From: a virus
Length of the DNA stretch: 64,000 nt
Strand: one strand, 5' to 3'
IMG/VR virus record: IMGVR_UViG_3300007512_000010
Coordinates: 54,971 to 118,970 of that record
Shown here: piece by piece, positions 1 to 64,000 of the stretch
Layout: each line of letters begins with the position of its first letter
How positions within the stretch are numbered: the first letter of the stretch is position 1
The notes under the pieces: generated by a model
What the model was told of the DNA's origin: nothing
Database searches by the model: none
What the model saw: only the letters and a program-made list of their open reading frames with translations
Made by a program: the position numbers and the translations under genes

Positions 1-2
1 AC

Positions 3-407
3 CGAAAAGATTTTTCAGAGGAGTATTCCAATGAACCCGACTATGGCTTTATAGTAGTAAGACCAGACGACAGAGATTCCGAGCAATCGGGGCGCTGGGT
101 CTCGGTTATATCCTACTCCGTATGGACTGCATATCTATTTGGGTCTTCACAAGCTGACCTCCGAATTGAGGAGGGTCATTTAGCTAATGTAGAAGAGGGC
201 GACTTAGCGGTTTTTAATCGCGACGGTAATATCGTTCCTATCGAACCAGTAGAGCAGTGGGTCAGTCCAACCTTTTTCGCAAATGCGGTACCTCTCCCGA
301 ATAGTTCGGGGTTAAAAGGTCAACGGTGTTATGACGGCACATATATGTATGAGTGCGTAGCTCCTAATACGTGGGTGCGTTATCCAATCACGAACGGTTG
401 GGAATAA
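3..407 (+). CDS. 3' end of a virion (probable tail/fibre) protein, cut by window edge
   Basis: An open frame enters from the left edge and ends at the TAA at 405-407; its start is outside the window. The visible 134 residues are acidic in the first part. They end in a small aromatic and Cys-containing module (CYDGTYMYECVAPNTWVRY) of a type often seen at the C-terminus of phage tail-fibre or particle proteins. That resemblance is from memory of the pattern, not from a search. It lies on the same strand as, and directly upstream of, the structural genes that follow, so a virion role is likely. The precise function is unknown. Confidence 0.6.
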   Translation, partial: RKDFSEEYSNEPDYGFIVVRPDDRDSEQSGRWVSVISYSVWTAYLFGSSQADLRIEEGHLANVEEGDLAVFNRDGNIVPIEPVEQWVSPTFFANAVPLPNSSGLKGQRCYDGTYMYECVAPNTWVRYPITNGWE

Positions 408-460
408 TATATGGCCCCAAAGCTAGACAGCGTAGAATTTTATTCGAGTAACGACCGAGC

Positions 461-478
461 ACTTTATACGAACGGGAG
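461..478 (+). promoter_or_regulatory. candidate phage promoter motif (CTTTATACGAA type)
   Basis: CTTTATACGAACGGGAG at 462-478 lies 125 nt before the preferred start of the 937-aa structural gene. Its first 11 bases (462-472) recur exactly on the minus strand at 30074-30064, just after a terminator-like hairpin and before another gene start. Related CTTATACC elements precede the genes at 33383 and 37463. Promoter function is inferred from placement only. Confidence 0.35.
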
Positions 479-501
479 ACCGTTTTTTGTTGCCCAAACC
501 C

Positions 502-515
502 CCCTAATATTAGGG
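502..515. promoter_or_regulatory. 14-bp perfect palindrome in leader (possible operator)
   Basis: CCCTAATATTAGGG is a perfect palindrome about 80 nt upstream of the ATG at 594. A near-palindrome with the same AATATT core (59407-59422) lies about 70 nt upstream of the scaffold-like gene at 59490. It could be a protein-binding site or an RNA hairpin in the 5' leader. The function is unknown. Confidence 0.3.
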
Positions 516-593
516 TTCGTTGAGATAGTAGGTCTTTCTCCTGCTGTCTTGTTTGTAAACGGCCTTGAATCAATAACACAGGAGATACAACTC

Positions 594-3407
594 ATGGCTT
601 TTAATTTAGCGGACTATTCAGTCCAAATCAAAGACCAGCTAGACGACGCGGTTGGGGGCATTACAGTAGCCTCAATCGACGAAGTCAGCTTAGAATCGGC
701 AGACGTACACTGCTTGATCGATCCGAGTACCAAACTCGGAACGAAGAAGCTTGTTATTACCACGCAATCAGGCGTGTTTAGCAAGGATCATGCAGCGATC
801 TGTATTCCCAATGACCTTCGTTCCTTTTTCCCTTCGGAAGCTGGCGCTCGGGATGGTGCCCCCGGTGGTGATGGCGTTCTTCCATACCAACCCGGTGGGA
901 GCCCCACTCTCTCTTTGAGTGGTTTCGGGATGTACCACCTCAACAACGGCATCTTTTCTGCCGCTGGCTTGGGTATTCATCAGCCAGGGGTTTCTGGCCA
1001 AGCCCAGGGTTGGGTATCCGGGGCCTTGTCGGCCGGGAGCCTTGACTTTGCCGCTGGTGCTCAGATCCCGCTTATGGTCGATATTATGGACCACGCGACT
1101 GGTAACCTAAATACACTCATTGAGGTTTCTAGTGTGACCGTAGCTGGTAGGGATCAGGCTGATCGCCTCGCGGCATCTGCTGCGCTGAGCATCCCTGCTT
1201 CCGACGCGATGGCCAACTCACTGCTTCCAGAGGGCAAGAAGGACTACTCTGTCCGTCTTCGCGCTTGGGACGGTAATACTGCGTTAAGAACGGCTGTTTC
1301 GAAGAATGCGGGTGATCCCGGTGATGCACTCGCGTTTCAGATTGCTCTGGAGCCGATTGCTTCGGCTACTGCAACGATTGTTGACGCGACTGGTAGTGCT
1401 GTTGCCCTTGCGGCGGCTGATCTGACTGCGGGCGTAGGTGGAACTAGAGACCTCACGGTCACATGTGCTGCCGCTGGTTCCCGTGCGTGTCTGGGGACTC
1501 AATTGGGTCACGGTGTTACCATCACTCACGATGTGTTCACTAGTAAGGCGTTCAACGTCAGTAACAAAGCAGTGGACCCTATTGATGCGACCGGTAAGAT
1601 CCTGTCGTGTGAGTACAGCATCCCAGCCGATTCCCCTCAGGGAACTTGGAACGTTAAGGTCTTTGGTGACCAAAACGGTGCTGGTATTGGGGTAACGGTT
1701 GGTCAGGTAACGCTGTCGGCGCAGGATATTGTCGTTAACGTCACTTCTCTCAACATCGCTTCGGTGGCCCCTGGTCCATTTGACGCTGCTGATAACCAAG
1801 CCCAAGAATGGGGCGAGATGGCTTCGTGGGCACTCGAACTGGCTGCTGGGGCAAACCTTCCCGGCGCTGGAGAGGGAACCGCTCTTTGGGGTTATCTCAA
1901 GAAGGAGTCGGGTGGAGCTACGTTCACACTACCTCTGGAAAATGTTGCCATCATTGATGATGACTCCATGACCTTTGACGTAGACCTTCGTGCCGCTAAC
2001 GATGCAAACCATCTGAATGGCGCGGACCTAGATCGTCTGAAGCACACCGGTGTCTTTACGTTGGTACTTGATGTGTATGAGCACGAAGACACTGACGCTG
2101 CTGCGGAAGAATTGTGGGGCGAGCCTGATGAGGGCGCAACCGCACTGTCTTCGGGATCGTATGATTCGGTGTTCATCACTTGTGAGAAGCCTGCTCCTCT
2201 TAATATTGCTGATACCACCCTTATGAGTGGCGCTGCAGCAGAGTACGCTGGTGTTCGAACTGCTGAGGCCGACCGTTGGGTTCAGGCGGGAACTGATTCC
2301 GCACTGGGTGCTTCTCATGATTTCGTCTACGTTGGTGTCAACATGGCGGAAGCCGCTTACGAGGCTGGTGTAGATAACGACCCTGTTGCTGAACTTATCC
2401 AGGTCGGTTGTGAGATCACGAAGCAGGTCGACGATGGTGCAGGCGGATGGACCACGGAAGTGGTGTCCTGTACTGTGGCTGATGACTTGGTTGCACCGCA
2501 CGGTACGGGAGACAAGCTCTTCCTTATCAATTCGGTGTTTGCTAGTGATGGCTCAACCTACAAGGAAGTCGATGGTCGGGAGCAGCGGGGTCTGAAGACT
2601 CAACTGACCCTGTCCGTGCAAGCGGTACACGAAGTAGGCCAGTACGCGGCCAACGTCAGTACTGGTATTGAGTCTTCGCTTGACGGTGCCGGTGAAGAGG
2701 TAGAGGGTTCTCGATACGATGTTCGTATCATGACTCGTGCTTGCGACTCCGACCAGTTCGCTGACAATGAGGCTTTGTTCTTTTCGGGAGACCGCTCGTT
2801 CTACACCTTCCCGTCCGCTATCCAGGGCGCTGATTTGGTTGATGCTTTGCTTGAGGTCGACGAGAGCGCCGCTCTTGAAGAGATCATTCAAATCGTCAGT
2901 GCACGCGGCCTCTACCCGGCACACGGCAACGTGTTGCGGATTGCGGAACTCGCAAACACTGATATGCGTCTTTCTGGAGGAGCACCTTCCAAGATTGTCG
3001 GTGACGGCAGCGATCCCGTAAATGTTGCTGTTTCAGATCTCACCGGTGCTGTCAGCGCGGGCGTTGCGGATGTCGTTGATCTCTTTGCGCACGTTAGTGG
3101 TATCGAGATTGATTTCGTAGAAGCTGCGTCTTATGAGACTGAGGCTGGAAATCAGTTTGACGACGTTGTGAAGATGTGGATCCTTGATGTCGACACGGAG
3201 GGCTACACCGATGGTGAGCTTCTGACGGCTATCAACGGAATGGCAGAGTACACCGGCCTTACGTCAGAGCACATTCTCCATGAGGATGCTGGCGGTAGTG
3301 AACTCATCACCTTCCAAACCAACCCGCAGGGTCTTGAGGATATTCGTATCGTCATGTTCTGCGATGGTACGGGTGGTGCCAACAGCGGTGGTGACAACAT
3401 TGCGTAA
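594..3407 (+). CDS. major virion structural protein, unknown family (937 aa)
   Basis: This long protein is rich in Ala, Gly, Asp and beta-forming stretches and resembles stacked Ig-like or other beta-sandwich phage structural proteins. I do not recognise the family. The frame is open back to ATG 411, but I prefer ATG 594. An AGGAG lies 9 nt before it, whereas 411 has only a weak site. Codons in 411-593 (ATA, CTA, TTA, AGA, CGA) also differ from the body, which uses GGT, GCT, AAC, CTT and CGT like the capsid gene. A candidate promoter and a palindrome fall inside 411-593. The strong codon bias, good ribosome site and strong downstream hairpin suggest an abundant virion component. Alternatives are a sheath, fibre or decoration protein. 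Confidence 0.75.
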   Translation: MAFNLADYSVQIKDQLDDAVGGITVASIDEVSLESADVHCLIDPSTKLGTKKLVITTQSGVFSKDHAAICIPNDLRSFFPSEAGARDGAPGGDGVLPYQPGGSPTLSLSGFGMYHLNNGIFSAAGLGIHQPGVSGQAQGWVSGALSAGSLDFAAGAQIPLMVDIMDHATGNLNTLIEVSSVTVAGRDQADRLAASAALSIPASDAMANSLLPEGKKDYSVRLRAWDGNTALRTAVSKNAGDPGDALAFQIALEPIASATATIVDATGSAVALAAADLTAGVGGTRDLTVTCAAAGSRACLGTQLGHGVTITHDVFTSKAFNVSNKAVDPIDATGKILSCEYSIPADSPQGTWNVKVFGDQNGAGIGVTVGQVTLSAQDIVVNVTSLNIASVAPGPFDAADNQAQEWGEMASWALELAAGANLPGAGEGTALWGYLKKESGGATFTLPLENVAIIDDDSMTFDVDLRAANDANHLNGADLDRLKHTGVFTLVLDVYEHEDTDAAAEELWGEPDEGATALSSGSYDSVFITCEKPAPLNIADTTLMSGAAAEYAGVRTAEADRWVQAGTDSALGASHDFVYVGVNMAEAAYEAGVDNDPVAELIQVGCEITKQVDDGAGGWTTEVVSCTVADDLVAPHGTGDKLFLINSVFASDGSTYKEVDGREQRGLKTQLTLSVQAVHEVGQYAANVSTGIESSLDGAGEEVEGSRYDVRIMTRACDSDQFADNEALFFSGDRSFYTFPSAIQGADLVDALLEVDESAALEEIIQIVSARGLYPAHGNVLRIAELANTDMRLSGGAPSKIVGDGSDPVNVAVSDLTGAVSAGVADVVDLFAHVSGIEIDFVEAASYETEAGNQFDDVVKMWILDVDTEGYTDGELLTAINGMAEYTGLTSEHILHEDAGGSELITFQTNPQGLEDIRIVMFCDGTGGANSGGDNIA

Positions 3408-3431
3408 GTGATGTAGCCATCTAATAAAACC

Positions 3432-3459
3432 GGGGAGGGGGGATTTTTCCCCCCTCCCC
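3432..3459 (+). terminator. GC-rich hairpin terminator
   Basis: An 11-bp perfect stem (GGGGAGGGGGG with CCCCCCTCCCC) closes a 6-nt ATTTTT loop, 25 nt after the stop of the 937-aa structural gene. It is followed by AACCTTATTATCTTG, which is T-containing but not a classical T-run. The position fits termination or 3'-end protection of an abundant transcript. Confidence 0.7.
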
Positions 3460-3494
3460 AACCTTATTATCTTGTAATGAAAGACTGAGACCAT

Positions 3495-3552
3495 TTTTAT
3501 ACTGCTGCTTTTCAACCCAGGTCTTGGGATATATGATAAAAGCTGTTAGAGA
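3495..3552 (+). promoter_or_regulatory. possible promoter upstream of 3601 gene
   Basis: The 193-nt spacer between 3408 and 3600 holds the terminator, then a TTATAC at 3498-3503. It also holds a sigma70-like pair: TTTTCA, a 17-nt spacer, then TATGAT near 3530. Either could start the transcript for the tail genes. Both matches are weak. Confidence 0.2.
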
Positions 3553-3600
3553 AATAGGTACTTCACGCGCAGTATCTAAGTTATTTACAAGGACGCAACT

Positions 3601-4257
3601 ATGCTGTTATCCGATAAACTCGACCCGACAATAAACGTAGCGATCGCTGTTATTAAGGATGGGAAACTAATTGAAGAGCGTTTTGGGCACAACGTCTTCA
3701 CAAACACCGGGCGCAGTTGGTTGGCCAAGATCATTGGTTCCGATAATTACAGCCAAGACCCCCCGAGCCCACACAACACAGACAAGATCAAGTACATCGG
3801 TTTCGGTTGTGGTGGAGCCCTACAAACAGACACCGACTTTGCGACAGGCCAGACTGAATTAGTTACAGTAACGGCTATCCAAGACCCAATCCCGATTAGC
3901 GTTGATTTCGACCAGAGGCTATACCTGAAACAGGTAGACAATCAATCGAATGATAGTGTCTATTTTCCGGGTGATTTTCGTACTAGGTTTATCTGTGATA
4001 TTGCTGAGGATGAGCTATCTTTTGCTGGGAACGTTACGAGGGTGTCTAATGTGGAAGTGGGAACGAGCGTTCCCATCACAGAGGCTGGCTTGTATTTGAG
4101 TTCCGCAAATCCGAGGTACACGCATGAAGCCAACCCGCCTCTCCCAGAAGAGGCAGATCCTGCAGCGTCTAATTACCTAGTCGCGTACAATATCTTTGAT
4201 CCTATTCACGTGACGCCAAATGTTATTCTTCGCGTAGAGTGGGAAATTCGTTTCTAG
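3601..4257 (+). CDS. tail-associated structural protein (218 aa)
   Basis: Preceded by AAGGA 8-9 nt before ATG. The N-terminal part has the pattern HNVFTNTGRSWLAKI followed by IKYIGFGCGG. This arrangement (a 'no-name/new-thing, T-G-R-x-W-L' start and a GFG-type strand) is seen in small beta-rich tail or baseplate-periphery proteins of several large phages (family knowledge, no search). The rest is beta-rich and ends in VILRVEWEIRF, as in many self-assembling virion proteins. It lies 9 nt before the giant receptor-binding protein, so it is probably an adaptor or fibre-base component. The exact role is unproven. Confidence 0.6.
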   Translation: MLLSDKLDPTINVAIAVIKDGKLIEERFGHNVFTNTGRSWLAKIIGSDNYSQDPPSPHNTDKIKYIGFGCGGALQTDTDFATGQTELVTVTAIQDPIPISVDFDQRLYLKQVDNQSNDSVYFPGDFRTRFICDIAEDELSFAGNVTRVSNVEVGTSVPITEAGLYLSSANPRYTHEANPPLPEEADPAASNYLVAYNIFDPIHVTPNVILRVEWEIRF

Positions 4258-4266
4258 GAGCATATG

Positions 4267-7200
4267 ATGTCCTATAAGTATTTTGGGCGGTTAGTTGGGA
4301 AGGTATCTACGGGCGAGAAGGCACTAACCGAGTCTGCCCCAGCAAATACACTTACCCCGTTCGACCCACAGCAACCGGCCACAAAGTTTATGGCCTATGG
4401 GGAAGACGCTACTAGTCTAGCGTTTAACCGGGCTCTTGCAGCATTAGCGACTAATATCGAATCTATTAGTTCGGTACTAAATGCGATCACGCTAAAGAGC
4501 GCCGTGATCTCTCCCATGCAACTCTGGAACGACGACGATTTCATGTCCGGTGGTTGGACCGGCGAAATTCTGTGGATGCGGGGCTCAGTCGTACTTAGCG
4601 ATAATCACGATGTTGGTGATCAAGCCGACATGATGAATGCGGCACTTACCACCAGCGATGATTTGGTAAGAACCGGTAAGACGGATTTACACCTTTCTGG
4701 TGGGACTAACGCAAGCGGAAGAGTCCCCGCTCAGTGGGTATACGTTGGGCAGACCCCCAACGAACTTCAAAGGCACGTCAAATTCCATAGGGTAGAAGGA
4801 CAGTACGGTGGGGGAGTCCCCGGTGGCGGAGGTGCCGTACACCCAGAAGGGGCCACGGACTTATCTGTAGTTGCGAACCCCAATGAGACTGGTGGCCTCC
4901 AGCCTATCCAAGATACGCACCACACAGTTTGTCCTAGCGACGTATTTGAGAACGATACCGAGTACAACAGCGGTACAGGGTATTCGTACCACCAACCAAA
5001 GTACAAGAATCAAGAACAGCGCTTTTTGACCAGCCAAGCTGCGTCAGGAATACCGCTGTATATCCCCCCAGTTAAGCGCATTAAAACAGACCTTCCGCCC
5101 TATAGTGGAAACGAGCGATATGCACGTATTGCCGAATGGGACACAGACGGCTTGTACATCAAAGACTACTCCTTTGATGAGTTGTATCTGAAGCCAGGGT
5201 GTTTCGTTGAAATCACCGGTGACGGTGCTGAGGGAGCCCAGGCAGGTAATAATGGACTTTTTCAGATTGCCGAAATTGTACCGGCTGACGCGAAACCGCC
5301 TACCGGAACCGGGTCAAAGGTCATCCTTACACGCGGGGGCCTCCATAAAGTAACTGTTCGAGATTACATGCAGTTTATGGAGGGGGAGTTTGTCTCTTGG
5401 AGAACCGCCCCGTATCACCAAGATTCGGGTGATCCTACAGATCCTGAAAGTACGGCGCTGAACCCGGCGCTTAGATCGAACTTTGCGCACATCGCGTTTG
5501 TCGTCCCACGCCCCGATCTCCTCAGAGATGATCGCCCCGATGAGCGACCTGGAGACCTGTACCTGTCCGCAAGTACGGATACCACCAGATTCGTAACGAA
5601 AAACTACGACGGTGCTGACGGTTCTTACGATTGGTCTCGCGGTGTTGCTCATGCTAGCGGTGGGGTAACGACGTACAACAGGTACGGCGGGCAACGCTCA
5701 CGAAACAGCGTCGGCCTCCCCGATAAGGAGGACGGCGCGGAACAAAACTGGGGCCTCCTTCCCGGCACCTTCTTATTCCACGGACACGCACACATCTGGC
5801 CAGAAGACCACTCCGCAGGAGAGTGGGGCATGGCCGCAGCTATCGGAGATATCAAGTTTGGCTCCGATGTTTTAGGTCCAGATGATGGTGTTCATAATGG
5901 CGTTGTTGCTGCTGGTGAGCCAGTCCTGTTCTCTTTGGAAACTGCTCCCGGCCTAATCTATGGTTGCGCTCCGTCTGGGTTTATTCTGAACCCTGTCCTT
6001 ACCTTCCAAGACGGGAAGTCTTTTTATAGTGGTTCGTACCAAGCGCACATCAAAACCCTAAGCACCGTTCGAGAGAACCTGCTGTCAGCGATTAAGCCTG
6101 ACTTCTTTACTGAGGGTCTAAACTTAGACGCAGGGCTTGATTTTGCGGACGCTATGAAGCTCCGAGGGTGGCAGTCGTTTCTACGCACAGGAACAGACGC
6201 CGAGATTGATAAGCAAACTACCGTAGAGCTTCCTTTGGGCGTTGGGCCTGGGATACCACACCCAAGAAATGATGGGTTGAACACGACGGACTCCCCAACC
6301 GCCCAGATACTTGGGAGTAGTTTGTGGGAGCTATACGTCGAGTGCACGGTTGCCGGTAAGCCTACGCTCACAGAAGCTTGGGAGGATAGTACGTGGGGCT
6401 GCTGGGGTGACTGGGTTCGGTTTGAGCACCCAGATAGTAATGTAGGTACTCATAAATTCCGCAGATATGCCGGGAAAATAATTTCAGCCGTCGCTGATCC
6501 AAACAACGATCAATGCGGAACAATCATTGTCGGGAGCGTTCACGCAGAACCTGAAGACGATGGCCCCGAACACGATCACCTAACTTTAGTGGGTCCAGGC
6601 GGATACCCATTCCAGGCTACTGACCAGAATGGTACGCATGGTGATGCCGCTGGCGGCAGTACTTTTTACACAGATGGTGGCGATACTTGGCAGGTTAAGT
6701 ACATCACCAAGGCCCCCGTTGTAACTAATTCTGAGGGTGTTAGTTTCGTTCCGTCACACGGACTGAATGCTGCTTACCACAACAACTTCTCTGCTAACGA
6801 GAATATGCGGTATTCGGGGCTAGTGAGCCCCGTGGACGGGCGAGCGGTTCAGTCTGCTACCGGTAACACCATCTATGAAAACCCGATGCGGCCGTTCACA
6901 CTTGTTTTGCCAAACTGGCAGGACTGGGAACGCTTTATCTGGCTTAGGTCCGATGCTGACCATGTCACCTTGGTCCGTTTGGACAGCAAACACCATGACT
7001 ATGACGACGTTTGGTCTACCAACACCGAGCGCGAACAGGGGGCTCGGGTACGGATAGGGTACGGAAGGCTTAACGCTATTGCTCCACGGAAACAGGTGGA
7101 TGATGACGGGGATAGCGAGATCGACACGATCAAGTCCCAGGACGATTCCCTGACCTGGGCTAGTTCTACAGGTTATCACTACAACGTCTTTGGATTGGAT

Positions 7201-10200
7201 AATTGGTACGCCTGGGCGCATGGCACTGTTTTTGGTAGTGAAACCATTACCGCTACACCCCCATGGTACGACGAAGATATTGGTTGGAATGTATACGATA
7301 GCGAGGGCGTCACCCTTGAGGTTGGGGGAATAGACCCAGACCTCGTTCGAAGAGATATCCCTTTAGAAGGGATGGTCAGTGCGGCAGCTAGAGATGATGG
7401 TGGCGATAAAAACCCATCTTTAAAGCAGGCAGCTTTCGACCACTCTACGACGCCGCAAGAGAGCCAAGACAGGTCTATTCTTGGATCTATCGAAGCCACG
7501 GTGCTCGGTAACTACAACCACGACCTTGTAAATGAGGCAACCAGGAAGCTATACGGGCATGAGACAGTAACTATTGGCGAAGCCTACATGAAGACAGAGC
7601 ACCAATTTGGTGTTCTTTCTAATGGTGTTATTACCGGTGGATATTGTTTTTCTTTGGTGAATGAGAATGCCGGGGAAATCTTCCCTTCGGACACTTTGTT
7701 TGACCGGCTAAGTTACCATGATTTTGGTGATTGGACTGCGGATGACGCGGATGGCGCTAAGCGTGGGCTTGTGTTTTGCGAAGCTTACGTTCTTCTTGGT
7801 GGGGCGAAGTGGCATATTCCTGCTGACGTGTACAATCTAGAGGATTACTCGGACGACCTAGATAGCCGGGAGTTCATGGTTTGGTTTGACGCACGAGCCC
7901 GAAAAGTTCTAATTAAGCCAATTGGCTCGGCTGCTGATATGCACTCATCCCCAGCCGCTGCTGACCCCTGGTTGTGGAGTCAGTACGATGAGGCGCATAT
8001 TGTCCCGTTTGCAAAGGTGGTTACGGATAACGACGGTTTTATCGAGGCCGTAATAAACCTTAGAAAGCCGATTTCGCGTGTCGATGAACGAACCAACCTA
8101 TTGGTGGGGACCACCTCTACAGAAGAGCTAGCTTCACACATGAAGTTGGTGGATAGCGCTCCGGGCGAAGGCCACTCCCAGTTTGGTGTAGACGCACACA
8201 CACAGGCACAGCTTCATTTTAAGAACGTAGGTGAGGCCCTTGTTTACATCGAGCACATGGATAACACCCAAGCGTACAAAGGGCGTAAGTGGACAATTGA
8301 GGTAGTTGGCTCTTGCCATGAGTTCGATCACGAGGCCAGAGGGATCACGCTCCCCATGCGGTTCCCTGTGCACGGTATCAATCTCATCGGGCACAAAGGC
8401 GCAGACCAGTCCTGGCTGCATAACCGGGAAATGAGGACAGCATATACCCACCCGACAGAACCAGCATCAGCGGAAGGGGTGTGGATGTCTTGGTGGCATG
8501 GTGCTGCAACCCCGACCGATGACGCAGTAAATGACGACGGATGGCTCAGAATCCACCCAGGACATGGACCAGTAATTTATTGGTCTGAGGGTAAGCCGCT
8601 GTTCGATCTAAACAGCCGACAAGGTGTCACTGTTAGAGATGTCAATCTCCGCTTCATCGGTGTAGACCACGGTCTAGACGAAGAGGCGTTTGCTGGGAAC
8701 TATTGGGACACCGGCTGGGACACCGGTGTCGAGGACGGCCATAACACTCGGCCGAATGTTGCCGCCTTCATCTGCACCCGCAAGGATGGGGACCTGTCCA
8801 TCCCAGCCATGGATCAGGATCGGGGAGGCATGTGGACGGCTATTTACGGGTTACAGAGGCCCAACGCCGCTTTCTCAGGGAACTACTTATTTGAGGGGGT
8901 CACCCTCCACAATGGTGGAATCCTTTGTGATTTCTACAACCCCACGACGTACACAAGAACCACCGCATCGTTGGACAACATTACCCTACGGAATTGTCGG
9001 GCTATCAATGTTACCCACGGTTTAGCGGCCTTCGGGTGCACTATTTGGGCGGACGACGGTGACGTGGGCGAGATGGTGAATTGGGACAATGTGACCCCAT
9101 ACGGTGCGGCGTTCTCGTACGGTGCGGGTAACCATAAGAAGTACCACAAGGGTATTACGATTGATTCTTGCGAGGCTGTGTGTGTCCCGTCAGAGCACGG
9201 GCACATGCATGAAATGTGGGAAGAGGATCACACCGCGTTCAGTAAGCGTCGTGCGGGTGTGTTTGCGACTCACTCAAAAGAAGTGACTGTCACTAACTGC
9301 TCTTTCCACGGTGGGTTCGCTTACGGCGTCTATTTTGGGGAGGATGTGCAATGGTATGACTTCGGGGGGTCTGCAGAGAGCCAGCATTGGGCCACCGGAA
9401 CAATCGAAAACAATACGATTAGTGGTCCTTTAGAAGTAGGTATCTTCGCCTGCTCACAGCACGAATTTTCAGACATCCGTATTGTCAACAATACGATCCG
9501 CGACCCAGGGATGCCCTACTGGAAGAAGGAAAATTACAGTACACAATACGCGTGTGAAGACCCATGGGGCATTGTTGTCGATGGGGCCAACTTCCAAGTT
9601 ACCGGAAACACTATTAGACACACCGTTTACGCGCTAGACGCGTATGGCGGAGATGGGCTCGATAAATCTCAGAGTAACTTCTGTGGGGGTATTTATTTCA
9701 CCGGGGCTCAGGCGTTTTACTACAAGGCTCTTCCGTCTGAAATTTCTGGGAACAGCATCCATCTGGTCGGTAAGGCCCTTAAGGGGATTGTTCTCGCTGA
9801 CGCTGTAATGACGGATTTTTGGGAGTACGTAGCTTCCCACACGCACGGAATCCATATAAACGGTAATAATATCATCAACGATATTACCACCGGATACTCG
9901 TGGTCTACAGGGTACTACTCTTACGAGAACAACGAGGGGGGCGTGGACGATGTTTTCGATGCCGCCGACGCACGCTTTGAGCTTATGGGAACAAATTACC
10001 CGTTCAGCATTTTCGTTGGCTGGGGTCACCAAACCGTGAAGATCGTAGACAACAATCTTGTTGGACCCGTGTACTTCGGTATTGGAACAAACAACTCGAT
10101 ATTTTCGAATAATACTCTTCGAGATTGTGCGGCATCGCCAAGCGGATACTTGCCAGAAAGTAACGGGGTGATGAACACAAACGATAAGGGTAATGCGGCG

Positions 10201-12915
10201 ATGCTCGTTGCGTATGACACGCAAAATATTTCTATCACCAATAACCAAATGCATATGGGGCACGTCTTTCTTGATTCCTGTATGAACGCAAAGGTTGACG
10301 GGAACAACCTGTACCCGCATGGAGATAGGTACGTTATTGATCCAGTGAACCAGCCGGTAGGCATCTTTTTACGAGAAGATTGTCACCAAGCAAATATCAT
10401 CAACAACCACATCCCTGGTGATGGGTTTATCTTCGTCGGTGCCGGGGGTGACTGTTTCGACTGCTCGATTAGAGGTAACAAGTGGGGCGTCCGCGCAGAG
10501 ACCCAAAGTAATTATGCCTACTACGGTGGGTTCTATACCGCCGATATTGATCACAACCAGGGGTACTTGGGCGAAATCGACCTGTGGGATTACGACCTGG
10601 ATGGAGATGACATCCATAACGGTGGGCTGGTTTATTGGGACGGCGGTGGGGGCTTAATTGCAGACAACGTCTTGCTGAATAATGACATCTTTGTTGGCAA
10701 CTACAATTGGGATCTTGGAGACTGGTATGGGTCGGGTCAGGTAGCCCTGGCGGAAGGAGACACGATAATCGCAGAAAAAAGGGCAGGCGCTAATTTTACA
10801 GTTTCTAGGAACAAGCTGAACGGCGGCTCAATCCATATGTATTCGTGGGGAGGCTCTATTGTTGATAATGACCTCCGACGTTATTCCCCAGGTGACGGAC
10901 GCCCACTGCAACAGGCTTTGGACCTTTGGCTGTTTGTCGGAACGTTCTATCAGCCCAACATCGAGTCTTACGGTAGGGCCACACGTATTTCTGGAAACGC
11001 TTGTCCTGGGACTATTTATAGTGCTTGGAATGACAACGGGATAATTAGTGAGAATAGTGTGGGTCGTGACATTGTTACCTACAGCGGCAAGTCCCTCCAG
11101 ATTATTAATAATAACCTATCAGTGATAGAGCCCCAGATGCTCAGCCTTGACACGGTTTCGGGCAAGGTTCGATATAACCCCACCGATGACCCGGCTAGGC
11201 ATATACACGGCCAGGGAAATATCGTATTGCAGAGTTCTGACAATGCTGTGGTTTCTGGGAATGTTTCGCTTATGGGCTATGAAGAAATATCCGCAAGACC
11301 CAAATACCTTCTCGGGGTAAGAACCGATCCTAACGACCATTTGTACTACGCCGATTACGTTGCACCTTTCCGAAACTGGGAGTTGTACGGACCAGAAAGC
11401 GGCTACCAAGTAGATTTTGATCATGGCGTTTATGTCATGCAGTACATCGACGCGGGAGGTGATACAGAGGGCAACGTAACGGCACACCAGGATACTAGGG
11501 CTTTTGCTGAAGCGGGTAATAGCAACCACGTCGGTGGTCCCGGCCATAACTACTGGTGCCAGCAACCAGAACCCGGCGAATCTGGGTTCCCAGCGGAAGA
11601 TCACAGTAAACATCGCATCGGCTTGGTATACAGCAACTCAGGCGGGCTGTACTCTTGTAGCGGCGGGACCAACAACGTAGGCCCGTTCAGCCCCCTTAAT
11701 TGGCAGTCTAGGCGTCGGTCGGATGATGGGTTCCCCTCAATGGAGATAATGCTGGGTAGTACCGATAGCTACACAACGTGGGGACGCCGTATCTATGCTT
11801 ATGACTCTTTTGGGGTCGATATTAACAATAATAAAGTAGCTCATATCGAGGTCGATAACTGCTCCAAGGGCTCAGTCACGAGAAATCGGTGTTTCTGGGG
11901 CGGGTTTAATCCGAACTACACACTGAAAAACCACAGCATCTTACTTCACGGCGACGTGACAGAATTCGTCGTGAGTGACAACAAATGCTCGGGGTCTATT
12001 TGGATTGCGGATAATTACAATTGGGGGGACGTATCGTCTGGCCCTGATGGGGATGACACCGTCTATAACTGGGGCTCTGTACAGGTCTCCTTGATGGTTA
12101 ATGGGAACACCTGTGGTTGGCATACTGATCGTACCTCGTTCTGTTCCTCCCAAATAAACCTTTCCAACGACACAACACCTGAGGAGGAGCAGTGGGCGAC
12201 GTCTAAGTATCTATTCGGCGGCGGCGGTAATATCCTCATCGATAACTGTACGATGGTAACAGCCAACCATAACGTTTTGAATGCCGCACGAGGTCCCTAC
12301 CCGGACAGGTGGTGGGATAACACGATGGATGGAGTCGAATGGGGGGAAATCTACCTAAATCGTCTTGGAAACCCTTTTGCGCAAATCATTTCAACTTCGG
12401 ATGACGGCTCCAGCCACATGCAAGCGCATAAACAAAACTACGGTACGGTTGTTACTTTTAATCAGGCCGCTGGGGTTATGGGCTGGGTTCGCCAGCCGGA
12501 CCACCACACAGAAAACTTTACCAATGATACAGACGATTTTTTCGATAATGGTGAATACAAGGGTCCGTATGCTTCTGGGAACTCTCTTAGGTACCTGTCA
12601 GACCGCGTCATCCCATGTATTGGTGGTTCCTTCGGTGATTGGACTGGTAATAGATTAACTGATGATATCTTTACCGTAATGACAGAGCTTTGGACCGAGG
12701 GCGGCAGCTTCGCCGGATTTACTATTGAGGACTTTACGCATCCGTATTGGGGATTAAAGGACTGGGTTGGGTCGAACACCCATTGGTGGGGTAATATGGA
12801 CTCAACCACTGGACCATTCCAGGCTAATGGCGAACATGGAAATGCGTCTATCCCGAGTTGTACAGGGTCTAAGTACTTCGGAAATCCGACCCTGAACTAT
12901 TGGGATAAAGACTGA
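4267..12915 (+). CDS. giant beta-helix receptor-binding / tailspike protein (2882 aa)
   Basis: This is one of the longest genes in the window. AGGAG ends at 4260. ATG 4267 (6-nt spacing) is preferred to ATG 4264 (3 nt). Residues from about 1450 to 2750 carry dozens of irregular repeats with buried Asn ladders, such as IRIVNNTIRDPG, FQVTGNTIRH, LQIINNNLS, FVVSDNKCSG and VNGNTC. This is the signature of right-handed parallel beta-helix (pectate-lyase-like) folds. The first roughly 1400 residues contain no motif I recognise and are rich in Trp, Asp, Gly and His. Family knowledge ties such proteins to polysaccharide binding or cleavage at the host surface. No catalytic residues were identified. 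A convergent hairpin ends the transcript. Confidence 0.8.
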   Translation: MSYKYFGRLVGKVSTGEKALTESAPANTLTPFDPQQPATKFMAYGEDATSLAFNRALAALATNIESISSVLNAITLKSAVISPMQLWNDDDFMSGGWTGEILWMRGSVVLSDNHDVGDQADMMNAALTTSDDLVRTGKTDLHLSGGTNASGRVPAQWVYVGQTPNELQRHVKFHRVEGQYGGGVPGGGGAVHPEGATDLSVVANPNETGGLQPIQDTHHTVCPSDVFENDTEYNSGTGYSYHQPKYKNQEQRFLTSQAASGIPLYIPPVKRIKTDLPPYSGNERYARIAEWDTDGLYIKDYSFDELYLKPGCFVEITGDGAEGAQAGNNGLFQIAEIVPADAKPPTGTGSKVILTRGGLHKVTVRDYMQFMEGEFVSWRTAPYHQDSGDPTDPESTALNPALRSNFAHIAFVVPRPDLLRDDRPDERPGDLYLSASTDTTRFVTKNYDGADGSYDWSRGVAHASGGVTTYNRYGGQRSRNSVGLPDKEDGAEQNWGLLPGTFLFHGHAHIWPEDHSAGEWGMAAAIGDIKFGSDVLGPDDGVHNGVVAAGEPVLFSLETAPGLIYGCAPSGFILNPVLTFQDGKSFYSGSYQAHIKTLSTVRENLLSAIKPDFFTEGLNLDAGLDFADAMKLRGWQSFLRTGTDAEIDKQTTVELPLGVGPGIPHPRNDGLNTTDSPTAQILGSSLWELYVECTVAGKPTLTEAWEDSTWGCWGDWVRFEHPDSNVGTHKFRRYAGKIISAVADPNNDQCGTIIVGSVHAEPEDDGPEHDHLTLVGPGGYPFQATDQNGTHGDAAGGSTFYTDGGDTWQVKYITKAPVVTNSEGVSFVPSHGLNAAYHNNFSANENMRYSGLVSPVDGRAVQSATGNTIYENPMRPFTLVLPNWQDWERFIWLRSDADHVTLVRLDSKHHDYDDVWSTNTEREQGARVRIGYGRLNAIAPRKQVDDDGDSEIDTIKSQDDSLTWASSTGYHYNVFGLDNWYAWAHGTVFGSETITATPPWYDEDIGWNVYDSEGVTLEVGGIDPDLVRRDIPLEGMVSAAARDDGGDKNPSLKQAAFDHSTTPQESQDRSILGSIEATVLGNYNHDLVNEATRKLYGHETVTIGEAYMKTEHQFGVLSNGVITGGYCFSLVNENAGEIFPSDTLFDRLSYHDFGDWTADDADGAKRGLVFCEAYVLLGGAKWHIPADVYNLEDYSDDLDSREFMVWFDARARKVLIKPIGSAADMHSSPAAADPWLWSQYDEAHIVPFAKVVTDNDGFIEAVINLRKPISRVDERTNLLVGTTSTEELASHMKLVDSAPGEGHSQFGVDAHTQAQLHFKNVGEALVYIEHMDNTQAYKGRKWTIEVVGSCHEFDHEARGITLPMRFPVHGINLIGHKGADQSWLHNREMRTAYTHPTEPASAEGVWMSWWHGAATPTDDAVNDDGWLRIHPGHGPVIYWSEGKPLFDLNSRQGVTVRDVNLRFIGVDHGLDEEAFAGNYWDTGWDTGVEDGHNTRPNVAAFICTRKDGDLSIPAMDQDRGGMWTAIYGLQRPNAAFSGNYLFEGVTLHNGGILCDFYNPTTYTRTTASLDNITLRNCRAINVTHGLAAFGCTIWADDGDVGEMVNWDNVTPYGAAFSYGAGNHKKYHKGITIDSCEAVCVPSEHGHMHEMWEEDHTAFSKRRAGVFATHSKEVTVTNCSFHGGFAYGVYFGEDVQWYDFGGSAESQHWATGTIENNTISGPLEVGIFACSQHEFSDIRIVNNTIRDPGMPYWKKENYSTQYACEDPWGIVVDGANFQVTGNTIRHTVYALDAYGGDGLDKSQSNFCGGIYFTGAQAFYYKALPSEISGNSIHLVGKALKGIVLADAVMTDFWEYVASHTHGIHINGNNIINDITTGYSWSTGYYSYENNEGGVDDVFDAADARFELMGTNYPFSIFVGWGHQTVKIVDNNLVGPVYFGIGTNNSIFSNNTLRDCAASPSGYLPESNGVMNTNDKGNAAMLVAYDTQNISITNNQMHMGHVFLDSCMNAKVDGNNLYPHGDRYVIDPVNQPVGIFLREDCHQANIINNHIPGDGFIFVGAGGDCFDCSIRGNKWGVRAETQSNYAYYGGFYTADIDHNQGYLGEIDLWDYDLDGDDIHNGGLVYWDGGGGLIADNVLLNNDIFVGNYNWDLGDWYGSGQVALAEGDTIIAEKRAGANFTVSRNKLNGGSIHMYSWGGSIVDNDLRRYSPGDGRPLQQALDLWLFVGTFYQPNIESYGRATRISGNACPGTIYSAWNDNGIISENSVGRDIVTYSGKSLQIINNNLSVIEPQMLSLDTVSGKVRYNPTDDPARHIHGQGNIVLQSSDNAVVSGNVSLMGYEEISARPKYLLGVRTDPNDHLYYADYVAPFRNWELYGPESGYQVDFDHGVYVMQYIDAGGDTEGNVTAHQDTRAFAEAGNSNHVGGPGHNYWCQQPEPGESGFPAEDHSKHRIGLVYSNSGGLYSCSGGTNNVGPFSPLNWQSRRRSDDGFPSMEIMLGSTDSYTTWGRRIYAYDSFGVDINNNKVAHIEVDNCSKGSVTRNRCFWGGFNPNYTLKNHSILLHGDVTEFVVSDNKCSGSIWIADNYNWGDVSSGPDGDDTVYNWGSVQVSLMVNGNTCGWHTDRTSFCSSQINLSNDTTPEEEQWATSKYLFGGGGNILIDNCTMVTANHNVLNAARGPYPDRWWDNTMDGVEWGEIYLNRLGNPFAQIISTSDDGSSHMQAHKQNYGTVVTFNQAAGVMGWVRQPDHHTENFTNDTDDFFDNGEYKGPYASGNSLRYLSDRVIPCIGGSFGDWTGNRLTDDIFTVMTELWTEGGSFAGFTIEDFTHPYWGLKDWVGSNTHWWGNMDSTTGPFQANGEHGNASIPSCTGSKYFGNPTLNYWDKD

Positions 12916-12920
12916 TAGCT

Positions 12921-12956
12921 AAAAAAGAGAAGGGGGTGTTACCCCCCTCCTCTTTC
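12921..12956. terminator. bidirectional terminator between convergent genes
   Basis: An AGGGGGT-gtt-ACCCCC hairpin (12931-12946) with a flanking imperfect stem is bordered by an A-run (12921-12926) and a T-rich stretch (CTCTTTCT). It therefore has a U-tract in both directions. It sits in the 64-nt gap between the giant tail gene (+) and the gene ending at 12980 (-). Confidence 0.75.
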
Positions 12957-12979
12957 TGACTGTCTTCCTCAGAATAAGA

Positions 12980-13390
12980 TTATGCTGAGGCGGTTTGGAA
13001 CTCCACGATGGCGCGAGCCAACGCTTCCTTGGTCGGGTGAGGACCAACATCCAGACCGTGCGACTTGGCAGCAGCGCGAAGCTCGTTAAAGCTTGCACCC
13101 TCCATGACGGTCTGAACAGCGTCGGAAACAACAGCCTCCGTCACCGGCTCGGGAGTAGCAGTGGAGGCTTCAACAGCCTTCGCTTCTTCAGCCTTTGCCA
13201 GCTTCGCAGCCTGTCGTTGGGCCTTCAGGGCCTGACGATTGCTCGCCCACCGACGACGACGTGCGCCTAGATTATCTAGTGCACGGATCGTGTAGAGCGT
13301 GGTGACGCCGCATCCTACGGCAAGGACGAACTGTTGAACAGTTCGGTTCTGAATGATGGCCTGACCAGCAGGCCTGATTGCTTGCAACAT
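12980..13390 (-). CDS. small membrane-anchored protein with C-terminal SAP/LEM-like domain (136 aa)
   Basis: A strong AAGGAGGG lies before ATG 13390. Residues about 15-40 form a hydrophobic segment (VQQFVLAVGCGVTTLYTIRAL), followed by a basic, Ala/Lys-rich stretch and an Ala/Glu linker. The C-terminal 35 residues (FNELRAAAKSHGLD, then TKEALARAIVEF) match the helix-extended-helix pattern of SAP, LEM or Rho-N-like modules, which usually bind nucleic acid or proteins. Codon choice is like the capsid gene, suggesting high expression. It is transcribed opposite to the flanking structural genes, together with the 59-aa gene upstream. The role is unknown; a minor virion protein is possible. Confidence 0.7.
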   Translation of the reverse strand: MLQAIRPAGQAIIQNRTVQQFVLAVGCGVTTLYTIRALDNLGARRRRWASNRQALKAQRQAAKLAKAEEAKAVEASTATPEPVTEAVVSDAVQTVMEGASFNELRAAAKSHGLDVGPHPTKEALARAIVEFQTASA

Positions 13391-13448
13391 ATTTCCCTCC
13401 TTAATGGGTTGAGTTGCGTTGAAAGAAAAGCCGTTGAGAATTCAACGA

Positions 13449-13628
13449 CTACCGGGGGTCCGCACCAACAGCTTCGAGAGCACGGTTCGCACGATTGCGA
13501 TACTTCGCCTCGATGATGTTGGCAGCATCGGTACCGACGCTAGCCAGACCGCGATAGGCCTTGATAGCTACGTCGACTGCGACGACGGTCAAAAACACCT
13601 GACCAATGATTCGAAAAGTATTACCCAC
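13449..13628 (-). CDS. small hydrophobic protein, GTG start (59 aa)
   Basis: Short open frame with a perfect AGGAGG 8 nt before a GTG start. The ATG that overlaps the ribosome site opens a four-codon frame only. The product begins GNTFRIIGQVFLTVVAVDVA, a likely membrane segment, and then has a basic, Ala-rich helix ending ALEAVGADPR. The architecture mirrors the N-terminal half of the next gene (12980-13390), and codon use is strongly biased. The two probably form one small transcription unit read away from the AT-rich spacer. The function is unknown. Confidence 0.65.
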   Translation of the reverse strand: MGNTFRIIGQVFLTVVAVDVAIKAYRGLASVGTDAANIIEAKYRNRANRALEAVGADPR

Positions 13629-13846
13629 GAGACATTCCTCCTAAAGGACAAAAAGGGTTTTACGAGAGAAACACCTATTGCTTCCCTTCACTATTCTTAT
13701 CCCTAAAAACACCCCTATTTTTGCACTTTTTGGGCATTTATTACGTAGTGATAATGGGTATTTTATTACGCTGTAATTATTAAATAATAAAAATTATTAT
13801 CGGAATGGTCTTCTTCAAGTATTAGCGCGTTCCATATAATCTAAAT
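13629..13846. other. AT-rich divergent intergenic region
   Basis: This is the most AT-rich stretch in the window, between divergent genes at 13628 (-) and 13847 (+). From about 13730 to 13800 it holds repeated TTATTACG and ATTATT units. CTTATCCCTAAAAAC at about 13695-13709 resembles the CTTATACC promoter-like motif. It must contain promoters in both directions. No gene was seen. Confidence 0.5.
13811..13846 (+). promoter_or_regulatory. sigma70-type promoter giving a leaderless mRNA (candidate)
   Basis: A perfect TATAAT sits at 13835-13840, only 6 nt before the ATG at 13847. No Shine-Dalgarno sequence precedes that ATG. A transcript starting 6-7 nt after the -10 box would begin at the start codon. 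The -35 region (around TCTTCA, 13812) is poor. CCATAT/ATATGG (13832-13837, 13845-13850) forms an inverted repeat across the start. Confidence 0.45.
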
Positions 13847-14842
13847 ATGGGAAGACAGGTTATTACTACATTGCTTACAGCGACCGGCCTATTAATACCG
13901 AGTCAGATCGGATGTGGATCTGACCACTACTTAACCTACGAAAATATAGTCGAGGTGCCCGTGGAGGTGCCCGTCTATATTGAAGAGGAGGTTCCAGGGG
14001 GGAATGTATGGGTAGATTCCTTTACCCAGCCTGGGTCGGTTGACGGCGTAGACATCCTGTGGGTGGTTGACCAGTCTGGATCCATGCAGAATGATGAGCC
14101 CAATCTACTCGCGGGTATAGGGGCCATGATGAACGCCTTACCACCGTCTGGATGGCGTCTTGCAATAATTCCAGCGGACCCGACTGCTGCCTCTATTGAG
14201 AACCAGTTCCCTCTGGTGCCTGGAGACACTGTTCAGGATGCGACAGACATGCTGAATAATATGGCTAGTGGGCACCTTGAGGCTGGGCTTGACGCTGTGT
14301 ACCACTATGTAATGTCAAATCCATACTCGCTCACATGGATGCGAGATGATGCGGCGCTTCTAGTTGTGTTTGTGTCTGACGAAGATGACCAGAGCGTAAC
14401 TATGGCGACGGCCCAAGACTTCATCTATTGGTATCAAACGACGTCTATCTCTCCGTTTGCCGCCAGCATCGTGAACCTCGACCCCGCCGAGTCTATGTGC
14501 AATAGCTCTGCGATGCATGCGGGTGACAAGTATATTGACGTGACGAACCATTTCGTTGGCGTTGTTTTGGATATTTGCTCAGAGGATTGGTCACAGGGGT
14601 CTGTTGATGCTGGCGTACAAGTAGAGCCTCACAGCGAATGGCCTCTTTCGCATACCCCAATAGTGGACACTGTTCGTGTATTTATCGATAGCGCATTGAA
14701 CTCAGACTGGACGTATGACGCGGTAGAGAACAAAGTTTTGTTTACGGTGATACCCCCGAGTAATTCTTTGGTTGAGATTGGGTATGTGATTGATGAGCCG
14801 GATACTGGACTGGACGCGGGTGCCGATACTGGTAGTAGCTAA
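13847..14842 (+). CDS. von Willebrand factor A domain lipoprotein (331 aa), candidate moron
   Basis: The N-terminus has a hydrophobic signal segment ending near Cys23 (SQIGCGS), a probable but non-canonical lipobox. A Val/Pro/Glu linker follows, then a vWA domain with an intact MIDAS motif D75-x-S77-x-S79 in ILWVVDQSGSM and a downstream acidic strand VFVSDEDD. vWA domains bind ligands through a metal ion. This style of lipoprotein is common in Myxococcota-like bacteria. The C-terminus is Asp/Gly/Thr-rich. The gene stands alone on its strand with its own host-like promoter, no ribosome site and a strong hairpin after it. These are marks of a host-derived cargo gene. A role in cell-surface alteration or superinfection exclusion is inferred only. 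Confidence 0.75.
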   Translation: MGRQVITTLLTATGLLIPSQIGCGSDHYLTYENIVEVPVEVPVYIEEEVPGGNVWVDSFTQPGSVDGVDILWVVDQSGSMQNDEPNLLAGIGAMMNALPPSGWRLAIIPADPTAASIENQFPLVPGDTVQDATDMLNNMASGHLEAGLDAVYHYVMSNPYSLTWMRDDAALLVVFVSDEDDQSVTMATAQDFIYWYQTTSISPFAASIVNLDPAESMCNSSAMHAGDKYIDVTNHFVGVVLDICSEDWSQGSVDAGVQVEPHSEWPLSHTPIVDTVRVFIDSALNSDWTYDAVENKVLFTVIPPSNSLVEIGYVIDEPDTGLDAGADTGSS

Positions 14843-14882
14843 AAAAGAAGGGGGGACCACCGTGATGGTGATCCCCCCTTCA
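14841..14882. terminator. terminator hairpin between convergent genes
   Basis: A 14-bp stem with one mismatch (14848-14861 pairing 14867-14880; AAGGGGGG with CCCCCCTT at the base) has an A-run at 14841-14846 on its left. That gives a U-tract for minus-strand transcripts. It separates the vWA gene (+) from the long minus-strand early block. Confidence 0.75.
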
Positions 14883-14912
14883 ACCTAAGCCCTGATCAGG
14901 TAGGGCCTAGAA

Positions 14913-15704
14913 CTACTTCTTTAGTTGTGACAAGTCCTTAATAAGGTCATCATCGTCTTCAATGATCGCCGTATTAAGGATGTATACCAAAGCGTCATGC
15001 AAATCAGCGTACATCGCCGCTTGCTCAGCACGCATCGCCTGAACCTCCCCACGGAGGCTATCAATCCCCGTCAGGAAGGAATTAAGGTCGGTACCCACAC
15101 TAAGGGTGACCTCAGGCGTAGTGGTTGGAATTTCTTCCTTCACCACCTCAACAGCTTCAGCAGCAGTCTTCTTTACTCGGAAGCCGCCCTTCTTTTTCTT
15201 GGCGGTGGTTTCCTGCTTCTTGGTAGCCGTCTTAGTAGCAGCTTTGGCGTCTGTAGTGGTCTTGCGTGGCCTACCGCGCTTTCGCTTAGCAGGGGCAGCT
15301 TCGACAGTTTCTTCAGTAGCAGCAGTTTCTACTACCGGGTTTTTGCGGGGACGTCCACGCTTCCTCTTCTTAGGAGGTTCAACAGTGACAGCAGTGCCTT
15401 CTTCAGCTTCCACTGCCTCTTCCGTGGCCCCGCCAGTAGGGAAGGTGGGAGCCTTGGAGTTACCAAGAATGAATTGCTGCAACTGCTGTAGGTACGCTAC
15501 GACATTTGGTCGGAACTGTTCCGCGCCAATGGTCTCTAGGTCCAGAGACGCAAAGTCTTCAGCACGCTCTTGAATCCAAGAGATCGTTTCGCCCTCTTTC
15601 TTGGTGTACGCTTCAAGGGGTTCCATCCCCATTCCCACGATTACGATTTTTCTAATTTCCGCTCGGTCGAGCGGGGTCAACATTTTCTTTGTTACTTTAC
15701 CCAT
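14913..15704 (-). CDS. AT-hook DNA-binding protein (263 aa)
   Basis: I set the start at ATG 15704, with GGAGG 7-8 nt upstream inside the preceding gene; the frame is open further upstream without a good site. An N-terminal predicted helical region (about 1-85) is followed by two canonical AT-hooks, KRKRGRPRKN (about 114-122) and KRKRGRPRKT (about 141-149). A Lys/Ala/Thr-rich histone-H1-like tract and a C-terminal acidic helical end follow. AT-hooks insert RGRP into the minor groove of AT-rich DNA. It is the last gene of the minus-strand early block. A nucleoid-like or transcription-modulating role on phage or host DNA is likely, but the target is unknown. Confidence 0.75.
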   Translation of the reverse strand: MGKVTKKMLTPLDRAEIRKIVIVGMGMEPLEAYTKKEGETISWIQERAEDFASLDLETIGAEQFRPNVVAYLQQLQQFILGNSKAPTFPTGGATEEAVEAEEGTAVTVEPPKKRKRGRPRKNPVVETAATEETVEAAPAKRKRGRPRKTTTDAKAATKTATKKQETTAKKKKGGFRVKKTAAEAVEVVKEEIPTTTPEVTLSVGTDLNSFLTGIDSLRGEVQAMRAEQAAMYADLHDALVYILNTAIIEDDDDLIKDLSQLKK

Positions 15705-15981
15705 TTTCTTCCTCCAGGAGTTGTTTATAGCAGAATAATACAACCCCATCATGATGCTCGTAGCAGTTACCATTACATGGGAGGGAAAGCCTGCTACGGT
15801 TGTTTTCAATAAAAGCTATAAGACTATTTCTCATTTGATTGATAGGCGTTTCTGGTATTTCCTCTAGGTTGAATTGCAGAAAACTGTGTAGGTCTTCTAG
15901 CTTTGTTGATGGAGACACACGGACTCCTGTTTGTTCTAGGACTATGTGCCTTAGTTCCTCCTTACCTGTTTTAGGATTCAT
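15697..15981 (-). CDS. small Cys/His-containing protein (94 aa), unknown
   Basis: The frame overlaps the stop of the RusA gene (ATGA-type overlap) and its own stop overlaps the AT-hook start by 8 nt, so it is embedded in the operon. The second half shows CNGNCYEHHDGVVLFCY, a Cys/His cluster that may bind metal. The first half looks helical, with no recognised domain. The function is unknown. Confidence 0.55.
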   Translation of the reverse strand: MNPKTGKEELRHIVLEQTGVRVSPSTKLEDLHSFLQFNLEEIPETPINQMRNSLIAFIENNRSRLSLPCNGNCYEHHDGVVLFCYKQLLEEENG

Positions 15982-16405
15982 CGCTAAGCTCTTCTATTTT
16001 TATTTTGATGCCCACGAAGTCATGGGCGGGTCCGTCTAATTTCTGAATAAACTCCTCCGTGAAACAAGAATCGTCGATACCTAAACAGTCGGCCAGTACG
16101 TCCTCTAACACCTTTACTAAGTTTGATACGTCCCGCCGCTTGAATCGGGTCTTGGCCTTTGTTGGCCACCCCTTGTTGAACAAGGCTGGTAGGTAGTAGT
16201 AAATACTTAGTCGATGGGGCTTGTCTCCGTTTAGAGGGCTCCCGTCAAAGGACAGTTGTTGGGCTATCTCCATAGACGCTTTCGCTTTAAACTGTTTCAT
16301 CTTGCTAGACGGCCTAGGCCCACGAGCAGTATAGATATACATATTGTTAACTGACGGTGGTAGCAACGTCAACTCTGCAGTGAACACCGTCTTATTTTTA
16401 TTCAC
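15971..16405 (-). CDS. rusA: RusA-like Holliday junction resolvase (144 aa)
   Basis: The hallmarks are PPSVNNMY near the N-terminus and KRRDVSNLVKVLEDVLADCL followed by GIDDSCFTEEF. The Asp residues of RDVSN and IDDS correspond to the metal-binding acidic residues of the RusA family, which resolves Holliday junctions as a dimer. The best start is a GTG at 16405 overlapping the previous stop (GTGAATAA). An upstream TTG at 16432 is also open. Length is slightly above the usual ~120 aa. It sits with other recombination nucleases and probably debranches replication intermediates before packaging. Confidence 0.85.
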   Translation of the reverse strand: MNKNKTVFTAELTLLPPSVNNMYIYTARGPRPSSKMKQFKAKASMEIAQQLSFDGSPLNGDKPHRLSIYYYLPALFNKGWPTKAKTRFKRRDVSNLVKVLEDVLADCLGIDDSCFTEEFIQKLDGPAHDFVGIKIKIEELSDES

Positions 16406-16943
16406 GAGACACCGGCTTATAACCCCCGGCAAATTTCTTTGCTGGCTTTGATTTACTCAAGGAAAACTCAGAGTTACGCTCGGGCTCATCTTGTGTTCTA
16501 AACCATAGCTCTCTTCCGATTCTGTCCATGCTTTTGCTTATCTTTCTTAGCCTAGCATCGTGGACATCTACCTTTGCCTTGAAGTAAACGTAGTCCCGCT
16601 TTGCCCCTAAACAGGCAGTTACGACGTACGCCTTTCGGAGGTCTGCGTTGGTTAACTTTTTATCTTTGGCAGATGCAAGAGTTGCCGTCGCGGTTACCGC
16701 CTCAAGTCTCGCTTTACTGACGGACATGTAGCTACTGGCTTTAGCAACTTGATCAGAAAGATACTCAAAGAACGCCAAGAAATCATCGTAGAGTTCTTTG
16801 AGGTCTTCGTTCGGTAAGTCCTTCAACCCAGCAGGTAGTCTAGGTTCTTCACTGGGTGGCTCCCGATCAGGAGCAAAACCCGTGGCACGCAGATCTTTTT
16901 CTAGTGTTTCACGTAATTCAAGGAATAAATCCTTCTCAGCCAT
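16398..16943 (-). CDS. conserved-looking helical protein (181 aa), unknown
   Basis: TAGGAGG lies 5 nt before ATG 16943. The product is mostly alpha-helical, with charged ends and a central Ala-rich stretch (RLEAVTATATLASAKDKKL) and YVYFKAKVDVHDARLRKISK. I recognise no catalytic motif. It is placed between RusA and a Cas4/RecB-like nuclease with 8-9 nt spacing or overlaps. That suggests an accessory in DNA recombination, but this is context only. Confidence 0.6.
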   Translation of the reverse strand: MAEKDLFLELRETLEKDLRATGFAPDREPPSEEPRLPAGLKDLPNEDLKELYDDFLAFFEYLSDQVAKASSYMSVSKARLEAVTATATLASAKDKKLTNADLRKAYVVTACLGAKRDYVYFKAKVDVHDARLRKISKSMDRIGRELWFRTQDEPERNSEFSLSKSKPAKKFAGGYKPVSRE

Positions 16944-16952
16944 AGGCACCTC

Positions 16953-17666
16953 CTACTCGCTGAAGGGCTGGCAGACATGCTGAAACTTACATGTTCTACA
17001 TACCCATTTGTTTGGTTCCTTTGGAGGGGCTTCTCCAGCCTCTACAAATTCTTCAACTGTCTTTATTATGCTCACAATTTCCTGGAAGATGTCGTTGTCG
17101 AACTCAATCTTGAAGAGTCGCATCTGTCCCGTCGCCCTAGCCACGTAAAGTAGCTGAGTCCTTGGGACGTCCTCGCAGAACATGTAACAGTGTACTTGGT
17201 AGATATGCTCTTTCTTGGGCCGAACAAGTGATTTAAACACACTCTCGCCCACTGTTTTGATCTCAAGTAGCCAGTCCCTATCACGGAATATTCCGTCGCA
17301 GTGGCCCACGATGTGGAGGTCTTCGTTACTGATTGGGATCTCGGCGTTGAATCCGTCGAACTCCTTCTCAAGCTTCTCTTGGATCATGTCGTGAAGCGCG
17401 TGCCCCATGTCAAACAGCATACGGAGATCTGATGGGATTCGGCTTTCGGGCTCTTGCCCTGTCCGGTCGTACCAAAGAGCACGTTTACAGGCCGTTGGCG
17501 TAAGAGAGGATGGGTGATACCCACCGGTTCTTCTAGACCAAGGCTCTAGGTTTGATTCGAAGTCAATACGCTCTATTTCTTTTAATACTGAGAACTCTCC
17601 GTCCTCTTTTATCTTCTTTTCGTTTAGGCAGCGTGCTGGAATCCTAAATCCTTTTTTCTTTGCCAT
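16953..17666 (-). CDS. Cas4/RecB-like PD-(D/E)XK exonuclease with Fe-S cysteines (237 aa)
   Basis: Start ATG 17666 has AGAGG 10 nt upstream and follows the previous stop by one base. The nuclease core shows GHCDGIF and LLEIKTV, the D...ExK metal site of the PD-(D/E)XK superfamily, and a C-terminal CRTCKFQHVC. An earlier Cys in TACKRALWYD completes a four-Cys set typical of the 4Fe-4S cluster in Cas4, AddB and related single-strand exonucleases. No CRISPR array or Cas1 is present, so this is a phage recombination or end-processing enzyme rather than part of an adaptation module. The specific polarity is unknown. Confidence 0.8.
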   Translation of the reverse strand: MAKKKGFRIPARCLNEKKIKEDGEFSVLKEIERIDFESNLEPWSRRTGGYHPSSLTPTACKRALWYDRTGQEPESRIPSDLRMLFDMGHALHDMIQEKLEKEFDGFNAEIPISNEDLHIVGHCDGIFRDRDWLLEIKTVGESVFKSLVRPKKEHIYQVHCYMFCEDVPRTQLLYVARATGQMRLFKIEFDNDIFQEIVSIIKTVEEFVEAGEAPPKEPNKWVCRTCKFQHVCQPFSE

Positions 17667-17667
17667 T

Positions 17668-18435
17668 TCATATACCTCTTTTCGCAAAGGTGAGGAAATT
17701 CTCGTAGCTCATCAGTAGATACTCATCCGACTCAACGGTAAATCGCACGCCTACGTCATTGAAAACGTCTGCGGCCATCTCTAGAGAAATAGTTAATATC
17801 TTTGAAGATTTCTTTTTGCTTGGGATATCCCTAGTAGAAGAAAGCTCTTCTAGGAAATCTTCTCCTAGATCCTGAAATGGGACTATGGCTACCTCACCTT
17901 TCCTCGCAAACTCTATTATGTACGCAGGTATTTTACCTTCTGAATATGCTTGAAATTTCAAGTGCTTTAGGTCTTTTAAGCTTAGGGCGTATTTCCCCGT
18001 TGTTGTTGTCTTCGCTTCCACCAGAAGCTCTGGTGTCACCACATCCCGTCTGAACCCCCAAACTGACCCGGAGCCTGCTTGAGTTTTTCCTTCAAGTTCT
18101 TTCGCGATGCGCTTCTCTTGTTTTTTACTAGCATCGCGGTTTGTGGTCACAGCTAATGCCTCCTTTATTACGATGTCATATGTTGTGTCGTTGTAAATCT
18201 GTTCCGCGCCCTTGTCCCAGTCTACGCGCCCTAGAATCATTCGGCATAGCTCTAGGTGACGCTCATCTATATTCGGGAGGACCGCAAGACCGCTCTTTAT
18301 ATGCGTGATGGAATACTCTGTGCCCCCCTTTGCCTTCTTGGGCGGCTTGTGAAAGTACAGCCCAGGAAGGAAGGGGAACCCATCTACATAGTGCGGTTGT
18401 GCTTTTGGCCCTATCCGAATACAGAGTCTTGCCAT
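17668..18435 (-). CDS. Hjc/VRR-type PD-(D/E)XK endonuclease-like protein (255 aa)
   Basis: Residues about 105-180 contain KQEKRIAKELEGKTQAGSGS, RRDVVTPELLVEAKTTTTGK and a following helical LKDLKHLKFQA. This is the E...GSG...RD-V...ExK order of archaeal-Hjc-like and phage junction resolvase or endonuclease-like PD-(D/E)XK proteins. Flanking N- and C-terminal regions are unrecognised. It ends one base before the Cas4-like gene starts, so the two are probably co-translated. Together with RusA it makes three structure-specific or end-processing nucleases in a row. Confidence 0.65.
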   Translation of the reverse strand: MARLCIRIGPKAQPHYVDGFPFLPGLYFHKPPKKAKGGTEYSITHIKSGLAVLPNIDERHLELCRMILGRVDWDKGAEQIYNDTTYDIVIKEALAVTTNRDASKKQEKRIAKELEGKTQAGSGSVWGFRRDVVTPELLVEAKTTTTGKYALSLKDLKHLKFQAYSEGKIPAYIIEFARKGEVAIVPFQDLGEDFLEELSSTRDIPSKKKSSKILTISLEMAADVFNDVGVRFTVESDEYLLMSYENFLTFAKRGI

Positions 18436-18436
18436 G

Positions 18437-18715
18437 CTAGTTACCGGTATTTAGCTGTCTCACACACGAGGTGTAAATAGCGTGGTCTAGCTCATTACCT
18501 GCCGCACTAGCCGAGAGTGTTCCAGAGCGAGCGTAAACTCGCCAGAGATCGCCATCGGCTTGTTGTAGGTCGGCGTATTTTTCGCCCATACAGGCGTGTA
18601 TTTTCGCTAACTTCGCATCGTTTGGTTGGATCCAGAACAGGTACCAACCGGTAGAGACGACGAGGAATGAGATTAACACTATGAAAATAGCTGGTTCAGG
18701 TAAGTACTTCATCAT
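18437..18715 (-). CDS. small single-pass membrane protein (92 aa)
   Basis: Start set at ATG 18715 (AGGAG 7 nt upstream, inside the recA-like gene, which it overlaps by 20 nt). One clear membrane segment, AIFIVLISFLVVSTGWYLFW, lies near the N-terminus. A short hydrophilic domain with two Cys follows (HACMGEKY and YTSCVRQL), which could form a disulfide outside the inner membrane. The topology resembles small phage lysis or exclusion proteins, but no family was recognised. Confidence 0.6.
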   Translation of the reverse strand: MMKYLPEPAIFIVLISFLVVSTGWYLFWIQPNDAKLAKIHACMGEKYADLQQADGDLWRVYARSGTLSASAAGNELDHAIYTSCVRQLNTGN

Positions 18716-19778
18716 CAGAAGGCTCCTCTTCATTGGGTGTTTTACCCAGCACTGCGGCTCGGACTTCAGCGGCTAGTTCTGGGGACGATCTCAACATTGA
18801 GACTACCCCATCCAGGCCACCTTTGATTTTATCCTCGTAATCGAGGATATAGTAAACAGGACCGCTATTCCTAACCACACCGTGTGCCTTTGCTGCACGC
18901 GCTAGGTCTTGAACTAAATCTACGCCTTGGTTGAAGATGAAGCTATAGCTCCCCTCAGCACCCTCGCTAATCCCGTGCTTGCCTTTTGAGATTTTCCACT
19001 TGATCTCTTTTCCGATTTTTGTCGTTCCCTTCTTTAGGGTCTGACCCGGCTTCAAGTGAATATCTACAGCTTTTGCGTGCTTGAGGGCGTATCCCCCAGG
19101 CTGGGTGTAAGGAACGTACTTCGCGCTGTGCGCGTTCATGTTTGCCCGAACCGGGTTAATCATGACTACACAAGTCTGGTTGGGCTTGCCGTCCTCGCCA
19201 GGAACGCGCATGGCAGAGTAGAACTTCTGACAGAAGGAACTAAGTAAAGAAGCCCACGTAGCGATTTTTGCGTCTTCGCCCAGGCCTTTAACTAGATTGT
19301 GTCGCGTTTCTCCGGAGCCGAGTTCGTTGATGATCAACAAGTGGAACTCCTGGGATTTAACCATCTCTAGCATGGCGTCCAGCATTGTCTCTGCTGGTGC
19401 ATCGGAGTCGGTGGTAGCGAGATCGACAAAGAGTAGGTTTCCGCAATCTAGATCAATACCAGCCAGTTCCATGAACCCTGGGTCCGGTTTGTATCCGAAG
19501 CTCATCCAGGCAATGTTAGCTGCGTCTCCGTGTGTCCGCTGTACCTCAGCAATCACTCGGTTCGAAAGGTAGTCTTTACCTACGCCGTCTGGCCCGAAAA
19601 GTTGGATCATTGAGCCACCGGGCAACCCGCCTTTTAACGCGATATCAAGCGATAATATTCCGGTAGGGAGCCTCGTATCAAACGGGGTCTCTACCTCTGT
19701 AATGGGGGTAACTGTCGCGGCTCCACCGAGACGCTTTTGTACCGATTTAATGAGGTGGCTTAGATCTTTTTTGGCCAT
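18696..19778 (-). CDS. RecA/UvsX-like recombinase with altered ATPase site (360 aa)
   Basis: Length and layout match RecA: an N-terminal LSHLIKSVQKRLG helix, a TGILSLDIALKGGLPGGSM strand region, a P-loop, and a C-terminal acidic tail. The Walker A reads G62-PDGVGK-D69, with Asp where Thr/Ser is expected. The position of the catalytic Glu (RecA E96, IDAEHALDP) reads MSFGYKPDP, giving Gly95. The Walker B Asp (RecA D144) is Asn151 in LLIINE. So three ATP-site residues are changed while the fold remains. It may bind ATP weakly, act with a different mechanism, or be a structural paralogue. GGAG precedes the ATG, which overlaps the previous stop (TGATG). Confidence 0.75.
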   Translation of the reverse strand: MAKKDLSHLIKSVQKRLGGAATVTPITEVETPFDTRLPTGILSLDIALKGGLPGGSMIQLFGPDGVGKDYLSNRVIAEVQRTHGDAANIAWMSFGYKPDPGFMELAGIDLDCGNLLFVDLATTDSDAPAETMLDAMLEMVKSQEFHLLIINELGSGETRHNLVKGLGEDAKIATWASLLSSFCQKFYSAMRVPGEDGKPNQTCVVMINPVRANMNAHSAKYVPYTQPGGYALKHAKAVDIHLKPGQTLKKGTTKIGKEIKWKISKGKHGISEGAEGSYSFIFNQGVDLVQDLARAAKAHGVVRNSGPVYYILDYEDKIKGGLDGVVSMLRSSPELAAEVRAAVLGKTPNEEEPSDDEVLT

Positions 19779-20023
19779 CAGGTCTCCTCTAGTTCTTTTC
19801 TCATTTTTTCAAATTCTTCGATAAGTTCTGGGTCCATACCGTCATCCCCAAGCTGGTCTCTGTACAGACTGACCATGTCGTTAAGCAGCTTCATCTTGAA
19901 GTCCTTAATCATTTGGGGGGCTCTCCCGGAAGCTATTTTTTCCATCGCAGCCTCTTCAGAATCGCAGAGCTTCATCTTCAGAAGTGTTGCGACAAGTTGG
20001 GAGGCGTCGCTGTATTTTTCCAT
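19778..20023 (-). CDS. small acidic helical protein (81 aa), unknown
   Basis: A short, Met-, Glu- and Lys-rich protein predicted to be wholly helical, with a pattern such as DSEEAAMEKIASGRAPQMIK. Its TGA overlaps the recA-like ATG, which suggests translational coupling and perhaps a partner role. No family was recognised. Confidence 0.55.
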   Translation of the reverse strand: MEKYSDASQLVATLLKMKLCDSEEAAMEKIASGRAPQMIKDFKMKLLNDMVSLYRDQLGDDGMDPELIEEFEKMRKELEET

Positions 20024-20027
20024 AATA

Positions 20028-20576
20028 TTACTCTTCTAGGTTTAGGCGTTTCTTCACGGAACGCATCTCAGACTTGGTTACTGGTCCCATAGACATTCGG
20101 TAGCCAGAGCCATCTTCTAGCTCAACGTAGCCTTGGTCTATGTCGAGGAAGGCCCCAACGACGGCATCACCCTCGGTGACAGTGGTATTCACTGATCCGA
20201 TGATTTCTAGTAAGGCTACTTGCCGCTTCTTGATCATGTCATTTATGTCCAATTCTTCCTCCCGGTGAACACTGTGATGGGTTGTGAAGCCGTTCGGATA
20301 ACGGCGCTTCAGCTTGTCTATATTTATATCACCTATGTCCGACAGGTCGAGTTTTAATATGCTCGAAATCCCGGCGATGTACCAAAGGAGATCACCAAGC
20401 TCTTTAGCCAAGTAATCTTTATCAAGGGCGTGCTTATGAAAGACCGCTTTCTTAACGTGGTCAATCAACTCCCCACCCTCCCCAGCAAGACCTAAACAAA
20501 AGTTCGTTAGAAGGCTATCTATTTCTTCTACTGGGATGGTTCTCGCTGCTAACCTTTGGTACTCGCTCAGGTTCAT
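20028..20576 (-). CDS. MazG-like nucleotide pyrophosphohydrolase with C-terminal extension (182 aa)
   Basis: The first ~105 residues carry the all-alpha NTP-PPase pattern: NFCLGLAGEGGELIDHVKK, then LAKELGDLLWYIAGI. These supply the ExxE...ExxD metal site of MazG/dUTPase-2 enzymes, which hydrolyse nucleoside triphosphates (or ppGpp-related nucleotides) to monophosphates. The remaining ~75 residues (from about DINDMIKKRQVALLEIIG) form a second, unrecognised beta-rich part. GGAG lies 9 nt before ATG. Phage MazG proteins are thought to tune host nucleotide pools; the substrate here is unknown. Confidence 0.8.
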   Translation of the reverse strand: MNLSEYQRLAARTIPVEEIDSLLTNFCLGLAGEGGELIDHVKKAVFHKHALDKDYLAKELGDLLWYIAGISSILKLDLSDIGDINIDKLKRRYPNGFTTHHSVHREEELDINDMIKKRQVALLEIIGSVNTTVTEGDAVVGAFLDIDQGYVELEDGSGYRMSMGPVTKSEMRSVKKRLNLEE

Positions 20577-20579
20577 CTA

Positions 20580-21065
20580 TCAGTACTCCGGTGATGTAAA
20601 CTTACTTCCATCTGGGATCTTTGTTACGGCCCAGTTGGTCAGATCGATCCATTCAATATTTTCACTATCTACGATGGCGCAGAAGCCCACAAGGTATCGG
20701 AGCTTCTCATATCCGATTTCTTGTAAGATTACAGACCAGTCCTCGTGGACGTGCTCCTGTAGTTCCGTTGTGAAGTCGATTTCTTCACAGTCTTCAAAGT
20801 CGTCCCCCTCGCCCCCGTCACCATCATTTTTTACAATTATGCGCTCACAGGGCCAACTGGTGTACCCCCCGAAGGCTACGAGTTCAAACGGCTCTTCTTC
20901 CGGGTCACTCGCGTACTTTTGGTGGACCTCTGCGGTATCTACCGCCTTTGTCCAAAGCTCTAAACCATCATCGCTAGAGATGAGGGTATCGAACCAATCT
21001 TGAAACTTCTCTTTGTCCTTCACCCTAAAATAGGATGATCTAACTGCGGGCAGGTAATTAGCCAT
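20580..21065 (-). CDS. hypothetical acidic protein (161 aa)
   Basis: GGAG lies 7 nt before ATG 21065; a TTG two codons upstream is also open. It overlaps the GIY-YIG gene stop by 8 nt. The N-terminus, MANYLPAVRSSYFRVKDKEK, opens like several plasmid- and phage-borne proteins of unknown function that begin with 'ANY...S.YF.V.d...f'. The centre is rich in Asp and Glu (KNDGDGGEGDDFEDCEE). No enzyme motif is visible. Confidence 0.55.
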   Translation of the reverse strand: MANYLPAVRSSYFRVKDKEKFQDWFDTLISSDDGLELWTKAVDTAEVHQKYASDPEEEPFELVAFGGYTSWPCERIIVKNDGDGGEGDDFEDCEEIDFTTELQEHVHEDWSVILQEIGYEKLRYLVGFCAIVDSENIEWIDLTNWAVTKIPDGSKFTSPEY

Positions 21066-21327
21066 AGCCAAACTCCGTGATAAATTCTTCTTTTTCTTTC
21101 TTACTCATACGCTTGAAGCCATGCTCAGAGACTAAGGCTTCCGCCTTGTCCCGGCACCTATGGGAGTAGGCTAAGTAGACGGGTCTTCTAGACCTCGTAT
21201 ACTTAGCCCCTCTCCTGGTGCTGTTATGTTCGTGCACGCGTCGTTTCAGGTCCGTAGTAATCCCTGTGTAGAGAGAACCGTCTGAACACCTAACAACGTA
21301 TACAAACCATAGCTTCTTTTTTGGCAC
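21058..21327 (-). CDS. GIY-YIG nuclease domain protein (89 aa)
   Basis: This is a compact single-domain protein: VYVVRCSDGSLYTGITTDLK provides the VYV...YTG (GIY-YIG) pair, followed by RRVHEHN, AKYTRSRRPVYLAYSH and a Glu-containing EALVSEHGFK. The pattern matches the small YhbQ/SLX1-type stand-alone GIY-YIG group. Members are structure-specific or repair endonucleases. It starts with GTG 21327, GAGG 7 nt upstream, 2 nt after the previous stop. It might also be a degenerate homing-type enzyme, but its operon position argues for a maintenance or attack nuclease. Confidence 0.85.
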   Translation of the reverse strand: MPKKKLWFVYVVRCSDGSLYTGITTDLKRRVHEHNSTRRGAKYTRSRRPVYLAYSHRCRDKAEALVSEHGFKRMSKKEKEEFITEFGYG

Positions 21328-21329
21328 AA

Positions 21330-21755
21330 CTAGCCCTCAAACGGGGAAACAAACTTACGGACAAAGCCTACGTAAAGACCTAAGTCATTATCTTGGAATT
21401 CTGCATCTTCCATTGATTCGCCTAATCTTCCGTAGGCGAAGGCGATATCATTATCTGTGCAGTATTCATCGATCTGGTTTATCACAAGATCCCAGGGATC
21501 GTAGCACTTCCAGTAGTCATGTTCGAATGCAGCCCTGGCAAGTCCATTGTCTGCGTTCACAATGTCTAGGTCAATTTGGGACATTTGGATGTTCTCGTAG
21601 GTTTCCCCAACGGTGAACCCATAGCTACTTGGGATGGGTGCTTTTTTCTCTAGTTCTTTGCACATCTCTTCTTGGGTCTTCAGCCATTTGAAGAAGGCAT
21701 CCATCTTATCCTTAGGTGCCTCAACAAGTATTTGGTAACTACTCCTGTACCCCAT
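21330..21755 (-). CDS. hypothetical protein (141 aa)
   Basis: Start chosen at ATG 21755, with a perfect AAGGAGGTGA ribosome site. The frame is open further but without support. The product begins MGYRSSYQILVEAPKDKMDA and contains several aromatic and acidic segments (FEHDYWKCYDPWDLVINQID). No recognised domain. It is part of a run of small acidic unknown proteins. Confidence 0.6.
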   Translation of the reverse strand: MGYRSSYQILVEAPKDKMDAFFKWLKTQEEMCKELEKKAPIPSSYGFTVGETYENIQMSQIDLDIVNADNGLARAAFEHDYWKCYDPWDLVINQIDEYCTDNDIAFAYGRLGESMEDAEFQDNDLGLYVGFVRKFVSPFEG

Positions 21756-22023
21756 GGCTCTCACCTCCTTCATTTTCAGGGCTATTGGGACAGCCGAACA
21801 TGTGGCCCATGTCTTTGGGCGCATGGCAGCAGTTGTAATGTGTGGGCTCAAGGTCAGGCACATCTTCTTCGTTGCAGTCTGGGTGATCGCAACACCTAGC
21901 GTGACAATGAGATAGTGGGTTTTCTACTGGGCTATGGTGGTCTTCCCACTCATCCGCTGTGTACTTTTGTTCGCAGAAGTAGCAGGTAGCTACATCCAAC
22001 CACTCGGAATACTCAGTCGTCAT
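21739..22023 (-). CDS. small Cys/His-rich putative zinc-binding protein (94 aa)
   Basis: Start ATG 22023 lies inside the end of the preceding gene (11-nt overlap). The product has CYFCEQKYTADEWEDHH, then HCHARCCDHPDCNEED and NCCHAPKDMGHMFGC. That is at least nine Cys and many His, consistent with two zinc knuckles. Small zinc proteins of this kind in early phage regions often bind host proteins or nucleic acid, but no family was recognised. Confidence 0.55.
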   Translation of the reverse strand: MTTEYSEWLDVATCYFCEQKYTADEWEDHHSPVENPLSHCHARCCDHPDCNEEDVPDLEPTHYNCCHAPKDMGHMFGCPNSPENEGGESHGVQE

Positions 22024-22261
22024 TGAAGTAATCCATGTCTTCGTCAGCGTCATCTGTGTCTTCTGTACCGGCCTCATTAAAGAAGGCGTAGCAAGCAGCT
22101 AGATGGGCTTCATCATGGTCGTCTTTTATTAGGGCTTGGCTGTACATGTCGCACAGCGCACCCTCATCGGTCATCATTACTCGGACCAAGATGTTGTTCA
22201 CCGTAATCCAGACCGTATCGTCTACTTGGAATAGTTCTAATTCGTGGTCATGATTCGTCAT
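22013..22261 (-). CDS. small acidic protein (82 aa), unknown
   Basis: The start overlaps the previous stop (ATGACGAATCATGA). Very acidic overall: it ends in a run of Asp/Glu (TEDTDDADEDMDYFNDD) that could mimic DNA or bind a basic partner. The N-terminal part has alternating beta-type residues (TVWITVNNILVRVMM). The function is unknown. Confidence 0.5.
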   Translation of the reverse strand: MTNHDHELELFQVDDTVWITVNNILVRVMMTDEGALCDMYSQALIKDDHDEAHLAACYAFFNEAGTEDTDDADEDMDYFNDD

Positions 22262-22436
22262 CTAACCTTTCTCCTGTTTGTATTTCGTAGTGCCGTACTT
22301 CCCCCGTAGAGAGACACTCCACGGAGGCTACGGTTTCTTCGGTCTCAATACGATCTAGGGTTACTACGAGCGCCCTTTCGAAGCTGTCGGCTTTAAGCTC
22401 ATCCTCGATTATTACTCTATAATGTTTTTGTTCCAT
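22248..22436 (-). CDS. small protein (62 aa), unknown
   Basis: Start ATG 22436 lies within the 3' end of the 223-aa gene upstream (20-nt overlap). The sequence, YRVIIEDELKADSFERALVV then EVRHYEIQTGE, suggests a beta-alpha-beta domain. No recognised family. Translation probably depends on coupling, as its own ribosome site is weak. Confidence 0.45.
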   Translation of the reverse strand: MEQKHYRVIIEDELKADSFERALVVTLDRIETEETVASVECLSTGEVRHYEIQTGERLDDES

Positions 22437-23088
22437 TACCGTGCGTCCCTGCCCCAGAGGGCGTAAAGAGAGGTTTTCCTTCTTCATCAAGAGACCAGCC
22501 TCGGCTGCGCCACACTGGTCCTATGAGTGGCAAGTCGTCACACTTATGGTGCTCTTGCCAGGGCCGCTGCTTCGCATTTCTAAGCTGGTCATTTCCGATC
22601 CCAAAATGCTTCTTTCCCTCCTCCACAACCTTCTCCCAGCCCTCTGAGTAATCAGTGAACGGGGGCTGCAATTGCCGGATAGGGAAAGCGTCGCAGCTTG
22701 GGTCCAGTACGTACATGTGATACTGGTTCGCTGTATCTAGAAGCTCCTCCTGGGGAGGGTACATCTGCATCCCCCAGCAAGCCGTGCCGCAAAGCTCTGA
22801 CTTGATTCTGTAGAAGTCGCGCCAATCTTGCCACGGCTCTCGCGTATTAAGCTTTAATGAAAGCTCCACGATTTGTGGCCAACCCGTCAATCCGAGCCCA
22901 GCGATAACTTCTTCTCTCGAAACTTCCTTGGGGAAGTAGGACATTACAGGGTAGTCATATACGAATACTTGACACTTATCGTTGACCCAGGTTTCCCCGG
23001 TTTTTGCCATTGGGTGGTTTAGTGGCTTCCCAGGCCAAAGAGGTTCCCAATAATTATCGGGAGCAGGCTTGTAGTCTTTTTGGTTCAT
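22417..23088 (-). CDS. DUF7694-like phage protein (223 aa)
   Basis: The start overlaps the upstream stop (TAATG). The central segment, LSLKLNTREPWQDWRDFYRI followed by KSELCG, then YPPQEELLDTANQYHMYVL, matches a pattern I recall from phage proteins of unknown function (reP-x-x-DWR-d-x-q-x-IK-n-E-l-x-G ... L-v-D-t-A-N-q-Y-H-l-w). Such proteins are widespread in phages and prophages with no known activity. N- and C-terminal extensions are unrecognised. Confidence 0.55.
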   Translation of the reverse strand: MNQKDYKPAPDNYWEPLWPGKPLNHPMAKTGETWVNDKCQVFVYDYPVMSYFPKEVSREEVIAGLGLTGWPQIVELSLKLNTREPWQDWRDFYRIKSELCGTACWGMQMYPPQEELLDTANQYHMYVLDPSCDAFPIRQLQPPFTDYSEGWEKVVEEGKKHFGIGNDQLRNAKQRPWQEHHKCDDLPLIGPVWRSRGWSLDEEGKPLFTPSGAGTHGNGTKTL

Positions 23089-23375
23089 TACCAATCCCAT
23101 GTTTGAAAGTTTTTGTCTGTGTTTCCATCTCTATCTAAGACTACAAGCGTGCACTCATCTCGGTACGCGATCTCCATGATCGGAGTGATCCAATCAGGAA
23201 CGCCGTATCCAGGCTCTGAAACCCATACGACGTAGCCATACTCAAAAGACAAAGCCCGAAGGCCCCCAAACTCTGGGGACTCTCCGGGCATATGCGCTGT
23301 TGAAAGGACGAGTGCTTTTTCTATGTACGGATGGTCAGACGAACATTGGTGGTTCTTCTTCCTCTTCCTCGTCAT
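23088..23375 (-). CDS. hypothetical protein (95 aa) overlapping its neighbour
   Basis: A good AAGGAG lies 8 nt before ATG 23375, inside the upstream gene, giving a 41-nt overlap in another frame. After a basic N-terminus (TRKRKKNH) it has YIEKALVLSTAHMPGES and an alternating hydrophobic strand pattern (YGYVVWVSEPG, CTLVVLDRDG). This suggests a compact alpha/beta domain. The function is unknown. Confidence 0.55.
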   Translation of the reverse strand: MTRKRKKNHQCSSDHPYIEKALVLSTAHMPGESPEFGGLRALSFEYGYVVWVSEPGYGVPDWITPIMEIAYRDECTLVVLDRDGNTDKNFQTWDW

Positions 23376-23583
23376 TCAGTAACTCCTTCAATTCTGACGG
23401 TGCTCCCACAACCAGATACGTTGTTGAGCTTGTTTTCTTATTGTGGATGTCTACGTGGGTCTTCCTGTCGTACTCTCCCTCACCGTCCCTATATACAGCG
23501 ATGTGGTAGTCACCGACTTCGAGCGTAATTGAGTCGCAGTCCGGGAAGTAGTTAGTCACCTTTAGCTTTGCTTCTTCAGTCAT
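23335..23583 (-). CDS. small acidic beta-rich protein (82 aa), unknown
   Basis: GGAG lies about 10 nt before ATG 23583. A beta-rich core (SITLEVGDYHIAVYRDGEGE, TTYLVVGAPSEL) is followed by a terminal Asp/Glu run (LNDEEEEEEPPMFV). The acidic tail ends in hydrophobic residues, a layout used by proteins that dock onto basic partners. No family was recognised. Confidence 0.5.
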   Translation of the reverse strand: MTEEAKLKVTNYFPDCDSITLEVGDYHIAVYRDGEGEYDRKTHVDIHNKKTSSTTYLVVGAPSELKELLNDEEEEEEPPMFV

Positions 23584-23821
23584 TTTGTTTCTTCTCCGCT
23601 GCCTGTTCCAGGGAAGGTCCTAAGGTTATTTCTATCCCGACGAGTTTGTACACGTCGTTCCACTCGGCAAAACACTCTTCGCAGGACACTTGTGCCCAGG
23701 CTTCCATGGCGTCTGTGCTCGGAGGCCTTGCACTGATATTTTTAGTGCGGCAGTAGGGGCATCGCAGCCCCCCGCCGTTTAAGTATTGTTCTTCTCGATC
23801 TACGTCTTGTGTTAGTTGCAT
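23576..23821 (-). CDS. small zinc-ribbon protein (81 aa), Lar-like
   Basis: Two pairs, CPYCRTKN and CEECFAEWNDVYKL, form a zinc ribbon. The pattern C-P-x-C ... V-x-C-x-x-C-x-a-x-W resembles the small restriction-alleviation (Lar-type) phage proteins. That resemblance is at motif level only. Start ATG 23821 overlaps the polymerase stop (TGATG), so it is co-translated with the DNA polymerase. Confidence 0.5.
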   Translation of the reverse strand: MQLTQDVDREEQYLNGGGLRCPYCRTKNISARPPSTDAMEAWAQVSCEECFAEWNDVYKLVGIEITLGPSLEQAAEKKQND

Positions 23822-25728
23822 CACTTACACTCCAGCCAGTTGTCCCCGTACTTGCTTGACGTTTCCAAAGGAACAGCCAAGTCGAAGTCAAAGGGATGCA
23901 TCATTAGTTCTTCGATGCGGTCGTTAAATTCTTTATCGTTTACAAATTCTTCAGGCACTTCGAACACGATTTCATCGTGGACCTGAATGACCATTCTGGC
24001 ACCAGAGTTGGCAATGAAATCATCTTCCCATATACGCACCATAGCCATCTTAGTGATGTCCGCAGCCGTACCTTGAATGGGAGAGTTCTTTACCTTTCGT
24101 TCCGCTTGAGCAATGTCAGCACCAACATTAGACCTAAGGCCCGGAACCTGCCGACGCCTACCCAGAAGGGTAGAGCAGAAGCCATCTTCTTTAGCTTTAA
24201 TGATTGCGTTTCTGAAGTACTTTGTGACGTTAGGGAACGCACTGAAGTACTGACGGATAAGACCGCGTGCCTCATCGATTGTACAGTCCAAGGTGCCCGC
24301 TAACTTACCAGCACCCTGCCCGTACATGAGGCCAAAGTTAATCGCCTTCGCGCTCTTTCTGTACTTGAGAAGACTACTCTCGTACTTGTCTAGGCTCTCC
24401 CCGTTATCGTCTTTGGTACGAGCGGCCATAATGTCTTCGTAAGGAACACGAAACATTTCAGCAGCCGTAGACGAGTGAACGTCCATGCCTGCTTGGATGG
24501 CGTCAATGAGTGTTTCGTCATTGGAGAAGTGCGCCAAGATACGCATCTCTAGTTGAGCATAGTCAGCCGCCATTAGCTTATTACCCTGTGATGGGACATA
24601 CGCTGAGCGAATGTATGGGGGCTGGTTCTGTAGGTTTGGGTCCGAAGAACTCAACCGACCAGTGCGGGCACCGGTTTGGTTGAACGACGCATGGATTTTT
24701 TCATCGATGTGGATCTTCTCAAGAAGGTTACTGATGTAGGTTCCAAGCTTTTTATCTAAGTCTCGGTAGAGAAGAAGCTTCGTTGCAAACTCACACCCCG
24801 CACGAGCCCACATGGTAAGAACATCCTTGTTTAGTTGTGGTTGTCCCTTGTCCGTGTAGCTAACTGCTTTTCTGTCCAACCCTTCGAAGAACAGCCCACC
24901 CATCTCTTTGTTCGACTTCAGATTGATGTACATTCGACCGGTTTCTCGGCCAAACCATTTCTGAATAGCCAGAAGCTGCTCTTCGATAACAGGGGCCTGT
25001 TCAAGAAGGGCAATTTTGTCAATTGTGATCCCCTCTCGTTCAAGCATGTACAGAATCTTTGTGAAGGGGAGTTCTGTTTTCAGGTAGTAGTCCCACATGG
25101 TTGGGTAGGGAGCATCTGCTTTGGCCCTCTCTGGGAAGACCCAGATATCTCGCATCTCGTCCCTTACTTTGAAGAAAAGCTTGTATGTTGCATACGCATC
25201 CAGGGAGGCGTAGTTCGATACGATGTCTTCATTGTCTGGGTCTAGAAGAACTTCGTGCAGGGGGCGCTTTCGAAGCTGAGTACCAAACACGGATTTGAAC
25301 GGGACCATTTCGATTCCCGTGTAGTGCTTTGTTAAGAACTTTAGGTCATGGGGAAGGGTGTCATCTACGAGAGCGTGCATGACCATCGTGTCATAGACAC
25401 GGTAGTGGTCTCGGTTGCAATACTTGTAGATGTCTATTCCCACATTACGAAGCATCCAAGTGTCAAAGTTCGCGTTATGCATGATGAGCTTCAACTCTGG
25501 ATTTTCTAGCAGCCCTTTGAAGTACGGGAGCACCTCAGGCCAGATAGCAAACCTTTCTTCACCATCGCTGATTGCGAGGATGATAGTCCGGTCACGGATT
25601 CTGGAGAGTCCTGTAGTCTCTGTATCAACGGCTAATATCTTTTTGTCCTGCAGGGTTTCTGCTAGGGCAATAGCCTGTTCAGGCTCTTGAATCCGGATAG
25701 CATCCGGCAATAGGGTAAACATACCCAT
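23821..25728 (-). CDS. polA: family A DNA polymerase with 3'-5' exonuclease (635 aa)
   Basis: The N-terminal DnaQ-like exonuclease has AVDTETTGL, MHNANFDTWML and YASLDAYATY (the ExoI-III acidic residues). The polymerase part has motif A (DYAQLEMRIL, ~res 387), motif B (RKSAKAINFGLMYGQG, ~res 464) and motif C (VHDEIVFEV, ~res 584). The residue matching E. coli Pol I Phe762 is Phe, the ancestral type. The 5' nuclease domain is absent, as in many phage replicases. A perfect GGAGG precedes ATG. It lies beside SSB-like protein, primase and helicase, so it is the phage replicative polymerase. Confidence 0.97.
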   Translation of the reverse strand: MGMFTLLPDAIRIQEPEQAIALAETLQDKKILAVDTETTGLSRIRDRTIILAISDGEERFAIWPEVLPYFKGLLENPELKLIMHNANFDTWMLRNVGIDIYKYCNRDHYRVYDTMVMHALVDDTLPHDLKFLTKHYTGIEMVPFKSVFGTQLRKRPLHEVLLDPDNEDIVSNYASLDAYATYKLFFKVRDEMRDIWVFPERAKADAPYPTMWDYYLKTELPFTKILYMLEREGITIDKIALLEQAPVIEEQLLAIQKWFGRETGRMYINLKSNKEMGGLFFEGLDRKAVSYTDKGQPQLNKDVLTMWARAGCEFATKLLLYRDLDKKLGTYISNLLEKIHIDEKIHASFNQTGARTGRLSSSDPNLQNQPPYIRSAYVPSQGNKLMAADYAQLEMRILAHFSNDETLIDAIQAGMDVHSSTAAEMFRVPYEDIMAARTKDDNGESLDKYESSLLKYRKSAKAINFGLMYGQGAGKLAGTLDCTIDEARGLIRQYFSAFPNVTKYFRNAIIKAKEDGFCSTLLGRRRQVPGLRSNVGADIAQAERKVKNSPIQGTAADITKMAMVRIWEDDFIANSGARMVIQVHDEIVFEVPEEFVNDKEFNDRIEELMMHPFDFDLAVPLETSSKYGDNWLECK

Positions 25729-25751
25729 AGCTGACCTCCGTTAGCTAGGTT

Positions 25752-25787
25752 GGGTGGACCAGAGGAGTTATTTCCCCTGGCCCACCC
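25752..25787 (-). promoter_or_regulatory. RNA hairpin upstream of polA (minus-strand sense)
   Basis: The 82-nt gap between the SSB-like gene and polA holds a 14-bp stem (25774-25787 with 25752-25765). It pairs fully only in the minus-strand transcript, where two positions are G-U; the plus strand has A-C mismatches there. No U-run follows. It could be an attenuator or mRNA-processing or stability element setting polA level. Confidence 0.5.
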
Positions 25788-25810
25788 CGTACCAAATGAC
25801 GTTGAATTTA

Positions 25811-26989
25811 TTAGAATACGTCGTTGTCGGAGACAGGCGTACTATCGTTGTCTTCCCTGTTGCGGGGAGTTTCGAAGTACTTGTCTAGTGCTCGCTGGGC
25901 ACTCGCGTCAAACGGATTTCGTCGGCCCATCGCCTTCGCTTGGTCATCAAGGTCCTGACGACCAAGAAAATAATCGAAGTCCATGGGTTCAGTCATCCAG
26001 CTAGGAACATCCAGTTCCTCGGATACGGAAAACTCGTCGATGTTTACAGCGGTCCTGTTGCCGACTGAAATGGCTGAGACGGTTACGTCACAGGCAGACC
26101 AGTCAAGCTGGGCAGGATTACCGCACCCCTCAACGTATTGCTTTCGGCTTCCGACGCCTTTAACGTGCACGCAGTCGATAAGCTGCTTAGCTTTAGCGTA
26201 GTGCTTGCACTCTTCGCACTCAACTTCCATAGTCCGAAGCTGCTCTTCGGTGTCAACGTCGATAGCGTCTTCTCTATGGTTTGCGAACTCATTGTCACAC
26301 TTAGCGCACGCATACGCATAAGTACTGATTTCGCCCTCACCGCAACTGGAACAGCTTTCACCGATTCCGTCTAGCTTTGACTCAAAGTCTCTCTTCTGAG
26401 AGTCCCACATTTCCCACCAAAGCTTGCGACCGAATACGATGTCGTATTCCTCGTGAGCAGAAGATGGGTGGACAATCCGACCGTGACGGTCGGCAGCGGG
26501 AACCCGCTCGTAAGTGAAATACTCAAAACCATTCTTTGAGGTATGGGGAATCTTATAGAAGTCCTCAAGAACGAGAACGGTCACAGCGAGCTTTTCATCT
26601 GCCCAATAGTTTTCGCTCTCTTCTTTCTCGCAGTAGTAGTAAAGAACACAGGGGACATCCCGTTCACCATTCCAAGCATTTGAAATGAGGTTTCGGTTTT
26701 GTCCTTCTGGGGTCTTAATCCACTTCGTATAGAACTTATAGAAGGGCTTCTCTTCTGTAGTCGGGATGATGCGAATCCGCGTTGGGGTCTCGTCGGGCTT
26801 AAACTTACTGTCCCGGTGACGAAGCTTCCACGCAGGGGGCATCTTCTTTTCTGCAAAAGAGTTGCTGGCGGGGGGTTTCCTACCCGCCGAGAACTTGCCC
26901 TTTTTACCGGCAAGCATTTTCTTTCTGAAGTCTCCTCGCTGTTGGTCGCGAAAGGATTTCCAGTTTACTGCTTCTTCTTCTTTAGCCAT
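25811..26989 (-). CDS. putative single-stranded DNA-binding protein with zinc sites (392 aa)
   Basis: Start ATG 26989 with GGAG 8 nt upstream. The protein has a basic N-terminus, a central beta-rich region (TRIRIIPTTEEKPFYKFY, VLYYYCEKEE) and several Cys pairs: CSSCGEGE, CAKCDNEF, CEECKHY, and two more Cys (DCVHV, EGCGN). Its acidic C-terminus ends in DNDVF, reminiscent of SSB tails that recruit replication partners. It lies between primase and polymerase. These points suggest an OB-fold ssDNA-binding protein like large phage SSBs. I see no diagnostic motif, so the call rests on position, tail and composition. Confidence 0.55.
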   Translation of the reverse strand: MAKEEEAVNWKSFRDQQRGDFRKKMLAGKKGKFSAGRKPPASNSFAEKKMPPAWKLRHRDSKFKPDETPTRIRIIPTTEEKPFYKFYTKWIKTPEGQNRNLISNAWNGERDVPCVLYYYCEKEESENYWADEKLAVTVLVLEDFYKIPHTSKNGFEYFTYERVPAADRHGRIVHPSSAHEEYDIVFGRKLWWEMWDSQKRDFESKLDGIGESCSSCGEGEISTYAYACAKCDNEFANHREDAIDVDTEEQLRTMEVECEECKHYAKAKQLIDCVHVKGVGSRKQYVEGCGNPAQLDWSACDVTVSAISVGNRTAVNIDEFSVSEELDVPSWMTEPMDFDYFLGRQDLDDQAKAMGRRNPFDASAQRALDKYFETPRNREDNDSTPVSDNDVF

Positions 26990-27968
26990 TTTGACTACTC
27001 CATTCATACGGCTTAAGCGCCGTTTCGATTGATAATTGTGTCTGTGTTTTTGTTAGATCGTCTGGTGATATAGGGTCGTTGGTTCCATAGTTGGCGACCC
27101 GCACCTCAATACCGCATAATTGTTTAATAACTTGGTGCGTTGCTCTCCTCCCTGCTTCATCGTTGTCTAGAAAAATGACCACCTTGTTGGTGACTCTTTG
27201 GAGTAACGTCTTCTGTTCCCTGCTGAGAAATGAACCCAACATGGCAACCGAATCGGTATACCCAGACTGAACACACCATAGGCAGGCTTTAAAGCCTTCA
27301 CACAGTATAACCGGCATGTCAATACTTGTATACATTCTCCTTGGATAAAACTTGTCTAGTCCGTACAGAATGCGGCCCTTCTTAAACTCATAGTTACGAG
27401 AAACTTCGTGGAACTCTGAGCGGTATATTTTGTATCTTGGCATCTCTCCACGGACGGTTCGTCCTGAGATGCCCACTAAATTTCCCTGATGATCCCTAAG
27501 AGCGAAGGTTATCCGCTTACGTCCTCGGTCGAAACCTATGTCGTACTCCCGAAGAAGTTTAGGGGAGAATCCCTCAGCTATGAGTGCTTTGGGCATGTAC
27601 TCAAAGACTCCCAAGATGGCTTCGGGAAGAATAGGCACCGAAAAGTCTAGGGTCCGAAACGGATCTACCTTTACTTTCGGTGCCTGCTCCTCAAGAACCT
27701 TTTTGAAGGTATCCACAATCTGTGGACCAACCTTTAGGTCTTTAAGCAATCCCGTTAGGGTCCACCCCTTGTTGCATGTGTGGCAGAAAGCCATACCTAC
27801 ATGTCGGGATATGGACTGATTACCTATGTAAACATAAAGGGATGGACGGCTCTCTTTGCCCTCCTTATGGAAGGGGCAAAAAGCTGGGAGGTTATCACCA
27901 GGGGTATCGTGTTTATCAAACGTTATATAATTCGATAATAAATCGACTACCTCTTCTTTTGAAAACAT
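26982..27968 (-). CDS. DnaG-type primase (328 aa)
   Basis: The N-terminal zinc finger is CHC2 type: C31-P-F-H34 and C62-H-T-C65. The TOPRIM core reads VILCEGFKACLW (catalytic Glu) and VVIFLDNDEAGR (DxD). Between them lies the RNA polymerase basic patch region (IGFDRGRKRITFALRDHQG, VGISGRTV). At 328 aa it lacks the helicase-binding C-terminal domain of bacterial DnaG (~580 aa), which is usual for phage enzymes. It synthesises RNA primers for the replisome and lies 2 nt from the helicase gene. Confidence 0.93.
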   Translation of the reverse strand: MFSKEEVVDLLSNYITFDKHDTPGDNLPAFCPFHKEGKESRPSLYVYIGNQSISRHVGMAFCHTCNKGWTLTGLLKDLKVGPQIVDTFKKVLEEQAPKVKVDPFRTLDFSVPILPEAILGVFEYMPKALIAEGFSPKLLREYDIGFDRGRKRITFALRDHQGNLVGISGRTVRGEMPRYKIYRSEFHEVSRNYEFKKGRILYGLDKFYPRRMYTSIDMPVILCEGFKACLWCVQSGYTDSVAMLGSFLSREQKTLLQRVTNKVVIFLDNDEAGRRATHQVIKQLCGIEVRVANYGTNDPISPDDLTKTQTQLSIETALKPYEWSSQNG

Positions 27969-27970
27969 CC

Positions 27971-29395
27971 TTACCCCGTTGCTGTATCCTCATCTATCTC
28001 GTCAGGTTCTTGTTGGTTTCGAGCCTGATCCATTAAAGGGCTGGTAACAGCGGGTTGGATCTCAAAGGCATCCTCAGGAACTTCTTCCTGATCGTGCATC
28101 CTTTCCTCTTCATCTTGTGTGTCCGTCAACGAGTACAACGTATCGTGCGCGTACCCGAAGTTTTCCGAGGCAAGCGCATGAATCGTGAACCCAGGGTCTG
28201 TAGTCTCCCTAGCGGCAGCTAGGTGGATACTTAGTTCCTGTTTTCGTGGATGGTAGACAAGACGAATACCTACGTCACAGTCCATTACGGCACCAGTATT
28301 CATAGCTAATGACGCTGTGCCCCTAGACTTTGAATATTTATATGCAGACCGCTCATTTTCTTGCAGAATTGAAAGAACCGGTATTCCGGTTGATTTTGCG
28401 ATTTGCTTTAGCTGTCTATTGATTGAGGACAAGACCTTCCAATCAAGAGCATTTGAATTCCCAGAACCGGGAAGTTCCAACATGTATGACGAATCAAGCA
28501 ACACAAAGTGTGGCCTGTAGATTTCGATTTTACGCCGAACTTCGGCAGGCCCACCGGGTGACCCATCTGGTCTGTCGCAGTTAGTGAAGAATAGCTCTCC
28601 GGGGAAATCATCAGAAGCAAGCTGCTCTTGTGTCTCCAGTAGGTGAGATATCTCGGCACGAGAGAGCGACGCATTCTTAAGTCTGGTGTAGTTCACCTTA
28701 CTCATAATGCTACTCACTCTTCGTCTAACGGCGGTCCACGTCATTTCCTTGCTATATACAAGTACTCGTCTTCCCGTGGACAAGACATGAGCAGCGACAA
28801 CAAGACCGAACCACGTTTTCATGGACTTGGGCAACGCCCACACCATGATGTAGTCCCCTTCTTGAATACCGTTGGTTGCTCGGTTTAATCGTGCCCAGGG
28901 CCAAGGGATTCCGGTAATCCCATCAGCCTCTCTATGACGATTGAGTTCCTCTATAGTTTCCTCTAAGGCAACTTGGGTAAAGACCACATCATCTGATGTT
29001 TGGACCTTTTCTTGGAGTTGTCCTAGAGAGTCGTACAGATCGGTCATGGCCCCAATAGGGTTAGTGCCGGTCTGCTCCATAAAGGTATTGATGAGTTTTT
29101 CGGACTCTCTTTTTACGTGTTGGTGCTTAACCTTTTCACAAAGGTCAACAAGGTTTTCTAGGGGCCTAGGTAGGTCCAGACCCGGAAATTGTTCAGTTAA
29201 AGATTCCTCACTAGGGATATGCCCGAAATTGTTTGGTCTTCGGTAATGCGCGTCTACTGCCGAAAACAGTGACTTAGCCTCCATGTTACCAAACGTACGG
29301 AACTGCAATCCTTCTTTAAGGATAGTCTCCCAAGCCGTTGAGGGGTCTTCTGCGCGAATCACAGAAGAGATTACTTGCAGTTCCCAATTAGCCAT
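27971..29395 (-). CDS. dnaB: DnaB-like replicative helicase with unusual P-loop (474 aa)
   Basis: The N-terminal helical domain (about 1-130) is followed by a RecA-type motor. The start is GITGIPWPWARLNRATNGIQ and EGDYIMVWA. The Walker A at 187-194 reads ALPKSMKT, keeping Lys-Thr but lacking both glycines. VYSKEMTW supplies the DnaB H1a Glu, FVLLDSSYML the Walker B, and an arginine/Gln-rich segment ILQENERSA follows. The acidic Gln/Glu C-terminal tail is probably a protein-binding end. Start ATG overlaps the preceding stop. It unwinds the fork with the adjacent primase. Confidence 0.88.
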   Translation of the reverse strand: MANWELQVISSVIRAEDPSTAWETILKEGLQFRTFGNMEAKSLFSAVDAHYRRPNNFGHIPSEESLTEQFPGLDLPRPLENLVDLCEKVKHQHVKRESEKLINTFMEQTGTNPIGAMTDLYDSLGQLQEKVQTSDDVVFTQVALEETIEELNRHREADGITGIPWPWARLNRATNGIQEGDYIMVWALPKSMKTWFGLVVAAHVLSTGRRVLVYSKEMTWTAVRRRVSSIMSKVNYTRLKNASLSRAEISHLLETQEQLASDDFPGELFFTNCDRPDGSPGGPAEVRRKIEIYRPHFVLLDSSYMLELPGSGNSNALDWKVLSSINRQLKQIAKSTGIPVLSILQENERSAYKYSKSRGTASLAMNTGAVMDCDVGIRLVYHPRKQELSIHLAAARETTDPGFTIHALASENFGYAHDTLYSLTDTQDEEERMHDQEEVPEDAFEIQPAVTSPLMDQARNQQEPDEIDEDTATG

Positions 29396-29697
29396 TAGAA
29401 CTCCCTGTCTACTAAGCCTTTGATGGTTGTACGTACTGCCTCTTCACTGGTGTCATCCTCACTACCGCCAACGCCCTTCAGAAATTCTGACTCAATCGCC
29501 TCAACAAGCTGTTGTGCTTTTGTCAGAACTTCTTCAGAGAACTCATTAGACGTCGCCATACCTGCGGCTTTTCCCTCCGTTAAGTACGCGATACTGGCCT
29601 CCACCGTAGGACGCACATTGGTCCCATGGTGGTGCCAGGACACCGTAACCTCAAAACACTTGAGGCCGTTTATTCGGTTGCTGTTAAATTCAATCAT
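29395..29697 (-). CDS. hypothetical replication-block protein (100 aa)
   Basis: Start ATG 29697 lies inside the end of the preceding gene (8-nt overlap; GAGGAAC upstream). It begins with beta strands (GLKCFEVTVSWHHHGTNVRP) and ends with a helical acidic part. It is directly upstream of, and overlapping, the helicase start. The arrangement is that of a helicase-associated small protein, but no loader motif is seen. The paired gene 29690-30019 has similar size and character. Confidence 0.55.
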   Translation of the reverse strand: MIEFNSNRINGLKCFEVTVSWHHHGTNVRPTVEASIAYLTEGKAAGMATSNEFSEEVLTKAQQLVEAIESEFLKGVGGSEDDTSEEAVRTTIKGLVDREF

Positions 29698-30019
29698 TGA
29701 ATCGTTCCTCATACAACCGTGTTCTAATGTCTGTAACATGGCCCATCATGGCTTTACCGAGATGCTCACGAGAAGCCTCCCAAGCCAAGTCATATGCCAT
29801 GTTGTGCGCAGCACGGATAGTGTCGGCGTTCTGGTCACACTGAAGCGTGACACTTGAGAAAACCTCAACGCTGTATGGGATCTTATCCCAGGTCCCTTCT
29901 GCGTAATGTACTGAGTCTGATACTTTTGTGGATACGCTGGCTGTAACAGCAGCGTATCCATCGTCTCGTTCAAATACTAAGTCTCGAACGGGGATTCGAT
30001 CTTCAAGTCTTTCGGCCAT
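29690..30019 (-). CDS. hypothetical protein (109 aa)
   Basis: AAGGAG lies 6 nt before ATG 30019. A beta-rich first half (AAVTASVSTKVSDSVHYAEG, YSVEVFSSVTLQCD) is followed by a helical second half (NADTIRAAHNMAYDLAWEAS). This is the same beta-then-helix plan as its neighbour, so the two may be diverged paralogues. It is the first gene after a hairpin and a promoter-like motif, so a new transcript may begin here. Confidence 0.55.
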   Translation of the reverse strand: MAERLEDRIPVRDLVFERDDGYAAVTASVSTKVSDSVHYAEGTWDKIPYSVEVFSSVTLQCDQNADTIRAAHNMAYDLAWEASREHLGKAMMGHVTDIRTRLYEERFND

Positions 30020-30049
30020 TTCGTACTCCTTATCTTTTTTAGATGGTCC

Positions 30050-30074
30050 ATCTTTCCACGTTTTTCGTATAAAG
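30050..30074 (-). promoter_or_regulatory. candidate phage promoter, minus strand
   Basis: Read on the minus strand, CTTTATACGAAAAACG starts at 30074, just after the hairpin at 30080-30100 and about 45 nt before ATG 30019. The first 11 bases match 462-472 on the plus strand exactly. Terminator followed by promoter is the expected layout for a new transcription unit. Confidence 0.4.
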
Positions 30075-30079
30075 ACGGA

Positions 30080-30100
30080 GAGGGTGCCGTAAGCACCCTC
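30080..30100 (-). terminator. hairpin terminator within early block
   Basis: GAGGGTGC (30080-30087) and GCACCCTC (30093-30100) form an 8-bp perfect stem with a 5-nt loop. It lies 24 nt beyond the stop of the 140-aa gene. On the minus strand it is followed by TCCGTCTTTATA, a modest U-tract. Confidence 0.6.
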
Positions 30101-30123
30101 CCCGTCGTGCATGCGAGCACGCA

Positions 30124-30546
30124 TTATGCGACCTTAATAACGACTTCCTTCGGGGCCGAGACCCGTGGGGTGCCGTGCTTTTTGGTTCTAGCACCGTTAA
30201 TCAAGTCGGCGTCGAAGGTACCTGCAACAATACCTTGCTCGATTACACGGTTATCAACGGATTTAACGACGCCAGGGGTCTTCAGATATGAAGACGGAAG
30301 TTCATGGGGCTCGTAGGCCCAGGTTTCTGGTGCCCGTGAGCGGTCCATAATCCCGATAGACATGGGGTCCGTTCCGGGACGACTTCTAAATGCGTCAATC
30401 GCATTACTGCGAGAAACGTTGTACTCCTGTACAAGTTGATGGAACTGGTCAAACACTTGCTCGTGGTCAGCCATAAATTCCAACAATTGATCTCTTTTGT
30501 TTGCGAAAGCTTTCTCAAGCTTCCGTACTTCTCGTTCACTAGCCAT
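30124..30546 (-). CDS. hypothetical helical protein (140 aa)
   Basis: A perfect AAGGAGG 7-8 nt before ATG 30546. The first ~60 residues are strongly helical and charged (coiled-coil-like: REVRKLEKAFANKRDQLLEF). The rest is loop-rich with a basic end (GARTKKHGTPRVSAPKEVVI). Codons resemble those of the highly expressed genes, so it may be abundant. It is the last gene before an internal terminator. No family was recognised. Confidence 0.55.
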   Translation of the reverse strand: MASEREVRKLEKAFANKRDQLLEFMADHEQVFDQFHQLVQEYNVSRSNAIDAFRSRPGTDPMSIGIMDRSRAPETWAYEPHELPSSYLKTPGVVKSVDNRVIEQGIVAGTFDADLINGARTKKHGTPRVSAPKEVVIKVA

Positions 30547-31207
30547 GTTGATTCCTCCTTAAGGATTTGATTCTGTGGGCTATATCTAAACCCACGCGTA
30601 TGTTATCTAGTGTCTTATTCCATATACCCCCGACTTTTTGTGACGGGTTTCTATACAGTTGGTTGACAGATGGGAGTGCCATAGTAGGCACTGGGTATTT
30701 AATTAGGTCTCCCTGAATGAAGGCCTCTACTACCCGCCCTTGTACTTCTTGAACCTTTACGTTTGGAACAAGCGCGTTCACTGAAGCGGAGCCGAAGGCA
30801 AATATAAGGCAAGGCTCAATTAGATGAATCTCTTGGTGGAGCCGTGTATTACATGCTTCTACTTCTGACTTTTTCGGTGCCGGAAGCATCTCTATTCGAC
30901 GTGGTTGTGGCCTAAGCCCCCCTGTCGGGCAAGATACTACTGGGGTAACCCAAATAGCCGCTGGACTCATTCCGGCTCTCTTGAACAGAGTGTTCAGGAA
31001 CCGGCCTTCACCGCTTGAGAGAATATCGCCTGTCACAGCGGCCCTTGGGCCGACGCGATCAATTACAGCTACAAGGTGGGTACTAGGACTGCCTTTTCCA
31101 CAAAGAAGAACTTTGCGGTTTCTGTGGAGACCACATGAGGTGCAAGAGCGTTGTTCGAACAGTAAGTTCTCAATCTTCTCTTCCGATGTCACTGTGTCTA
31201 AATCCAT
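30539..31207 (-). CDS. family 4-like uracil-DNA glycosylase superfamily protein (222 aa)
   Basis: C22-TSC25-GL opens the protein, as in Fe-S-containing family 4 uracil-DNA glycosylases. GEGRFLNTLFKRAGM matches the 'G-x-x-F-L/N-x-L' segment after motif 1. WVTPVVSCPTGGLRPQPRR gives the third Cys and the substrate-loop region. CLIFAFGSASVNAL corresponds to the 'i-v-x-l-G-x-x-A' strand. The canonical GEAPG motif 1 is changed (VIDRVGPRA), so activity on uracil is uncertain. In a phage this enzyme could repair DNA or act on a modified base. It overlaps the SF2 helicase gene by 38 nt. Confidence 0.65.
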   Translation of the reverse strand: MDLDTVTSEEKIENLLFEQRSCTSCGLHRNRKVLLCGKGSPSTHLVAVIDRVGPRAAVTGDILSSGEGRFLNTLFKRAGMSPAAIWVTPVVSCPTGGLRPQPRRIEMLPAPKKSEVEACNTRLHQEIHLIEPCLIFAFGSASVNALVPNVKVQEVQGRVVEAFIQGDLIKYPVPTMALPSVNQLYRNPSQKVGGIWNKTLDNIRVGLDIAHRIKSLRRNQHG

Positions 31208-32573
31208 TGGCTCTAATACTCTTCCTTAGGTGTTTACACATTGCCCTGGCTGGGCCAAAGTTATAGTCGTCTAAAACGATAACCACTGGGGGTTTCTTGT
31301 CTTTGTGGCGGCGTTCAATTCTCCCCTTCCCTTGTTGAAACGCCCCCCAAGCCTTAAATGGACTAGCAAAAATAAGCGTGTCCAGTGCTGCGACATCCAG
31401 CCCCTCACGGGCAACCCCAAAAGTGGCGAAAGTCACGTTGTTATCTTCAATTATTTTCGTTCGGAGGTCTCCGGGGGTATCCCCTGAAACCGCCCCTGCT
31501 GTATACCTTTCCTTACACGGGCTGTCCAGAAACTTCTCAACCATGATGGCTGGATGATCCTTACTGTGCGTGAGGACAAGGACTTTTCTTCCACTGTCCA
31601 ACGCGGACTCGACCGTCTTTAAAAGGGCGACGTTGCGGGCGTCGTGCTCCGCAAAGTATTTGTACATCTTCCCCGCCGAGAACTCTCCGGTGATGTCTTT
31701 AATCACCGAGGTGTCTTTTGGCATTGGGGTGGACACCTTCTTGAAGTATATCTCCGCCTCTATGTCACCAGCTAAATCACTATAGAAAATGCGCCCTACA
31801 TGAGAGTAGTACACATCTTCTAAGCCATCTTCCCGGCAAGGTGTAGCGGTTAAGCCGAACCTATTACCGAAAAATAATGGGGCTGTCTGGCTAAAGGTTG
31901 TGGCCGAGAGGTGGTGTACTTCATCAAACACAACAGTTCCAAAGCGGGTTCGGATATCCAAGGGGATAGAGTCTGCTCGTTTTGCGAGGGTGTGAATCAT
32001 GGCGATGACAAGAGGTTTATCCCACTCAGCCTTTGGGCCTTGCACGATACCGATGTCATCTTCTGAGATGTCCAAAAACTCTAATGCACGCTCTTTCCAT
32101 TGATCCATAAGGCCACTGTTGTTCACCACAACGACGGCGGGATGTCCGCGCTGAGCAATCTTTTTTAGTGCTAGGACGGTTTTGCCTTTTCCGCAGGCTA
32201 GGTTCAAGACACCGTGATTTCTTTCAGAGAAGGCTTCCCAAGCAGCAAGCTGGTCAGCGTCTCTAGGTGTGATCTTGTCACCGAAGTCAAAAGATTCGTA
32301 GGAAAGAGAGACTTGTTCCCAAGACTCTACCTTCTCTAACCAGACCTCTTTAGTGAAAAAGTGTCTAGCTATTACAACGTAATCCCCTACTTCTGCGGCT
32401 AGCGGTACTGAGGTTACATCCCCAGTCCGGTCGTTTACCACATTGATCGTGGCTGCTCGTATGAAGGCTTGCTTGTTGGTCAACCGCTCAGAGGGAACCC
32501 AAACGGAAGCAGAACAACAAACTAGACCTTCAAGCGACGCACCCTGGTCACTTTCTGGTAGGTAGGGTTTCAA
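31170..32573 (-). CDS. SF2 DNA helicase, XPB/UvsW-like (467 aa)
   Basis: Helicase motifs in order: Q-like region DADQLAAWEAFSER, Walker A ACGKGKTVLAL, motif Ia VVVVNNSGLMDQWKERA, DEVH box VVFDEVHHLSA, TATP (GLTATPCREDG), motif IV KVLVLTHSKDH, motif V FATFGVAREGLDV, and motif VI QGKGRIERRHKDKKP. This is the RAD25/XPB or T4 UvsW type of ATPase that remodels forks, R-loops or Holliday junctions. An N-terminal ~100-residue domain precedes it. It starts at TTG 32573 with GGAG 7 nt upstream, inside the end of the XRE gene. Confidence 0.9.
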   Translation of the reverse strand: MKPYLPESDQGASLEGLVCCSASVWVPSERLTNKQAFIRAATINVVNDRTGDVTSVPLAAEVGDYVVIARHFFTKEVWLEKVESWEQVSLSYESFDFGDKITPRDADQLAAWEAFSERNHGVLNLACGKGKTVLALKKIAQRGHPAVVVVNNSGLMDQWKERALEFLDISEDDIGIVQGPKAEWDKPLVIAMIHTLAKRADSIPLDIRTRFGTVVFDEVHHLSATTFSQTAPLFFGNRFGLTATPCREDGLEDVYYSHVGRIFYSDLAGDIEAEIYFKKVSTPMPKDTSVIKDITGEFSAGKMYKYFAEHDARNVALLKTVESALDSGRKVLVLTHSKDHPAIMVEKFLDSPCKERYTAGAVSGDTPGDLRTKIIEDNNVTFATFGVAREGLDVAALDTLIFASPFKAWGAFQQGKGRIERRHKDKKPPVVIVLDDYNFGPARAMCKHLRKSIRANGFRHSDIGRED

Positions 32574-32574
32574 G

Positions 32575-33012
32575 TTACTTCTCCAATATCCGGGTTATTG
32601 CCCCCGAGATAAAATGTTCCATACTCTCCGTTCGTTCTGTTGGGAGGTGCTCAAAGAACAAGTCCACTATTCGGGCGGTCTTGTCTTCTGAGATGGAGTC
32701 CTTTTTAATATATTTCCGAAGTTCCGCGTTAGCGGCGGCACCAAAAGCTCGTTTAGCTGCGGGCTCTCTTTTACTTCGTTCTTCGTATAGAGCCGCTATC
32801 AGCCGTTTAGCCTCTTCGTCTTTACTGGGGTCAAGGTCGAGTGCCTTAAGAATCTTCTCCAAACTCTGGTTTGGCGGTAAAACTTTGCCCGTTTCGTACT
32901 GACGGTACGTCTCTCTATTTAATCCACACAATTCTGCAAATTTACGAGAGGACAGTCTGCGGCTGGTTCGCATGGTTGACAAAACCGTGCCGAAACGAGA
33001 TTTTGTTTTCAT
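32575..33012 (-). CDS. XRE-family HTH transcription regulator (145 aa)
   Basis: Residues about 8-62 form a Cro/CI-type helix-turn-helix: GTVLSTMRTSRRLSSRKFAE, LCGLNRETYRQYETGKVLPP, then LEKILKALDLDP. A C-terminal helical part (about 90-145) may be for oligomerisation. GAGG lies 6 nt before ATG. It is near the start of the minus-strand early operon, beside the strand switch at 33297-33382, so control of early or divergent late transcription is likely (inference). Confidence 0.85.
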   Translation of the reverse strand: MKTKSRFGTVLSTMRTSRRLSSRKFAELCGLNRETYRQYETGKVLPPNQSLEKILKALDLDPSKDEEAKRLIAALYEERSKREPAAKRAFGAAANAELRKYIKKDSISEDKTARIVDLFFEHLPTERTESMEHFISGAITRILEK

Positions 33013-33023
33013 AGAGTCCTCTG

Positions 33024-33296
33024 CTAGTTGTCTTGATCGCTATCATGATATATGACAGAATCTTCTTTGTCACAAGCAGATACTTCGTCAAAGTCGATAT
33101 CTATGATGGTTCCACCGGTTTCAAGCGCAGTCCCTGTGGTATCTTGAGAGGGTGGTTTGCGGAGACTGCGGGAGATCCTATTGAATAAGTCCATCAAACC
33201 AGTTACTAAAATTTCAGGAACTTCTCTGGGTTCATCTGTTGTTATAGAATCAGTTGGCACTTCTACATTAATGGTATACGGTTTATCATTTGACAT
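33024..33296 (-). CDS. first gene of early block, small acidic protein (90 aa)
   Basis: Start ATG 33296 with GGAGG 7 nt upstream. A longer in-frame extension would run through the divergent promoter region and is rejected. The product is MSNDKPYTINVEVPTDSITT followed by an acidic sequence with one amphipathic helix (LVTGLMDLFNRISRSLRK) and an acidic end. No family was recognised. Being first in the early transcript, it could act on the host. Confidence 0.55.
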   Translation of the reverse strand: MSNDKPYTINVEVPTDSITTDEPREVPEILVTGLMDLFNRISRSLRKPPSQDTTGTALETGGTIIDIDFDEVSACDKEDSVIYHDSDQDN

Positions 33297-33340
33297 GATC
33301 ACTAACCTCCGAGTTAGGGTGTAGGTAAGGTAGCTAACAA

Positions 33341-33360
33341 AGTGCTTATACCAAAAAGGG
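33341..33360 (+). promoter_or_regulatory. candidate late promoter at the strand switch
   Basis: AGTGCTTATACCAAAAAGGG lies 23 nt before ATG 33383, at the start of the long plus-strand structural block. It matches AGTTCTTATACCTAAAACGG at 37417-37436 in 11 of the first 12 bases. No sigma70 -10/-35 pair is evident here. Confidence 0.45.
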
Positions 33361-33382
33361 CTCAACCATTGTGGAGATAGAA

Positions 33383-34378
33383 ATGCCAAGCTTTTCAAAT
33401 GTTTACGACCAGTATGACGATGAAGGACGCTTCCTTCGAAGGGAGCTTTCTGACAAGGGCGTTCCTGCAATTATTAAAGTTGCCGCAAACTTGTCGGAAG
33501 CAACGATTAAGCATGCTGAAGATTACGCTCTAGTTGCTGAAACTGAGCATGGTACGGAATACCGTTATCCTGTGTGTGACGCTGGGAACACCGTTGCATC
33601 AGCGATTTACTTCGCTGAGTACGGGGATTCTCTGCCTGGAGACCTCCGCAAGGAAGCTGCGAAGAAGCTGAATGAGGCCCTAGTCTCTTTTGGCTTTACG
33701 CCCCCTGAAGAACTCACTAAGACTGCCGCAATTGAGGTTGGTTACAGTGGTGAGGGCGAGGATATGTCTCTTGAGACCCTGTTTGGGTTTACCGGCTCAG
33801 ACGAGGACAACATGGAGTTGGTTGAGGATGCATTCAGCGGCCTCTCCCCAAGAGGAAAACGTCGCTTGGCTCTTCAGGTTAAAGAGGCAGGCGCAGAGTT
33901 CTCCGAAAAGCTGGCTAATTATGCTGCCGATGATATCGGAAGTGACTTCAATCTTGCTCTCGATACAAGAAGACTCGTTCTTATGGAGGCCGACGCCATC
34001 ATCGAATTAGAAGAGCTTCAGAAAAAGGCGTCCGCTGGGTTTGTTGGGGAGCCTTTGGCCGAAGCCCTCACAGAGTTTGATGAGAAGTACAAGATTACCC
34101 ACCATTATAACAACGTAATATTGGATCCGTACGCATCCGTATTTGGCTCTACTATTGAGAAGGCCGCAAACGTAGAGCGCCCGGTAGAGATTGGTGGAAA
34201 CGAATATACATCCGACAGGATCGCTTCTTGGGTTACAGGTGGCGGAGCCTCACAACTAGAAGATGCTTTTGGTGAGGACTTCAAGGAGCAATTCCAGGCT
34301 GACCCAGCCACGGTGTTGTCCAGCCTACCGACTACCCACAAGCAAGCAATCGCTCGGATGATTGATGAAGCCCATTAA
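33383..34378 (+). CDS. virion/assembly-associated protein (331 aa)
   Basis: Start ATG 33383 with GGAG 6 nt upstream; an in-frame GTG at 33371 overlaps that site and is rejected. Residues about 45-110 have ALVAETEHGTEYRYPVCDAG, IYFAEYGDSLPGDLRKEAAK and LNEALVSFGF. I recall this module (hydrated 'D-A-x-x-V-x-x-A-I-x-Y-F' then 'L-P-x-x-x-R-x-x-A-A') from phage structural or internal proteins. KTA and KKA motifs like those in the scaffold genes occur (LTKTAAIE, LQKKASAG). As the first late gene, before portal, it may be an internal head protein. The function is unproven. Confidence 0.55.
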   Translation: MPSFSNVYDQYDDEGRFLRRELSDKGVPAIIKVAANLSEATIKHAEDYALVAETEHGTEYRYPVCDAGNTVASAIYFAEYGDSLPGDLRKEAAKKLNEALVSFGFTPPEELTKTAAIEVGYSGEGEDMSLETLFGFTGSDEDNMELVEDAFSGLSPRGKRRLALQVKEAGAEFSEKLANYAADDIGSDFNLALDTRRLVLMEADAIIELEELQKKASAGFVGEPLAEALTEFDEKYKITHHYNNVILDPYASVFGSTIEKAANVERPVEIGGNEYTSDRIASWVTGGGASQLEDAFGEDFKEQFQADPATVLSSLPTTHKQAIARMIDEAH

Positions 34379-35021
34379 GGCTAATAGTGGTTTGGGCTCC
34401 CCCAAACACGCGTTCACGAATAAGTCTGCGCACCCACTTGTACTGAACCTTCTCTTGGTTAAGGAGTTTGGTCCTGAGTACCTTGGTTGGGAACCGGAAA
34501 CTTGTTGGCTTGAGATTTCCCGTACATGGGGAACAACCGTTTCTGAAGTAAACAGAAATAAAATCCAGGCTATCCGGACTTGCCACACAACGGACCAGCC
34601 CTACGAGCGTTGGGAAGTATTCGATCTTGTTTGCTCTGGGCTTTTAGGGACACCACCCAAGTTCGACTTGATACAGAAGCCCTCTCCACACAGAGCGGCC
34701 TTTGCATTAGATGTGCTAAGCCAAGTAAAAGAGGGCACAAAGATTTCGGATGAGGTGTACAAGTACACCGCCGCGTGCATGATGGATTACGGCTTGGCCT
34801 ACGGGCCGGGTCCGCTGGGTCCGTGCAACGAACACCTACTTAAGTTTGTTTCTCGGGAGCAGCAGTTGCGAGTAAAGGCGGCTTTGGACCGGAAATATGT
34901 CCCCACGTTTGATGGTGTGAACGAGGATGACGTACAAATTATGAAGTGCATTACTGTGCAAGACTTCTTGGAGAGTTCTTCCAGAATGCTTCTTATTCAG
35001 TTAAAACGGCTTCTTCCGTAG
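34365..35021 (+). CDS. conserved phage protein upstream of portal (218 aa)
   Basis: ATG 34365 overlaps the previous gene end by 14 nt; a TTG one codon earlier is also open. The sequence contains LLLVKEFGPEYLGWEPETCW, NRNKIQAIRTCHTTDQPYER and WEVFDLVCSGLLGTPPKF. I recall the 'f-G-x-e-Y-l-x-W-e-p-e-t' segment from proteins encoded next to portal genes in several large phages. It is mostly helical. A connector, completion or scaffold-linked role is a guess from position. Confidence 0.5.
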   Translation: MKPIKANSGLGSPKHAFTNKSAHPLVLNLLLVKEFGPEYLGWEPETCWLEISRTWGTTVSEVNRNKIQAIRTCHTTDQPYERWEVFDLVCSGLLGTPPKFDLIQKPSPHRAAFALDVLSQVKEGTKISDEVYKYTAACMMDYGLAYGPGPLGPCNEHLLKFVSREQQLRVKAALDRKYVPTFDGVNEDDVQIMKCITVQDFLESSSRMLLIQLKRLLP

Positions 35022-35030
35022 GGGATTATT

Positions 35031-37034
35031 ATGTCTAGTAATATTGGTCGTTACGTTTCAGGCGGTAGAGCCCGCGCATCCACGGTGGGCAGACCAGAAA
35101 AGTTCTACCCGAGTCCCTTTTTTGACGTTGCACAAAACTATCTACCCAAAACGATCAAAGATACTTTTGACTGGTGCTTGTACTACCAGCTTACTAATCC
35201 CCTGGTCAGCAGCATTACGCAGAAGCTCGCAACTTACGCCATTACCGACCTTATCTATGAGGACGATAACGAAGGCGTCACAGAGCGATACAAAGAGATC
35301 TTCGAAAAGCAGTTTTTGCTGCGGCAGTTCCTCGTAGAAACGAATCTAGATAGGTACACGTACGGCAATGCTTTTGTCTCCGTATCCTTCCCCTTTACAA
35401 AGGTTCTTACTTGTAAGGAGTGCAAGGCAGACTACGAGGCAAGGAAGATCAAGTACAAGTGGAAGAGCTATCAATTCCACATCACTTGCGACTCGTGCGG
35501 GCACGAAGGGATTGCTGGTGTAAAGGATGAGCCAGTAAAGGCTGGCCTACAGATTCGGCTTATTCGTTGGAATCCGAAGAACATCAAAATCAACTACAAC
35601 GAAATTACCGGGAAAAGCGAGTATTACTACGAGGTTCCTCGCTATATCAAAAACGATATCACCCTCGGTAAACCCTCAATCATCGAAACGGTGCCGCAGG
35701 CTTTTATCGAGGCAATGCGGAAGAAGAAGAGCATCCTTCTCGAAAGCTCTAAACTGTTTCACGCGAAACGTGCATCAATCTCAAGAGCCCCCTCCGATAG
35801 TGGCTGGGGTGCTCCACTCATCCTCCCAGTGCTTAAGGATATTTTCTTTCTACAGGTCTTGAGGAAAGCTCAGGAAGCTGTCGCCATGGAGCACATCGTC
35901 CCCATGCGGGTCATGTTTCCACAGGTAACTACAGACGGGAACAACCCTTACGCACACATCAATCTTCAGGATTGGCAGGAAGAGGTCTCTAGTCAGATTA
36001 AGAAGTGGCGGCAGGACAACAACCATATCCCGGTGATGCCTGTCCCCGTTGGCTACCAGATGATTGGCGGGCAAGGGCGGTCACTACTCCTCCACCAAGA
36101 ACTCCGAATTTATAATGATCAAATAATCGCTGGAATGGGTGTTCCCACTGGGTTCTTTTACGGAGAGCAGCAGTACTCAGGGGCCTCAGTGAATCTTAGG
36201 GCGCTAGAGAATGAGTTTTTGGGAAATCGGCAGGATATGCTTCGTCTCGTTGAGTTTATCCGTGATCGTGTGTGCGCTTTCTTGGATCTTCCTAAAATCA
36301 AACTGAAGTTCAAGCCATTCAAGATGGCTGACGACATCCAGCGAGCACAGTTTGATATGCAGCTTGCTGGCTCAAACATGATTAGTCGCAGAACCTTCTT
36401 GGAGTCCCGAGACTTTAACTTTGAGAGCGAGCAGGAACTTATCAGCACTGAACTGACGAAGATGAATAAGCAGCAGCGTGAGCAAATGATCGCACAGGCG
36501 AGCGCTCAGGGCGAAGCAATGCTCATCAATACTCGGTATCAGGGACAGGCTCAATTCCTACAGGCAGAGTCTCAGCAGGAGTTGCAACAGGCATTCCCGG
36601 AAATGGCCCAGCAACAAGCAGCCGCTCAACAGGGCGGTGGTGCTCCGCAACAAGGAGGCGCTCCGCCACAGCAAGGCGGCGGTGATCCAGCCGCCGCTCA
36701 ACAACAGGGGGCACCGCCTCCCGGAATGGAGCAACAGCAACAACAGCCGCCGCAACAAGAAGGCGGGCCTGTCCAAGGGGTGGAGCAGAGTCCGGTTCAG
36801 GCTCAACAAAACGGCGGCATGGTAGATATGTTTGCACAGGCCAAGCAACTCACCTCAGAGCTAAAAAAGATGAATGAGGTGGACAGGTATCGGGCCATGT
36901 CCCAAATCCGTGCAAGCAACCCTGATCTCTACATGTTGGTGAATAATGCCCTATCTGGGGCTGGCGTGAAGTCCATGAATCCCCTACCGGAGAAACTACC
37001 TTCACGCGCAGACCCAGATAGAGCGCAGGTTTAA
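35031..37034 (+). CDS. portal protein with Cys4 insert and Gln-rich tail (667 aa)
   Basis: The portal layout is clear. An N-terminal helical clip/stem region (FDWCLYYQLTNPLVSSITQK) is followed by long stretches including RAPSDSGWGAPLILPVLKDI, GMGVPTGFFYGEQQYSGASV and LRALENEFLGNRQDMLRLVE, typical of T4 gp20/SPP1-like portals. Two CxxC pairs (CKECKADY, CDSCGHEG) around residues 125-165 make a probable zinc ribbon inside the wing, unusual for portals. From about residue 500 the sequence becomes Gln/Gly/Pro-rich (QQGGGAPQQGG), a flexible tail. It forms the dodecameric DNA gate at the head vertex. RBS AGGGG. Confidence 0.88.
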   Translation: MSSNIGRYVSGGRARASTVGRPEKFYPSPFFDVAQNYLPKTIKDTFDWCLYYQLTNPLVSSITQKLATYAITDLIYEDDNEGVTERYKEIFEKQFLLRQFLVETNLDRYTYGNAFVSVSFPFTKVLTCKECKADYEARKIKYKWKSYQFHITCDSCGHEGIAGVKDEPVKAGLQIRLIRWNPKNIKINYNEITGKSEYYYEVPRYIKNDITLGKPSIIETVPQAFIEAMRKKKSILLESSKLFHAKRASISRAPSDSGWGAPLILPVLKDIFFLQVLRKAQEAVAMEHIVPMRVMFPQVTTDGNNPYAHINLQDWQEEVSSQIKKWRQDNNHIPVMPVPVGYQMIGGQGRSLLLHQELRIYNDQIIAGMGVPTGFFYGEQQYSGASVNLRALENEFLGNRQDMLRLVEFIRDRVCAFLDLPKIKLKFKPFKMADDIQRAQFDMQLAGSNMISRRTFLESRDFNFESEQELISTELTKMNKQQREQMIAQASAQGEAMLINTRYQGQAQFLQAESQQELQQAFPEMAQQQAAAQQGGGAPQQGGAPPQQGGGDPAAAQQQGAPPPGMEQQQQQPPQQEGGPVQGVEQSPVQAQQNGGMVDMFAQAKQLTSELKKMNEVDRYRAMSQIRASNPDLYMLVNNALSGAGVKSMNPLPEKLPSRADPDRAQV

Positions 37035-37309
37035 TGGACAAGAATTAGTATTGCCGAGGGGTTATCGCATCTGTCGCAAACGCCCCGTTGATAGTACGGG
37101 GAGGCCTTATCAGCTTTAACGACACATGCAGAGCAAACCCATCTAACGCAACCAGTGTTCTCAATGAAATGAGCACACGCCCCGCAATTCTTGGGTTCGT
37201 AGCACCAGATTCCGGCAACGTCACAAGCAATAGGTTTGGGGGCGCGAGTAGACATCGCTATCCGACGATCATCAGCGATGATTCTACGGCTGACGCGAAT
37301 AGTTCGCAT
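37031..37309 (-). CDS. small Cys-rich zinc-finger protein on the opposite strand (92 aa)
   Basis: It has CYEPKNCGACAHFIENTGCV, RWVCSACVVKADK and GVCDRCDN: eight or more Cys in CxxC-like spacing, so two zinc sites. The start is uncertain: ATG 37309 (frame limit) or ATG 37255, which has GGA about 5 nt upstream. It is the only minus-strand gene between portal and RNA polymerase and would be transcribed against them. A regulator of late transcription or a recent insertion are both possible. No family was recognised. Confidence 0.55.
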   Translation of the reverse strand: MRTIRVSRRIIADDRRIAMSTRAPKPIACDVAGIWCYEPKNCGACAHFIENTGCVRWVCSACVVKADKASPYYQRGVCDRCDNPSAILILVH

Positions 37310-37462
37310 GTGTTAAGACACCACATAAAGCACCTCTTTGACTATTGTTCCATGATTGTTAGAAAGATACACGCTGGTATACTCCTCTTATTTGGTTGGG
37401 AGCTACATTGCTCCATAGTTCTTATACCTAAAACGGGAGCGTAGTTAGCGCGGAGGCACCCA
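37310..37462. other. leader region before RNA polymerase gene with small hairpin
   Basis: This non-coding 153-nt stretch holds GGAGC-tacatt-GCTCC (37399-37414), a 5-bp hairpin, just before the promoter-like element at 37417-37439 and the GGAGG ribosome site. No other gene was seen. Confidence 0.4.
37417..37439 (+). promoter_or_regulatory. candidate promoter of the RNA polymerase gene
   Basis: AGTTCTTATACCTAAAACGG ends 27 nt before ATG 37463. Its similarity to 33341-33360 (11 of the first 12 bases) and partial similarity to 462-478 make it the best-supported phage-specific promoter candidate. A separate promoter here fits the reversed gene just upstream. Confidence 0.45.
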
Positions 37463-40400
37463 ATGGCAAACGTTCTAGATCCCCAGAGAGTTATGAAAGC
37501 TCTCGAAGACGGGACCGTAGAAAAAATAAATAGTTTTTTTCCACTAGTAGGCAAGAAGCAAACATTAGTAGCTCGTAATATCTACACCACGGGCGATACT
37601 GATTTAGATGATATTCCTTCGCAGAAAAAAGCTAGATTACGTGGACGAACATGGGCTCAGGGAGTCTATGGTGACTTTGAGTTAGTCGATAACGAGACCG
37701 GCAAAGTCATAGATAAGGTGGCTAAGGTTAAAGTTGCCGCTGTCCCGAAAATCACAAGAAGATATAGCTACATTGTCGATGGTACGGAGTATCAGGTAGA
37801 CAACCAGTGGCGGCTAAAATCCGGGGTGTACGCCAGACGTAAAGCCAACGGAGAGCTTGAGAGCCAGTTCAACCTAGCGGCTGGGCGGGGTTTCCGTTTG
37901 GGATTCGACCCCGCAAGACGAAGATTCTTAATGGGGTATGGAACGTCAAACGTTCAACTACTGCCCGTTCTACAAGCTTTGGGAATTCCGGATGAGGACA
38001 TCCGTGCTGCTTGGGGGGCTGAGCTATACGCACGGAGCGTCTCTGATAAAAAGCGGGGGGAGGTCGTTAAGCTCGCCAAGGCTCTTGTACGCGGTGCCGC
38101 CCCAGCAAACGATACTGAGGCTGCGGCAATCGTCAAAGAAGCGTACGACAAAACAGCGTTACTCAAAGATACAACAGCGATTACCCTGGGTGAAGGCTTC
38201 GATAAAGTCTCCGGTGGTGCGCTGCTAGCCTCTTCTAGAAAGTTATTAGCCATTAATAGGGGGGAGGCTGAGGTTGATAATCGGGACTCCCTTCGGTTTA
38301 AGGAGCTTTGGTCCATTGACAACCACATTCCCGAGCGGATTGGTAATTCAGCTAGAAGAATCCAGTATAAGCTAGGGAACAATATCGATAGGAAGGATAG
38401 CGTTCGCGCCATCGTTACACCGGATGTCTTCAACATCCCTATCAAAACCTTCTTTACGTCAACGTCGCTGTCCCAGCAAACAAGCCAAGTTAACCCGGTA
38501 GATATGATTGGTGGGTTCCTACGAACGACCATTATGGGGCAGGGTGGTATTTCTAATGAGCAGGCTGTTTCAGATGATGCAAAGCTTATTGACTCTAGCT
38601 TCCTAGGGTTTATCGATCCGGTGCACACACCAGAGGGCAAGCGTTCTGGTATCAGCGGGCATCTTGCTTTGGGTGTTAAGAAGGATGGGACGACGCCGTT
38701 AATCACTGTGTACGACACCAAGTCTGGGGCGTACGTGGATAAAAGCCCAGCAGACCTAGCTAATGCCGCCATCGCTTTCCCGGACCAGTACGACTTTTCT
38801 GGAAAGAAGCCTAAGGCCGTTGACAGCTTAGTAACGGTTGTCCGAAAAGACGGTGGGGATCCAGAGAAGGTTGCGCCTAATGAGGTCGATTACATCCTTC
38901 GGTCCCCCAAAGGCATGTTCTCCATCACAGCAAATCTGATCCCGTTCCTCCCTACGGATCAGGCTAATCGCGCTGGAATGGCTACCCGCCACATGGAACA
39001 AGCGGTAGCCCTAAAAGATCGAGAACAACCACTTGTGCAGGTAGTCTCCGGCAACCCGAGCAAACGGTTTAAAACGTGGGAAAACATTGTAGGTTCCTTC
39101 ACTAGTCACAACAGCCCAATCTCTGGGACTGTTCTGTCTGTTGGGGCCACCAAAATCGTTCTACAGGCGAAGGACGGTAGCAAGGTAGAGATGCCCCTCT
39201 ACGACAACTTTCCCCTGAACGACAAGAAGGCCTTTGTCAGCAGCACCCCCTTGGTTAAGAAGGGGGACACCGTCAAAGCTGGCCAGACACTCGCGGACAC
39301 CAACTTCACAAAAGACGGGACGCTGTCGATGGGCACGAACCTTAGGGTTGGCTACATCCCCTACAAAGGTTTGGTGTTTGAGGACGGCATCGTCATCTCT
39401 GAAACGGCGTCAAAGAAGCTGACTAGCGAGCATCTGCACAAAAATAGGGCGTACGTTGAAAAAAATATGCAGGTTGGGCTACGCAAGTTCCGGGCAAATT
39501 TCCCAGGCTCAGTAACGGACGATAACGCTGCCAAGCTGGATGAGGATGGTGTCATTAAGAAGGGCCAGCGGGTTGACCCAGGCGACACTTTGATGACGGT
39601 TCTCCAAAAGACAGAGCCCTCAAAAGAGCAGGCGATGTTGAAGGGAATCCATAAATCCCTGGTACGCCCCTTCAAGGACCGCTCTGTCACCTGGGAGAAG
39701 CCTTACGCCGGAGTCGTTACGGATGTTGTTCGTAATGGTCGAGAGATAATGGTCTACGTAAAGACCGAAGAACCCGCAGACGTAGGAGATAAACTCACAG
39801 GTAGGCATGGCAATAAAGGTGTTATTACTGCCGTAATACCTGATGAGGAGATGCCCAGAGATGCGGAAGGGAACCCACTCCAGTTGATTCTGAATCCTTC
39901 TGGTGTTCCGGGCCGAATCAATCTAGGGCAGGTCCTAGAGACCAGTTTGGCTAAGGTTGCTGACAAGCGGGGCGAGCCTTACGCAGTCGATAACTTTCAG
40001 GCTAGCGGAGGGAAAAAGATTGTCCGGGTTAAGGAGCACACCCGCACTATCCAGACAAAAGAAGGCCCTAAGCAAATAACGATTAAGGCCCACGACCGTG
40101 AAGTCGGCTACCAAGAGCAGGTAAAGAAGGTTCTTGCCGCAGAGGGCGTCTCTGAAACCACGGAGTTGTTCGATCCGGTCACAGGGAAGAGTCTGGGGCA
40201 AGTACTGGTAGGTAAGCAGTACACGCTTAAGCTGCTACATCAGATTGATAAGAAGCTCCGTGCTAGGGCACATGGTTACGGACACGACTACGACGCAAAC
40301 TTGGTTCCCAAGGGCGGTGGGGAAACCGGAGGCGCACAGCGGTTTGGCGAACTAGGTCTTTACGCCATGCTTGCCCACGGAGCTACAGCCAATATTCGGG

Positions 40401-43400
40401 ACGCACTGACCTACAAAAGCGATAAGCAACAGGATGAGATTTGGACAGCAGTCCAAACAGGCCAGATCCTCCCCAACCCAAAACCATCGTTCGCATATGA
40501 AAAATTCTTGGCGTACATGGGGGCTCTTGGTCTTAACGTGGAGAAGGAGGGGAATGGTCTTGTTGTCTCACCTCTCACGGATAAACAAATTCTTGAGACC
40601 TCTAACGGTGAGATTACCGATGGTAGTCGCGTAATTCGCGGCAAGGATCTAAAGCCAGAAAAGGGCGGTCTATTTGATGAGGACGTGACCGGTGGCCCAG
40701 GCGGTAATCATTGGGGGCACATCGCTCTTGGAACCTCTATGCCGAACCCCATGTTTGAAAAGGGTGTTCGGTCTTTGCTGGGACTGACTGGGAAAGAGTA
40801 CGACAGTGCTATTGCGGGAACGCATAAAGACATAGTCGGTCCTCAAGGAATCATTGCTGCCCTAGCTGCACTAAATGTGGATGAAGAGCTTGCCTCGGCT
40901 AAGGAACAGATAAAGACCGCTAGACGGGGTGAGCTAGATAAGCTGAACAAGAAGATTAAGTACCTGCTGATGCTCAAGAAGGAGGGCCTTTCCGCTGACA
41001 AGGCGTACGGAATAAGCAATGTGCCAGTCCTGCCCCCTATCTTTAGGCCCATTACCGCTATGGAGGGCGGGGATCTAAACATCGATGGTACAAACATGTT
41101 GTACCGCGATATCGCCATGCTCAACCAAAAGCTAAAGGAGGCCGATGGGGTTTTGCCCGAGTCCGCAACCGCGAAGCTCCGGGGCGACCTATACAATGCT
41201 GTGGATGCTTTGATGGGCGTGTCTACCCCTACAGAGGGGGCCATGACTATGGATGGTCAAGCAAGACCCCCCGGAATACTCACCATTCTCTCTGGCCGTC
41301 AATCGCCAAAGCAGAGCTTTTTCCACAAACGAATTCTGGATCGTAAGCAGGACATCTCCATGCGGTCGGTCATTGTTCCCGATATGGATCTGCACCTCGA
41401 CGAGTTAGGTCTTCCGAGGAAGGGGGCTATGAAGATCTACAGGCCCTTTGTGGTGAAGGAGCTTGTAAACATGGGGTATACGCCCCTCAAGGCTAGGGAA
41501 GAAATCGAGAAGAATAGTTCTTTGGCGAATAGAGCCCTTGAGGTTGCTGTTAACAAGCGCCCGGTACTTTTTAAGCGTGACCCAGTTCTACATAAGTTTG
41601 GGATCATGGCCTTTAAGCCAAAACTTCACGATGAGAAGTCCATCCACATCCACCCTCTGGTGACCGGTGGGTTCAATGCTGACTTTGACGGGGACACAAT
41701 GGCCATCTTTGTGCCCGTATCCCAAGAGGCCGTCGATGAGGCGCATAAAATGCTGCCCTCAAAGAACCTGTTCAACCCTGCTACTGGGAGGGTGATGTAC
41801 CAGCCGAGCCTAGAGGGCCAGTTAGGGCTCTACCTGCTTACCCAAATGGGGAAGAAGACGAGAACTAAGTTTGCCGATGCTAAAGAAGCATTAGCCGCCG
41901 CAGAGGCTGGAGATATTCTAGCTACTGATGTTGTGTCTGTTGGGGGATTACGAACAACGGCGGGAAGAATATTATTCAATAATGCCTTGCCGAAAAAGGT
42001 TCAATCTGAAGAAATCCTCACAGACCCTAAGCTGATTATGGGGAAGGGTGTCCTCCAAAACATCTTGCGCCAAGTAGCTGTGAAAAGCCCCGCAGAGTTC
42101 CAAGCCACAGCAGACAAGATAAAGAATCTTGGCTTTGGTCATGCGTACGACACCGGGTTCTCGTTTGATTTGGATGACTTCAACACTCTCACAGAGCTTC
42201 GCAATAGCAGGATGAAAGTTGCGCGGGCTAAGGAAACAGCCATCAGGAAAAAGGAGAAGATGAAGCTCATCTCTCCTAGCGCCGCCGAAGCTCAAATTAT
42301 CGACCTGTATACCAAGGTGACAGAAGACCTGTCGTCAGAAGCTAAGAAGATTCTAGACAAAGATGGAAACAAACTCAGAGCTATGAACAACGCAGGAGTC
42401 AAACCCGCTTGGTCGCAGCTACAGCAGATGCTTATCGGACCCATGCTTCTAGAGAATGCGAGCGGTCGGGTTATTCCTGTGCCTGTAGACAGGTCATATT
42501 CCGAAGGTCTGCGTTCTTCTGATTACTGGGTCGCTTCATCTGGTGCGCGTAAGGGCCTCATTGAGAAGGTACAGTCTGTATCTGTTCCGGGGGCACTGAA
42601 TAAACAAATAGCCAACACGGCTATTAGCTACGTAGTTACACAGAATAATTGTGGTACGAAGCGGGGGATTGCCCTAGATATTGGCGACTCAGATTTAGTT
42701 GATCGGTTTACTGCTAAAGCCTTTAAGGCTGGGGGATCCACGGTCCCCGCAGGTACGGCCATAACCCCTGCGCTGCTTTCTAAGCTAAAGGCCTCAAAGG
42801 TCTCTAAAGTTGTGGCTAGATCGCCTATGAAATGTGAGTCCAAGAAGGGGCTGTGTTCTCACTGCTATGGGCTCATGGATGGTGGAAGGCCTGTTGAGGT
42901 GGGGACCAATATCGGGCTTATTGCCGGAACCGCATTGGGGGAACGCGGCACACAGTTGTCTATGAAGACATTCCATACGGGCGGTGTGGCCGGGTCTTCT
43001 GCGGGTGTCGTTGGTGGCATTGACCGGATTAGCCAACTTCTGAAGATGCCCGCAACGCTACCTAACGCAGCAGTACTTTCTCCAGCTACCGCTGAGGTAA
43101 GCAAGGTGACTAAGAGCCCTGTCGGTGGTTTTGATATCTCTATTGGTAACGAGGACATCTATGTTCCGGCTGGGCGAACGATCAGTATCGGTGTTGGGGA
43201 CAAGGTTAGGAAGGGCCAGCAGATTTCAAGTGGTGTAATTGAGCCCCGAGACCTATTGGCAAAGACCAACGTAGACACAGTCCAGGCGTACATCGCTGAC
43301 GAGATCAACAAGGTGTATAAGAGCGAAGGGATTAAACGAAGGAACATTGAGGTGGTCACCAAGGCGGTAACCAACCTCGGGCGGGTCACTGACCCTGGAG

Positions 43401-43696
43401 ACTCCTCGTTTATCAAGAATGACTACATCTCTTTATCACACGCTGCTGCCCTCAATCGTTCTGGCAAAATGAAAGCCCCGATCAGAGTGCAGCCGATGCT
43501 CCGTGGTATCGAGACACTTCCTCTGGATCAGAGTACAGACTGGATCGCTAGGCTTCAGTACCGAAAACTTAAAGAAACCTTTATTAGGGCTGCGAATGAG
43601 GGATGGGAGTCTGATCTTCACGGAACACACCCCGCCCCAGGCATCGCTTATTCCGCTGAATTCGGTAAGCCTAAAGATAGCGGAGGCCCTTATTAA
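37463..43696 (+). CDS. rpoBC: single-chain beta-beta' DNA-dependent RNA polymerase (2077 aa)
   Basis: One uninterrupted chain carries beta landmarks then beta' landmarks. Beta: FFTSTSLSQQTSQVNP (res 330), HTPEGKRSG, IPFLPTDQANRAGMA, YKGLVFEDGIVISE, GDKLTGRHGNKG (775-786, both catalytic-site lysines), LNPSGVPGRINLGQ, QRFGELGLYAMLAHG. Beta' (from about 1080): GHIALG, VLPPIFRPI, RQSPKQSFFHKRILDRKQDI, NADFDGD (1405-1411, catalytic Asp triad), GARKGL bridge helix (1694), C1730/C1791/C1798/C1801 zinc site, and trigger loop GTQLSMKTFHTGG (1829-1841). It is about 670 aa shorter than E. coli beta plus beta'. SI3 and the N-terminal beta' zinc finger are absent. GGAGG lies 6 nt before ATG. No alpha, omega or sigma gene is in the window. 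Confidence 0.97.
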   Translation: MANVLDPQRVMKALEDGTVEKINSFFPLVGKKQTLVARNIYTTGDTDLDDIPSQKKARLRGRTWAQGVYGDFELVDNETGKVIDKVAKVKVAAVPKITRRYSYIVDGTEYQVDNQWRLKSGVYARRKANGELESQFNLAAGRGFRLGFDPARRRFLMGYGTSNVQLLPVLQALGIPDEDIRAAWGAELYARSVSDKKRGEVVKLAKALVRGAAPANDTEAAAIVKEAYDKTALLKDTTAITLGEGFDKVSGGALLASSRKLLAINRGEAEVDNRDSLRFKELWSIDNHIPERIGNSARRIQYKLGNNIDRKDSVRAIVTPDVFNIPIKTFFTSTSLSQQTSQVNPVDMIGGFLRTTIMGQGGISNEQAVSDDAKLIDSSFLGFIDPVHTPEGKRSGISGHLALGVKKDGTTPLITVYDTKSGAYVDKSPADLANAAIAFPDQYDFSGKKPKAVDSLVTVVRKDGGDPEKVAPNEVDYILRSPKGMFSITANLIPFLPTDQANRAGMATRHMEQAVALKDREQPLVQVVSGNPSKRFKTWENIVGSFTSHNSPISGTVLSVGATKIVLQAKDGSKVEMPLYDNFPLNDKKAFVSSTPLVKKGDTVKAGQTLADTNFTKDGTLSMGTNLRVGYIPYKGLVFEDGIVISETASKKLTSEHLHKNRAYVEKNMQVGLRKFRANFPGSVTDDNAAKLDEDGVIKKGQRVDPGDTLMTVLQKTEPSKEQAMLKGIHKSLVRPFKDRSVTWEKPYAGVVTDVVRNGREIMVYVKTEEPADVGDKLTGRHGNKGVITAVIPDEEMPRDAEGNPLQLILNPSGVPGRINLGQVLETSLAKVADKRGEPYAVDNFQASGGKKIVRVKEHTRTIQTKEGPKQITIKAHDREVGYQEQVKKVLAAEGVSETTELFDPVTGKSLGQVLVGKQYTLKLLHQIDKKLRARAHGYGHDYDANLVPKGGGETGGAQRFGELGLYAMLAHGATANIRDALTYKSDKQQDEIWTAVQTGQILPNPKPSFAYEKFLAYMGALGLNVEKEGNGLVVSPLTDKQILETSNGEITDGSRVIRGKDLKPEKGGLFDEDVTGGPGGNHWGHIALGTSMPNPMFEKGVRSLLGLTGKEYDSAIAGTHKDIVGPQGIIAALAALNVDEELASAKEQIKTARRGELDKLNKKIKYLLMLKKEGLSADKAYGISNVPVLPPIFRPITAMEGGDLNIDGTNMLYRDIAMLNQKLKEADGVLPESATAKLRGDLYNAVDALMGVSTPTEGAMTMDGQARPPGILTILSGRQSPKQSFFHKRILDRKQDISMRSVIVPDMDLHLDELGLPRKGAMKIYRPFVVKELVNMGYTPLKAREEIEKNSSLANRALEVAVNKRPVLFKRDPVLHKFGIMAFKPKLHDEKSIHIHPLVTGGFNADFDGDTMAIFVPVSQEAVDEAHKMLPSKNLFNPATGRVMYQPSLEGQLGLYLLTQMGKKTRTKFADAKEALAAAEAGDILATDVVSVGGLRTTAGRILFNNALPKKVQSEEILTDPKLIMGKGVLQNILRQVAVKSPAEFQATADKIKNLGFGHAYDTGFSFDLDDFNTLTELRNSRMKVARAKETAIRKKEKMKLISPSAAEAQIIDLYTKVTEDLSSEAKKILDKDGNKLRAMNNAGVKPAWSQLQQMLIGPMLLENASGRVIPVPVDRSYSEGLRSSDYWVASSGARKGLIEKVQSVSVPGALNKQIANTAISYVVTQNNCGTKRGIALDIGDSDLVDRFTAKAFKAGGSTVPAGTAITPALLSKLKASKVSKVVARSPMKCESKKGLCSHCYGLMDGGRPVEVGTNIGLIAGTALGERGTQLSMKTFHTGGVAGSSAGVVGGIDRISQLLKMPATLPNAAVLSPATAEVSKVTKSPVGGFDISIGNEDIYVPAGRTISIGVGDKVRKGQQISSGVIEPRDLLAKTNVDTVQAYIADEINKVYKSEGIKRRNIEVVTKAVTNLGRVTDPGDSSFIKNDYISLSHAAALNRSGKMKAPIRVQPMLRGIETLPLDQSTDWIARLQYRKLKETFIRAANEGWESDLHGTHPAPGIAYSAEFGKPKDSGGPY

Positions 43697-45153
43697 TGTC
43701 TGAATTTCAAGATGGTATGGGGCAAACTCCTGGGTTTGCTGACAGGCCCGCGAAGGTGCACCTAGCTCTGGTACAGAGTGTGAACGTGCAAGAGTTTACT
43801 TGTGACTTGATGACGATTTACACGCATAAGGCATTGGTGGATGTTCCTTTTGCTGCTGGGTATTGTCATCAAGATCATGTTGGTGGGTTGTACTGGATGC
43901 CGGAAGTGAACTCACACTGTTATGTGTGTGAGTGTGCCGATGGGACGTCCTTTATCCTCTCGTTCATCATAAACGCACAGCCAGCCGTTGTCCCGGAGCA
44001 CATGGCTGAGTTGGACGGCCCAAGCGCAGAATTGATTGAAGAGTCCGCTGATGCTGGGCCGAACTTCCGGGCAATGCGGGAGAACCTAGAACCCGGCGAC
44101 ATTTACATGGGTGCTATTGACGGTAATCATGTCATTGTTCGGCGTGGTGGGATGGTACAAATCGGCGCTACTGGGTTAGCGCAGCGCGTCTACCTGCCCA
44201 TCGAGAATTTAGTACGCGACTACTTCCAGAGATACCAAGCCTACAGCCCCGTTGGAGAGATTGAATGGGGCCACGCACAACTAGTTGAGGGCGAAACGCC
44301 CACAGAGGTTCTAGGCTACTTGTCTTCTGATTTGTTGGAGGAGGCCGATAAGAGCAAGGCTCTGAGCGCGGCAGCAGAGACGCCGGTGATGGTTCGGTAC
44401 AACATAAAAGATTTGTGCCAAGAGGACGTTAAGGAAGGCAAGTACACTGTAGAGCTTCGTATTGGTCGTTTAACTCCAGAGGTCTTAGATACCGAGGAGG
44501 ATGCTGAACATGAGTTTGGTTATTTGGGGCACAAAGCCACCAAGGATCGAGTTGATCAGCCAGTACGGTTAACGGGTAGCCACAAAGCTAAAGGTATTAG
44601 AAAAGAGTCCAAGGGCATCCTCAGCCTTACCATCTACAACCATGACCCCGAGAAGGATACGAACACCGAGACCAAGGATTCCGTTTGCTACGCCTTCCAA
44701 CTAAATCGAGAAGGGGATGCACTTGTTTTCACAAAGGGGCATATACACGCTGAGATAGACCAGACACTATATGCGCGTGTTAATAAAGGTATCAAGGTTG
44801 TTTACGGTGGTGACGGTGGGAGCGAAGATACCAAGGAAAATAAGCAGAGTATCCTTGAATTATTAGACACTAATGAGTTTGAAGCTCAAGTAAAATCAGT
44901 ATTATTCAAGGTGCTGGAAGAGATGGATTTCCAGGTTAAGGGCGATGTCCTTATTCAGGGAGAGGCAAATATTCAGTTGGGAACCAACAGTGACGAACTA
45001 CAAGGGGTGGTTCGTTGGCAGGATTTAAAGACTTGGCTAGAGAGCAAGTTCTCATGCGCTACCCCGGCTGGTCCTAGCGGACCCGTCCTCCCTAGCGCGA
45101 CAGTTACGTTTGAAGATGATGTAGCGTCTAAGACAGTAAAGGCTAAAAAGTAA
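43696..45153 (+). CDS. baseplate hub/spike-like protein (485 aa)
   Basis: ATG overlaps the RNA polymerase stop (TAATG), with GGAGG upstream. The N-terminal ~100 residues form an OB-fold-like unit (VHLALVQSVNVQEFTCDLMT, VDVPFAAGYCHQDHVGGLYW). EPGDIYMGAIDGNHVIVRRG and MVQIGATGLAQRVYLP follow, reminiscent of gpV/gp45-type spike and baseplate-assembly proteins, where short strands of Gly-containing repeats wind into a triple beta-helix. The C-terminal part has 'dvliqGeAniqlG'-type strands. It is likely at the tail tip. Confidence 0.6.
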   Translation: MSEFQDGMGQTPGFADRPAKVHLALVQSVNVQEFTCDLMTIYTHKALVDVPFAAGYCHQDHVGGLYWMPEVNSHCYVCECADGTSFILSFIINAQPAVVPEHMAELDGPSAELIEESADAGPNFRAMRENLEPGDIYMGAIDGNHVIVRRGGMVQIGATGLAQRVYLPIENLVRDYFQRYQAYSPVGEIEWGHAQLVEGETPTEVLGYLSSDLLEEADKSKALSAAAETPVMVRYNIKDLCQEDVKEGKYTVELRIGRLTPEVLDTEEDAEHEFGYLGHKATKDRVDQPVRLTGSHKAKGIRKESKGILSLTIYNHDPEKDTNTETKDSVCYAFQLNREGDALVFTKGHIHAEIDQTLYARVNKGIKVVYGGDGGSEDTKENKQSILELLDTNEFEAQVKSVLFKVLEEMDFQVKGDVLIQGEANIQLGTNSDELQGVVRWQDLKTWLESKFSCATPAGPSGPVLPSATVTFEDDVASKTVKAKK

Positions 45154-45154
45154 A

Positions 45155-45655
45155 ATGCCATTAGCAGCAGCCCTATCAGCAATGACCGACGCCCTGGAAG
45201 GCGTAGTTTCCGCCATGAATGAAGGCGATGAAAGTACTCACGCAGGACAAGAGTGGGCGGTTGTGGGCGAAGCCTTTTTTGAGAACGGCTTGAACCCGAC
45301 GTGGACACCGGTTGGGCTAGAGGCCGGTAAGGCGGCTTTCGCAGCAGCGTTCGGGGCCACTGTTGCCCCCGACCCAGCCGGGGCGACGCTCGCTACTGCC
45401 CTGCAGAACGGGTTTCAAGCTTTTGGGGCGCTGGCCTCTATACCAGTAAACGCTGCACCGGGCATCGCTGGGCAGCTTATCCCCATCACGCCTCCCCCCG
45501 CCCCACCGGTGATTACTGTGATAACTAGCCCTGCTAGTGATTCTCACGCACCGATAATAGCTGAAATACACCCGAAACTACTTACATGGGCTGCGACGGG
45601 GTTGGTTTCTGTGACCACTCCCGGTGGTCCAGTACCCACAACCCCTTGGAGCTAG
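45155..45655 (+). CDS. small Ala/Pro-rich virion protein (166 aa), unknown
   Basis: It begins 1 nt after the spike-like gene stop. An N-terminal helix (LAAALSAMTDALEGVVSAMN) is followed by an Ala-rich middle (GKAAFAAAFGATVAPDPAGA), a Pro-rich linker (ITPPPAPPVITVITSPASDS) and a beta end. The composition resembles tail-tip or PAAR-associated accessories, but no PAAR repeat is seen. Position within the tail genes suggests a structural role. Confidence 0.5.
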   Translation: MPLAAALSAMTDALEGVVSAMNEGDESTHAGQEWAVVGEAFFENGLNPTWTPVGLEAGKAAFAAAFGATVAPDPAGATLATALQNGFQAFGALASIPVNAAPGIAGQLIPITPPPAPPVITVITSPASDSHAPIIAEIHPKLLTWAATGLVSVTTPGGPVPTTPWS

Positions 45656-45663
45656 AGTAGCTA

Positions 45664-45741
45664 ATGCCTTCAACACTTGATACTAACAATGTATTATTAG
45701 ACCAAGCCGACGCTCATCGCACAGGTCGTAGGAGTATATAA
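45664..45741 (+). CDS. possible 25-aa mini-gene
   Basis: An ATG frame fills the whole gap between neighbours and stops 1 nt before the next ATG: MPSTLDTNNVLLDQADAHRT and then GRRSI. The following gene's AGGAG lies inside its last codons. It could be a leader peptide for coupling, or chance. Composition looks protein-like but evidence is thin. Confidence 0.25.
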   Translation: MPSTLDTNNVLLDQADAHRTGRRSI

Positions 45742-45742
45742 C

Positions 45743-47713
45743 ATGGAACTTACCAGAAAATTAAAAGGACCACACTTCGAGAAGGTAGCTGCCAAGTTCC
45801 TTCTCGGGGATAACCCGTCCACTTACCCCAGTGAGTTGATCGCTCATCTGTACAAGCAGCACCCCTACCTGGGTAAGTATCAGGTGAACATCTCTGTCCA
45901 AGGGCAGGATGAGAGCCAAGGATACATGTATGGTGTATTCCTCGTCAGCCAGCCCAGCGATGTTCCACCCCCAGAGGGAACACAGCAGATGGGACAGATG
46001 ATTAGTCAGGGTCAACCAGAGCCAGATCCGAACAATAGTGTTCGTATCCCGATCATTGTGGAGAATAAGAAGGCGTACTCCTACGACGTTTTCATCACTC
46101 CCGATGGTAGGTTCTTGCCCCTAAACGAGATGCGCGTTGCAGCGGCGATGTTTGATGCGGGTCCGTACTCCATCGCTCCTGTTCCCAAAGCACTAGGGGC
46201 GTCGGCTAACCAGAACGTTAACCCCGCTGAGCCCGAGGGTATGAGTGGTGGTGGTCCCCTTTCCCCAAACCAGTCAGTTAAGCAGGCTTCTGCATTTGCT
46301 GGTGTGTCATTGGGCAAAGAGGTGGTTGAGAAGTTCTTCAACAAGATTGCGGCTAGTGAGCGTCTTGTTGATGCGGCTGATCTAAATCCCGCGTTTTCAT
46401 CAGTGTTGTCCAAGTTGGCACACTCCGTAGAAAACCAGCCCGTTGAGAGTGCGCCCACAACCTCTGATTTTGAGGCAGCGGTTGTCTGTAAAGTTGGCGG
46501 CGGCTACCTGATTAAAACCGCAAGCTCTAACGGGTTTGAGGTTTCTACACACAAGCTCCGCAACAAGGACGCGGCGACCCTTCCCAGGGAGGTTCGAAAT
46601 AGTGTGGTGAAGACAGGATCCGTATTATTAGCTGATAATACTGAAGCGCTACCTAAAATCGAGGTGACCAAAGATCTAGAGGTTATTGATGAAACCGGTG
46701 TGTTCTCTGTCCTAGATAAGTACGGCAGTGCGCGACGAGCCGCAGTGATCACCGATGTTCTCACCCTGGACGGGCGGGAATCCGACCTTCGTCTGGTTGT
46801 TGGGTCTAGCGGAGCCGCTTTTCAGGCTAAGGTAGCTGGTGTTCGTTGTGGGGATCTTGACCTAAACGCTCTCGAAGGCTCGGCCCCAATAGGGGAGGGA
46901 GTCTTTGTGTTTAAGACGGCAGGTAAGGTTTCGGAACCATTGACCGTAAACCACGCGGTGACGGATGCGAACGGGGAGACTTCGTACATCTACGAAACCC
47001 CCCTACAGGGACGGGGAACGCTCAAGCTGGCGTCGGTGCGGATTCCTGTCGGCCTTGGTGGGCGTGATTTCCTAATTCCCGAAGACAGTGTGTTTGTGCC
47101 TATGACCTTTAACGGGAGCTACCGGTCAGACACCACGCAGATTGAGAAGATTTCGGCCAGAACCGACTATATCAATAAAGTTAAAATCATTAGCGATGGG
47201 ACAGAATTTAGCTTTGAGGGAGCCCCGGTAAAAGATCTAGAGAAGAGGGCCTTCTTGAAGTTGGATGAGGCGCTTCTGGTACTGGGTGTTCTCGGAGATT
47301 CTTCAGAAGGAGCTATGACTAAGTTAGCTCATGCGGCTGATAAGGGAGAAGAGGTTTTCGTCGCTAGTCGTAGGATTCTAGCGCCAACGATTGAGTTGGG
47401 CTCGAATGACGAAGCCGCGCAAATTGCGTCGGTGATTAGGATGGATTTGGTCAAGGAGGCTGCGGTTCTAAACAACTCGGAGACAGTTGACTCCGTATTA
47501 TCACTTAACTTTATTACGCCAGAAAACGTCCAAGGATACTTGGATGCTCTACCTGTTTTTGAGGAATCTGCCTCTAAGCTGGCTGAGCTACTTGTTGGCG
47601 TTCGACTTGGTTTGTCAGATATTCCTGAGCCTGCGGTAGCGTCATCCCTTTCTGGCATGGAGCGTGCGATTACTGGGCTTAAGAAGCTGCAGATCAGGTC
47701 TAATACTATGTAA
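45743..47713 (+). CDS. large virion protein with many K-[TLIV]-A motifs (656 aa)
   Basis: AGGAG lies 8 nt before ATG. The first ~130 residues form one beta-rich domain (YQVNISVQGQDESQGYMYGV, YSYDVFITPDGRFLPLNEMR). The remainder is a series of beta domains with repeated tetrapeptides FEKVA, FNKIA, LSKLA, LIKTA, VFKTA, MTKLA and SKLA. I recognise no family. The motif is shared with the scaffold genes next to the prohead protease, so processing by that enzyme is a possibility. Located among tail and internal virion genes. Confidence 0.6.
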   Translation: MELTRKLKGPHFEKVAAKFLLGDNPSTYPSELIAHLYKQHPYLGKYQVNISVQGQDESQGYMYGVFLVSQPSDVPPPEGTQQMGQMISQGQPEPDPNNSVRIPIIVENKKAYSYDVFITPDGRFLPLNEMRVAAAMFDAGPYSIAPVPKALGASANQNVNPAEPEGMSGGGPLSPNQSVKQASAFAGVSLGKEVVEKFFNKIAASERLVDAADLNPAFSSVLSKLAHSVENQPVESAPTTSDFEAAVVCKVGGGYLIKTASSNGFEVSTHKLRNKDAATLPREVRNSVVKTGSVLLADNTEALPKIEVTKDLEVIDETGVFSVLDKYGSARRAAVITDVLTLDGRESDLRLVVGSSGAAFQAKVAGVRCGDLDLNALEGSAPIGEGVFVFKTAGKVSEPLTVNHAVTDANGETSYIYETPLQGRGTLKLASVRIPVGLGGRDFLIPEDSVFVPMTFNGSYRSDTTQIEKISARTDYINKVKIISDGTEFSFEGAPVKDLEKRAFLKLDEALLVLGVLGDSSEGAMTKLAHAADKGEEVFVASRRILAPTIELGSNDEAAQIASVIRMDLVKEAAVLNNSETVDSVLSLNFITPENVQGYLDALPVFEESASKLAELLVGVRLGLSDIPEPAVASSLSGMERAITGLKKLQIRSNTM

Positions 47714-47718
47714 TTATT

Positions 47719-48531
47719 ATGAAGCATCCGAACGAGTATTGGCTTAGATACATGCTGGTGTTCTCGGATTTGTCCATAGAGCAGGTATGCGAAGCGGCTG
47801 TTCTATATGAAATGCAGGAACCGGATTCTGATTATTTGTTGGAAATACGGAACCAGCTAGAGCGGACAAAGCCGAGCCCATTTCGCATGGACTTTTCGGA
47901 CACACGAAAGTGGGTCCGTAGGCAGCGCATCATGTCTTTGGCTAAAGAAGACAAGTACGCAGTGCAAGCTAGGGACATACTTGGAAATACAAAAGTTCGC
48001 CCTGTCCTCGAAGCCCTTCTTACTGCGGATACACCAATTGCCCAGATCCCTGAGTATATAAAGAGTCTTACCGGTCAGGTTGTTTCAAAGCGCGTACTGA
48101 ACATGTACGCGCATTACTTTTGGAATCGGTCGCTCCTGTCCACTAGCCAGTGGTATGAGTACTTGAGGGGCCATGATAATGGGCGCATGCTCAGGTCTTG
48201 CTACAACCGTGGTGAGGCTTTTGCTTTATGGAAGCTTGGCTACAAGTTAGAACTATCTCAGCAGGACGTTATTCGTGACCTATTCCATGAGTCATCGATG
48301 CGCTTTTTCGAGACCTCTGAAATGCCCAACGGTAAAGAAACGGCCATGACAGCAAAGCTGTGGGCAGAGAACATTTTTAGAGCTACAGAGGAGATGAACC
48401 GGACAGGTGACGCAGTCAGTCAAGTAATTGACGGGCTAAGAGACATTGCAATTAAACTAGGTAAGCGGGAAATCTCCAGCGTAGAAGAGCTTGGCGACGT
48501 TACCGAAGGTGGTACTGATGATCCCAAGTAA
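47719..48531 (+). CDS. helical DNA-binding-like protein (270 aa), unknown
   Basis: There is no clear Shine-Dalgarno; the ATG is 5 nt after the previous stop. The protein is mostly helical. Residues about 88-130 (ILGNTKVRPVLEALLTADTP, IAQIPEYIKSLTGQVVSKRV) look like a helix-turn-helix of the small-terminase or sigma-factor-region type. YAHYFWNRSLLSTSQWYEYL follows. It could be the small terminase subunit, which is otherwise not seen, or a transcription partner of the nearby RNA polymerase. Neither is proven. Confidence 0.5.
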   Translation: MKHPNEYWLRYMLVFSDLSIEQVCEAAVLYEMQEPDSDYLLEIRNQLERTKPSPFRMDFSDTRKWVRRQRIMSLAKEDKYAVQARDILGNTKVRPVLEALLTADTPIAQIPEYIKSLTGQVVSKRVLNMYAHYFWNRSLLSTSQWYEYLRGHDNGRMLRSCYNRGEAFALWKLGYKLELSQQDVIRDLFHESSMRFFETSEMPNGKETAMTAKLWAENIFRATEEMNRTGDAVSQVIDGLRDIAIKLGKREISSVEELGDVTEGGTDDPK

Positions 48532-48838
48532 CGTTATAATTGAACCCGTGATTTTCACGGAATCCAAGACCAAGGTTCCAGGTGTTCGGGTGGAGTACTA
48601 CATCTACGAGAGCGGGGTAAAGTTTCATATTTGGGCTGACCCCGAGTTCCCTGACTGTCTTGAGTCCTGTATAAAAGAAGCATGGTCTAAATTCCCGGAA
48701 AAGTCTGTGATTGCAGAGTACGTGCCAGAAGTAGATAGCTGGTACGGGGAATTGAAGAATATTACTGTTGGCATATCTGACGTGCTTGCAGAAAGCCTTA
48801 TCGCTAAGGTTGCTAAGGAGGTATCCAAACATGGCTAA
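48518..48838 (+). CDS. small protein (106 aa), unknown
   Basis: ATG 48518 overlaps the previous gene by 14 nt with GGTGG upstream. It begins IPSNVIIEPVIFTESKTKVP. A beta-rich half (VRVEYYIYESGVKFHIWADP) and a helical half (VGISDVLAESLIAKVAKEVS) follow. It ends inside the next gene's ribosome site. No recognised family. Confidence 0.5.
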   Translation: MIPSNVIIEPVIFTESKTKVPGVRVEYYIYESGVKFHIWADPEFPDCLESCIKEAWSKFPEKSVIAEYVPEVDSWYGELKNITVGISDVLAESLIAKVAKEVSKHG

Positions 48839-49622
48839 ACGACAAGAGGCCCCTGGGTATCTGACAACCTTAGGCAAAGCCGCTCCCTTTTTTCTTGCTA
48901 AGTCCGTTTTGGGAGATCTTCCAAAAGGTGGGATTGAGAAAGCAATCGAGTTGAAACTAGGTCCCAAGAAGGTACCCCTACGGAAGGGCTTCATGAAGGG
49001 GATTTCTGGTAGGGGCTCTGGCCGTGCGATTGGGGCAATGAGCGGAATTGTCACTGCTCCCCTATACCTAAAGAGTCTTAGCCTCTTAAAGTCTAAGAAG
49101 AAGAGCGACCGCAAGAAGGGGCTGGCCCTCCTAGTAGGGGTTACGAGCACTTTCACAGTACAGAAGGGGATGCTTGAGAGCATCGGTGAGCAGGGTGGAA
49201 TCTCGAAAGCTATTCGACGCCGAGTTAGTCGCCTCCCTGCTAAAGCTTCTGGCACTTCTTTGAAGAAGGCCCTCGGTCTTGGGGTGGGCAGGCTCTCCTA
49301 TAAGATCCCTTCCGCTTTGATTATGGCGAAGGGCCTCACAAGCGGTGGCGGCAAAGGCAAGGGTAAGAAGAATAAAGCTCTTATGTCCGCTGCCTTGGGC
49401 GGGGCTGGGGCTGGTGCGCTTAGCCGTGCGGGCGATACCATCATTAAGGAACTTACCGCGAAGTCAACCAGCAAGGCGTACAAGTTCAACCCAGGCATCT
49501 TCGGCAAGAAGATGATGGCGGGTGGTGTAGGCGGTGCAGCAGCAGGGGCGCTCGGTGGGCTAGTCCTATCCAAAGCGATTTCTGCAGCGAACAAGTCCTT
49601 GTCCGGTGGTAAGAAGAAGTGA
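48831..49622 (+). CDS. basic, Gly/Ala-rich putative internal virion protein (263 aa)
   Basis: A perfect AAGGAGG precedes ATG 48831. The product is very basic, with Lys clusters (SLLKSKKKSDRKKG, GKGKGKKNKA). It also has two glycine-zipper-like hydrophobic segments: AALGGAGAGALSRAG and GVGGAAAGALGGLVLSKA. These features are seen in phage ejection or DNA-associated internal proteins that insert in membranes. It lies immediately before the SNF2 ATPase and overlaps its start. Confidence 0.55.
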   Translation: MAKRQEAPGYLTTLGKAAPFFLAKSVLGDLPKGGIEKAIELKLGPKKVPLRKGFMKGISGRGSGRAIGAMSGIVTAPLYLKSLSLLKSKKKSDRKKGLALLVGVTSTFTVQKGMLESIGEQGGISKAIRRRVSRLPAKASGTSLKKALGLGVGRLSYKIPSALIMAKGLTSGGGKGKGKKNKALMSAALGGAGAGALSRAGDTIIKELTAKSTSKAYKFNPGIFGKKMMAGGVGGAAAGALGGLVLSKAISAANKSLSGGKKK

Positions 49623-51406
49623 GGTTTTTCCTTAAATGCGCCGCCGAGGTCGCTCAGGAAGTGCAACACGGTACGGGTATTCCCGCGCTTAAAGAGTGGT
49701 TTAAACCGTATGAGCACCAAGCAAAAGCGATAGAGCGTCTGTACGCAAATAAGGGAAAAATGATTCTCGCCCACGAGATGGGCACGGGGAAAACCGCTAC
49801 AAGCATTTACGGATTTGAGAAGCTACGTCACGATGGGAAAGCAAAGAAGGCGCTAGTAGTTGTTCCCTCTGGCTTACGGGCCAACTTTGCGGATGGCGGT
49901 GTTCGAAAGTTCACCACTAGCAGCGTTCAGATTGTTGGCTCGCCTGCTGAAGTTCGGAAGAAGGACGGCTACGTACGCCCAGGTAGCGAGGGCAACGCTG
50001 ATTACACAATCATAAGCTACGCCCAGTTTCGGAAGGACCCAAAAGGGTTCATGGAGCGAACCGGGGCTGACACTCTGATTTTAGATGAGTTCCACAAGAC
50101 TAGAAATGAATCCGCATCAACGTTTAAAGCGGCAGTAGAGGCTCGAAGGTACGCGGTCAACTTCATGGGGCTGACAGCCTCTTTGATCAACAACCGCCCT
50201 TCTGAAATTGCCTCGTTGATGACCATCTCCGAGAACAACCGAGAGATGACGCCCCAGCAATTCAGACGAAGGTTCACCAAGACTGTTGGGACAGCAAAGG
50301 GTTTTGGTGGTGGGAAGAAGAAGATTCGCGGCTACCAGCGGGTTGAGGAGCTAAAGGCCCGGACACAACCGAGAATAGACTACATTGAGACGGGTGATCT
50401 TAAGGGCAAAACGATGCCCCGGAAGGATGTGCGGAATGTGGACGTGGAGATGTCCCCCGCACAGTACGATCTATACCAGCTAGCTCTGGATAAGCATCCA
50501 GCGATTAAAGAGATGCTTATGCGTAGAGACAAGAACATCACCGTCAAGGATGCGAAGTTCATCTTCGCCCAGATCGCGGCGGCTCGACAGGTTGCTAACT
50601 CTGTGCACACCGGAAGATCAGACGTGACTGCAGCGCAATCCGCTCAGCAGACACCAAAGGCTAAAAAGGTACTGGATGACACGGCGCAGCATCTCACAGA
50701 GAAGCCCGACAACAAGGTTGTCCTGTACAGCAACTTGGTACGTGGTGGTGTGGACGTCCTATCTGCTGGCCTAAAAGCTCGCGGTATCGATCATGCCGTG
50801 TTTGTTGGCAAAGGAACAACCGTTGGTGAGAACAAGGTCACTGCCCTGACAAGACAACAGGGAGTGAAGGACTACCAAGCAGGCAAGAAGAAAGTAATCA
50901 TCCTAAGCGGTGCTGGTGCGGAAGGCCTCGACCTGAAGAACTCTACTGCGTTTTACGCGTTGGACGGGCACTTCAACCCGCAACGGATTCTTCAGGCGGA
51001 AGCCCGTGCCCGTAGACTCGGTGGGCAGCAACACCGTGCCGTTGAGAACCGGGCGGTAGATGTTCGACGGTACAGAAGTACTGTGCCCAAGGCAGCTAGA
51101 CCAGGATTTATTGGTCGAGCGATGGGTAAGAAGACCCCCCAAACCACAGACGAATGGATGTACGGAGTTGCTGGGCGAAAGTTCAAGCAGCAGAAGGACT
51201 TCTACACAGCCTTTAAAAAGCCTACTAAATTTATCTATAAGTATAGAGACAACACAACAGGGAAGATGCGTTATGTTTACCCGAAACAAAAGGCCCCAAA
51301 ACAAGGGTTCTTCAGTAAATTATTTGGAGGTAAATCGCCTTCTAGACCAACTCCAAGCCAAACTAGCCAGCACTCAGCCACCCAGGCTGCGGTTAGCGCA
51401 AGCTGA
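49619..51406 (+). CDS. SNF2/SWI2-family ATPase (595 aa) in the structural block
   Basis: GTG start overlaps the previous TGA. Motifs: Q-like KPYEHQAKAIERLY, Walker A LAHEMGTGKTATS, motif Ia VVVPSGLRANF, DEFH box LILDEFHKTRNES, motif III GLTASLINNRP, motif IV VVLYSNLVRGG, motif V IILSGAGAEGLDLKN and motif VI RILQAEARARRLG. This is the SNF2/RapA style of double-stranded DNA translocase. The C-terminus is a basic tail (FIYKYRDNTTGKMRYVYPKQ). The host RapA recycles RNA polymerase. The closeness to the phage polymerase suggests a similar partnership (inference). A virion-carried helicase is another option. Confidence 0.88.
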   Translation: MRFFLKCAAEVAQEVQHGTGIPALKEWFKPYEHQAKAIERLYANKGKMILAHEMGTGKTATSIYGFEKLRHDGKAKKALVVVPSGLRANFADGGVRKFTTSSVQIVGSPAEVRKKDGYVRPGSEGNADYTIISYAQFRKDPKGFMERTGADTLILDEFHKTRNESASTFKAAVEARRYAVNFMGLTASLINNRPSEIASLMTISENNREMTPQQFRRRFTKTVGTAKGFGGGKKKIRGYQRVEELKARTQPRIDYIETGDLKGKTMPRKDVRNVDVEMSPAQYDLYQLALDKHPAIKEMLMRRDKNITVKDAKFIFAQIAAARQVANSVHTGRSDVTAAQSAQQTPKAKKVLDDTAQHLTEKPDNKVVLYSNLVRGGVDVLSAGLKARGIDHAVFVGKGTTVGENKVTALTRQQGVKDYQAGKKKVIILSGAGAEGLDLKNSTAFYALDGHFNPQRILQAEARARRLGGQQHRAVENRAVDVRRYRSTVPKAARPGFIGRAMGKKTPQTTDEWMYGVAGRKFKQQKDFYTAFKKPTKFIYKYRDNTTGKMRYVYPKQKAPKQGFFSKLFGGKSPSRPTPSQTSQHSATQAAVSAS

Positions 51407-51545
51407 TGAACGCTGCGTAACCTGTAAACAGTTCATCTACTCGGCTGGCAGAGCCCATTCTGGGGATGGGGAGTGTACAGAGTACCGCACGTTCGTGCGA
51501 GCAGACTTTGTGTGTGATAGCTATATTAACGAGGACGCAGAGTGA
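51273..51545 (+). CDS. small Cys4 (HiPIP-like or zinc) protein (90 aa), overlapping gene
   Basis: The 3' part is clearly coding-like: ERCVTCKQFIYSAGRAHSGD then GECTEYRTFVRADFVCDSY. This gives four Cys in the C-x2-C...C...C pattern of small high-potential iron-sulfur-like or zinc proteins. The start is unsure. ATG 51273 (weak GGGAAG) gives a 134-nt overlap with the ATPase gene in another frame. No start codon follows the GGAGG at 51327. Function unknown. Confidence 0.5.
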   Translation: MFTRNKRPQNKGSSVNYLEVNRLLDQLQAKLASTQPPRLRLAQADERCVTCKQFIYSAGRAHSGDGECTEYRTFVRADFVCDSYINEDAE

Positions 51546-51759
51546 TTTTCACAAGCCCTCTTTTTGTATTTATGGAGACCCTGGCTCTCGGTATGTATTC
51601 ACCAATGAACTCTTTTAAGAGCTTTTTATTATGTTGTGATATTGGGGGCCACAGCTTAAGAACGTATGTGTTCTCGGCATCTTCTTTATAGGAAACAAGG
51701 TCGTTTCCAAGTGCCCTAGATAAGGAACCCACTAAACTAGTTACGGTATCTTTGATCAT
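51526..51759 (-). CDS. small protein on opposite strand (77 aa), start shared with terminase
   Basis: Start ATG 51759 overlaps the terminase ATG (51758) in the sequence CATG; an upstream in-frame start would run into the terminase coding region. The product is MIKDTVTSLVGSLSRALGND, then YVLKLWPPISQHNKKLLKEF and a basic end VSINTKRGLVKITLRPR. It has a compact beta-alpha-beta appearance. It is the second of two minus-strand genes inside the late block. Function unknown. Confidence 0.5.
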   Translation of the reverse strand: MIKDTVTSLVGSLSRALGNDLVSYKEDAENTYVLKLWPPISQHNKKLLKEFIGEYIPRARVSINTKRGLVKITLRPR

Positions 51760-53401
51760 GTCTTTACTCGATGAACAATCAGCAGCTTTTGAGAGGGATA
51801 ATAATCTCTTTCCTAGCGAGTTTGTATCATCTTTCTTCAATATGCCCAGCTTGGGAGAGTTGGAGCATTTTTCGTTTAAAGGCAGGCGTTACCTGATCCC
51901 TATCTATGACACACCTTCCCAGAGACTGCTTCTTCAGTGTGGCCGACAGGTAGAGAAGAGCACAACCCTAGGGAATATTACGCTAACATACTCGACTTTG
52001 AGAAGGCACTTTAGGTCGCTGTTCGTAAGCCCCACTCAGCAGCAGACTGAAACATTCTCAAGGGATAGGATACAGACACCTATAGAACTCTCCCCCACAC
52101 TACAAACTTTTGCAGAGGGAGCGAATACCAAGAACAACGTTCTGTACAAGAAGTATGTGACAGGCTCAGACATCACTATGCGGTATGCCTTTTTACACGC
52201 AGATCGCGTGCGCGGTATCTCTGCTGACATGCTTTTGTTGGATGAGATTCAGGACATCCTTACAGACATCATCCCAATTATTGAGGAGGCGTTGTCGCAC
52301 TCCCCGTTCAAGATTCTTCGCTACTCCGGTACGCCGAAGAGCTTGGACAACACCATCAGCTACTATTGGAACCAATTCAGCACCCAAAATGAGTGGGTTG
52401 TTCCATGTGAGGGCTGTAACACTTGGAATGTTCTGGGAGAAGACAACATTGGTGCCCAGGGGTTGATCTGTAAAAAATGCGGGAGGGCCATACATGCGGA
52501 TCATCCAAGGGCTCAATGGGCGTCCATGCGGTCACCCCAATGGCTGAAGCACCCACCGGTTACGACGCCTTTTGAGGGGTACAGAATCCCACAGTTAATT
52601 GCTCCTTGGGTGCGTTGGGACGATATTCTCGATAAAAGGAAACGGTACAGTCGCGCTCAGTTTTTTAATGAGGTTTTGGGCGTTGGTTACGATTCTGGTG
52701 AGAAACCTATCAACAAGGAATCTCTGATAAAGTGCTGTAATCAAGAACGACCAAACACACTGGAGTTCGCGACTAAATTCGTTAAGGGCCGTAATCGAAA
52801 AGTCTATCTAGGGATTGATTGGGGTACAGGAGAGAATACTTATTCCGTACTTGTTGCTGGGTGTTATATCGGCCGCATCTTTACTATCATCTACTGTAGA
52901 CGGTATGAGGGTGAAGACGGCAGTCCAGAAAACCTTATGAACGACATTGCCAAGCTGATGGATAGATTCGAAGTTCGCATAGCTGGGGTTGACTACGGGG
53001 GTGGATTTGACCGTAATGACCGGCTGATAAGGCAGTTTGGGATTGCCCGTGTTGCGAGGTATCAGTACGTAAATGCTAAGAGAATCTACTTCGACAAAAG
53101 CCTCCATAGGTTTATGGTTAATAGGACGGAGGCGTTGATGGCGGTTATTAACGCAATTAATCGTGAGGACGAATTAGCCTTCCCTAAATGGGAAGATTTT
53201 GAAACACCCTTTGGAAGCGACCTCTTATCTGTATTTACAGAGTACAACGAGGCGCGAAGAACGACTATTATTAATAGGACACCGGGTACAACAGATGATA
53301 CTTTGCACGCAATTACCTACTGTTTTCTGGCGTCTATGATAGAACACCCAAGACCTGATATTATTAGCCCGTCAGGGGATGATAAGCATGATAGAGGTTA
53401 G
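51758..53401 (+). CDS. terL: terminase large subunit (547 aa)
   Basis: ATPase: Walker A CGRQVEKSTT (phage-type GRQxxKS), Walker B DMLLLDEIQD with the catalytic Glu, and a coupling SGTPKS motif. Nuclease: GIDWGTGENT, IAGVDYGGG and TDDTLHAITY supply the RNase-H-like metal site. Between the domains a Cys4 pair (CEGCNTWN, CKKCGRAI) forms a zinc ribbon, as in some large-phage terminases. ATG 51758 has no obvious ribosome site; a TTG at 51752 is also open. It packages DNA through the portal. Confidence 0.95.
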   Translation: MSLLDEQSAAFERDNNLFPSEFVSSFFNMPSLGELEHFSFKGRRYLIPIYDTPSQRLLLQCGRQVEKSTTLGNITLTYSTLRRHFRSLFVSPTQQQTETFSRDRIQTPIELSPTLQTFAEGANTKNNVLYKKYVTGSDITMRYAFLHADRVRGISADMLLLDEIQDILTDIIPIIEEALSHSPFKILRYSGTPKSLDNTISYYWNQFSTQNEWVVPCEGCNTWNVLGEDNIGAQGLICKKCGRAIHADHPRAQWASMRSPQWLKHPPVTTPFEGYRIPQLIAPWVRWDDILDKRKRYSRAQFFNEVLGVGYDSGEKPINKESLIKCCNQERPNTLEFATKFVKGRNRKVYLGIDWGTGENTYSVLVAGCYIGRIFTIIYCRRYEGEDGSPENLMNDIAKLMDRFEVRIAGVDYGGGFDRNDRLIRQFGIARVARYQYVNAKRIYFDKSLHRFMVNRTEALMAVINAINREDELAFPKWEDFETPFGSDLLSVFTEYNEARRTTIINRTPGTTDDTLHAITYCFLASMIEHPRPDIISPSGDDKHDRG

Positions 53402-53403
53402 TC

Positions 53404-54498
53404 ATGAGCGAATTTGAACAGTACTTGTCCACAAAAGAAGACGCAGGGGTTACGCCCCATGAGTTGCGAAAAATGGGGGCGACCGCTGCGCATGCGTACA
53501 TTCAGGAACAAAAGCCTCTGAATGACAGCATCCTTGAGATGGTTAAAACCAGCAGCTTAAACCTAGAGCAGGTTAGGCGGATTGTTGAATACGCAAACAA
53601 CGACACGTTTGGACACTTGTTCAAGGCTGGGCATGAGAAGAATATCACCTTCCCAATGGCTGACGCGTCAATTGTTATGCAGAAGAAGGGAGAAACCATG
53701 TCTAAGGTTGCTTCAAGAAAAGTGCTTCCACGGGGACACTATATCCCTGGGCAGGAGTACGTAGACTTAGATGAAGCCTTTGGCGCAAAGGATTTCGAGA
53801 AGGCCGCAGAGGCTTCTGGTATTTCTGATTCTGAACGACACCGTTTAGGGGTAAAGTTTCTTGACCTAAGGGTGGCTCGTGAAAACCACGCGTCTGACGT
53901 GGACATTTTGGCAGACACCTTTGCGGTAAAACTTTCAGCCCTAAAAGACCTATGCAAAGAGGCGCAGGCCGAAGGGTACTCCACCAGCACAATTGGTGCT
54001 GCCATTGAAGACGCCAACCCCTCTGAGGGCCTACTCGATGTTATTGAGATTGACTTTGGGGATAGGCTTGTAGAGTTCGGATGCAAAGAGAAGTTGGCCT
54101 TCCAGGGAATGGCAGTTATGCCAGGGAACCCAATTACTGGGCTGACCCAGGATTTAGAGGGTGTTTCTGGAAAGCTTGTGACTGCTCAGCAGTCTATGCA
54201 TCGCGTACAGACTTCGATGACAGAACTTCTTGGGATTCTTCGTGGGCCAGACCCAGGCCACACAATGGCCAGTGGATTGTTCAATCCAGGCGGTATGGGT
54301 TCACAACCCGCCCCTCCACCTACCGGTGCAGCACCTGCCGCGCCGCCCTCCGGTGGTCCTCCTGCAGGAATGCCCTCCTCTCCTCCCCCTGAGGCTGCTG
54401 CTGCACCTGCGGGAGGGCCACCCCCTTCCCAGGGACCAGTATCTGGAGGCGCTCCCGGTGGCAAGGGCTTGGGTGCACTGTTTGGGGGTAAACGGTAA
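53404..54498 (+). CDS. virion protein with Pro/Gly/Ala tail (364 aa)
   Basis: AGAGG lies 6 nt before ATG. A helical N-terminal two thirds (LEQVRRIVEYANNDTFGHLF, SDSERHRLGVKFLDLRVARE) is followed by a low-complexity tail from about residue 290 (PPPTGAAPAAPPSGGPPAGM). MSKVASRK and LEKLA-like motifs occur. It overlaps the next ATG (TAATG). No family is recognised. The set of genes from here to 57711 looks like one module of internal or connector virion proteins. Confidence 0.55.
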   Translation: MSEFEQYLSTKEDAGVTPHELRKMGATAAHAYIQEQKPLNDSILEMVKTSSLNLEQVRRIVEYANNDTFGHLFKAGHEKNITFPMADASIVMQKKGETMSKVASRKVLPRGHYIPGQEYVDLDEAFGAKDFEKAAEASGISDSERHRLGVKFLDLRVARENHASDVDILADTFAVKLSALKDLCKEAQAEGYSTSTIGAAIEDANPSEGLLDVIEIDFGDRLVEFGCKEKLAFQGMAVMPGNPITGLTQDLEGVSGKLVTAQQSMHRVQTSMTELLGILRGPDPGHTMASGLFNPGGMGSQPAPPPTGAAPAAPPSGGPPAGMPSSPPPEAAAAPAGGPPPSQGPVSGGAPGGKGLGALFGGKR

Positions 54499-55157
54499 TG
54501 GAAGATCGTTTAGCCAAAGCGTGGGCAACATTAGGGAGTAATGCGGGACCACCGGTTGATCTGGAGAAGCTCGCCATTGGCGGGCTCGTCAGTGGTGGCC
54601 TCCGTCTTGCTGGCCGTGGTAGGGGCGCATTAAGAGCGGTTCCGGGTGTTGCGCGTCAAGTAGCTCGGCCTGTCTTACAACGGGGCGCACAAATAGCGGG
54701 CGCTGGTGTAGCGTTGGCTCCGGTGGCGATGCGGGGCCTCTCCCATGTGGCTCCAGCAGCTAGGCAAGTTGCGACCCACGCACCCGGAGCAGCCGCGCAT
54801 GGTAGTAGAGGACTAGCTCTTGTAGACCCGAAGGGTCAACCTGCCCCACCTTCTATGGGCGCGATGCCAAGCCCAGCTTCTCGCGCCTCGGCGGATCTAA
54901 AGAAAAGCCTTTTTGATTCCGCAGCCCCTGATCAGATAGGAACCCAGGGTTCGGGCAGGCCTAGAAGAAGGGCGGCAAACGACAAAAGAAGAAGATTAGT
55001 CGTGCCCGGTGGCAGCACCCCTCCCGCACGTGGTGGTTTTGGTTCCAGCCCTGGCCCCGCAAGAGGGGGCGCTGCTGAAGAGACTCAGCGGCAGTTGGAC
55101 GCTAGTCTCCGTGGCACAGTAATCCCCGCTTCTGCTAGAAACAGAGGTTTCGTATGA
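54498..55157 (+). CDS. basic Ala/Gly-rich putative internal virion protein (219 aa)
   Basis: It overlaps both neighbours by 1-4 nt. After LEKLAIGGLVSGGLRLAGRG it has alternating Arg and Ala/Gly/Val stretches (GALRAVPGVARQVARPVLQR, GAQIAGAGVALAPVAMRGL), which can form amphipathic or membrane-active helices. The second half is disordered and basic (RPRRRAANDKRRRL). The style matches injected or DNA-binding internal proteins. Function inferred from composition only. Confidence 0.5.
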   Translation: MEDRLAKAWATLGSNAGPPVDLEKLAIGGLVSGGLRLAGRGRGALRAVPGVARQVARPVLQRGAQIAGAGVALAPVAMRGLSHVAPAARQVATHAPGAAAHGSRGLALVDPKGQPAPPSMGAMPSPASRASADLKKSLFDSAAPDQIGTQGSGRPRRRAANDKRRRLVVPGGSTPPARGGFGSSPGPARGGAAEETQRQLDASLRGTVIPASARNRGFV

Positions 55158-55873
55158 GTTTAGTGCACACACTACCCGTGGCAAAGCGTTCGACACTTAA
55201 CGTACGTCCCCATGAGAAGCAGCAAAACAAGCACAAGCTTGCTATGGAACTTCGAAAGGTTGCTGGCCCCGGTGAACAGGCTGGGGGGTGGGTTAATAGA
55301 AACATCCTCGATAGGAGTATCGGAGGACACTCTCTTCGGTCGGTCACCCAAGGGGTTAACCAAGGTCTGTGGTCAGGCCCCTCTGAGCTAGCTGCTACTC
55401 CTTTTAGGAGAGGGGCCGATAAAGCCAAAGAGATCCTTTTAGGAAAGCGCTCCACGGAAGGCGTCCATGCAGGTAAACGTCTCCACTCTTTAGCAACGGG
55501 TAATGCGGCTAAAGACATAGCGGCTGGCAATATTACACCTGTATCCAAAGAGGTCGCTGACGAGATTTTGTCTGGTAGAGCGAAGGGCCAAATAACCAAA
55601 GGAAGTGTGGGCGGGAAAACCGTCTACTACAAAACCAAGTTTAGGCCGAAGGGTGTTGTTGGTTGGGGCATGAAAAACCCAGGCAAAATGGGCCTTGCGG
55701 CACTTGCTGCATACATGCTCTTGAAGCCAGAAGCTCGACAGACTGCTGGTAGCGTAGCTAGCGGCTTTGTACCCAGGGGTCCAAAAGGACCCACAGAAGA
55801 GTTCCAGCGGGAGTGGGCACCAAAACAACAACAATCAGCAAGGCCTGCTCTTCAGCAACAGGCATGGGGTTAA
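55154..55873 (+). CDS. putative internal virion protein (239 aa)
   Basis: The ATGA overlap with the previous stop suggests coupling. Basic and helical N-terminus (RPHEKQQNKHKLAMELRKVA), then repeated small-residue helices, and a late hydrophobic segment GKMGLAALAAYMLLKPEAR. The C-terminus is Gln/Pro-rich. This is the same architecture as its neighbours (basic helices, one hydrophobic patch, low-complexity tail). No family was recognised. Confidence 0.5.
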   Translation: MSLVHTLPVAKRSTLNVRPHEKQQNKHKLAMELRKVAGPGEQAGGWVNRNILDRSIGGHSLRSVTQGVNQGLWSGPSELAATPFRRGADKAKEILLGKRSTEGVHAGKRLHSLATGNAAKDIAAGNITPVSKEVADEILSGRAKGQITKGSVGGKTVYYKTKFRPKGVVGWGMKNPGKMGLAALAAYMLLKPEARQTAGSVASGFVPRGPKGPTEEFQREWAPKQQQSARPALQQQAWG

Positions 55874-55874
55874 A

Positions 55875-56987
55875 ATGGACATCACAACCAAAATAAGATT
55901 ACTTGAGAAGCTTGCTCAGCCACCAATGCCCCCACAAGGAATGCCCCCACAGGGGCCTCCCCCCGAAGCGGCGGCTCAGGCAGGACCTCCACCAGAAGCC
56001 GCTGCCCCTTCACCAGAAGGAGGGCCTCCTCCGGGAATGGTTCCCAAAGCACCAGAAGATATGCCCGGTGGTGATCCTGAAGGTGCCGAAGAGAAGCTGA
56101 AGACCCTGATGGAGATCTTAGCTGACTCCGCTCCCGATGCCGTCAAGTTTGATGCGGGTAATTCAGCGGCTGGTTCTAGACTTCGTAAGAAGGCTCTCCA
56201 AGCTGCTAAGCAGTTGAAGTCTCTCCGTGCAGAAGTCCAGAGCACGAAAGGTGTCCGTAAAGAGGAGAAGGCCCAAGCCCTTGCAGCGATGATGCAACAA
56301 CAGCAGCAGGCTGCTCAGGCACAAGCTCAAGCTGAACAGGCTCAGGCCCGTGCCCCCGCCGACAAGTTATTCCAGCCCAGTGAGGGTGGACAACCCCCGG
56401 CACCTGCCCAGGCCGCTCCTCAAGGAATGCCCGCCCAAATGCAACCAAAGATGGCTTCGCTCGATAAAGAAGCAGGTCGTCTACAGGCACTAAGGGCTGC
56501 ACTTGGACGTCGAGTAGGTGGTTTTGGGAGACGTTTTGGGATCAATGTTGATCCGTCGCAGGGTGGGATGTTGTCTCGCCGTGTAGCAGACCTGTCTACT
56601 GGCGAAAAGGTTCTGGGTCTTGGTCTGGGCGCTGCTGGCTTAACTGCTGGTATCAGGGGCGCTGACGCAGCCATTGATTCGATTGGAGGGCCTATCCGTC
56701 AACGGAAGGCTTTCAATGCGATGATGGATGAGAACCCCAACCTCAAGAAAGAAGACCAAGGCGACGTAAAGAAGATCTTCCGCACGCTGCACACCTTCAA
56801 CCCCGACATGGCCAAGGATCCACTGGTAGCCGGGTCGTTCATGCGCCGATCCTTGCAATACAAGGATGAAGGAATCCAGCCGCAGGATGTGAAGACTTTA
56901 GCTGAGATCAACAAGATGAGGTCTGACTCCAGGGGTAAGGAATCTCTTCTTCAGGCAATGATGGGGGCTGCTGCCGGTGGCGGATGA
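55875..56987 (+). CDS. virion protein with Pro- and Gln-rich N-terminal half (370 aa)
   Basis: ATG 55875 lies one base after the previous stop. N-terminus TTKIRLLEKLAQPPMPPQGM contains the K-L-A motif and passes into Pro/Gly/Ala repeats. A coiled-coil-like helix (LRKKALQAAKQLKSLRAEVQ), a Gln/Ala run, then a basic region and a glycine-zipper-like segment (LGLGLGAAGLTAGIRGADAA) follow. The last ~100 residues are folded-looking (IFRTLHTFNPDMAKDPLVAG). I recall the latter from internal proteins of several phages. Function unknown. Confidence 0.55.
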   Translation: MDITTKIRLLEKLAQPPMPPQGMPPQGPPPEAAAQAGPPPEAAAPSPEGGPPPGMVPKAPEDMPGGDPEGAEEKLKTLMEILADSAPDAVKFDAGNSAAGSRLRKKALQAAKQLKSLRAEVQSTKGVRKEEKAQALAAMMQQQQQAAQAQAQAEQAQARAPADKLFQPSEGGQPPAPAQAAPQGMPAQMQPKMASLDKEAGRLQALRAALGRRVGGFGRRFGINVDPSQGGMLSRRVADLSTGEKVLGLGLGAAGLTAGIRGADAAIDSIGGPIRQRKAFNAMMDENPNLKKEDQGDVKKIFRTLHTFNPDMAKDPLVAGSFMRRSLQYKDEGIQPQDVKTLAEINKMRSDSRGKESLLQAMMGAAAGGG

Positions 56988-57711
56988 GGGTAAAACTACC
57001 CTGTATGAAAAGCTAACTGGGGCACCCGGAAAGGCTTTAACGTCAGGGGCCGTAACGGCTGGAACGCTTATCGCAATGCGAAAGGCGTTAGGCACCCGTG
57101 CGGCTCGTGCCATCACTAGCAAGGTTTTTGAGCGGGCTAGCCGTCTTCCCCTTAAAAGGAACAGACAACTAGAGCTTGGCTTTGGTCCATCTACAAGGGC
57201 CAATGCTGCGATAAATAAGACGCTTGCTTCTGGTGGCCTTCTAAGTAAGGGGAGTATAGGTACTGCTACCGCTCTTGGTGCGGGACTTTCTGGGTTGACT
57301 GCCAAGTTCGAGAGGAAAGCTTACGCCGATAACTTGGCACATAAGATTCAGGCCGGTAAAAAACTCAGTCGCTCTGAGAAAGAGGCGTTGTCGCGGGTGG
57401 CGGATATCCGTAGATTCCCTAAGCGTTCTCGGATAAAGTCCACAGGCCTCCAAAAGGCAGAAGACATCTATTGGTCTCCCAAAAAGATGGGCTTAACAGC
57501 AGCAGCAATTACAGCCGTAATGCCGGGATCAGCGCTGGCTAGGGCGGGTGGAGCCGTGTTAAACAGTTCGACTTCCGCCGCAGATACAAAGTATAGAGGG
57601 TTTATTATGGCTAAGGCTCTCCGTGATAGACTAGATAAGAAGCGAAAACTGCTCCCGAGCGAGCGCCGTCTTCTTAAGACTATCCAAGGGTTGGGAGCTT
57701 CGAATGCTTAA
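56977..57711 (+). CDS. basic helical putative internal virion protein (244 aa)
   Basis: GTG start inside the previous gene (11-nt overlap). Ala/Gly/Thr-rich hydrophobic stretches (LTSGAVTAGTLIAMRKALGT, IGTATALGAGLSGLTAKFE, LTAAAITAVMPGSALARAGG) alternate with Arg/Lys clusters (RRFPKRSRIKSTG, LDKKRKLLPSERRLLK). This is the fifth such gene in the module, ending at the prohead protease start. It is plausibly packaged and ejected with DNA. Confidence 0.5.
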   Translation: MADEGKTTLYEKLTGAPGKALTSGAVTAGTLIAMRKALGTRAARAITSKVFERASRLPLKRNRQLELGFGPSTRANAAINKTLASGGLLSKGSIGTATALGAGLSGLTAKFERKAYADNLAHKIQAGKKLSRSEKEALSRVADIRRFPKRSRIKSTGLQKAEDIYWSPKKMGLTAAAITAVMPGSALARAGGAVLNSSTSAADTKYRGFIMAKALRDRLDKKRKLLPSERRLLKTIQGLGASNA

Positions 57712-59389
57712 GTTACTCACATTCCCCGGATCAGATGAAGATGGAAACATCTTTGTGCAGGCCATTAATCCAACCGAGGGGTTGGTAAAGCAGGCCTCTC
57801 ACTCAGACCTCCACGATACGATTAAAAGCCACATTGATGGGATCAGTCCGTCAGACAAACACTTGTATGTTCTAGTTAATGCTCTCGGTGCCGGTGAGTA
57901 TTACGGTAGTAATATCAATGGGGACTATTTTGAGGAGTCCGAACTCGCTCCCAAAACAGACACTGAGCTTTCGGGGTACAAAACGTTCAAGAAGTCTGGT
58001 GTGTACAGGCACCACAAAAACAAAGACATCAGCCGCTCTATGGGGGAGATTGTTTGTGCTTGTTACAACCCCGTTATGCACAGAGTCGAGTTGATCATTC
58101 GAATTGATCGAGAAAAAGCTTCCGAAGTGGGGCATGAGGATTTAGTTCGAAAGTTGGATGCTGGTGAGCATCCCGCTGTCAGTATGGGGTGTAAGGTAAA
58201 GTACGATGTCTGCTCGATCTGTGGGCATAAGTCCAAGACGAGAAAAGACTACTGCGTACACACCAAGACTATGATGGGCAAAATCTTTCCGGATGGTAGA
58301 AAGGTGTTTGTCTACAACCCCCGACCTAGATTCTTTGACATTAGTTTTGTCATCATAGGGGCAGACAGAACTAGTTATGCAATGGCTAAAGTGGCTTCTG
58401 TCTTCGGTGGTTCTTCCGCCCTAGCCGCTGAAACTGGGGGTCTTCGGGATGGGGTTGCTCTTGAGTCTCTTCGGGAGAAGTTGGCTAACAAGAGGAAAAC
58501 TTCTGAATTGTTGAAGCAGGTCCCCGCCTTGTCTGCGAAGCACATAAAGCCAGTTGCCGACACAGAACCAGATCTCAAGACCAGCCTTCTTGATAGATTA
58601 GCTAGGCATCCGGTAGAGAAAGTATTAACTACTGCATCTGCTGGTGGAATTGTGTTAAAGCCTAAGGAGTATCAGAGAATAATACTCATTAGGATCGGAA
58701 GACCTAGTTTGGCAAATCGTCTCGACAATGCAGGACACGTATTCAATCCGTCGCCAATGGTGGATAAGAGCATCCGAATTGGTGCTCCATCTGACCATTC
58801 CTCTTTAATAAGAAATCTGTTATTAAATTCCGTACAACAACGGAGTATGTTTGAGCCCGTATTGCGCAAACGTATAATTATCATTAAATCCACAGGGGCT
58901 TCTACAAACCCCCAAGCACAGCGTATGCTGGGTATGCGGAAACTTGGAGAAACCAATGTTGATCTCACAGACGAAGAAAATGCTCTTCTTAGTAAGATCG
59001 CAGCAGGTTACAATGGGTACCGCGAACAATTATTGGAGAAAATAGGCTCCATAGTTGAGGATATTACCAGAGGTGATATAAAGTTGCTTTCTACAATCGA
59101 CAATGGCGTGGAACTAGAAGACGCATTTATGGGACACGAACTTACCAAAGAGGGAAAAGGGCTACCTAGTGCTCTCTTGGGAGTGTTTCCACTTATGTAT
59201 CTTTACGGGGCCAACGTTCGAAAGAAGCGAGGTTCCGGACAGGACATCAGCGCACTTGATCGATTTGTGGAGCGACATCCAATCTTGGCAACCTCTGTAC
59301 TGGTAGGGCTGACTCGTCTAGGGCTTAAGGCTCATAGTAAGGGTCATCTCGGTAGAGCTTGGGAGAAGGCAATTGCTAAGATTGATTAA
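57704..59389 (+). CDS. prohead maturation protease-like protein with C-terminal extension (561 aa)
   Basis: Residues about 50-230 match the prohead (herpesvirus-assemblin-like) serine protease plan. VYRHHKNKD (H103/H104) is the first His, HPAVSMGCKV carries the Ser160 candidate, and IIRIDREKA lies between. A Cys-rich insert, C170-SIC173-GHKS...YC184-VH, follows the Ser and may bind zinc. FFDISFVIIGADRTSYAMAK ends the domain. The C-terminal ~330 residues are a separate helical region. Its position before scaffold, decoration and capsid genes agrees. The exact catalytic triad is not proven. Confidence 0.7.
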   Translation: MLKLLTFPGSDEDGNIFVQAINPTEGLVKQASHSDLHDTIKSHIDGISPSDKHLYVLVNALGAGEYYGSNINGDYFEESELAPKTDTELSGYKTFKKSGVYRHHKNKDISRSMGEIVCACYNPVMHRVELIIRIDREKASEVGHEDLVRKLDAGEHPAVSMGCKVKYDVCSICGHKSKTRKDYCVHTKTMMGKIFPDGRKVFVYNPRPRFFDISFVIIGADRTSYAMAKVASVFGGSSALAAETGGLRDGVALESLREKLANKRKTSELLKQVPALSAKHIKPVADTEPDLKTSLLDRLARHPVEKVLTTASAGGIVLKPKEYQRIILIRIGRPSLANRLDNAGHVFNPSPMVDKSIRIGAPSDHSSLIRNLLLNSVQQRSMFEPVLRKRIIIIKSTGASTNPQAQRMLGMRKLGETNVDLTDEENALLSKIAAGYNGYREQLLEKIGSIVEDITRGDIKLLSTIDNGVELEDAFMGHELTKEGKGLPSALLGVFPLMYLYGANVRKKRGSGQDISALDRFVERHPILATSVLVGLTRLGLKAHSKGHLGRAWEKAIAKID

Positions 59390-59406
59390 TCGCCATGAGG
59401 TATTTA

Positions 59407-59422
59407 GGCCGAATATTCAGCC
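59407..59422. promoter_or_regulatory. near-palindrome with AATATT core upstream of scaffold gene
   Basis: GGCCGAATATTCAGCC is palindromic apart from one pair, and is 68 nt before ATG 59490, in the 100-nt gap after the protease gene. It shares the AATATT core and distance to the start with the palindrome at 502-515. Confidence 0.3.
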
Positions 59423-59489
59423 GAAGATGGTGCCTTGGCAAAGTAACGAGTGCAAACTAAACCTGAAAACACCCTAGGAGGGTACTAAA

Positions 59490-60143
59490 ATGAACGAATT
59501 GCTTGCACAGGCATACGGAACCGAGGCTAACATTCAGGCCAACTCCGGTGACACGGAGAAGACTGCTGAGGCCGTCCTTTTGGAAGAACTTGAGAAGATC
59601 GCTACCGCTGAAGGTATCGACCTTAATGAGTTTGACGACAACGATATTCTTGAGATCATCACCGAGGCTATGGGTGAGACGGAGAAGACCGCCGCCGCTG
59701 AAGGCGACGAGACCACGGAGACCACGGAGACCACTGAGGGTGGTGAGGTAGAGGAAGGCGAGGCCAAGTTGGCTGAAGCTGATTTCCTTGGCCGCACTAT
59801 GGCTCATGCGTTCTACGATGAACTCACGTCCATTCAGACCGATGGCACTGAGAAGACTGCTGGCGCTCGTAAGAGCGACCACTTTCTGAAGACTGCTGGC
59901 GACGAGGCTGTAGCGGGTGAGCCCGAGATTAGCCCCGAAGTAATGCAGCAGTTTGAAGATGCTGCGCTGACTCGCGCCCAGGAGATCCTCGACTTCATCG
60001 ATACCGATGGTACGTCGAAGCAGTCCTCTGCTTTTGACGACGAGGAGCTTGAGACGGCTGTGATGTCGCGTGCCGGTGAGCTTCTTAACGAAGCTGGCTA
60101 CGACGTCAACGCTATCGCCCAGGCCATCTACGGGGATCAGTAA
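59490..60143 (+). CDS. acidic scaffold-like protein with K-T-A repeats (217 aa)
   Basis: AGGAGGG lies 8 nt before ATG. Very acidic and helical. EKTA occurs at 23-26, 65-68 and 121-124, with EKIA (35-38), AKLA (92-95) and LKTA (133-136). A TTE repeat (ETTETTETTE) lies near residue 75-83. Scaffolding proteins of head-assembly phages are acidic, helical and cut into small peptides by the prohead protease, so the regular K-[TIL]-A units could be cleavage sites. Codons are strongly biased, suggesting high expression. The neighbours are protease and capsid. Confidence 0.65.
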   Translation: MNELLAQAYGTEANIQANSGDTEKTAEAVLLEELEKIATAEGIDLNEFDDNDILEIITEAMGETEKTAAAEGDETTETTETTEGGEVEEGEAKLAEADFLGRTMAHAFYDELTSIQTDGTEKTAGARKSDHFLKTAGDEAVAGEPEISPEVMQQFEDAALTRAQEILDFIDTDGTSKQSSAFDDEELETAVMSRAGELLNEAGYDVNAIAQAIYGDQ

Positions 60144-60150
60144 GCGAACT

Positions 60151-60303
60151 ATGTTGGGTAAGCACTCAGAATTAACTAATTTAATTGGTAGATACGGTTT
60201 GCTTACTCTATTAGTCCGTAATATTATTGAACCTAGCCACAGAAGTACAATGAGAGACCCCCTGGCTGGGGAAACTCAGCCAGGGGTTATCCCCAGGAGA
60301 TAG
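60151..60303 (+). CDS. possible small gene in scaffold spacer (50 aa)
   Basis: ATG 60151 opens 50 codons: MLGKHSELTNLIGRYGLLTL then LVRNIIEPSHRSTMRDPLAG. It begins 7 nt after the scaffold-like stop but has no strong ribosome site, and its last third runs through a terminator hairpin. The first 30 residues look like a helix. It may be a real small protein or chance. Confidence 0.3.
   Translation: MLGKHSELTNLIGRYGLLTLLVRNIIEPSHRSTMRDPLAGETQPGVIPRR
60259..60286 (+). terminator. hairpin terminator after scaffold-like gene
   Basis: CCCCTGGCTG (60259-60268) pairs perfectly with CAGCCAGGGG (60277-60286) over an 8-nt loop, followed by TTATCCCC. It probably separates the highly expressed 59490 transcript from the next gene 23 nt further on. 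Confidence 0.65.
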
Positions 60304-60309
60304 GGAAAA

Positions 60310-61053
60310 ATGTCATCTTTAGACACACTCATTCAAAAACTTGCTGGGGCGAACTCTTCTGTTTCTGCGGCAGAACCGATTGTTGAAGAAGCAACGGTTT
60401 TATCTGATTCATTAACTGATCCGGTTTTCGTAGAGAAATTGGCTTCTGCGGTAGACTTTATCGTGGACCAGTATCCAAATCAGCAAGAAGAGCCCCAAAC
60501 GCAAGTATCCGAAACCGCAGCGCCTGTTGCTTCTGAAGTCACAGAAGAAACGCCTGTGGTTGAAAACGTTTCCCAAATTTCCGATCTTATGCGTGAGCGC
60601 CTACAAGCGCAGCTAGCTAAGAAGACGGAAACGGAAACCGTAGAAGAAGATCAGCAGGCTTCGCAGGTTGCCCAAAATGTATTAGGCAGACTGCTAGCCC
60701 TACGATCTGGTTCTTCAGAAGAAGAGACTGAGGTTGAGGAGAAGCCCGAAACGGCTTCTGTTGAGCCCTTAGAGGAAGCTTTTGAAACCAGCCCTTATAG
60801 TAACGACGAACCCGAAGTTTCGAATGAAGCTTCATCCGAGGAAGAGGTCAAGGCTGCAAGCGTTGATCAAAGCCTCGCTGATGTGCTGAATGCAGCACTT
60901 AGCTCTGACGAACAAGTTCAGGAGAGTGTCCCAGATGAGGATGCGAAGACTGCTGGCGTTCGTGGTGGCAACGGGCCGAAAGCCCGTAAACAAGGTGTAG
61001 AGGTTCTCAAAGAGAAACTCCTCGCCACTGTCGGTAAGGAGGCACAGTCATGA
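60310..61053 (+). CDS. second acidic scaffold/internal-core-like protein (247 aa)
   Basis: AGGAG lies about 10 nt before ATG. SSLDTLIQKLAGANSS opens the chain, then FVEKLASAVDFIVDQY; the C-terminus has DAKTAGVRGG. The middle is a disordered Glu/Thr/Ser-rich region (EEETEVEEKPETASVEPLEE) of low complexity. Composition and K-[LT]-A motifs match the upstream scaffold-like protein, so the two may form the prohead core. The next gene overlaps by 4 nt. Confidence 0.55.
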   Translation: MSSLDTLIQKLAGANSSVSAAEPIVEEATVLSDSLTDPVFVEKLASAVDFIVDQYPNQQEEPQTQVSETAAPVASEVTEETPVVENVSQISDLMRERLQAQLAKKTETETVEEDQQASQVAQNVLGRLLALRSGSSEEETEVEEKPETASVEPLEEAFETSPYSNDEPEVSNEASSEEEVKAASVDQSLADVLNAALSSDEQVQESVPDEDAKTAGVRGGNGPKARKQGVEVLKEKLLATVGKEAQS

Positions 61054-61397
61054 GCACAATGGACCCAACTTCAACCAAGGAAGTCCTCTCGCAGGTTCCC
61101 GATGTTCTTCGGGCGCTTGTAGAAGAGAACACCAAGCTCGCAACTGCTTTGGCAGATTTTGAGCAACGGGAGAAAGCGGAAGAAATCGTGAGCATGATGG
61201 ATGCCCGTGGATTCTCTGACAAAGCCGTTCCTTTTAAGAAGAAGGTAGCTGCATTGCTAGCTTCTAAGAAGGATCTGGAAGTAGTCAAAGAAGCATTGGC
61301 CCTATCCGCACCCGACTTGTCCTTTGCATCTATTTCCGATGTGCCTGAAAACACAGATGCAACTTCCGCCTTCGAGAATTTCCTTCTCGGAGACTAA
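61050..61397 (+). CDS. small head-assembly protein candidate (115 aa)
   Basis: A perfect AAGGAGG 7 nt before ATG. A coiled-coil-like helix (LRALVEENTKLATALADFEQ, REKAEEIVSMM) is followed by ARGFSDKAVPFKKKVAALLA and another helix. Coiled coils of this size before the capsid gene are often scaffold or chaperone parts. No family was recognised. Confidence 0.55.
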   Translation: MSTMDPTSTKEVLSQVPDVLRALVEENTKLATALADFEQREKAEEIVSMMDARGFSDKAVPFKKKVAALLASKKDLEVVKEALALSAPDLSFASISDVPENTDATSAFENFLLGD

Positions 61398-61422
61398 CTA
61401 AACCAATTGTAGGAGAACCAAA

Positions 61423-62004
61423 ATGGCATTTAATGATACTGTCATGGAGGCCAGCAAAAGGCGGAACGTCAGCCCCACCACGTCAACCCTCAAGATGCTT
61501 GTTGAGGATATGGATGCTAGTGGGTTTGCCGAAATGCCCGAAGATGGCCAATTTATTGTAGCGCTTCCCGGTGCGGAAGCTGCTACTTGTACTGCATACG
61601 CAGCGAGTTCCAATGCTCTAGGAGAGCTTGGTGGCGCACTGCGTATGGTGTGGGCTTCCGCCCGCCGTTCGGATCGTCAGGCTCTGGGAGACCAGAAGTG
61701 CCCGGTGATCATGCACGGTGGCGGTCGTTTCCGGATGAAGACCTTTCTCACCGATGGCAATGCGCCTTCGACTGATGGGTACACGGCCGGAGCCGCACTT
61801 ACCGTTGCCGCCCCTAGCGGCGCTCACCGTGGTACGGCTAACCGCCTGTTTCTTGCCCCTGTGCAGGAATCGGGTGGCGTAGCTGCCTGGGTCGTCGGAT
61901 ACGTCGTTCGCGTCGTAAACGATTCCGCCACTTCTGGAACTGGAGAGATTGAGGTCATGCTCTACTCCGAACCCAGAATCATCGAAGACAACGCTCAAGC
62001 TTAA
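61423..62004 (+). CDS. capsid decoration/stabilisation-like protein (193 aa)
   Basis: AGGAG lies 8-9 nt before ATG; strong codon bias. It is Ala/Gly-rich and beta-forming (GQFIVALPGAEAATCTAYAA, GAALTVAAPSGAHRGTANRL, WVVGYVVRVVNDSATSGTGE). Size, expression level and position immediately before the capsid gene fit a head-decoration protein (like lambda gpD or an Ig-like cement). Sequence family is not recognised. Confidence 0.6.
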   Translation: MAFNDTVMEASKRRNVSPTTSTLKMLVEDMDASGFAEMPEDGQFIVALPGAEAATCTAYAASSNALGELGGALRMVWASARRSDRQALGDQKCPVIMHGGGRFRMKTFLTDGNAPSTDGYTAGAALTVAAPSGAHRGTANRLFLAPVQESGGVAAWVVGYVVRVVNDSATSGTGEIEVMLYSEPRIIEDNAQA

Positions 62005-62017
62005 GGAGGGCTAAATC

Positions 62018-63211
62018 ATGTCTAGTGTACCTAATGAAGTCCTCAACGAGCTTTTCGTTTCGAAACTCGATAGTGAGGCTGGTAAAGAAAAGATTGCTGC
62101 CCTAGGTGGTGATTACATTCGTGATCGTCTGCGTGAGGAGAGCTTTGCTCGCAAAGTCCTCCCCCCGAAGTCGGTTTCTCGCTCTGACCTTCAGGTCAGT
62201 GTTGCCCACGACACCCTGGTGAAGATCGTAGAGGTCGAACCCCAGAGCCGTGCCATGTCGATGTCTTTCCGAGGCCAGCCCTCGGTGAAGTACTACACTG
62301 GCCCGCGTTTTGAGGTTCCGTTCCACACGGTCGGTTCGCTCCGTTACGAGCAGACCGAGCAGGAGCTTATGGCCTACACGCTTCCGATCACCGAGATCAT
62401 CCGTCGTAACATTGTTAACGACATCCAGGAGATCGAGGATCGGGTGTTCCTGAACCACATGGAGTCGGCTGTTCAGTCACTCCAGCAGGATGCACAGAGC
62501 CTTACCTTTGGCGCTGCTTACGCCGACGCTGCTGCCTTCTCGGCATGGAACGTCGAGAATAACAGCCTGTCTGAGGTCGGTAAGTGCAAGGGTGTTGATG
62601 TTCTCAACAATACTGCCGTAGCTAACGCTTCGGACAGCCTTGATGAGGATCTCGTCTACCCCATCCAGAAGGATGACCTGATTAAGCTGTTCCAGCTTTT
62701 CACTGGTACGGGTAACCGTGGTTCGCGTTTGCGTTGTGATCAGTTCCTGATCACTGACACTGACTTCGAAGACATCAACGCGTGGGCTCATAGCGATATG
62801 GGCGAGAAGGTCGGTGAGACGACCGTTGACGGGTTCAAGTACAAGACGCTCATTGGGCGTCGCTTTGTGCGTACCCTGAAGACGGACATCCTCCGTCCCG
62901 GTAACATCTACGCGTTCTGCTCTCCGGAGTACTTGGGTGGCTTCCTGCTTCTCAACAAGACCAAGTTCTTTGCCGATAAGGAACGGAACCGGGTCTCGTT
63001 TGAGGCATGGGAAGACATTGGTATGTACGTTGGTAACGTCGCTGGTGTGCGTAAGCTTGAGCTTTACGCCGGTGCGGTCGAGACCGTTGGTACTGCCGCT
63101 GACAATGCGACCACACGGGCCGCATACCTGCCCAAGGCAGAGGCCGATCTTGGTGCGAAGAACAACCTTGTTGAGGAAGGCGAAACCTTCCCCAGCATCT
63201 CGAACTTCTAG
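62018..63211 (+). CDS. major capsid protein, HK97-fold type (397 aa)
   Basis: AAGGAGGG precedes ATG. The N-terminal helix contains EAGKEKIAALGGDYIRDRLR. VSMSMSFRGQP-like strands and the spine-helix region NIVNDIQEIEDRVFLNHMES are as in large-phage capsids. FDQFLITDTDFED-type beta strands (RCDQFLITDTDFEDINAWAH), KTLIGRRFVRTLKTDI and IYAFCSPEYLGGFLLLN form the P and A domain strands. Very strong codon bias (CGT, GGT, AAC, CTT). Length and neighbours (protease, scaffold, terminators on both sides) support the call. Fold assigned from context and pattern. Confidence 0.88.
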   Translation: MSSVPNEVLNELFVSKLDSEAGKEKIAALGGDYIRDRLREESFARKVLPPKSVSRSDLQVSVAHDTLVKIVEVEPQSRAMSMSFRGQPSVKYYTGPRFEVPFHTVGSLRYEQTEQELMAYTLPITEIIRRNIVNDIQEIEDRVFLNHMESAVQSLQQDAQSLTFGAAYADAAAFSAWNVENNSLSEVGKCKGVDVLNNTAVANASDSLDEDLVYPIQKDDLIKLFQLFTGTGNRGSRLRCDQFLITDTDFEDINAWAHSDMGEKVGETTVDGFKYKTLIGRRFVRTLKTDILRPGNIYAFCSPEYLGGFLLLNKTKFFADKERNRVSFEAWEDIGMYVGNVAGVRKLELYAGAVETVGTAADNATTRAAYLPKAEADLGAKNNLVEEGETFPSISNF

Positions 63212-63234
63212 CCTTTTGTAGTAGTACTGGTGGG

Positions 63235-63260
63235 CACCCCCTGGCTTCGGCTGGGGGGTG
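63235..63260 (+). terminator. UUCG-tetraloop terminator after capsid gene
   Basis: An 11-bp stem (63235-63245 with 63250-63260, including two G-U pairs in RNA) is capped by a TTCG tetraloop closed by C-G, one of the most stable RNA loops. It lies 24 nt after the capsid stop and is followed by TCTCACCCCTTCATTTATTC. Confidence 0.75.
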
Positions 63261-63298
63261 TCTCACCCCTTCATTTATTCATATTAGGAGCTAATAGG

Positions 63299-63817
63299 AT
63301 GCCCTACATCATTAAAAGTCTGGTCGGCACGCGGAGAGATCCGAATCGTCGTGGGCATCGGAGCCCCTTCGTTGTTAGAAATTCCGCACGACTCCACATT
63401 GGAAAACGGTCCATTAAGGCCGGTAAGTCTGTGTCTATCAGCGACACAGTGTTTGAGAGAAACGAAGCCCAAATCACTGCCTTAGCTAAAGCTGGAATTA
63501 TCGAGCTACGCAAACTGGGCGCAGCGAGTAACTGGGAACCAGAACAGATCCACGTACCAGTAGAGCCACCGGCCGAAGAGGCACAAGAGGCAGCACCTGA
63601 AGAAGCTGCTGCTGAAGAAGCCCCGGTTGAGGCGGCTGCTGAAGAACCAACACCCGAGCCAGAGCCAGAGCCGGAACCCGAGCCCGAACCTGAGCCCGAA
63701 CCTGAGCCCGAACCGGAACCGGAACCTGCTCCCGAGCCAGAACCAAAGAAGGCAGAAAAGCCTAAGAAGAAGGTTCAATCGAGGCGTCGGAAGCGCAAAA
63801 AGGCTGAGGACAAGTAA
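63299..63817 (+). CDS. head/neck protein with Pro-Glu repeat tail (172 aa)
   Basis: AGGAG lies 9-10 nt before ATG 63299. A folded N-terminal ~75 residues (PYIIKSLVGTRRDPNRRGHR, RLHIGKRSIKAGKSVSISDT, VFERNEAQITALAKAGIIEL) is followed by an Ala/Glu-rich linker. A (Pro-Glu)n run of about a dozen units then ends in a Lys/Arg cluster. The charge pattern (acidic rod then basic end) suggests a spacer binding DNA or an acidic partner. It overlaps the next ATG by 1 nt. Function unknown. Confidence 0.55.
   Translation: MPYIIKSLVGTRRDPNRRGHRSPFVVRNSARLHIGKRSIKAGKSVSISDTVFERNEAQITALAKAGIIELRKLGAASNWEPEQIHVPVEPPAEEAQEAAPEEAAAEEAPVEAAAEEPTPEPEPEPEPEPEPEPEPEPEPEPEPAPEPEPKKAEKPKKKVQSRRRKRKKAEDK
63651..63743 (+). 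repeat. tandem Pro-Glu codon repeat
   Basis: Hexanucleotide units of the type GAGCCN/GAACCN encode Pro-Glu dipeptides within the 172-aa gene. The third-base changes between units (GAG/GAA, CCA/CCG/CCC/CCT) indicate selection on the protein rather than recent slippage. Confidence 0.85.
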
Positions 63818-64000
63818 TGTATATTCGAAGCGAAAAGCGTACTTGGAAGATCCTAGGGAAGCACCTGACTAAAGGCGCTGTCATGCCCATCACGGCTGAG
63901 CAACTCAAGGATTACCGTAGTCTGCTTAGCTCCGGGGACCTCGTCGTTTTAGATGACCACCCAGACGAAAAAAAGAAGGCAGCTTCTCGTCGTCGAGCAA
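63817..64000 (+). CDS. start of next gene, cut by window edge
   Basis: ATG at 63817 overlaps the previous stop (TAATG) and the frame stays open to the end. The visible 61 residues begin MYIRSEKRTWKILGKHLTKG and include PITAEQLKDYRSLLSSGDLV. They somewhat resemble the N-terminal part of the preceding gene product (a small beta-domain with 'K-x-G' and a following helix). The two may be related neck or head-completion proteins. Confidence 0.5.
   Translation, partial: MYIRSEKRTWKILGKHLTKGAVMPITAEQLKDYRSLLSSGDLVVLDDHPDEKKKAASRRRA

Follow-up and report, generated by a model that had tools for sequence, protein, structure and literature searches.

A predicted leftward early promoter of sigma type next to the gene for a phage single-chain RNA polymerase

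A short motif, CTTATACC, stands just upstream of a phage gene for a bacterial-type RNA polymerase. The initial annotation of this DNA had taken it for a plus-strand, phage-specific promoter that the phage polymerase or a phage sigma would read. Is it a promoter at all, which way does it point, and what would read it? The window, i.e. the whole 64-kb stretch analysed, makes up the end of a phage record of 118,970 bp; a longer record of the same phage (G001, 155,722 bp) shows 99.99% identity over 99 kb, and a search of a phage collection for DNA near to the window gave no matches. Genes in the window are split by strand, with the polymerase and virion genes on plus and the replication genes on minus (Table 1); PHROGs matches in the replication module are to helicase, DnaB-like helicase, primase, DNA polymerase, MazG and RecA/UvsX. 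Three plus-strand genes 5' of the polymerase gene (33383-34378, 34365-35021 and 35031-37034) have no PHROGs or Pfam match, and a plus-strand protein of 2883 aa (4264-12915) has none in PHROGs.

Table 1. Genes and predicted promoter elements in the window, in window positions
Feature	Position	Strand	Remarks
Single-chain fused beta-beta' RNA polymerase, 2077 aa	37463..43696	+	Pfam Rpb2 and Rpb1 domains
RNA polymerase start codon			~35 nt from promoter A -10 block, on its far side
Block of polymerase and virion genes	from 33383	+	RNA polymerase, then helicase, terminase (51758), head protease (57704)
Possible major head protein	62018	+	Weak match
Leftward replication module	14913..33296	-	PHROGs matches; faces promoter B
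Cys-rich (zinc-ribbon-like) gene, 73-76 aa	37031..37255	-	Conserved; leftward of promoter A
Predicted promoter A	37399..37450	-	Distant-phage model: 26.0 bits, rank 1
Promoter A parts	37449-37446; 37428-37421; 37414	-	-35-like GCTA; GGTATAAG; predicted start G
Promoter A 5' hairpin	37414-37399	-	GGAGC-AATGTA-GCTCC; hairpin in 12/12 orthologous loci examined
Predicted promoter B	33338..33373	-	Own-group model: 28.8 bits (site among its training sites); distant-phage model: 18.3 bits, rank 4
Promoter B parts	33373-33369; 33352-33345; 33338	-	-35-like CACAA; GGTATAAG; predicted start G; faces replication module
Predicted promoter C	13689..13724	-	Own-group model: 24.2 bits; distant-phage model: 23.0 bits, rank 2
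Promoter C parts	13724-13721; 13703-13696; 13689	-	-35-like GCAA; GGGATAAG; predicted start G; the CTTATCCC variant of the initial annotation
Predicted promoter D	30607..30642	-	Distant-phage model: 18.5 bits, rank 3
Promoter D parts	30642-30638; 30621-30614	-	-35-like CACAA; GGAATAAG; inside ORF 30539-31207

Upstream of the RNA polymerase gene, CTTATACC is invariant at 16 loci with relatives of that gene, over flanks that are little conserved, and is therefore functional DNA. It is the complement of a minus-strand -10 block, GGTATAAG. Listing the relatives' sites on both strands brought out this T-rich block, a conserved G, and a Shine-Dalgarno sequence with start codon 35-80 nt downstream. 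The full minus-strand order is a GCAA-like box, 16-17 nt, TTTTnGGnATAAG, 6 nt, and a purine start with a pyrimidine before it. Many of the RNAs would open with a hairpin at the 5' end, and the Shine-Dalgarno and the gene follow. The core from a variation-tolerant model can be written as GGnATAAG-N6-G. At scores above 13 bits, five close genomes yield 75 sites and resampled DNA 9, and 53 of the 75 have a gene 20-100 nt downstream on the minus-strand reading. Two fixed distances give these sites the layout of a sigma-type bipartite promoter. The GCAA-like -35 box lies exactly 16-17 nt before the GG in 44/54 sites, and a purine occurs 7 nt after ATAAG in all 109 sites of a set drawn from five phage groups, with a pyrimidine just before it in 106; this set was picked solely by GGnATAAG (GnTATAAG in Vibrio phage D181), so that the start position was not selected on. 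De novo octamer counts, the kind of search that had been proposed for the motif, ranked a GGnATAAG/TATAAG family first or nearly so in each of the groups, D181 included, on the strand opposite the polymerase. As a bare heptamer, CTTATAC is no commoner in the window than chance predicts (4 found, 5.05 expected).

The genes around the sites give the direction. Close relatives gave 56 intergenic sites. In 46 of them a gene begins 20-100 nt downstream when the site is read in the minus-strand (leftward) sense, and only two have a gene solely in the plus-strand sense; gene starts come from a simple home-made gene caller, with which the deposited annotation agrees at the three D181 sites checked. 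The motif flips along with the gene strand (G001 25114 and 27814; G004 117290 and 119989; G005 57521). These flips, the gene positions and the ordered features (-35 spacing, initiator, hairpin and Shine-Dalgarno), all on the complement, overturn the plus-strand direction. Of the initial proposal, a phage-specific promoter very probably stands, with the phage polymerase or a phage sigma as its plausible reader. As judged from sequence, we are confident that the element is a leftward promoter. At the polymerase locus the frame of the Cys-rich gene is kept downstream of the motif in G001, G003, G004, G005, G007 and G008, and in relatives a short ORF with a strong Shine-Dalgarno precedes it, so there is a leftward unit here too. 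Plus-strand genes adjoin the motif because the gene pairs are divergent. The distance from CTTATACC to the polymerase gene and to the gene at 33383 is short and conserved in the close group, as a plus-strand promoter for these two genes would have it, but at the polymerase locus of distant relatives it loosens to ~63-114 nt, and together with the orientation counts this makes such a promoter very unlikely. At two divergent loci the plus-strand gene is equally close (33-43 nt), and plus-strand activity may therefore be possible there. Either the element could be bidirectional at these loci, or a holoenzyme on the leftward promoter could repress the polymerase gene; the tight, conserved overlap in the close group would fit, as would a -35 region that abuts the ribosome site and start of the polymerase gene. 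Since no plus-strand initiator or upstream box was detected and the overlap is looser in distant relatives, we hold this to be improbable, if less so than the plus-strand promoter.

Four promoters are predicted in the window. Our first own-group model was trained partly on sites that it scores; only a model trained on the distant phages D181, G014, G029 and G031 alone is independent. This model ranks 37428(-), 13703(-), 30621(-) and 33352(-), in that order, as the best sites of the window, where 40 resampled windows gave a maximum of 19.0 and a mean of 13.4 bits. The two weaker scores (30621 and 33352) fall within the extreme of this null, and both sites have same-place counterparts in relatives; those of promoter D, which is ~70 nt before a gene starting at 30546, are G003 89149, G004 54439, G005 173966, G006 44632 and G009 30179. 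The strings that had first drawn attention to the motif fared unequally. AGTTCTTATACC (37417-37428) and AGTGCTTATACC (33341-33352) do match in 11 of 12 bases and shortly precede the plus-strand genes at 37463 and 33383, and the variant CTTATCCCTAAAAAC near 13695 is present and a true member, belonging to promoter C; the member at 30621(-) is an addition. CTTTATACGAA occurs where reported, at 462-472(+) and 30074-30064(-), but both copies are below the motif threshold and outside the family. The first, said to stand before a structural gene, is actually inside a 998-aa ORF that starts at 411, and the homologous spacer of G003, G004 and G005 lacks the second, which follows a hairpin. TTATAC at 3498 likewise fails the threshold. 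The -35 box that had been judged unconvincing exists as the GCAA-like upstream box on the minus-strand side, and was missed because the motif was read on the wrong strand.

The predicted leftward RNAs of the close group begin with a hairpin, placed at the predicted start, in 31/56 sites; shifting the windows left 5-8, and shuffling the sequence 6.8. All 12 orthologues of the polymerase locus that were examined have the hairpin, with stem sequences that differ among them. The feature was without significance in D181, G014 and G029. We also considered an RNA hairpin element preceding CTTATACC and rejected it, as it is explained by the 5' end of the leftward RNA. Stem-loops at 5' termini can stabilise RNAs, and on this general ground the hairpin at the predicted +1 would probably protect the RNA 5' end.

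What might read such a promoter? The polymerase is of bacterial type, with beta and beta' domains, PDB matches to beta' down to 2e-116, and the motif FNADFDGD, which includes the active-site NADFDGD. A sigma70-family protein of ~230-300 aa was found in all large genomes examined; the phage's own copy lies outside the window (G000:21468-22367), that of D181 is at 10995-11684 (3e-32), and G004 has just the 3' end of the gene, at a contig edge. None was found in G006, a 62.7-kb fragment. Detection went through homologues of weak matches in distant relatives; in the close group, searching for Pfam sigma region 2 gave no match, and the annotated sigma protein of D181 gave no usable one. The profile of the protein matches solved sigma factors (best 6e-14), Pfam places Sigma70_r3 above cut-off with r2 and r4 weak in the own copy, and Foldseek with a predicted structure of modest confidence (pLDDT 68, pTM 0.38) returned mostly SigS and SigA at E ~1e-7. 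The own copy is a genuine sigma70-family factor, with regions 2, 3 and 4 related to bacterial sigma. Wherever the sigma gene could be placed, it shares the strand of the polymerase gene. Having the phage polymerase and phage sigma read the promoter is the most economical reading of these sequences and, we think, a fairly probable one.

Host enzymes have to be weighed against it, since a host core with the phage sigma, or host sigma with an extended -10, would leave a promoter of similar build. The host RNA polymerase with host sigma70 could use the element as an extended -10 promoter (TGGTATAAG): TATAAG is one base off TATAAT, a G commonly stands 14 nt before the start, and reading of the first genes would need no further explanation if a host enzyme did it. 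However, the first T of TATAAT is kept in only 37/56 sites and the last base is G, not T, in 55/56 (seed sites had been chosen for that G), the -35 box is GCAA-like in place of TTGACA, and the motif is also found in phages with a polymerase of only ~30% identity, a Vibrio phage (D181, OZ196140.1) among them. Consensus host sigma70 promoters show no clear excess in the phage genomes, and we regard host reading as unlikely. About as unlikely, by a shade less, is a phage sigma on the host core polymerase, in the manner of T4 gp55 or SPO1 gp28, which would make this a middle promoter class. The phage factor being a genuine sigma70-family protein speaks for it, and phage sigma factors usually act on host core. 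This is also what they do in jumbo phages without their own polymerase (PMC7598289). Against it, these phages have a full bacterial-type polymerase of their own, for which some other specificity factor would then be required, and no clear set of host-type promoters was found that would start infection.

We return to the phage polymerase with the phage sigma. The best explanation as a whole, which we consider likely, is a leftward, sigma-type bipartite early promoter read by these two. The element would consist, on the minus strand, of a GCAA-like -35 box, 16-17 nt, a T-rich GGnATAAG -10 block, 6 nt and a purine +1, and a phage sigma70-family factor bound to the single-chain beta-beta' polymerase would recognise it. 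From the motif, its orientation and conservation, and the presence of polymerase and sigma in the sequences, we infer that it would fire early, driving the replication module (from 33338) as well as small leftward units that begin at 37414, 13689 and probably 30607. Two things make a virion-borne enzyme, ready for use as soon as infection begins, a possibility: the polymerase and sigma genes both lie on the late strand, and no clear excess of host-type promoters was seen. Such a putative packaged enzyme would explain how early genes get read first. A complete sigma-dependent system of the phages' own is a tentative extension that we think possible yet rather doubtful: polymerase and sigma would be made late, packaged, and at the next infection read a lineage-wide early promoter into RNAs with a stabilising hairpin. 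If true, it would offer a compact, host-independent model of sigma-dependent initiation. The motif recurs across a wide group of phages that encode both a single-chain RNA polymerase and a sigma factor of their own, and we found no description of it in the literature searched. It would serve to flag early genes in the genomes of many uncultivated phages, and the promoter can be tested in Vibrio phage D181.

We note some further observations. (i) In D181 a second promoter-like motif, TAAAATATA, precedes genes that are mostly on the polymerase strand, e.g. at 141034(+) and 30688(+), and is frequently paired back to back with the early motif (141005(-)/141034(+), 30659(-)/30688(+)); it is a candidate late promoter. 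A second promoter class on the late strand is clear in D181 and was not found in the close group. (ii) An annotated second sigma factor of D181 (133218-133994(-)), on the early strand and downstream of an early motif at 135057(-), could be a late-class factor. (iii) The D181 polymerase gene (144071-152053) is in pieces, annotated as several ORFs and interrupted by a homing endonuclease. (iv) In G001 an early motif stands just before a tRNA-like gene at 28434-28500(+) (ggggccggtagctcaaccgg...), and the motif may also drive tRNAs.

Among known systems, the giant phages of phiKZ type come close. The early promoter of AR9, read by the virion RNA polymerase, is AAATATATATTAT-(6N)-G+1 (PMC5312081, PMC7598289). 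Shared with phiKZ and AR9 are a conserved block near -10 that is over-represented before early operons, a start G after 6 nt, divergent pairing with late genes, and a phage-encoded polymerase of multisubunit type. Of the AR9-type features scored, the 6-nt spacing and start purine are present here but the long AT-rich block is absent, its place being taken by the core GGnATAAG; a -35 box at sigma-like spacing and a sigma70-family factor are further differences. No recognisable sigma factors are known to be used by the polymerase-encoding jumbo phages that PMC7598289 reviews, and AR9 needs an unrelated protein. The phages studied here resemble the mReC phages (multisubunit RNA polymerase-encoding Caudovirales; PMC7481178) in being tailed, coming from metagenomes and having bacterial-like beta and beta'; the mReC paper reports beta and beta' subunits, and the words 'promoter' and 'sigma' are absent from it. 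Two-barrel phage polymerases and two distinct early-class promoter motifs are likewise known from the virion and non-virion polymerases of P23-45 (PMC10770324). With bacterial promoters of the sigma70 family the element shares its two boxes, 18-19 nt from the -35-like box to the hexamer nATAAG, and a Y-R initiator 7 nt downstream; it differs in the boxes themselves, GCAA-like and nATAAG rather than the host consensus TTGACA and TATAAT, with the first T of the -10 free and a G as its last base.

Follow-up and report, generated by a model that had tools for sequence, protein, structure and literature searches.

In bacterial RNA polymerase (RNAP), alpha brings beta and beta' together. The two large subunits can also form one chain, as in the NCBIfam entries PRK09603 (2890 aa) and PRK14844 (2839 aa), which we take to be the Helicobacter and Wolbachia type of rpoB-rpoC fusion. 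Among phage enzymes, gp66 of the crAss-like phage phi14:2, YonO and gp64/gp96 of P23-45 are single-chain RNAPs of the divergent QDE-1/phage single-subunit group (PMC10770324). Weinheimer and Aylward (2020) described multi-subunit RNAP-encoding Caudovirales (mReC) from a screen of IMG/VR 2018 with a score of at least 80; they reported an MCP of PF07068 for 8 contigs and a terminase large subunit (TerL) of PF03237 for 17 contigs (PMC7481178).

The window analysed here, a 64,000-nucleotide stretch of viral DNA, harbors a bacterial-type two-barrel (beta/beta') enzyme in a single frame of 2077 aa on the plus strand (37463-43696). The frame starts with ATG and is preceded by a ribosome-binding site GGAGG that is conserved in relatives (37452-37456, +). 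The first-pass annotation had described beta regions followed by beta' regions in one frame, and the Pfam matches occur in exactly this order: Rpb2_3 (residues 340-403), Rpb2_6 (554-938, 1e-55) and Rpb2_7 (957-996) in the beta part, then Rpb1_1 (1141-1255), Rpb1_2 (to 1431), Rpb1_3 (1435-1572) and Rpb1_5 (1682-1863) in the beta' part. NCBIfam models gave 544 bits for rpoC, 346-409 bits for rpoB and at most 123 bits for archaeal models, all scores of the chain lying below the bacterial equivalog cut-offs. The beta moiety (aa 1-1035; 37463-40567, +) was delimited by alignment to E. coli RpoB and the beta' moiety (aa 1036-2077; 40568-43693, +) by alignment to RpoC; Foldseek retrieved bacterial beta for the former (best E 2e-49) and bacterial beta' for the latter (best E 6e-48). 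The structure prediction proposed in the annotation was carried out with AF2 for the two halves separately and gave models of only moderate quality (mean pLDDT 62 and 69).

All motifs named in the annotation were recovered in the alignment. The segment GDKLTGRHGNKG (39785-39820, +) contains the two active-site lysines of beta, and NADFDGD (41675-41695, +) carries the DxDxD aspartates, with DFDG present in 225 of 225 fused frames. They are followed by the bridge helix core GARKGL (42542-42559, +) and the trigger loop TQLSMKTFHTGG (42950-42985, +), whose FHxGG is found in 221 of the 225 frames. The four-cysteine zinc site (C1730, C1791, C1798 and C1801; 42650-42865, +) is the beta' Zn2 site and not Zn1. 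The N-terminal Zn1 domain of beta', usual in bacteria, is absent: its place is taken by LFDEDVTGGPGGNHW (40673-40714, +), and Zn1-type cysteines occur in none of the 225 fused frames. With this deletion and almost no linker where the end of beta passes into beta' (40538-40582, +), the enzyme is compact. Its description as near-canonical holds for the bacterial type of sequence, but not in detail, as identity to the bacterial subunits is about 28-30%, the Zn1 domain is deleted, rifampicin positions are substituted and, in a loose alignment, the residues R275 and E295, through which E. coli beta' contacts sigma, lack conservation. The active site itself is intact, and the fused RNAP is very probably catalytically active.

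The fusion is not confined to this window. A full-length single beta-beta' frame was found at 225 IMG/VR loci, corresponding to 124 distinct proteins at 99.5%, and two other IMG/VR contigs carry an RNAP that is 100% identical. No split at the beta/beta' boundary occurs among relatives in which the junction is visible. In the relatives available in culture, namely Salmonella phage Arash and Vibrio phages D69, D148 and D181, beta is still joined to the N-terminal part of beta' (beta-beta'N), and the break comes only behind the catalytic barrel; the C-terminal part of beta' is encoded by its own ORF of about 610 aa, in which bridge helix and trigger loop are degenerate. For the highly fragmented relatives L208-L218, assignment to a known RNAP type was attempted and none was reached. 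In a tree made up of phages and 14 bacteria alone, the phage RNAPs stand apart from the bacteria on a long stem (SH-aLRT 100), and the Arash/D69 clade is supported at 98. The enzyme belongs to a large, mostly uncultured lineage of tailed phages, which consists of a fully fused clade and the Arash/D69 clade split further downstream. The beta-beta' fusion is apparently an ancestral trait of this lineage and not peculiar to one phage. The annotation had named two findings that would speak against a genuine phage enzyme, namely an assembly error joining two genes and a position inside a bacterial rpoBC clade. The former is rejected by the recurrence of the same frame in 124 distinct proteins from many metagenomes and on the two identical contigs, and a recent host rpoBC fragment is rejected by the position outside all sampled bacteria together with the conserved phage neighbours; the probability of either explanation is practically negligible.

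As proposed earlier, the gene lies in a structural block between portal and baseplate genes. A portal-like protein is encoded directly upstream (35031-37034, +), supported by an annotated portal homologue just upstream of the RNAP in Arash and by matches to SPP1_portal among the homologues (2 of 12, the best at 1e-4). The start codon of a baseplate-spike-like gene (43696-45153, +) overlaps the RNAP stop codon (TAATG), and phrog baseplate assembly was matched by 5 of 8 homologues. Nearly all RNAP loci have the portal upstream and the baseplate-like gene downstream. The block also contains a conserved 656-aa protein (45743-47713, +), which follows the RNAP at 217 of 237 loci. A SNF2-type helicase (49619-51406, +) and a terminase large subunit (51752-53401, +) are encoded further on. 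Most structural genes of the window showed no match to PHROG or Pfam.

The sequence upstream of the RNAP gene led to a candidate early promoter, (G)CAAAA-N15-GGTATAAGAANNNTG, which is common to the lineage. In 23 phages with the RNAP 155 sites were counted, against 5 for a control in which the pattern was read backwards, whereas six phages without this RNAP showed no excess (4 sites, 12 for the control). The motif is the same with or without a detected sigma gene and is shared across hosts, by phages of Salmonella and Vibrio and by phages from metagenomes. A ribosome-binding site and start codon follow within 60 nt at 54 of 79 sites in the GGTATAAG sense, at 15 of 79 in the opposite sense and at none of 4 control sites. 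Together with the gene orientation in Arash, this two-way test gives GGTATAAGAANNNTG as the predicted active sense, which points away from the RNAP gene. The same two results ruled out a reading of the conserved upstream CATNNTTCTTATACC as a late promoter of the RNAP gene itself. Candidate sites on the minus strand of the window include GGTATAAGAACTATG (37414-37428), which reads away from the RNAP gene and has a -35-like GCTAAC at 37444-37449; GGTATAAGCACTTTG (33338-33352), which reads into the minus-strand replication block, with a ribosome-binding site and start codon 35 nt downstream; and GGGATAAGAATAGTG (13689-13703), with a -35-like GCAAAA at 13719-13724. When the whole collection was scanned with the two-part pattern, most matches appeared to be due to chance, and among the matches listed 6 of 80 contigs carried the RNAP. 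Inverted repeats of at least 5 bp adjoin the motif at 38 of 101 sites (12.6 in shuffles), so an N4-like hairpin promoter was considered; a narrower test on the sites upstream of the RNAP was negative. In the corrected sense the repeat falls within the leader RNA, and a promoter hairpin is therefore not favoured.

A search for an alpha subunit (PF01193) found none in 23 genome records but gave a match in 13 of 14 genomes used as controls. Each of the 23 carries a single RNAP. Sigma70 region 2 was detected in six of these records, including Arash and D69, and region 4 alone exceeded the cut-off in one further record; some members of the lineage may therefore use a sigma factor.

The reading that we favour as probable is a functional, alpha-free, single-chain double-barrel RNAP that is made late, most likely packaged, and reads early genes from its own promoter. 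Bacterial-type beta and beta' chains would have been fused end to end in an ancestor of the lineage, and the enzyme could assemble without an alpha platform because both barrels reside in one chain. Its gene would be transcribed from the late strand, with translation coupled to that of the baseplate gene; the protein would most likely be packaged in the virion and, after injection, transcribe early and replication genes from (G)CAAAA-N15-GGTATAAGAANNNTG. Taken separately, independence from host alpha is probable as well, whereas packaging, which is suggested by the position of the gene in the structural block, has about an even chance, and recognition of the candidate promoter by the fused RNAP is evenly balanced too. 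The broader proposal that throughout the lineage a virion-packaged, alpha-free single-chain RNAP recognises the two-part promoter alone, without sigma, with an ancestral fusion and secondary Arash-type splits, is rather doubtful.

The candidate promoter could instead be read by the host RNAP, as TATAAG is close to the -10 element of sigma70 promoters and is separated from the -35-like element by a host-like spacer of about 17 nt. This would agree with a polymerase that is not a virion component and serves the late genes of the same infection, while the host enzyme reads the early GGTATAAG promoters; the late-strand position within the structural block and the single RNAP per genome also fit. 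However, the -35-like element differs from TTGACA, the promoter is common to phages of different hosts and it lacks an excess in the six phages without the enzyme, and we regard such a late polymerase as unlikely. Less likely again is a hybrid in which the fused chain replaces host beta/beta' and borrows host alpha and omega together with a host or phage sigma. The close resemblance of the chain as a whole to the bacterial subunits, the sigma70-type genes and the sigma-like geometry of the two-part promoter would be expected from a hybrid, but the loose alignment shows no conservation of R275 and E295, most genomes have the same promoter without a detected sigma, and the phiKZ/AR9 enzymes are phage cores that work without alpha (PMC7598289). 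The structural neighbourhood and the degenerate C-terminal part in Arash and D69 might suggest a catalytically dead relic or an RNAP-derived structural protein. This is very improbable given the catalytic aspartates and FHxGG of the fused frames, and inteins in RNAP relatives are located within catalytic motifs, where inteins of active enzymes usually sit.

A natural one-chain RNAP for which no phage alpha was detected provides a test bed for the minimal needs of a polymerase core, and of the two zinc domains in beta', one has been lost throughout the lineage. An ancestral fusion would offer a structural marker for the origin and later fragmentation of phage polymerases, beside published claims that phage RNAPs form an ancient clade. 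If the alpha-free, sigma-free, packaged reading is true, nature would have supplied a compact model of the core of bacterial polymerase. Questions of virion location, sigma and alpha are open to direct experiment, because Arash and D69 are sequenced isolates in which the enzyme and the promoter motif occur together.

The annotation had set the enzyme apart from Helicobacter/Wolbachia fusions and from phiKZ-like and crAss-like polymerases, and this distinction stands. The bacterial fusions likewise join beta and then beta' in one chain, but they are cellular and about 800 aa longer, in keeping with the small size noted earlier, and the phage RNAP reached only 546.7 bits against a cut-off of 5372 and 501 bits against 4632 with their equivalogs. 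Phi14:2 gp66, YonO and the P23-45 proteins also place two barrels in one phage-encoded chain, and some are virion RNAPs that read early promoters, but they are highly divergent, (PMC10770324), whereas the fused RNAP can be aligned with the two bacterial subunits over most of their length. It strongly matches rpoB and rpoC models, unlike the crAss-like/YonO enzymes with no recognisable beta/beta' matches. A two-barrel phage RNAP working without alpha or omega is a feature of phiKZ/AR9, which have several chains and two RNAPs per phage in contrast to one chain and one copy here (PMC7598289). The Arash/D69-type enzymes are homologous and share the beta-beta'N fusion, the Zn1 loss, the promoter motif and the portal just upstream; they differ in AADYDGD instead of NADFDGD, about 30% identity and the separate C-terminal beta'. 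The open-access literature searched contained no report of the beta-beta' fusion, Zn1 loss or promoter in this lineage, which is not proof of absence. As in mReC, the RNAP is bacterial-like and readily alignable, is encoded by tailed phages beside structural genes, forms a clade outside cells and keeps NADxDGD (PMC7481178). In our data both subunits were detectable with bacterial models (NCBIfam, not COG0085/COG0086), NADxDGD was present, and the clade was separate from bacteria, the only cellular group in the tree. The TerL of the window matches PF05876 only, whereas PF03237 is a trait, not a definition, of mReC (PMC7481178), and a search for the mReC MCP family PF07068, which lacked a working positive control, gave no match in the 23 records. 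In its accessible part, the mReC report deals with two subunits, beta and beta', speaks of fusion for crAssphage alone and gives no promoter (PMC7481178); its screen would be expected to catch the fused RNAP. The earlier suggestion of a partly known lineage is probably right, and the phages with the fused RNAP probably overlap the published mReC.

The reading frame at 37463-43696 (plus strand), described in the first-pass annotation as a fused beta-beta' RNA polymerase (RNAP) of 2077 amino acids, proved to be real, with beta followed by beta'. It is located on a virus contig of 118,970 bases, of which the window is the final 64 kb. The best matches in a phmmer search against PDB were bacterial beta' chains (T. 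thermophilus, 2e-116), and bacterial NCBIfam models scored far higher than archaeal ones, but below the bacterial equivalog cut-offs. In an alignment to E. coli the catalytic aspartates are kept, as are E813/D814, K1065, K1073 and R1106 of beta and R425 and the trigger-loop residue H936 of beta'. Predicted structures of the two halves supported a bacterial fold for each, at moderate confidence only.

The fused RNAP is a trait of a lineage and not a singleton. IMG/VR was scanned four times, and relatives spanning about 25-100% identity numbered at least 340 in one scan and at least 484 in another. Among the loci classified, the whole enzyme is encoded by one frame in 225, and in another 32 the frame is fused but incomplete, owing to a contig end or a later split. 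Where the beta|beta' boundary is visible, no locus is interrupted there. The 225 single-frame loci, with 124 distinct proteins at 99.5%, show that the fusion is no assembly join. Two GTDB MAG contigs (L220 and L221) are phage-lineage contigs binned with bacteria (an uncultured bacterium and a Deltaproteobacteria bacterium). In one close relative (L017, near 8145) a single stop near Q303, in the numbering of the window's chain, breaks the frame and is probably a sequencing error. Contigs L208-L218 contain just short, highly diverged beta N-terminal fragments with 25-31% identity to Salmonella phage Arash.

Several features depart from the cellular enzyme. The junction is nearly linkerless, leading from GLNVEKEGN at the end of beta to PLTDKQIL...LKPEKGGLFDE at the start of beta'. 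Only a few residues stand in place of the N-terminal zinc domain of beta': the cysteines of this domain occur in none of the 225 fused frames, 217 of which share a 19-residue segment at this position. The second, four-Cys beta' zinc site is retained, as had been noted. Residues corresponding to D516, H526, S531 and I572 of the E. coli rifampicin site are altered, which predicts resistance. The E. coli beta' sigma contacts R275 and E295 are not kept, in a region where the alignment is loose. RNAP frames longer than 2400 amino acids occur at L046, L050, L055, L069 and L035. Since LAGLIDADG was present in all four inserts scanned (frames over about 2400 amino acids), one of which additionally gave an intein-splicing match, these in-frame inserts are probably inteins. 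They are positioned at Q392, Q778/789 (GDK motif region) and Q1410 (within NADFDGD), all three in catalytic regions.

The RNAPs of the cultured relatives, Vibrio phages D69, D148 and D181 and Arash, share about 30% identity with that of the window and are split. In D69 and Arash a first ORF of about 1525 amino acids comprises beta and beta' up to and including the catalytic barrel, and a second of about 610 the remainder of beta'; bridge helix and trigger loop are degenerate in the Arash-type C-terminal part. Other relatives are also cut at Q1120 or Q496, and the loci L070, L071, L183, L184, L191 and L196 are cut after the beta' barrel or at one of these two positions. The beta-beta' junction is intact in all split relatives and is never the site of the cut. 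A phylogeny (IQ-TREE LG+C20, 37 rows, 2019 columns) separated the phages from bacteria with an SH-aLRT of 100. Split phages formed a single clade (support 98), two fully fused rows branched close to the phage base, and an 82-row FastTree likewise placed bacteria, split group and fused group apart. The simplest interpretation places the fusion before the splits, with a root that is unproven because bacteria are the only outgroup.

The location beside portal and baseplate genes holds in nearly all relatives. In 211 loci a homologue of the portal-like protein (35031-37034; annotated as portal in Arash) is found upstream of the RNAP. The baseplate-type gene at 43696-45153, which matches baseplate families and whose start overlaps the RNAP stop codon (TAATG), has a homologue immediately downstream in 219 of 237 loci. 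The portal-like protein contains an internal CxxC...CxxC ribbon (C128, C131, C153, C156), invariant in 12 homologues and unexpected in a portal. Two very long plus-strand ORFs, 4264-12915 (2883 amino acids) and 411-3407 (998 amino acids), are without PHROG matches and probably encode tail or structural proteins. Each of 23 lineage genomes carries one RNAP copy, and alpha was undetected in all of them; a sigma70 region-2 domain was found in six, the window's genome not among them.

Alignment of sequences upstream of the RNAP gene from 14 relatives revealed a conserved block, CATNNTTCTTATACC, which is enriched genome-wide (14 gene-upstream matches versus 0-2 with column-shuffled matrices). The 23 RNAP phages, including a few near-duplicates, contain 155 sites versus 5 for the backwards pattern; no excess occurred in T4, phiKZ, N4, RHph_TM30, YerA41 and Vibrio phage 1.031.O (combined, 4 versus 12 backwards). 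By the Arash annotation, most sites are located some 6-50 nt ahead of early genes on the minus strand or of a tRNA, in the sense opposite to CATNNTTCTTATACC. In the sense GGTATAAGAANNNTG, a ribosome-binding site and start codon follow within 60 nt at 54 of 79 sites, versus 15 of 79 for the reverse orientation. An A-rich (G)CAAAA is located about 15 nt upstream of GG, with a spacer to TATAAG near 17 nt. This candidate early promoter, (G)CAAAA-N15-GGTATAAGAANNNTG, is common to phages with fused and split RNAPs, including the isolates Arash and D69. The window has three such sites on the minus strand (13689-13703, 33338-33352 and 37414-37428), all reading leftwards and one of them into the replication block. 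Between portal and RNAP, downstream of the 37414 site, lies a small minus-strand ORF (37031-37309) of 92 amino acids with several CxxC pairs. Inverted repeats of at least 5 bp just downstream of GGTATAAG sites (38 of 101 versus 12.6 in shuffles, at many loci) point to a possible 5' hairpin at the start of early mRNAs.

The RNAP gene, which encodes one chain with an intact active site, lies in late-strand structural surroundings, and a late, non-virion role of the enzyme is one chief rival explanation. No phage alpha was found, and the other chief rival is a hybrid of the fused chain with host alpha and host sigma. The promoter motif does not differ between genomes in which a sigma gene was detected and those in which none was, which speaks against a phage sigma being its only reader. 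The candidate early promoter is lineage-wide, and most likely the chain would fold as a self-assembled beta-beta' core, be packaged in the virion and read this promoter once injected.

Phage RNAPs of one chain are known, as are rpoBC fusions in bacteria, and thus so is this kind of enzyme. In the open-access literature searched there was no report of such a fusion, compact and bacterial in type, as a shared trait of a phage lineage, nor of the loss of the beta' N-terminal zinc domain or the shared promoter of the lineage. The screen that defined the multi-subunit RNAP-encoding Caudovirales (mReC; PMC7481178) would be expected to catch proteins such as the fused RNAP. The lineage is not filed as mReC because the TerL family reported there was unmatched here, in a comparison with the published description. 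The lineage probably coincides with the mReC phages or is sister to them.
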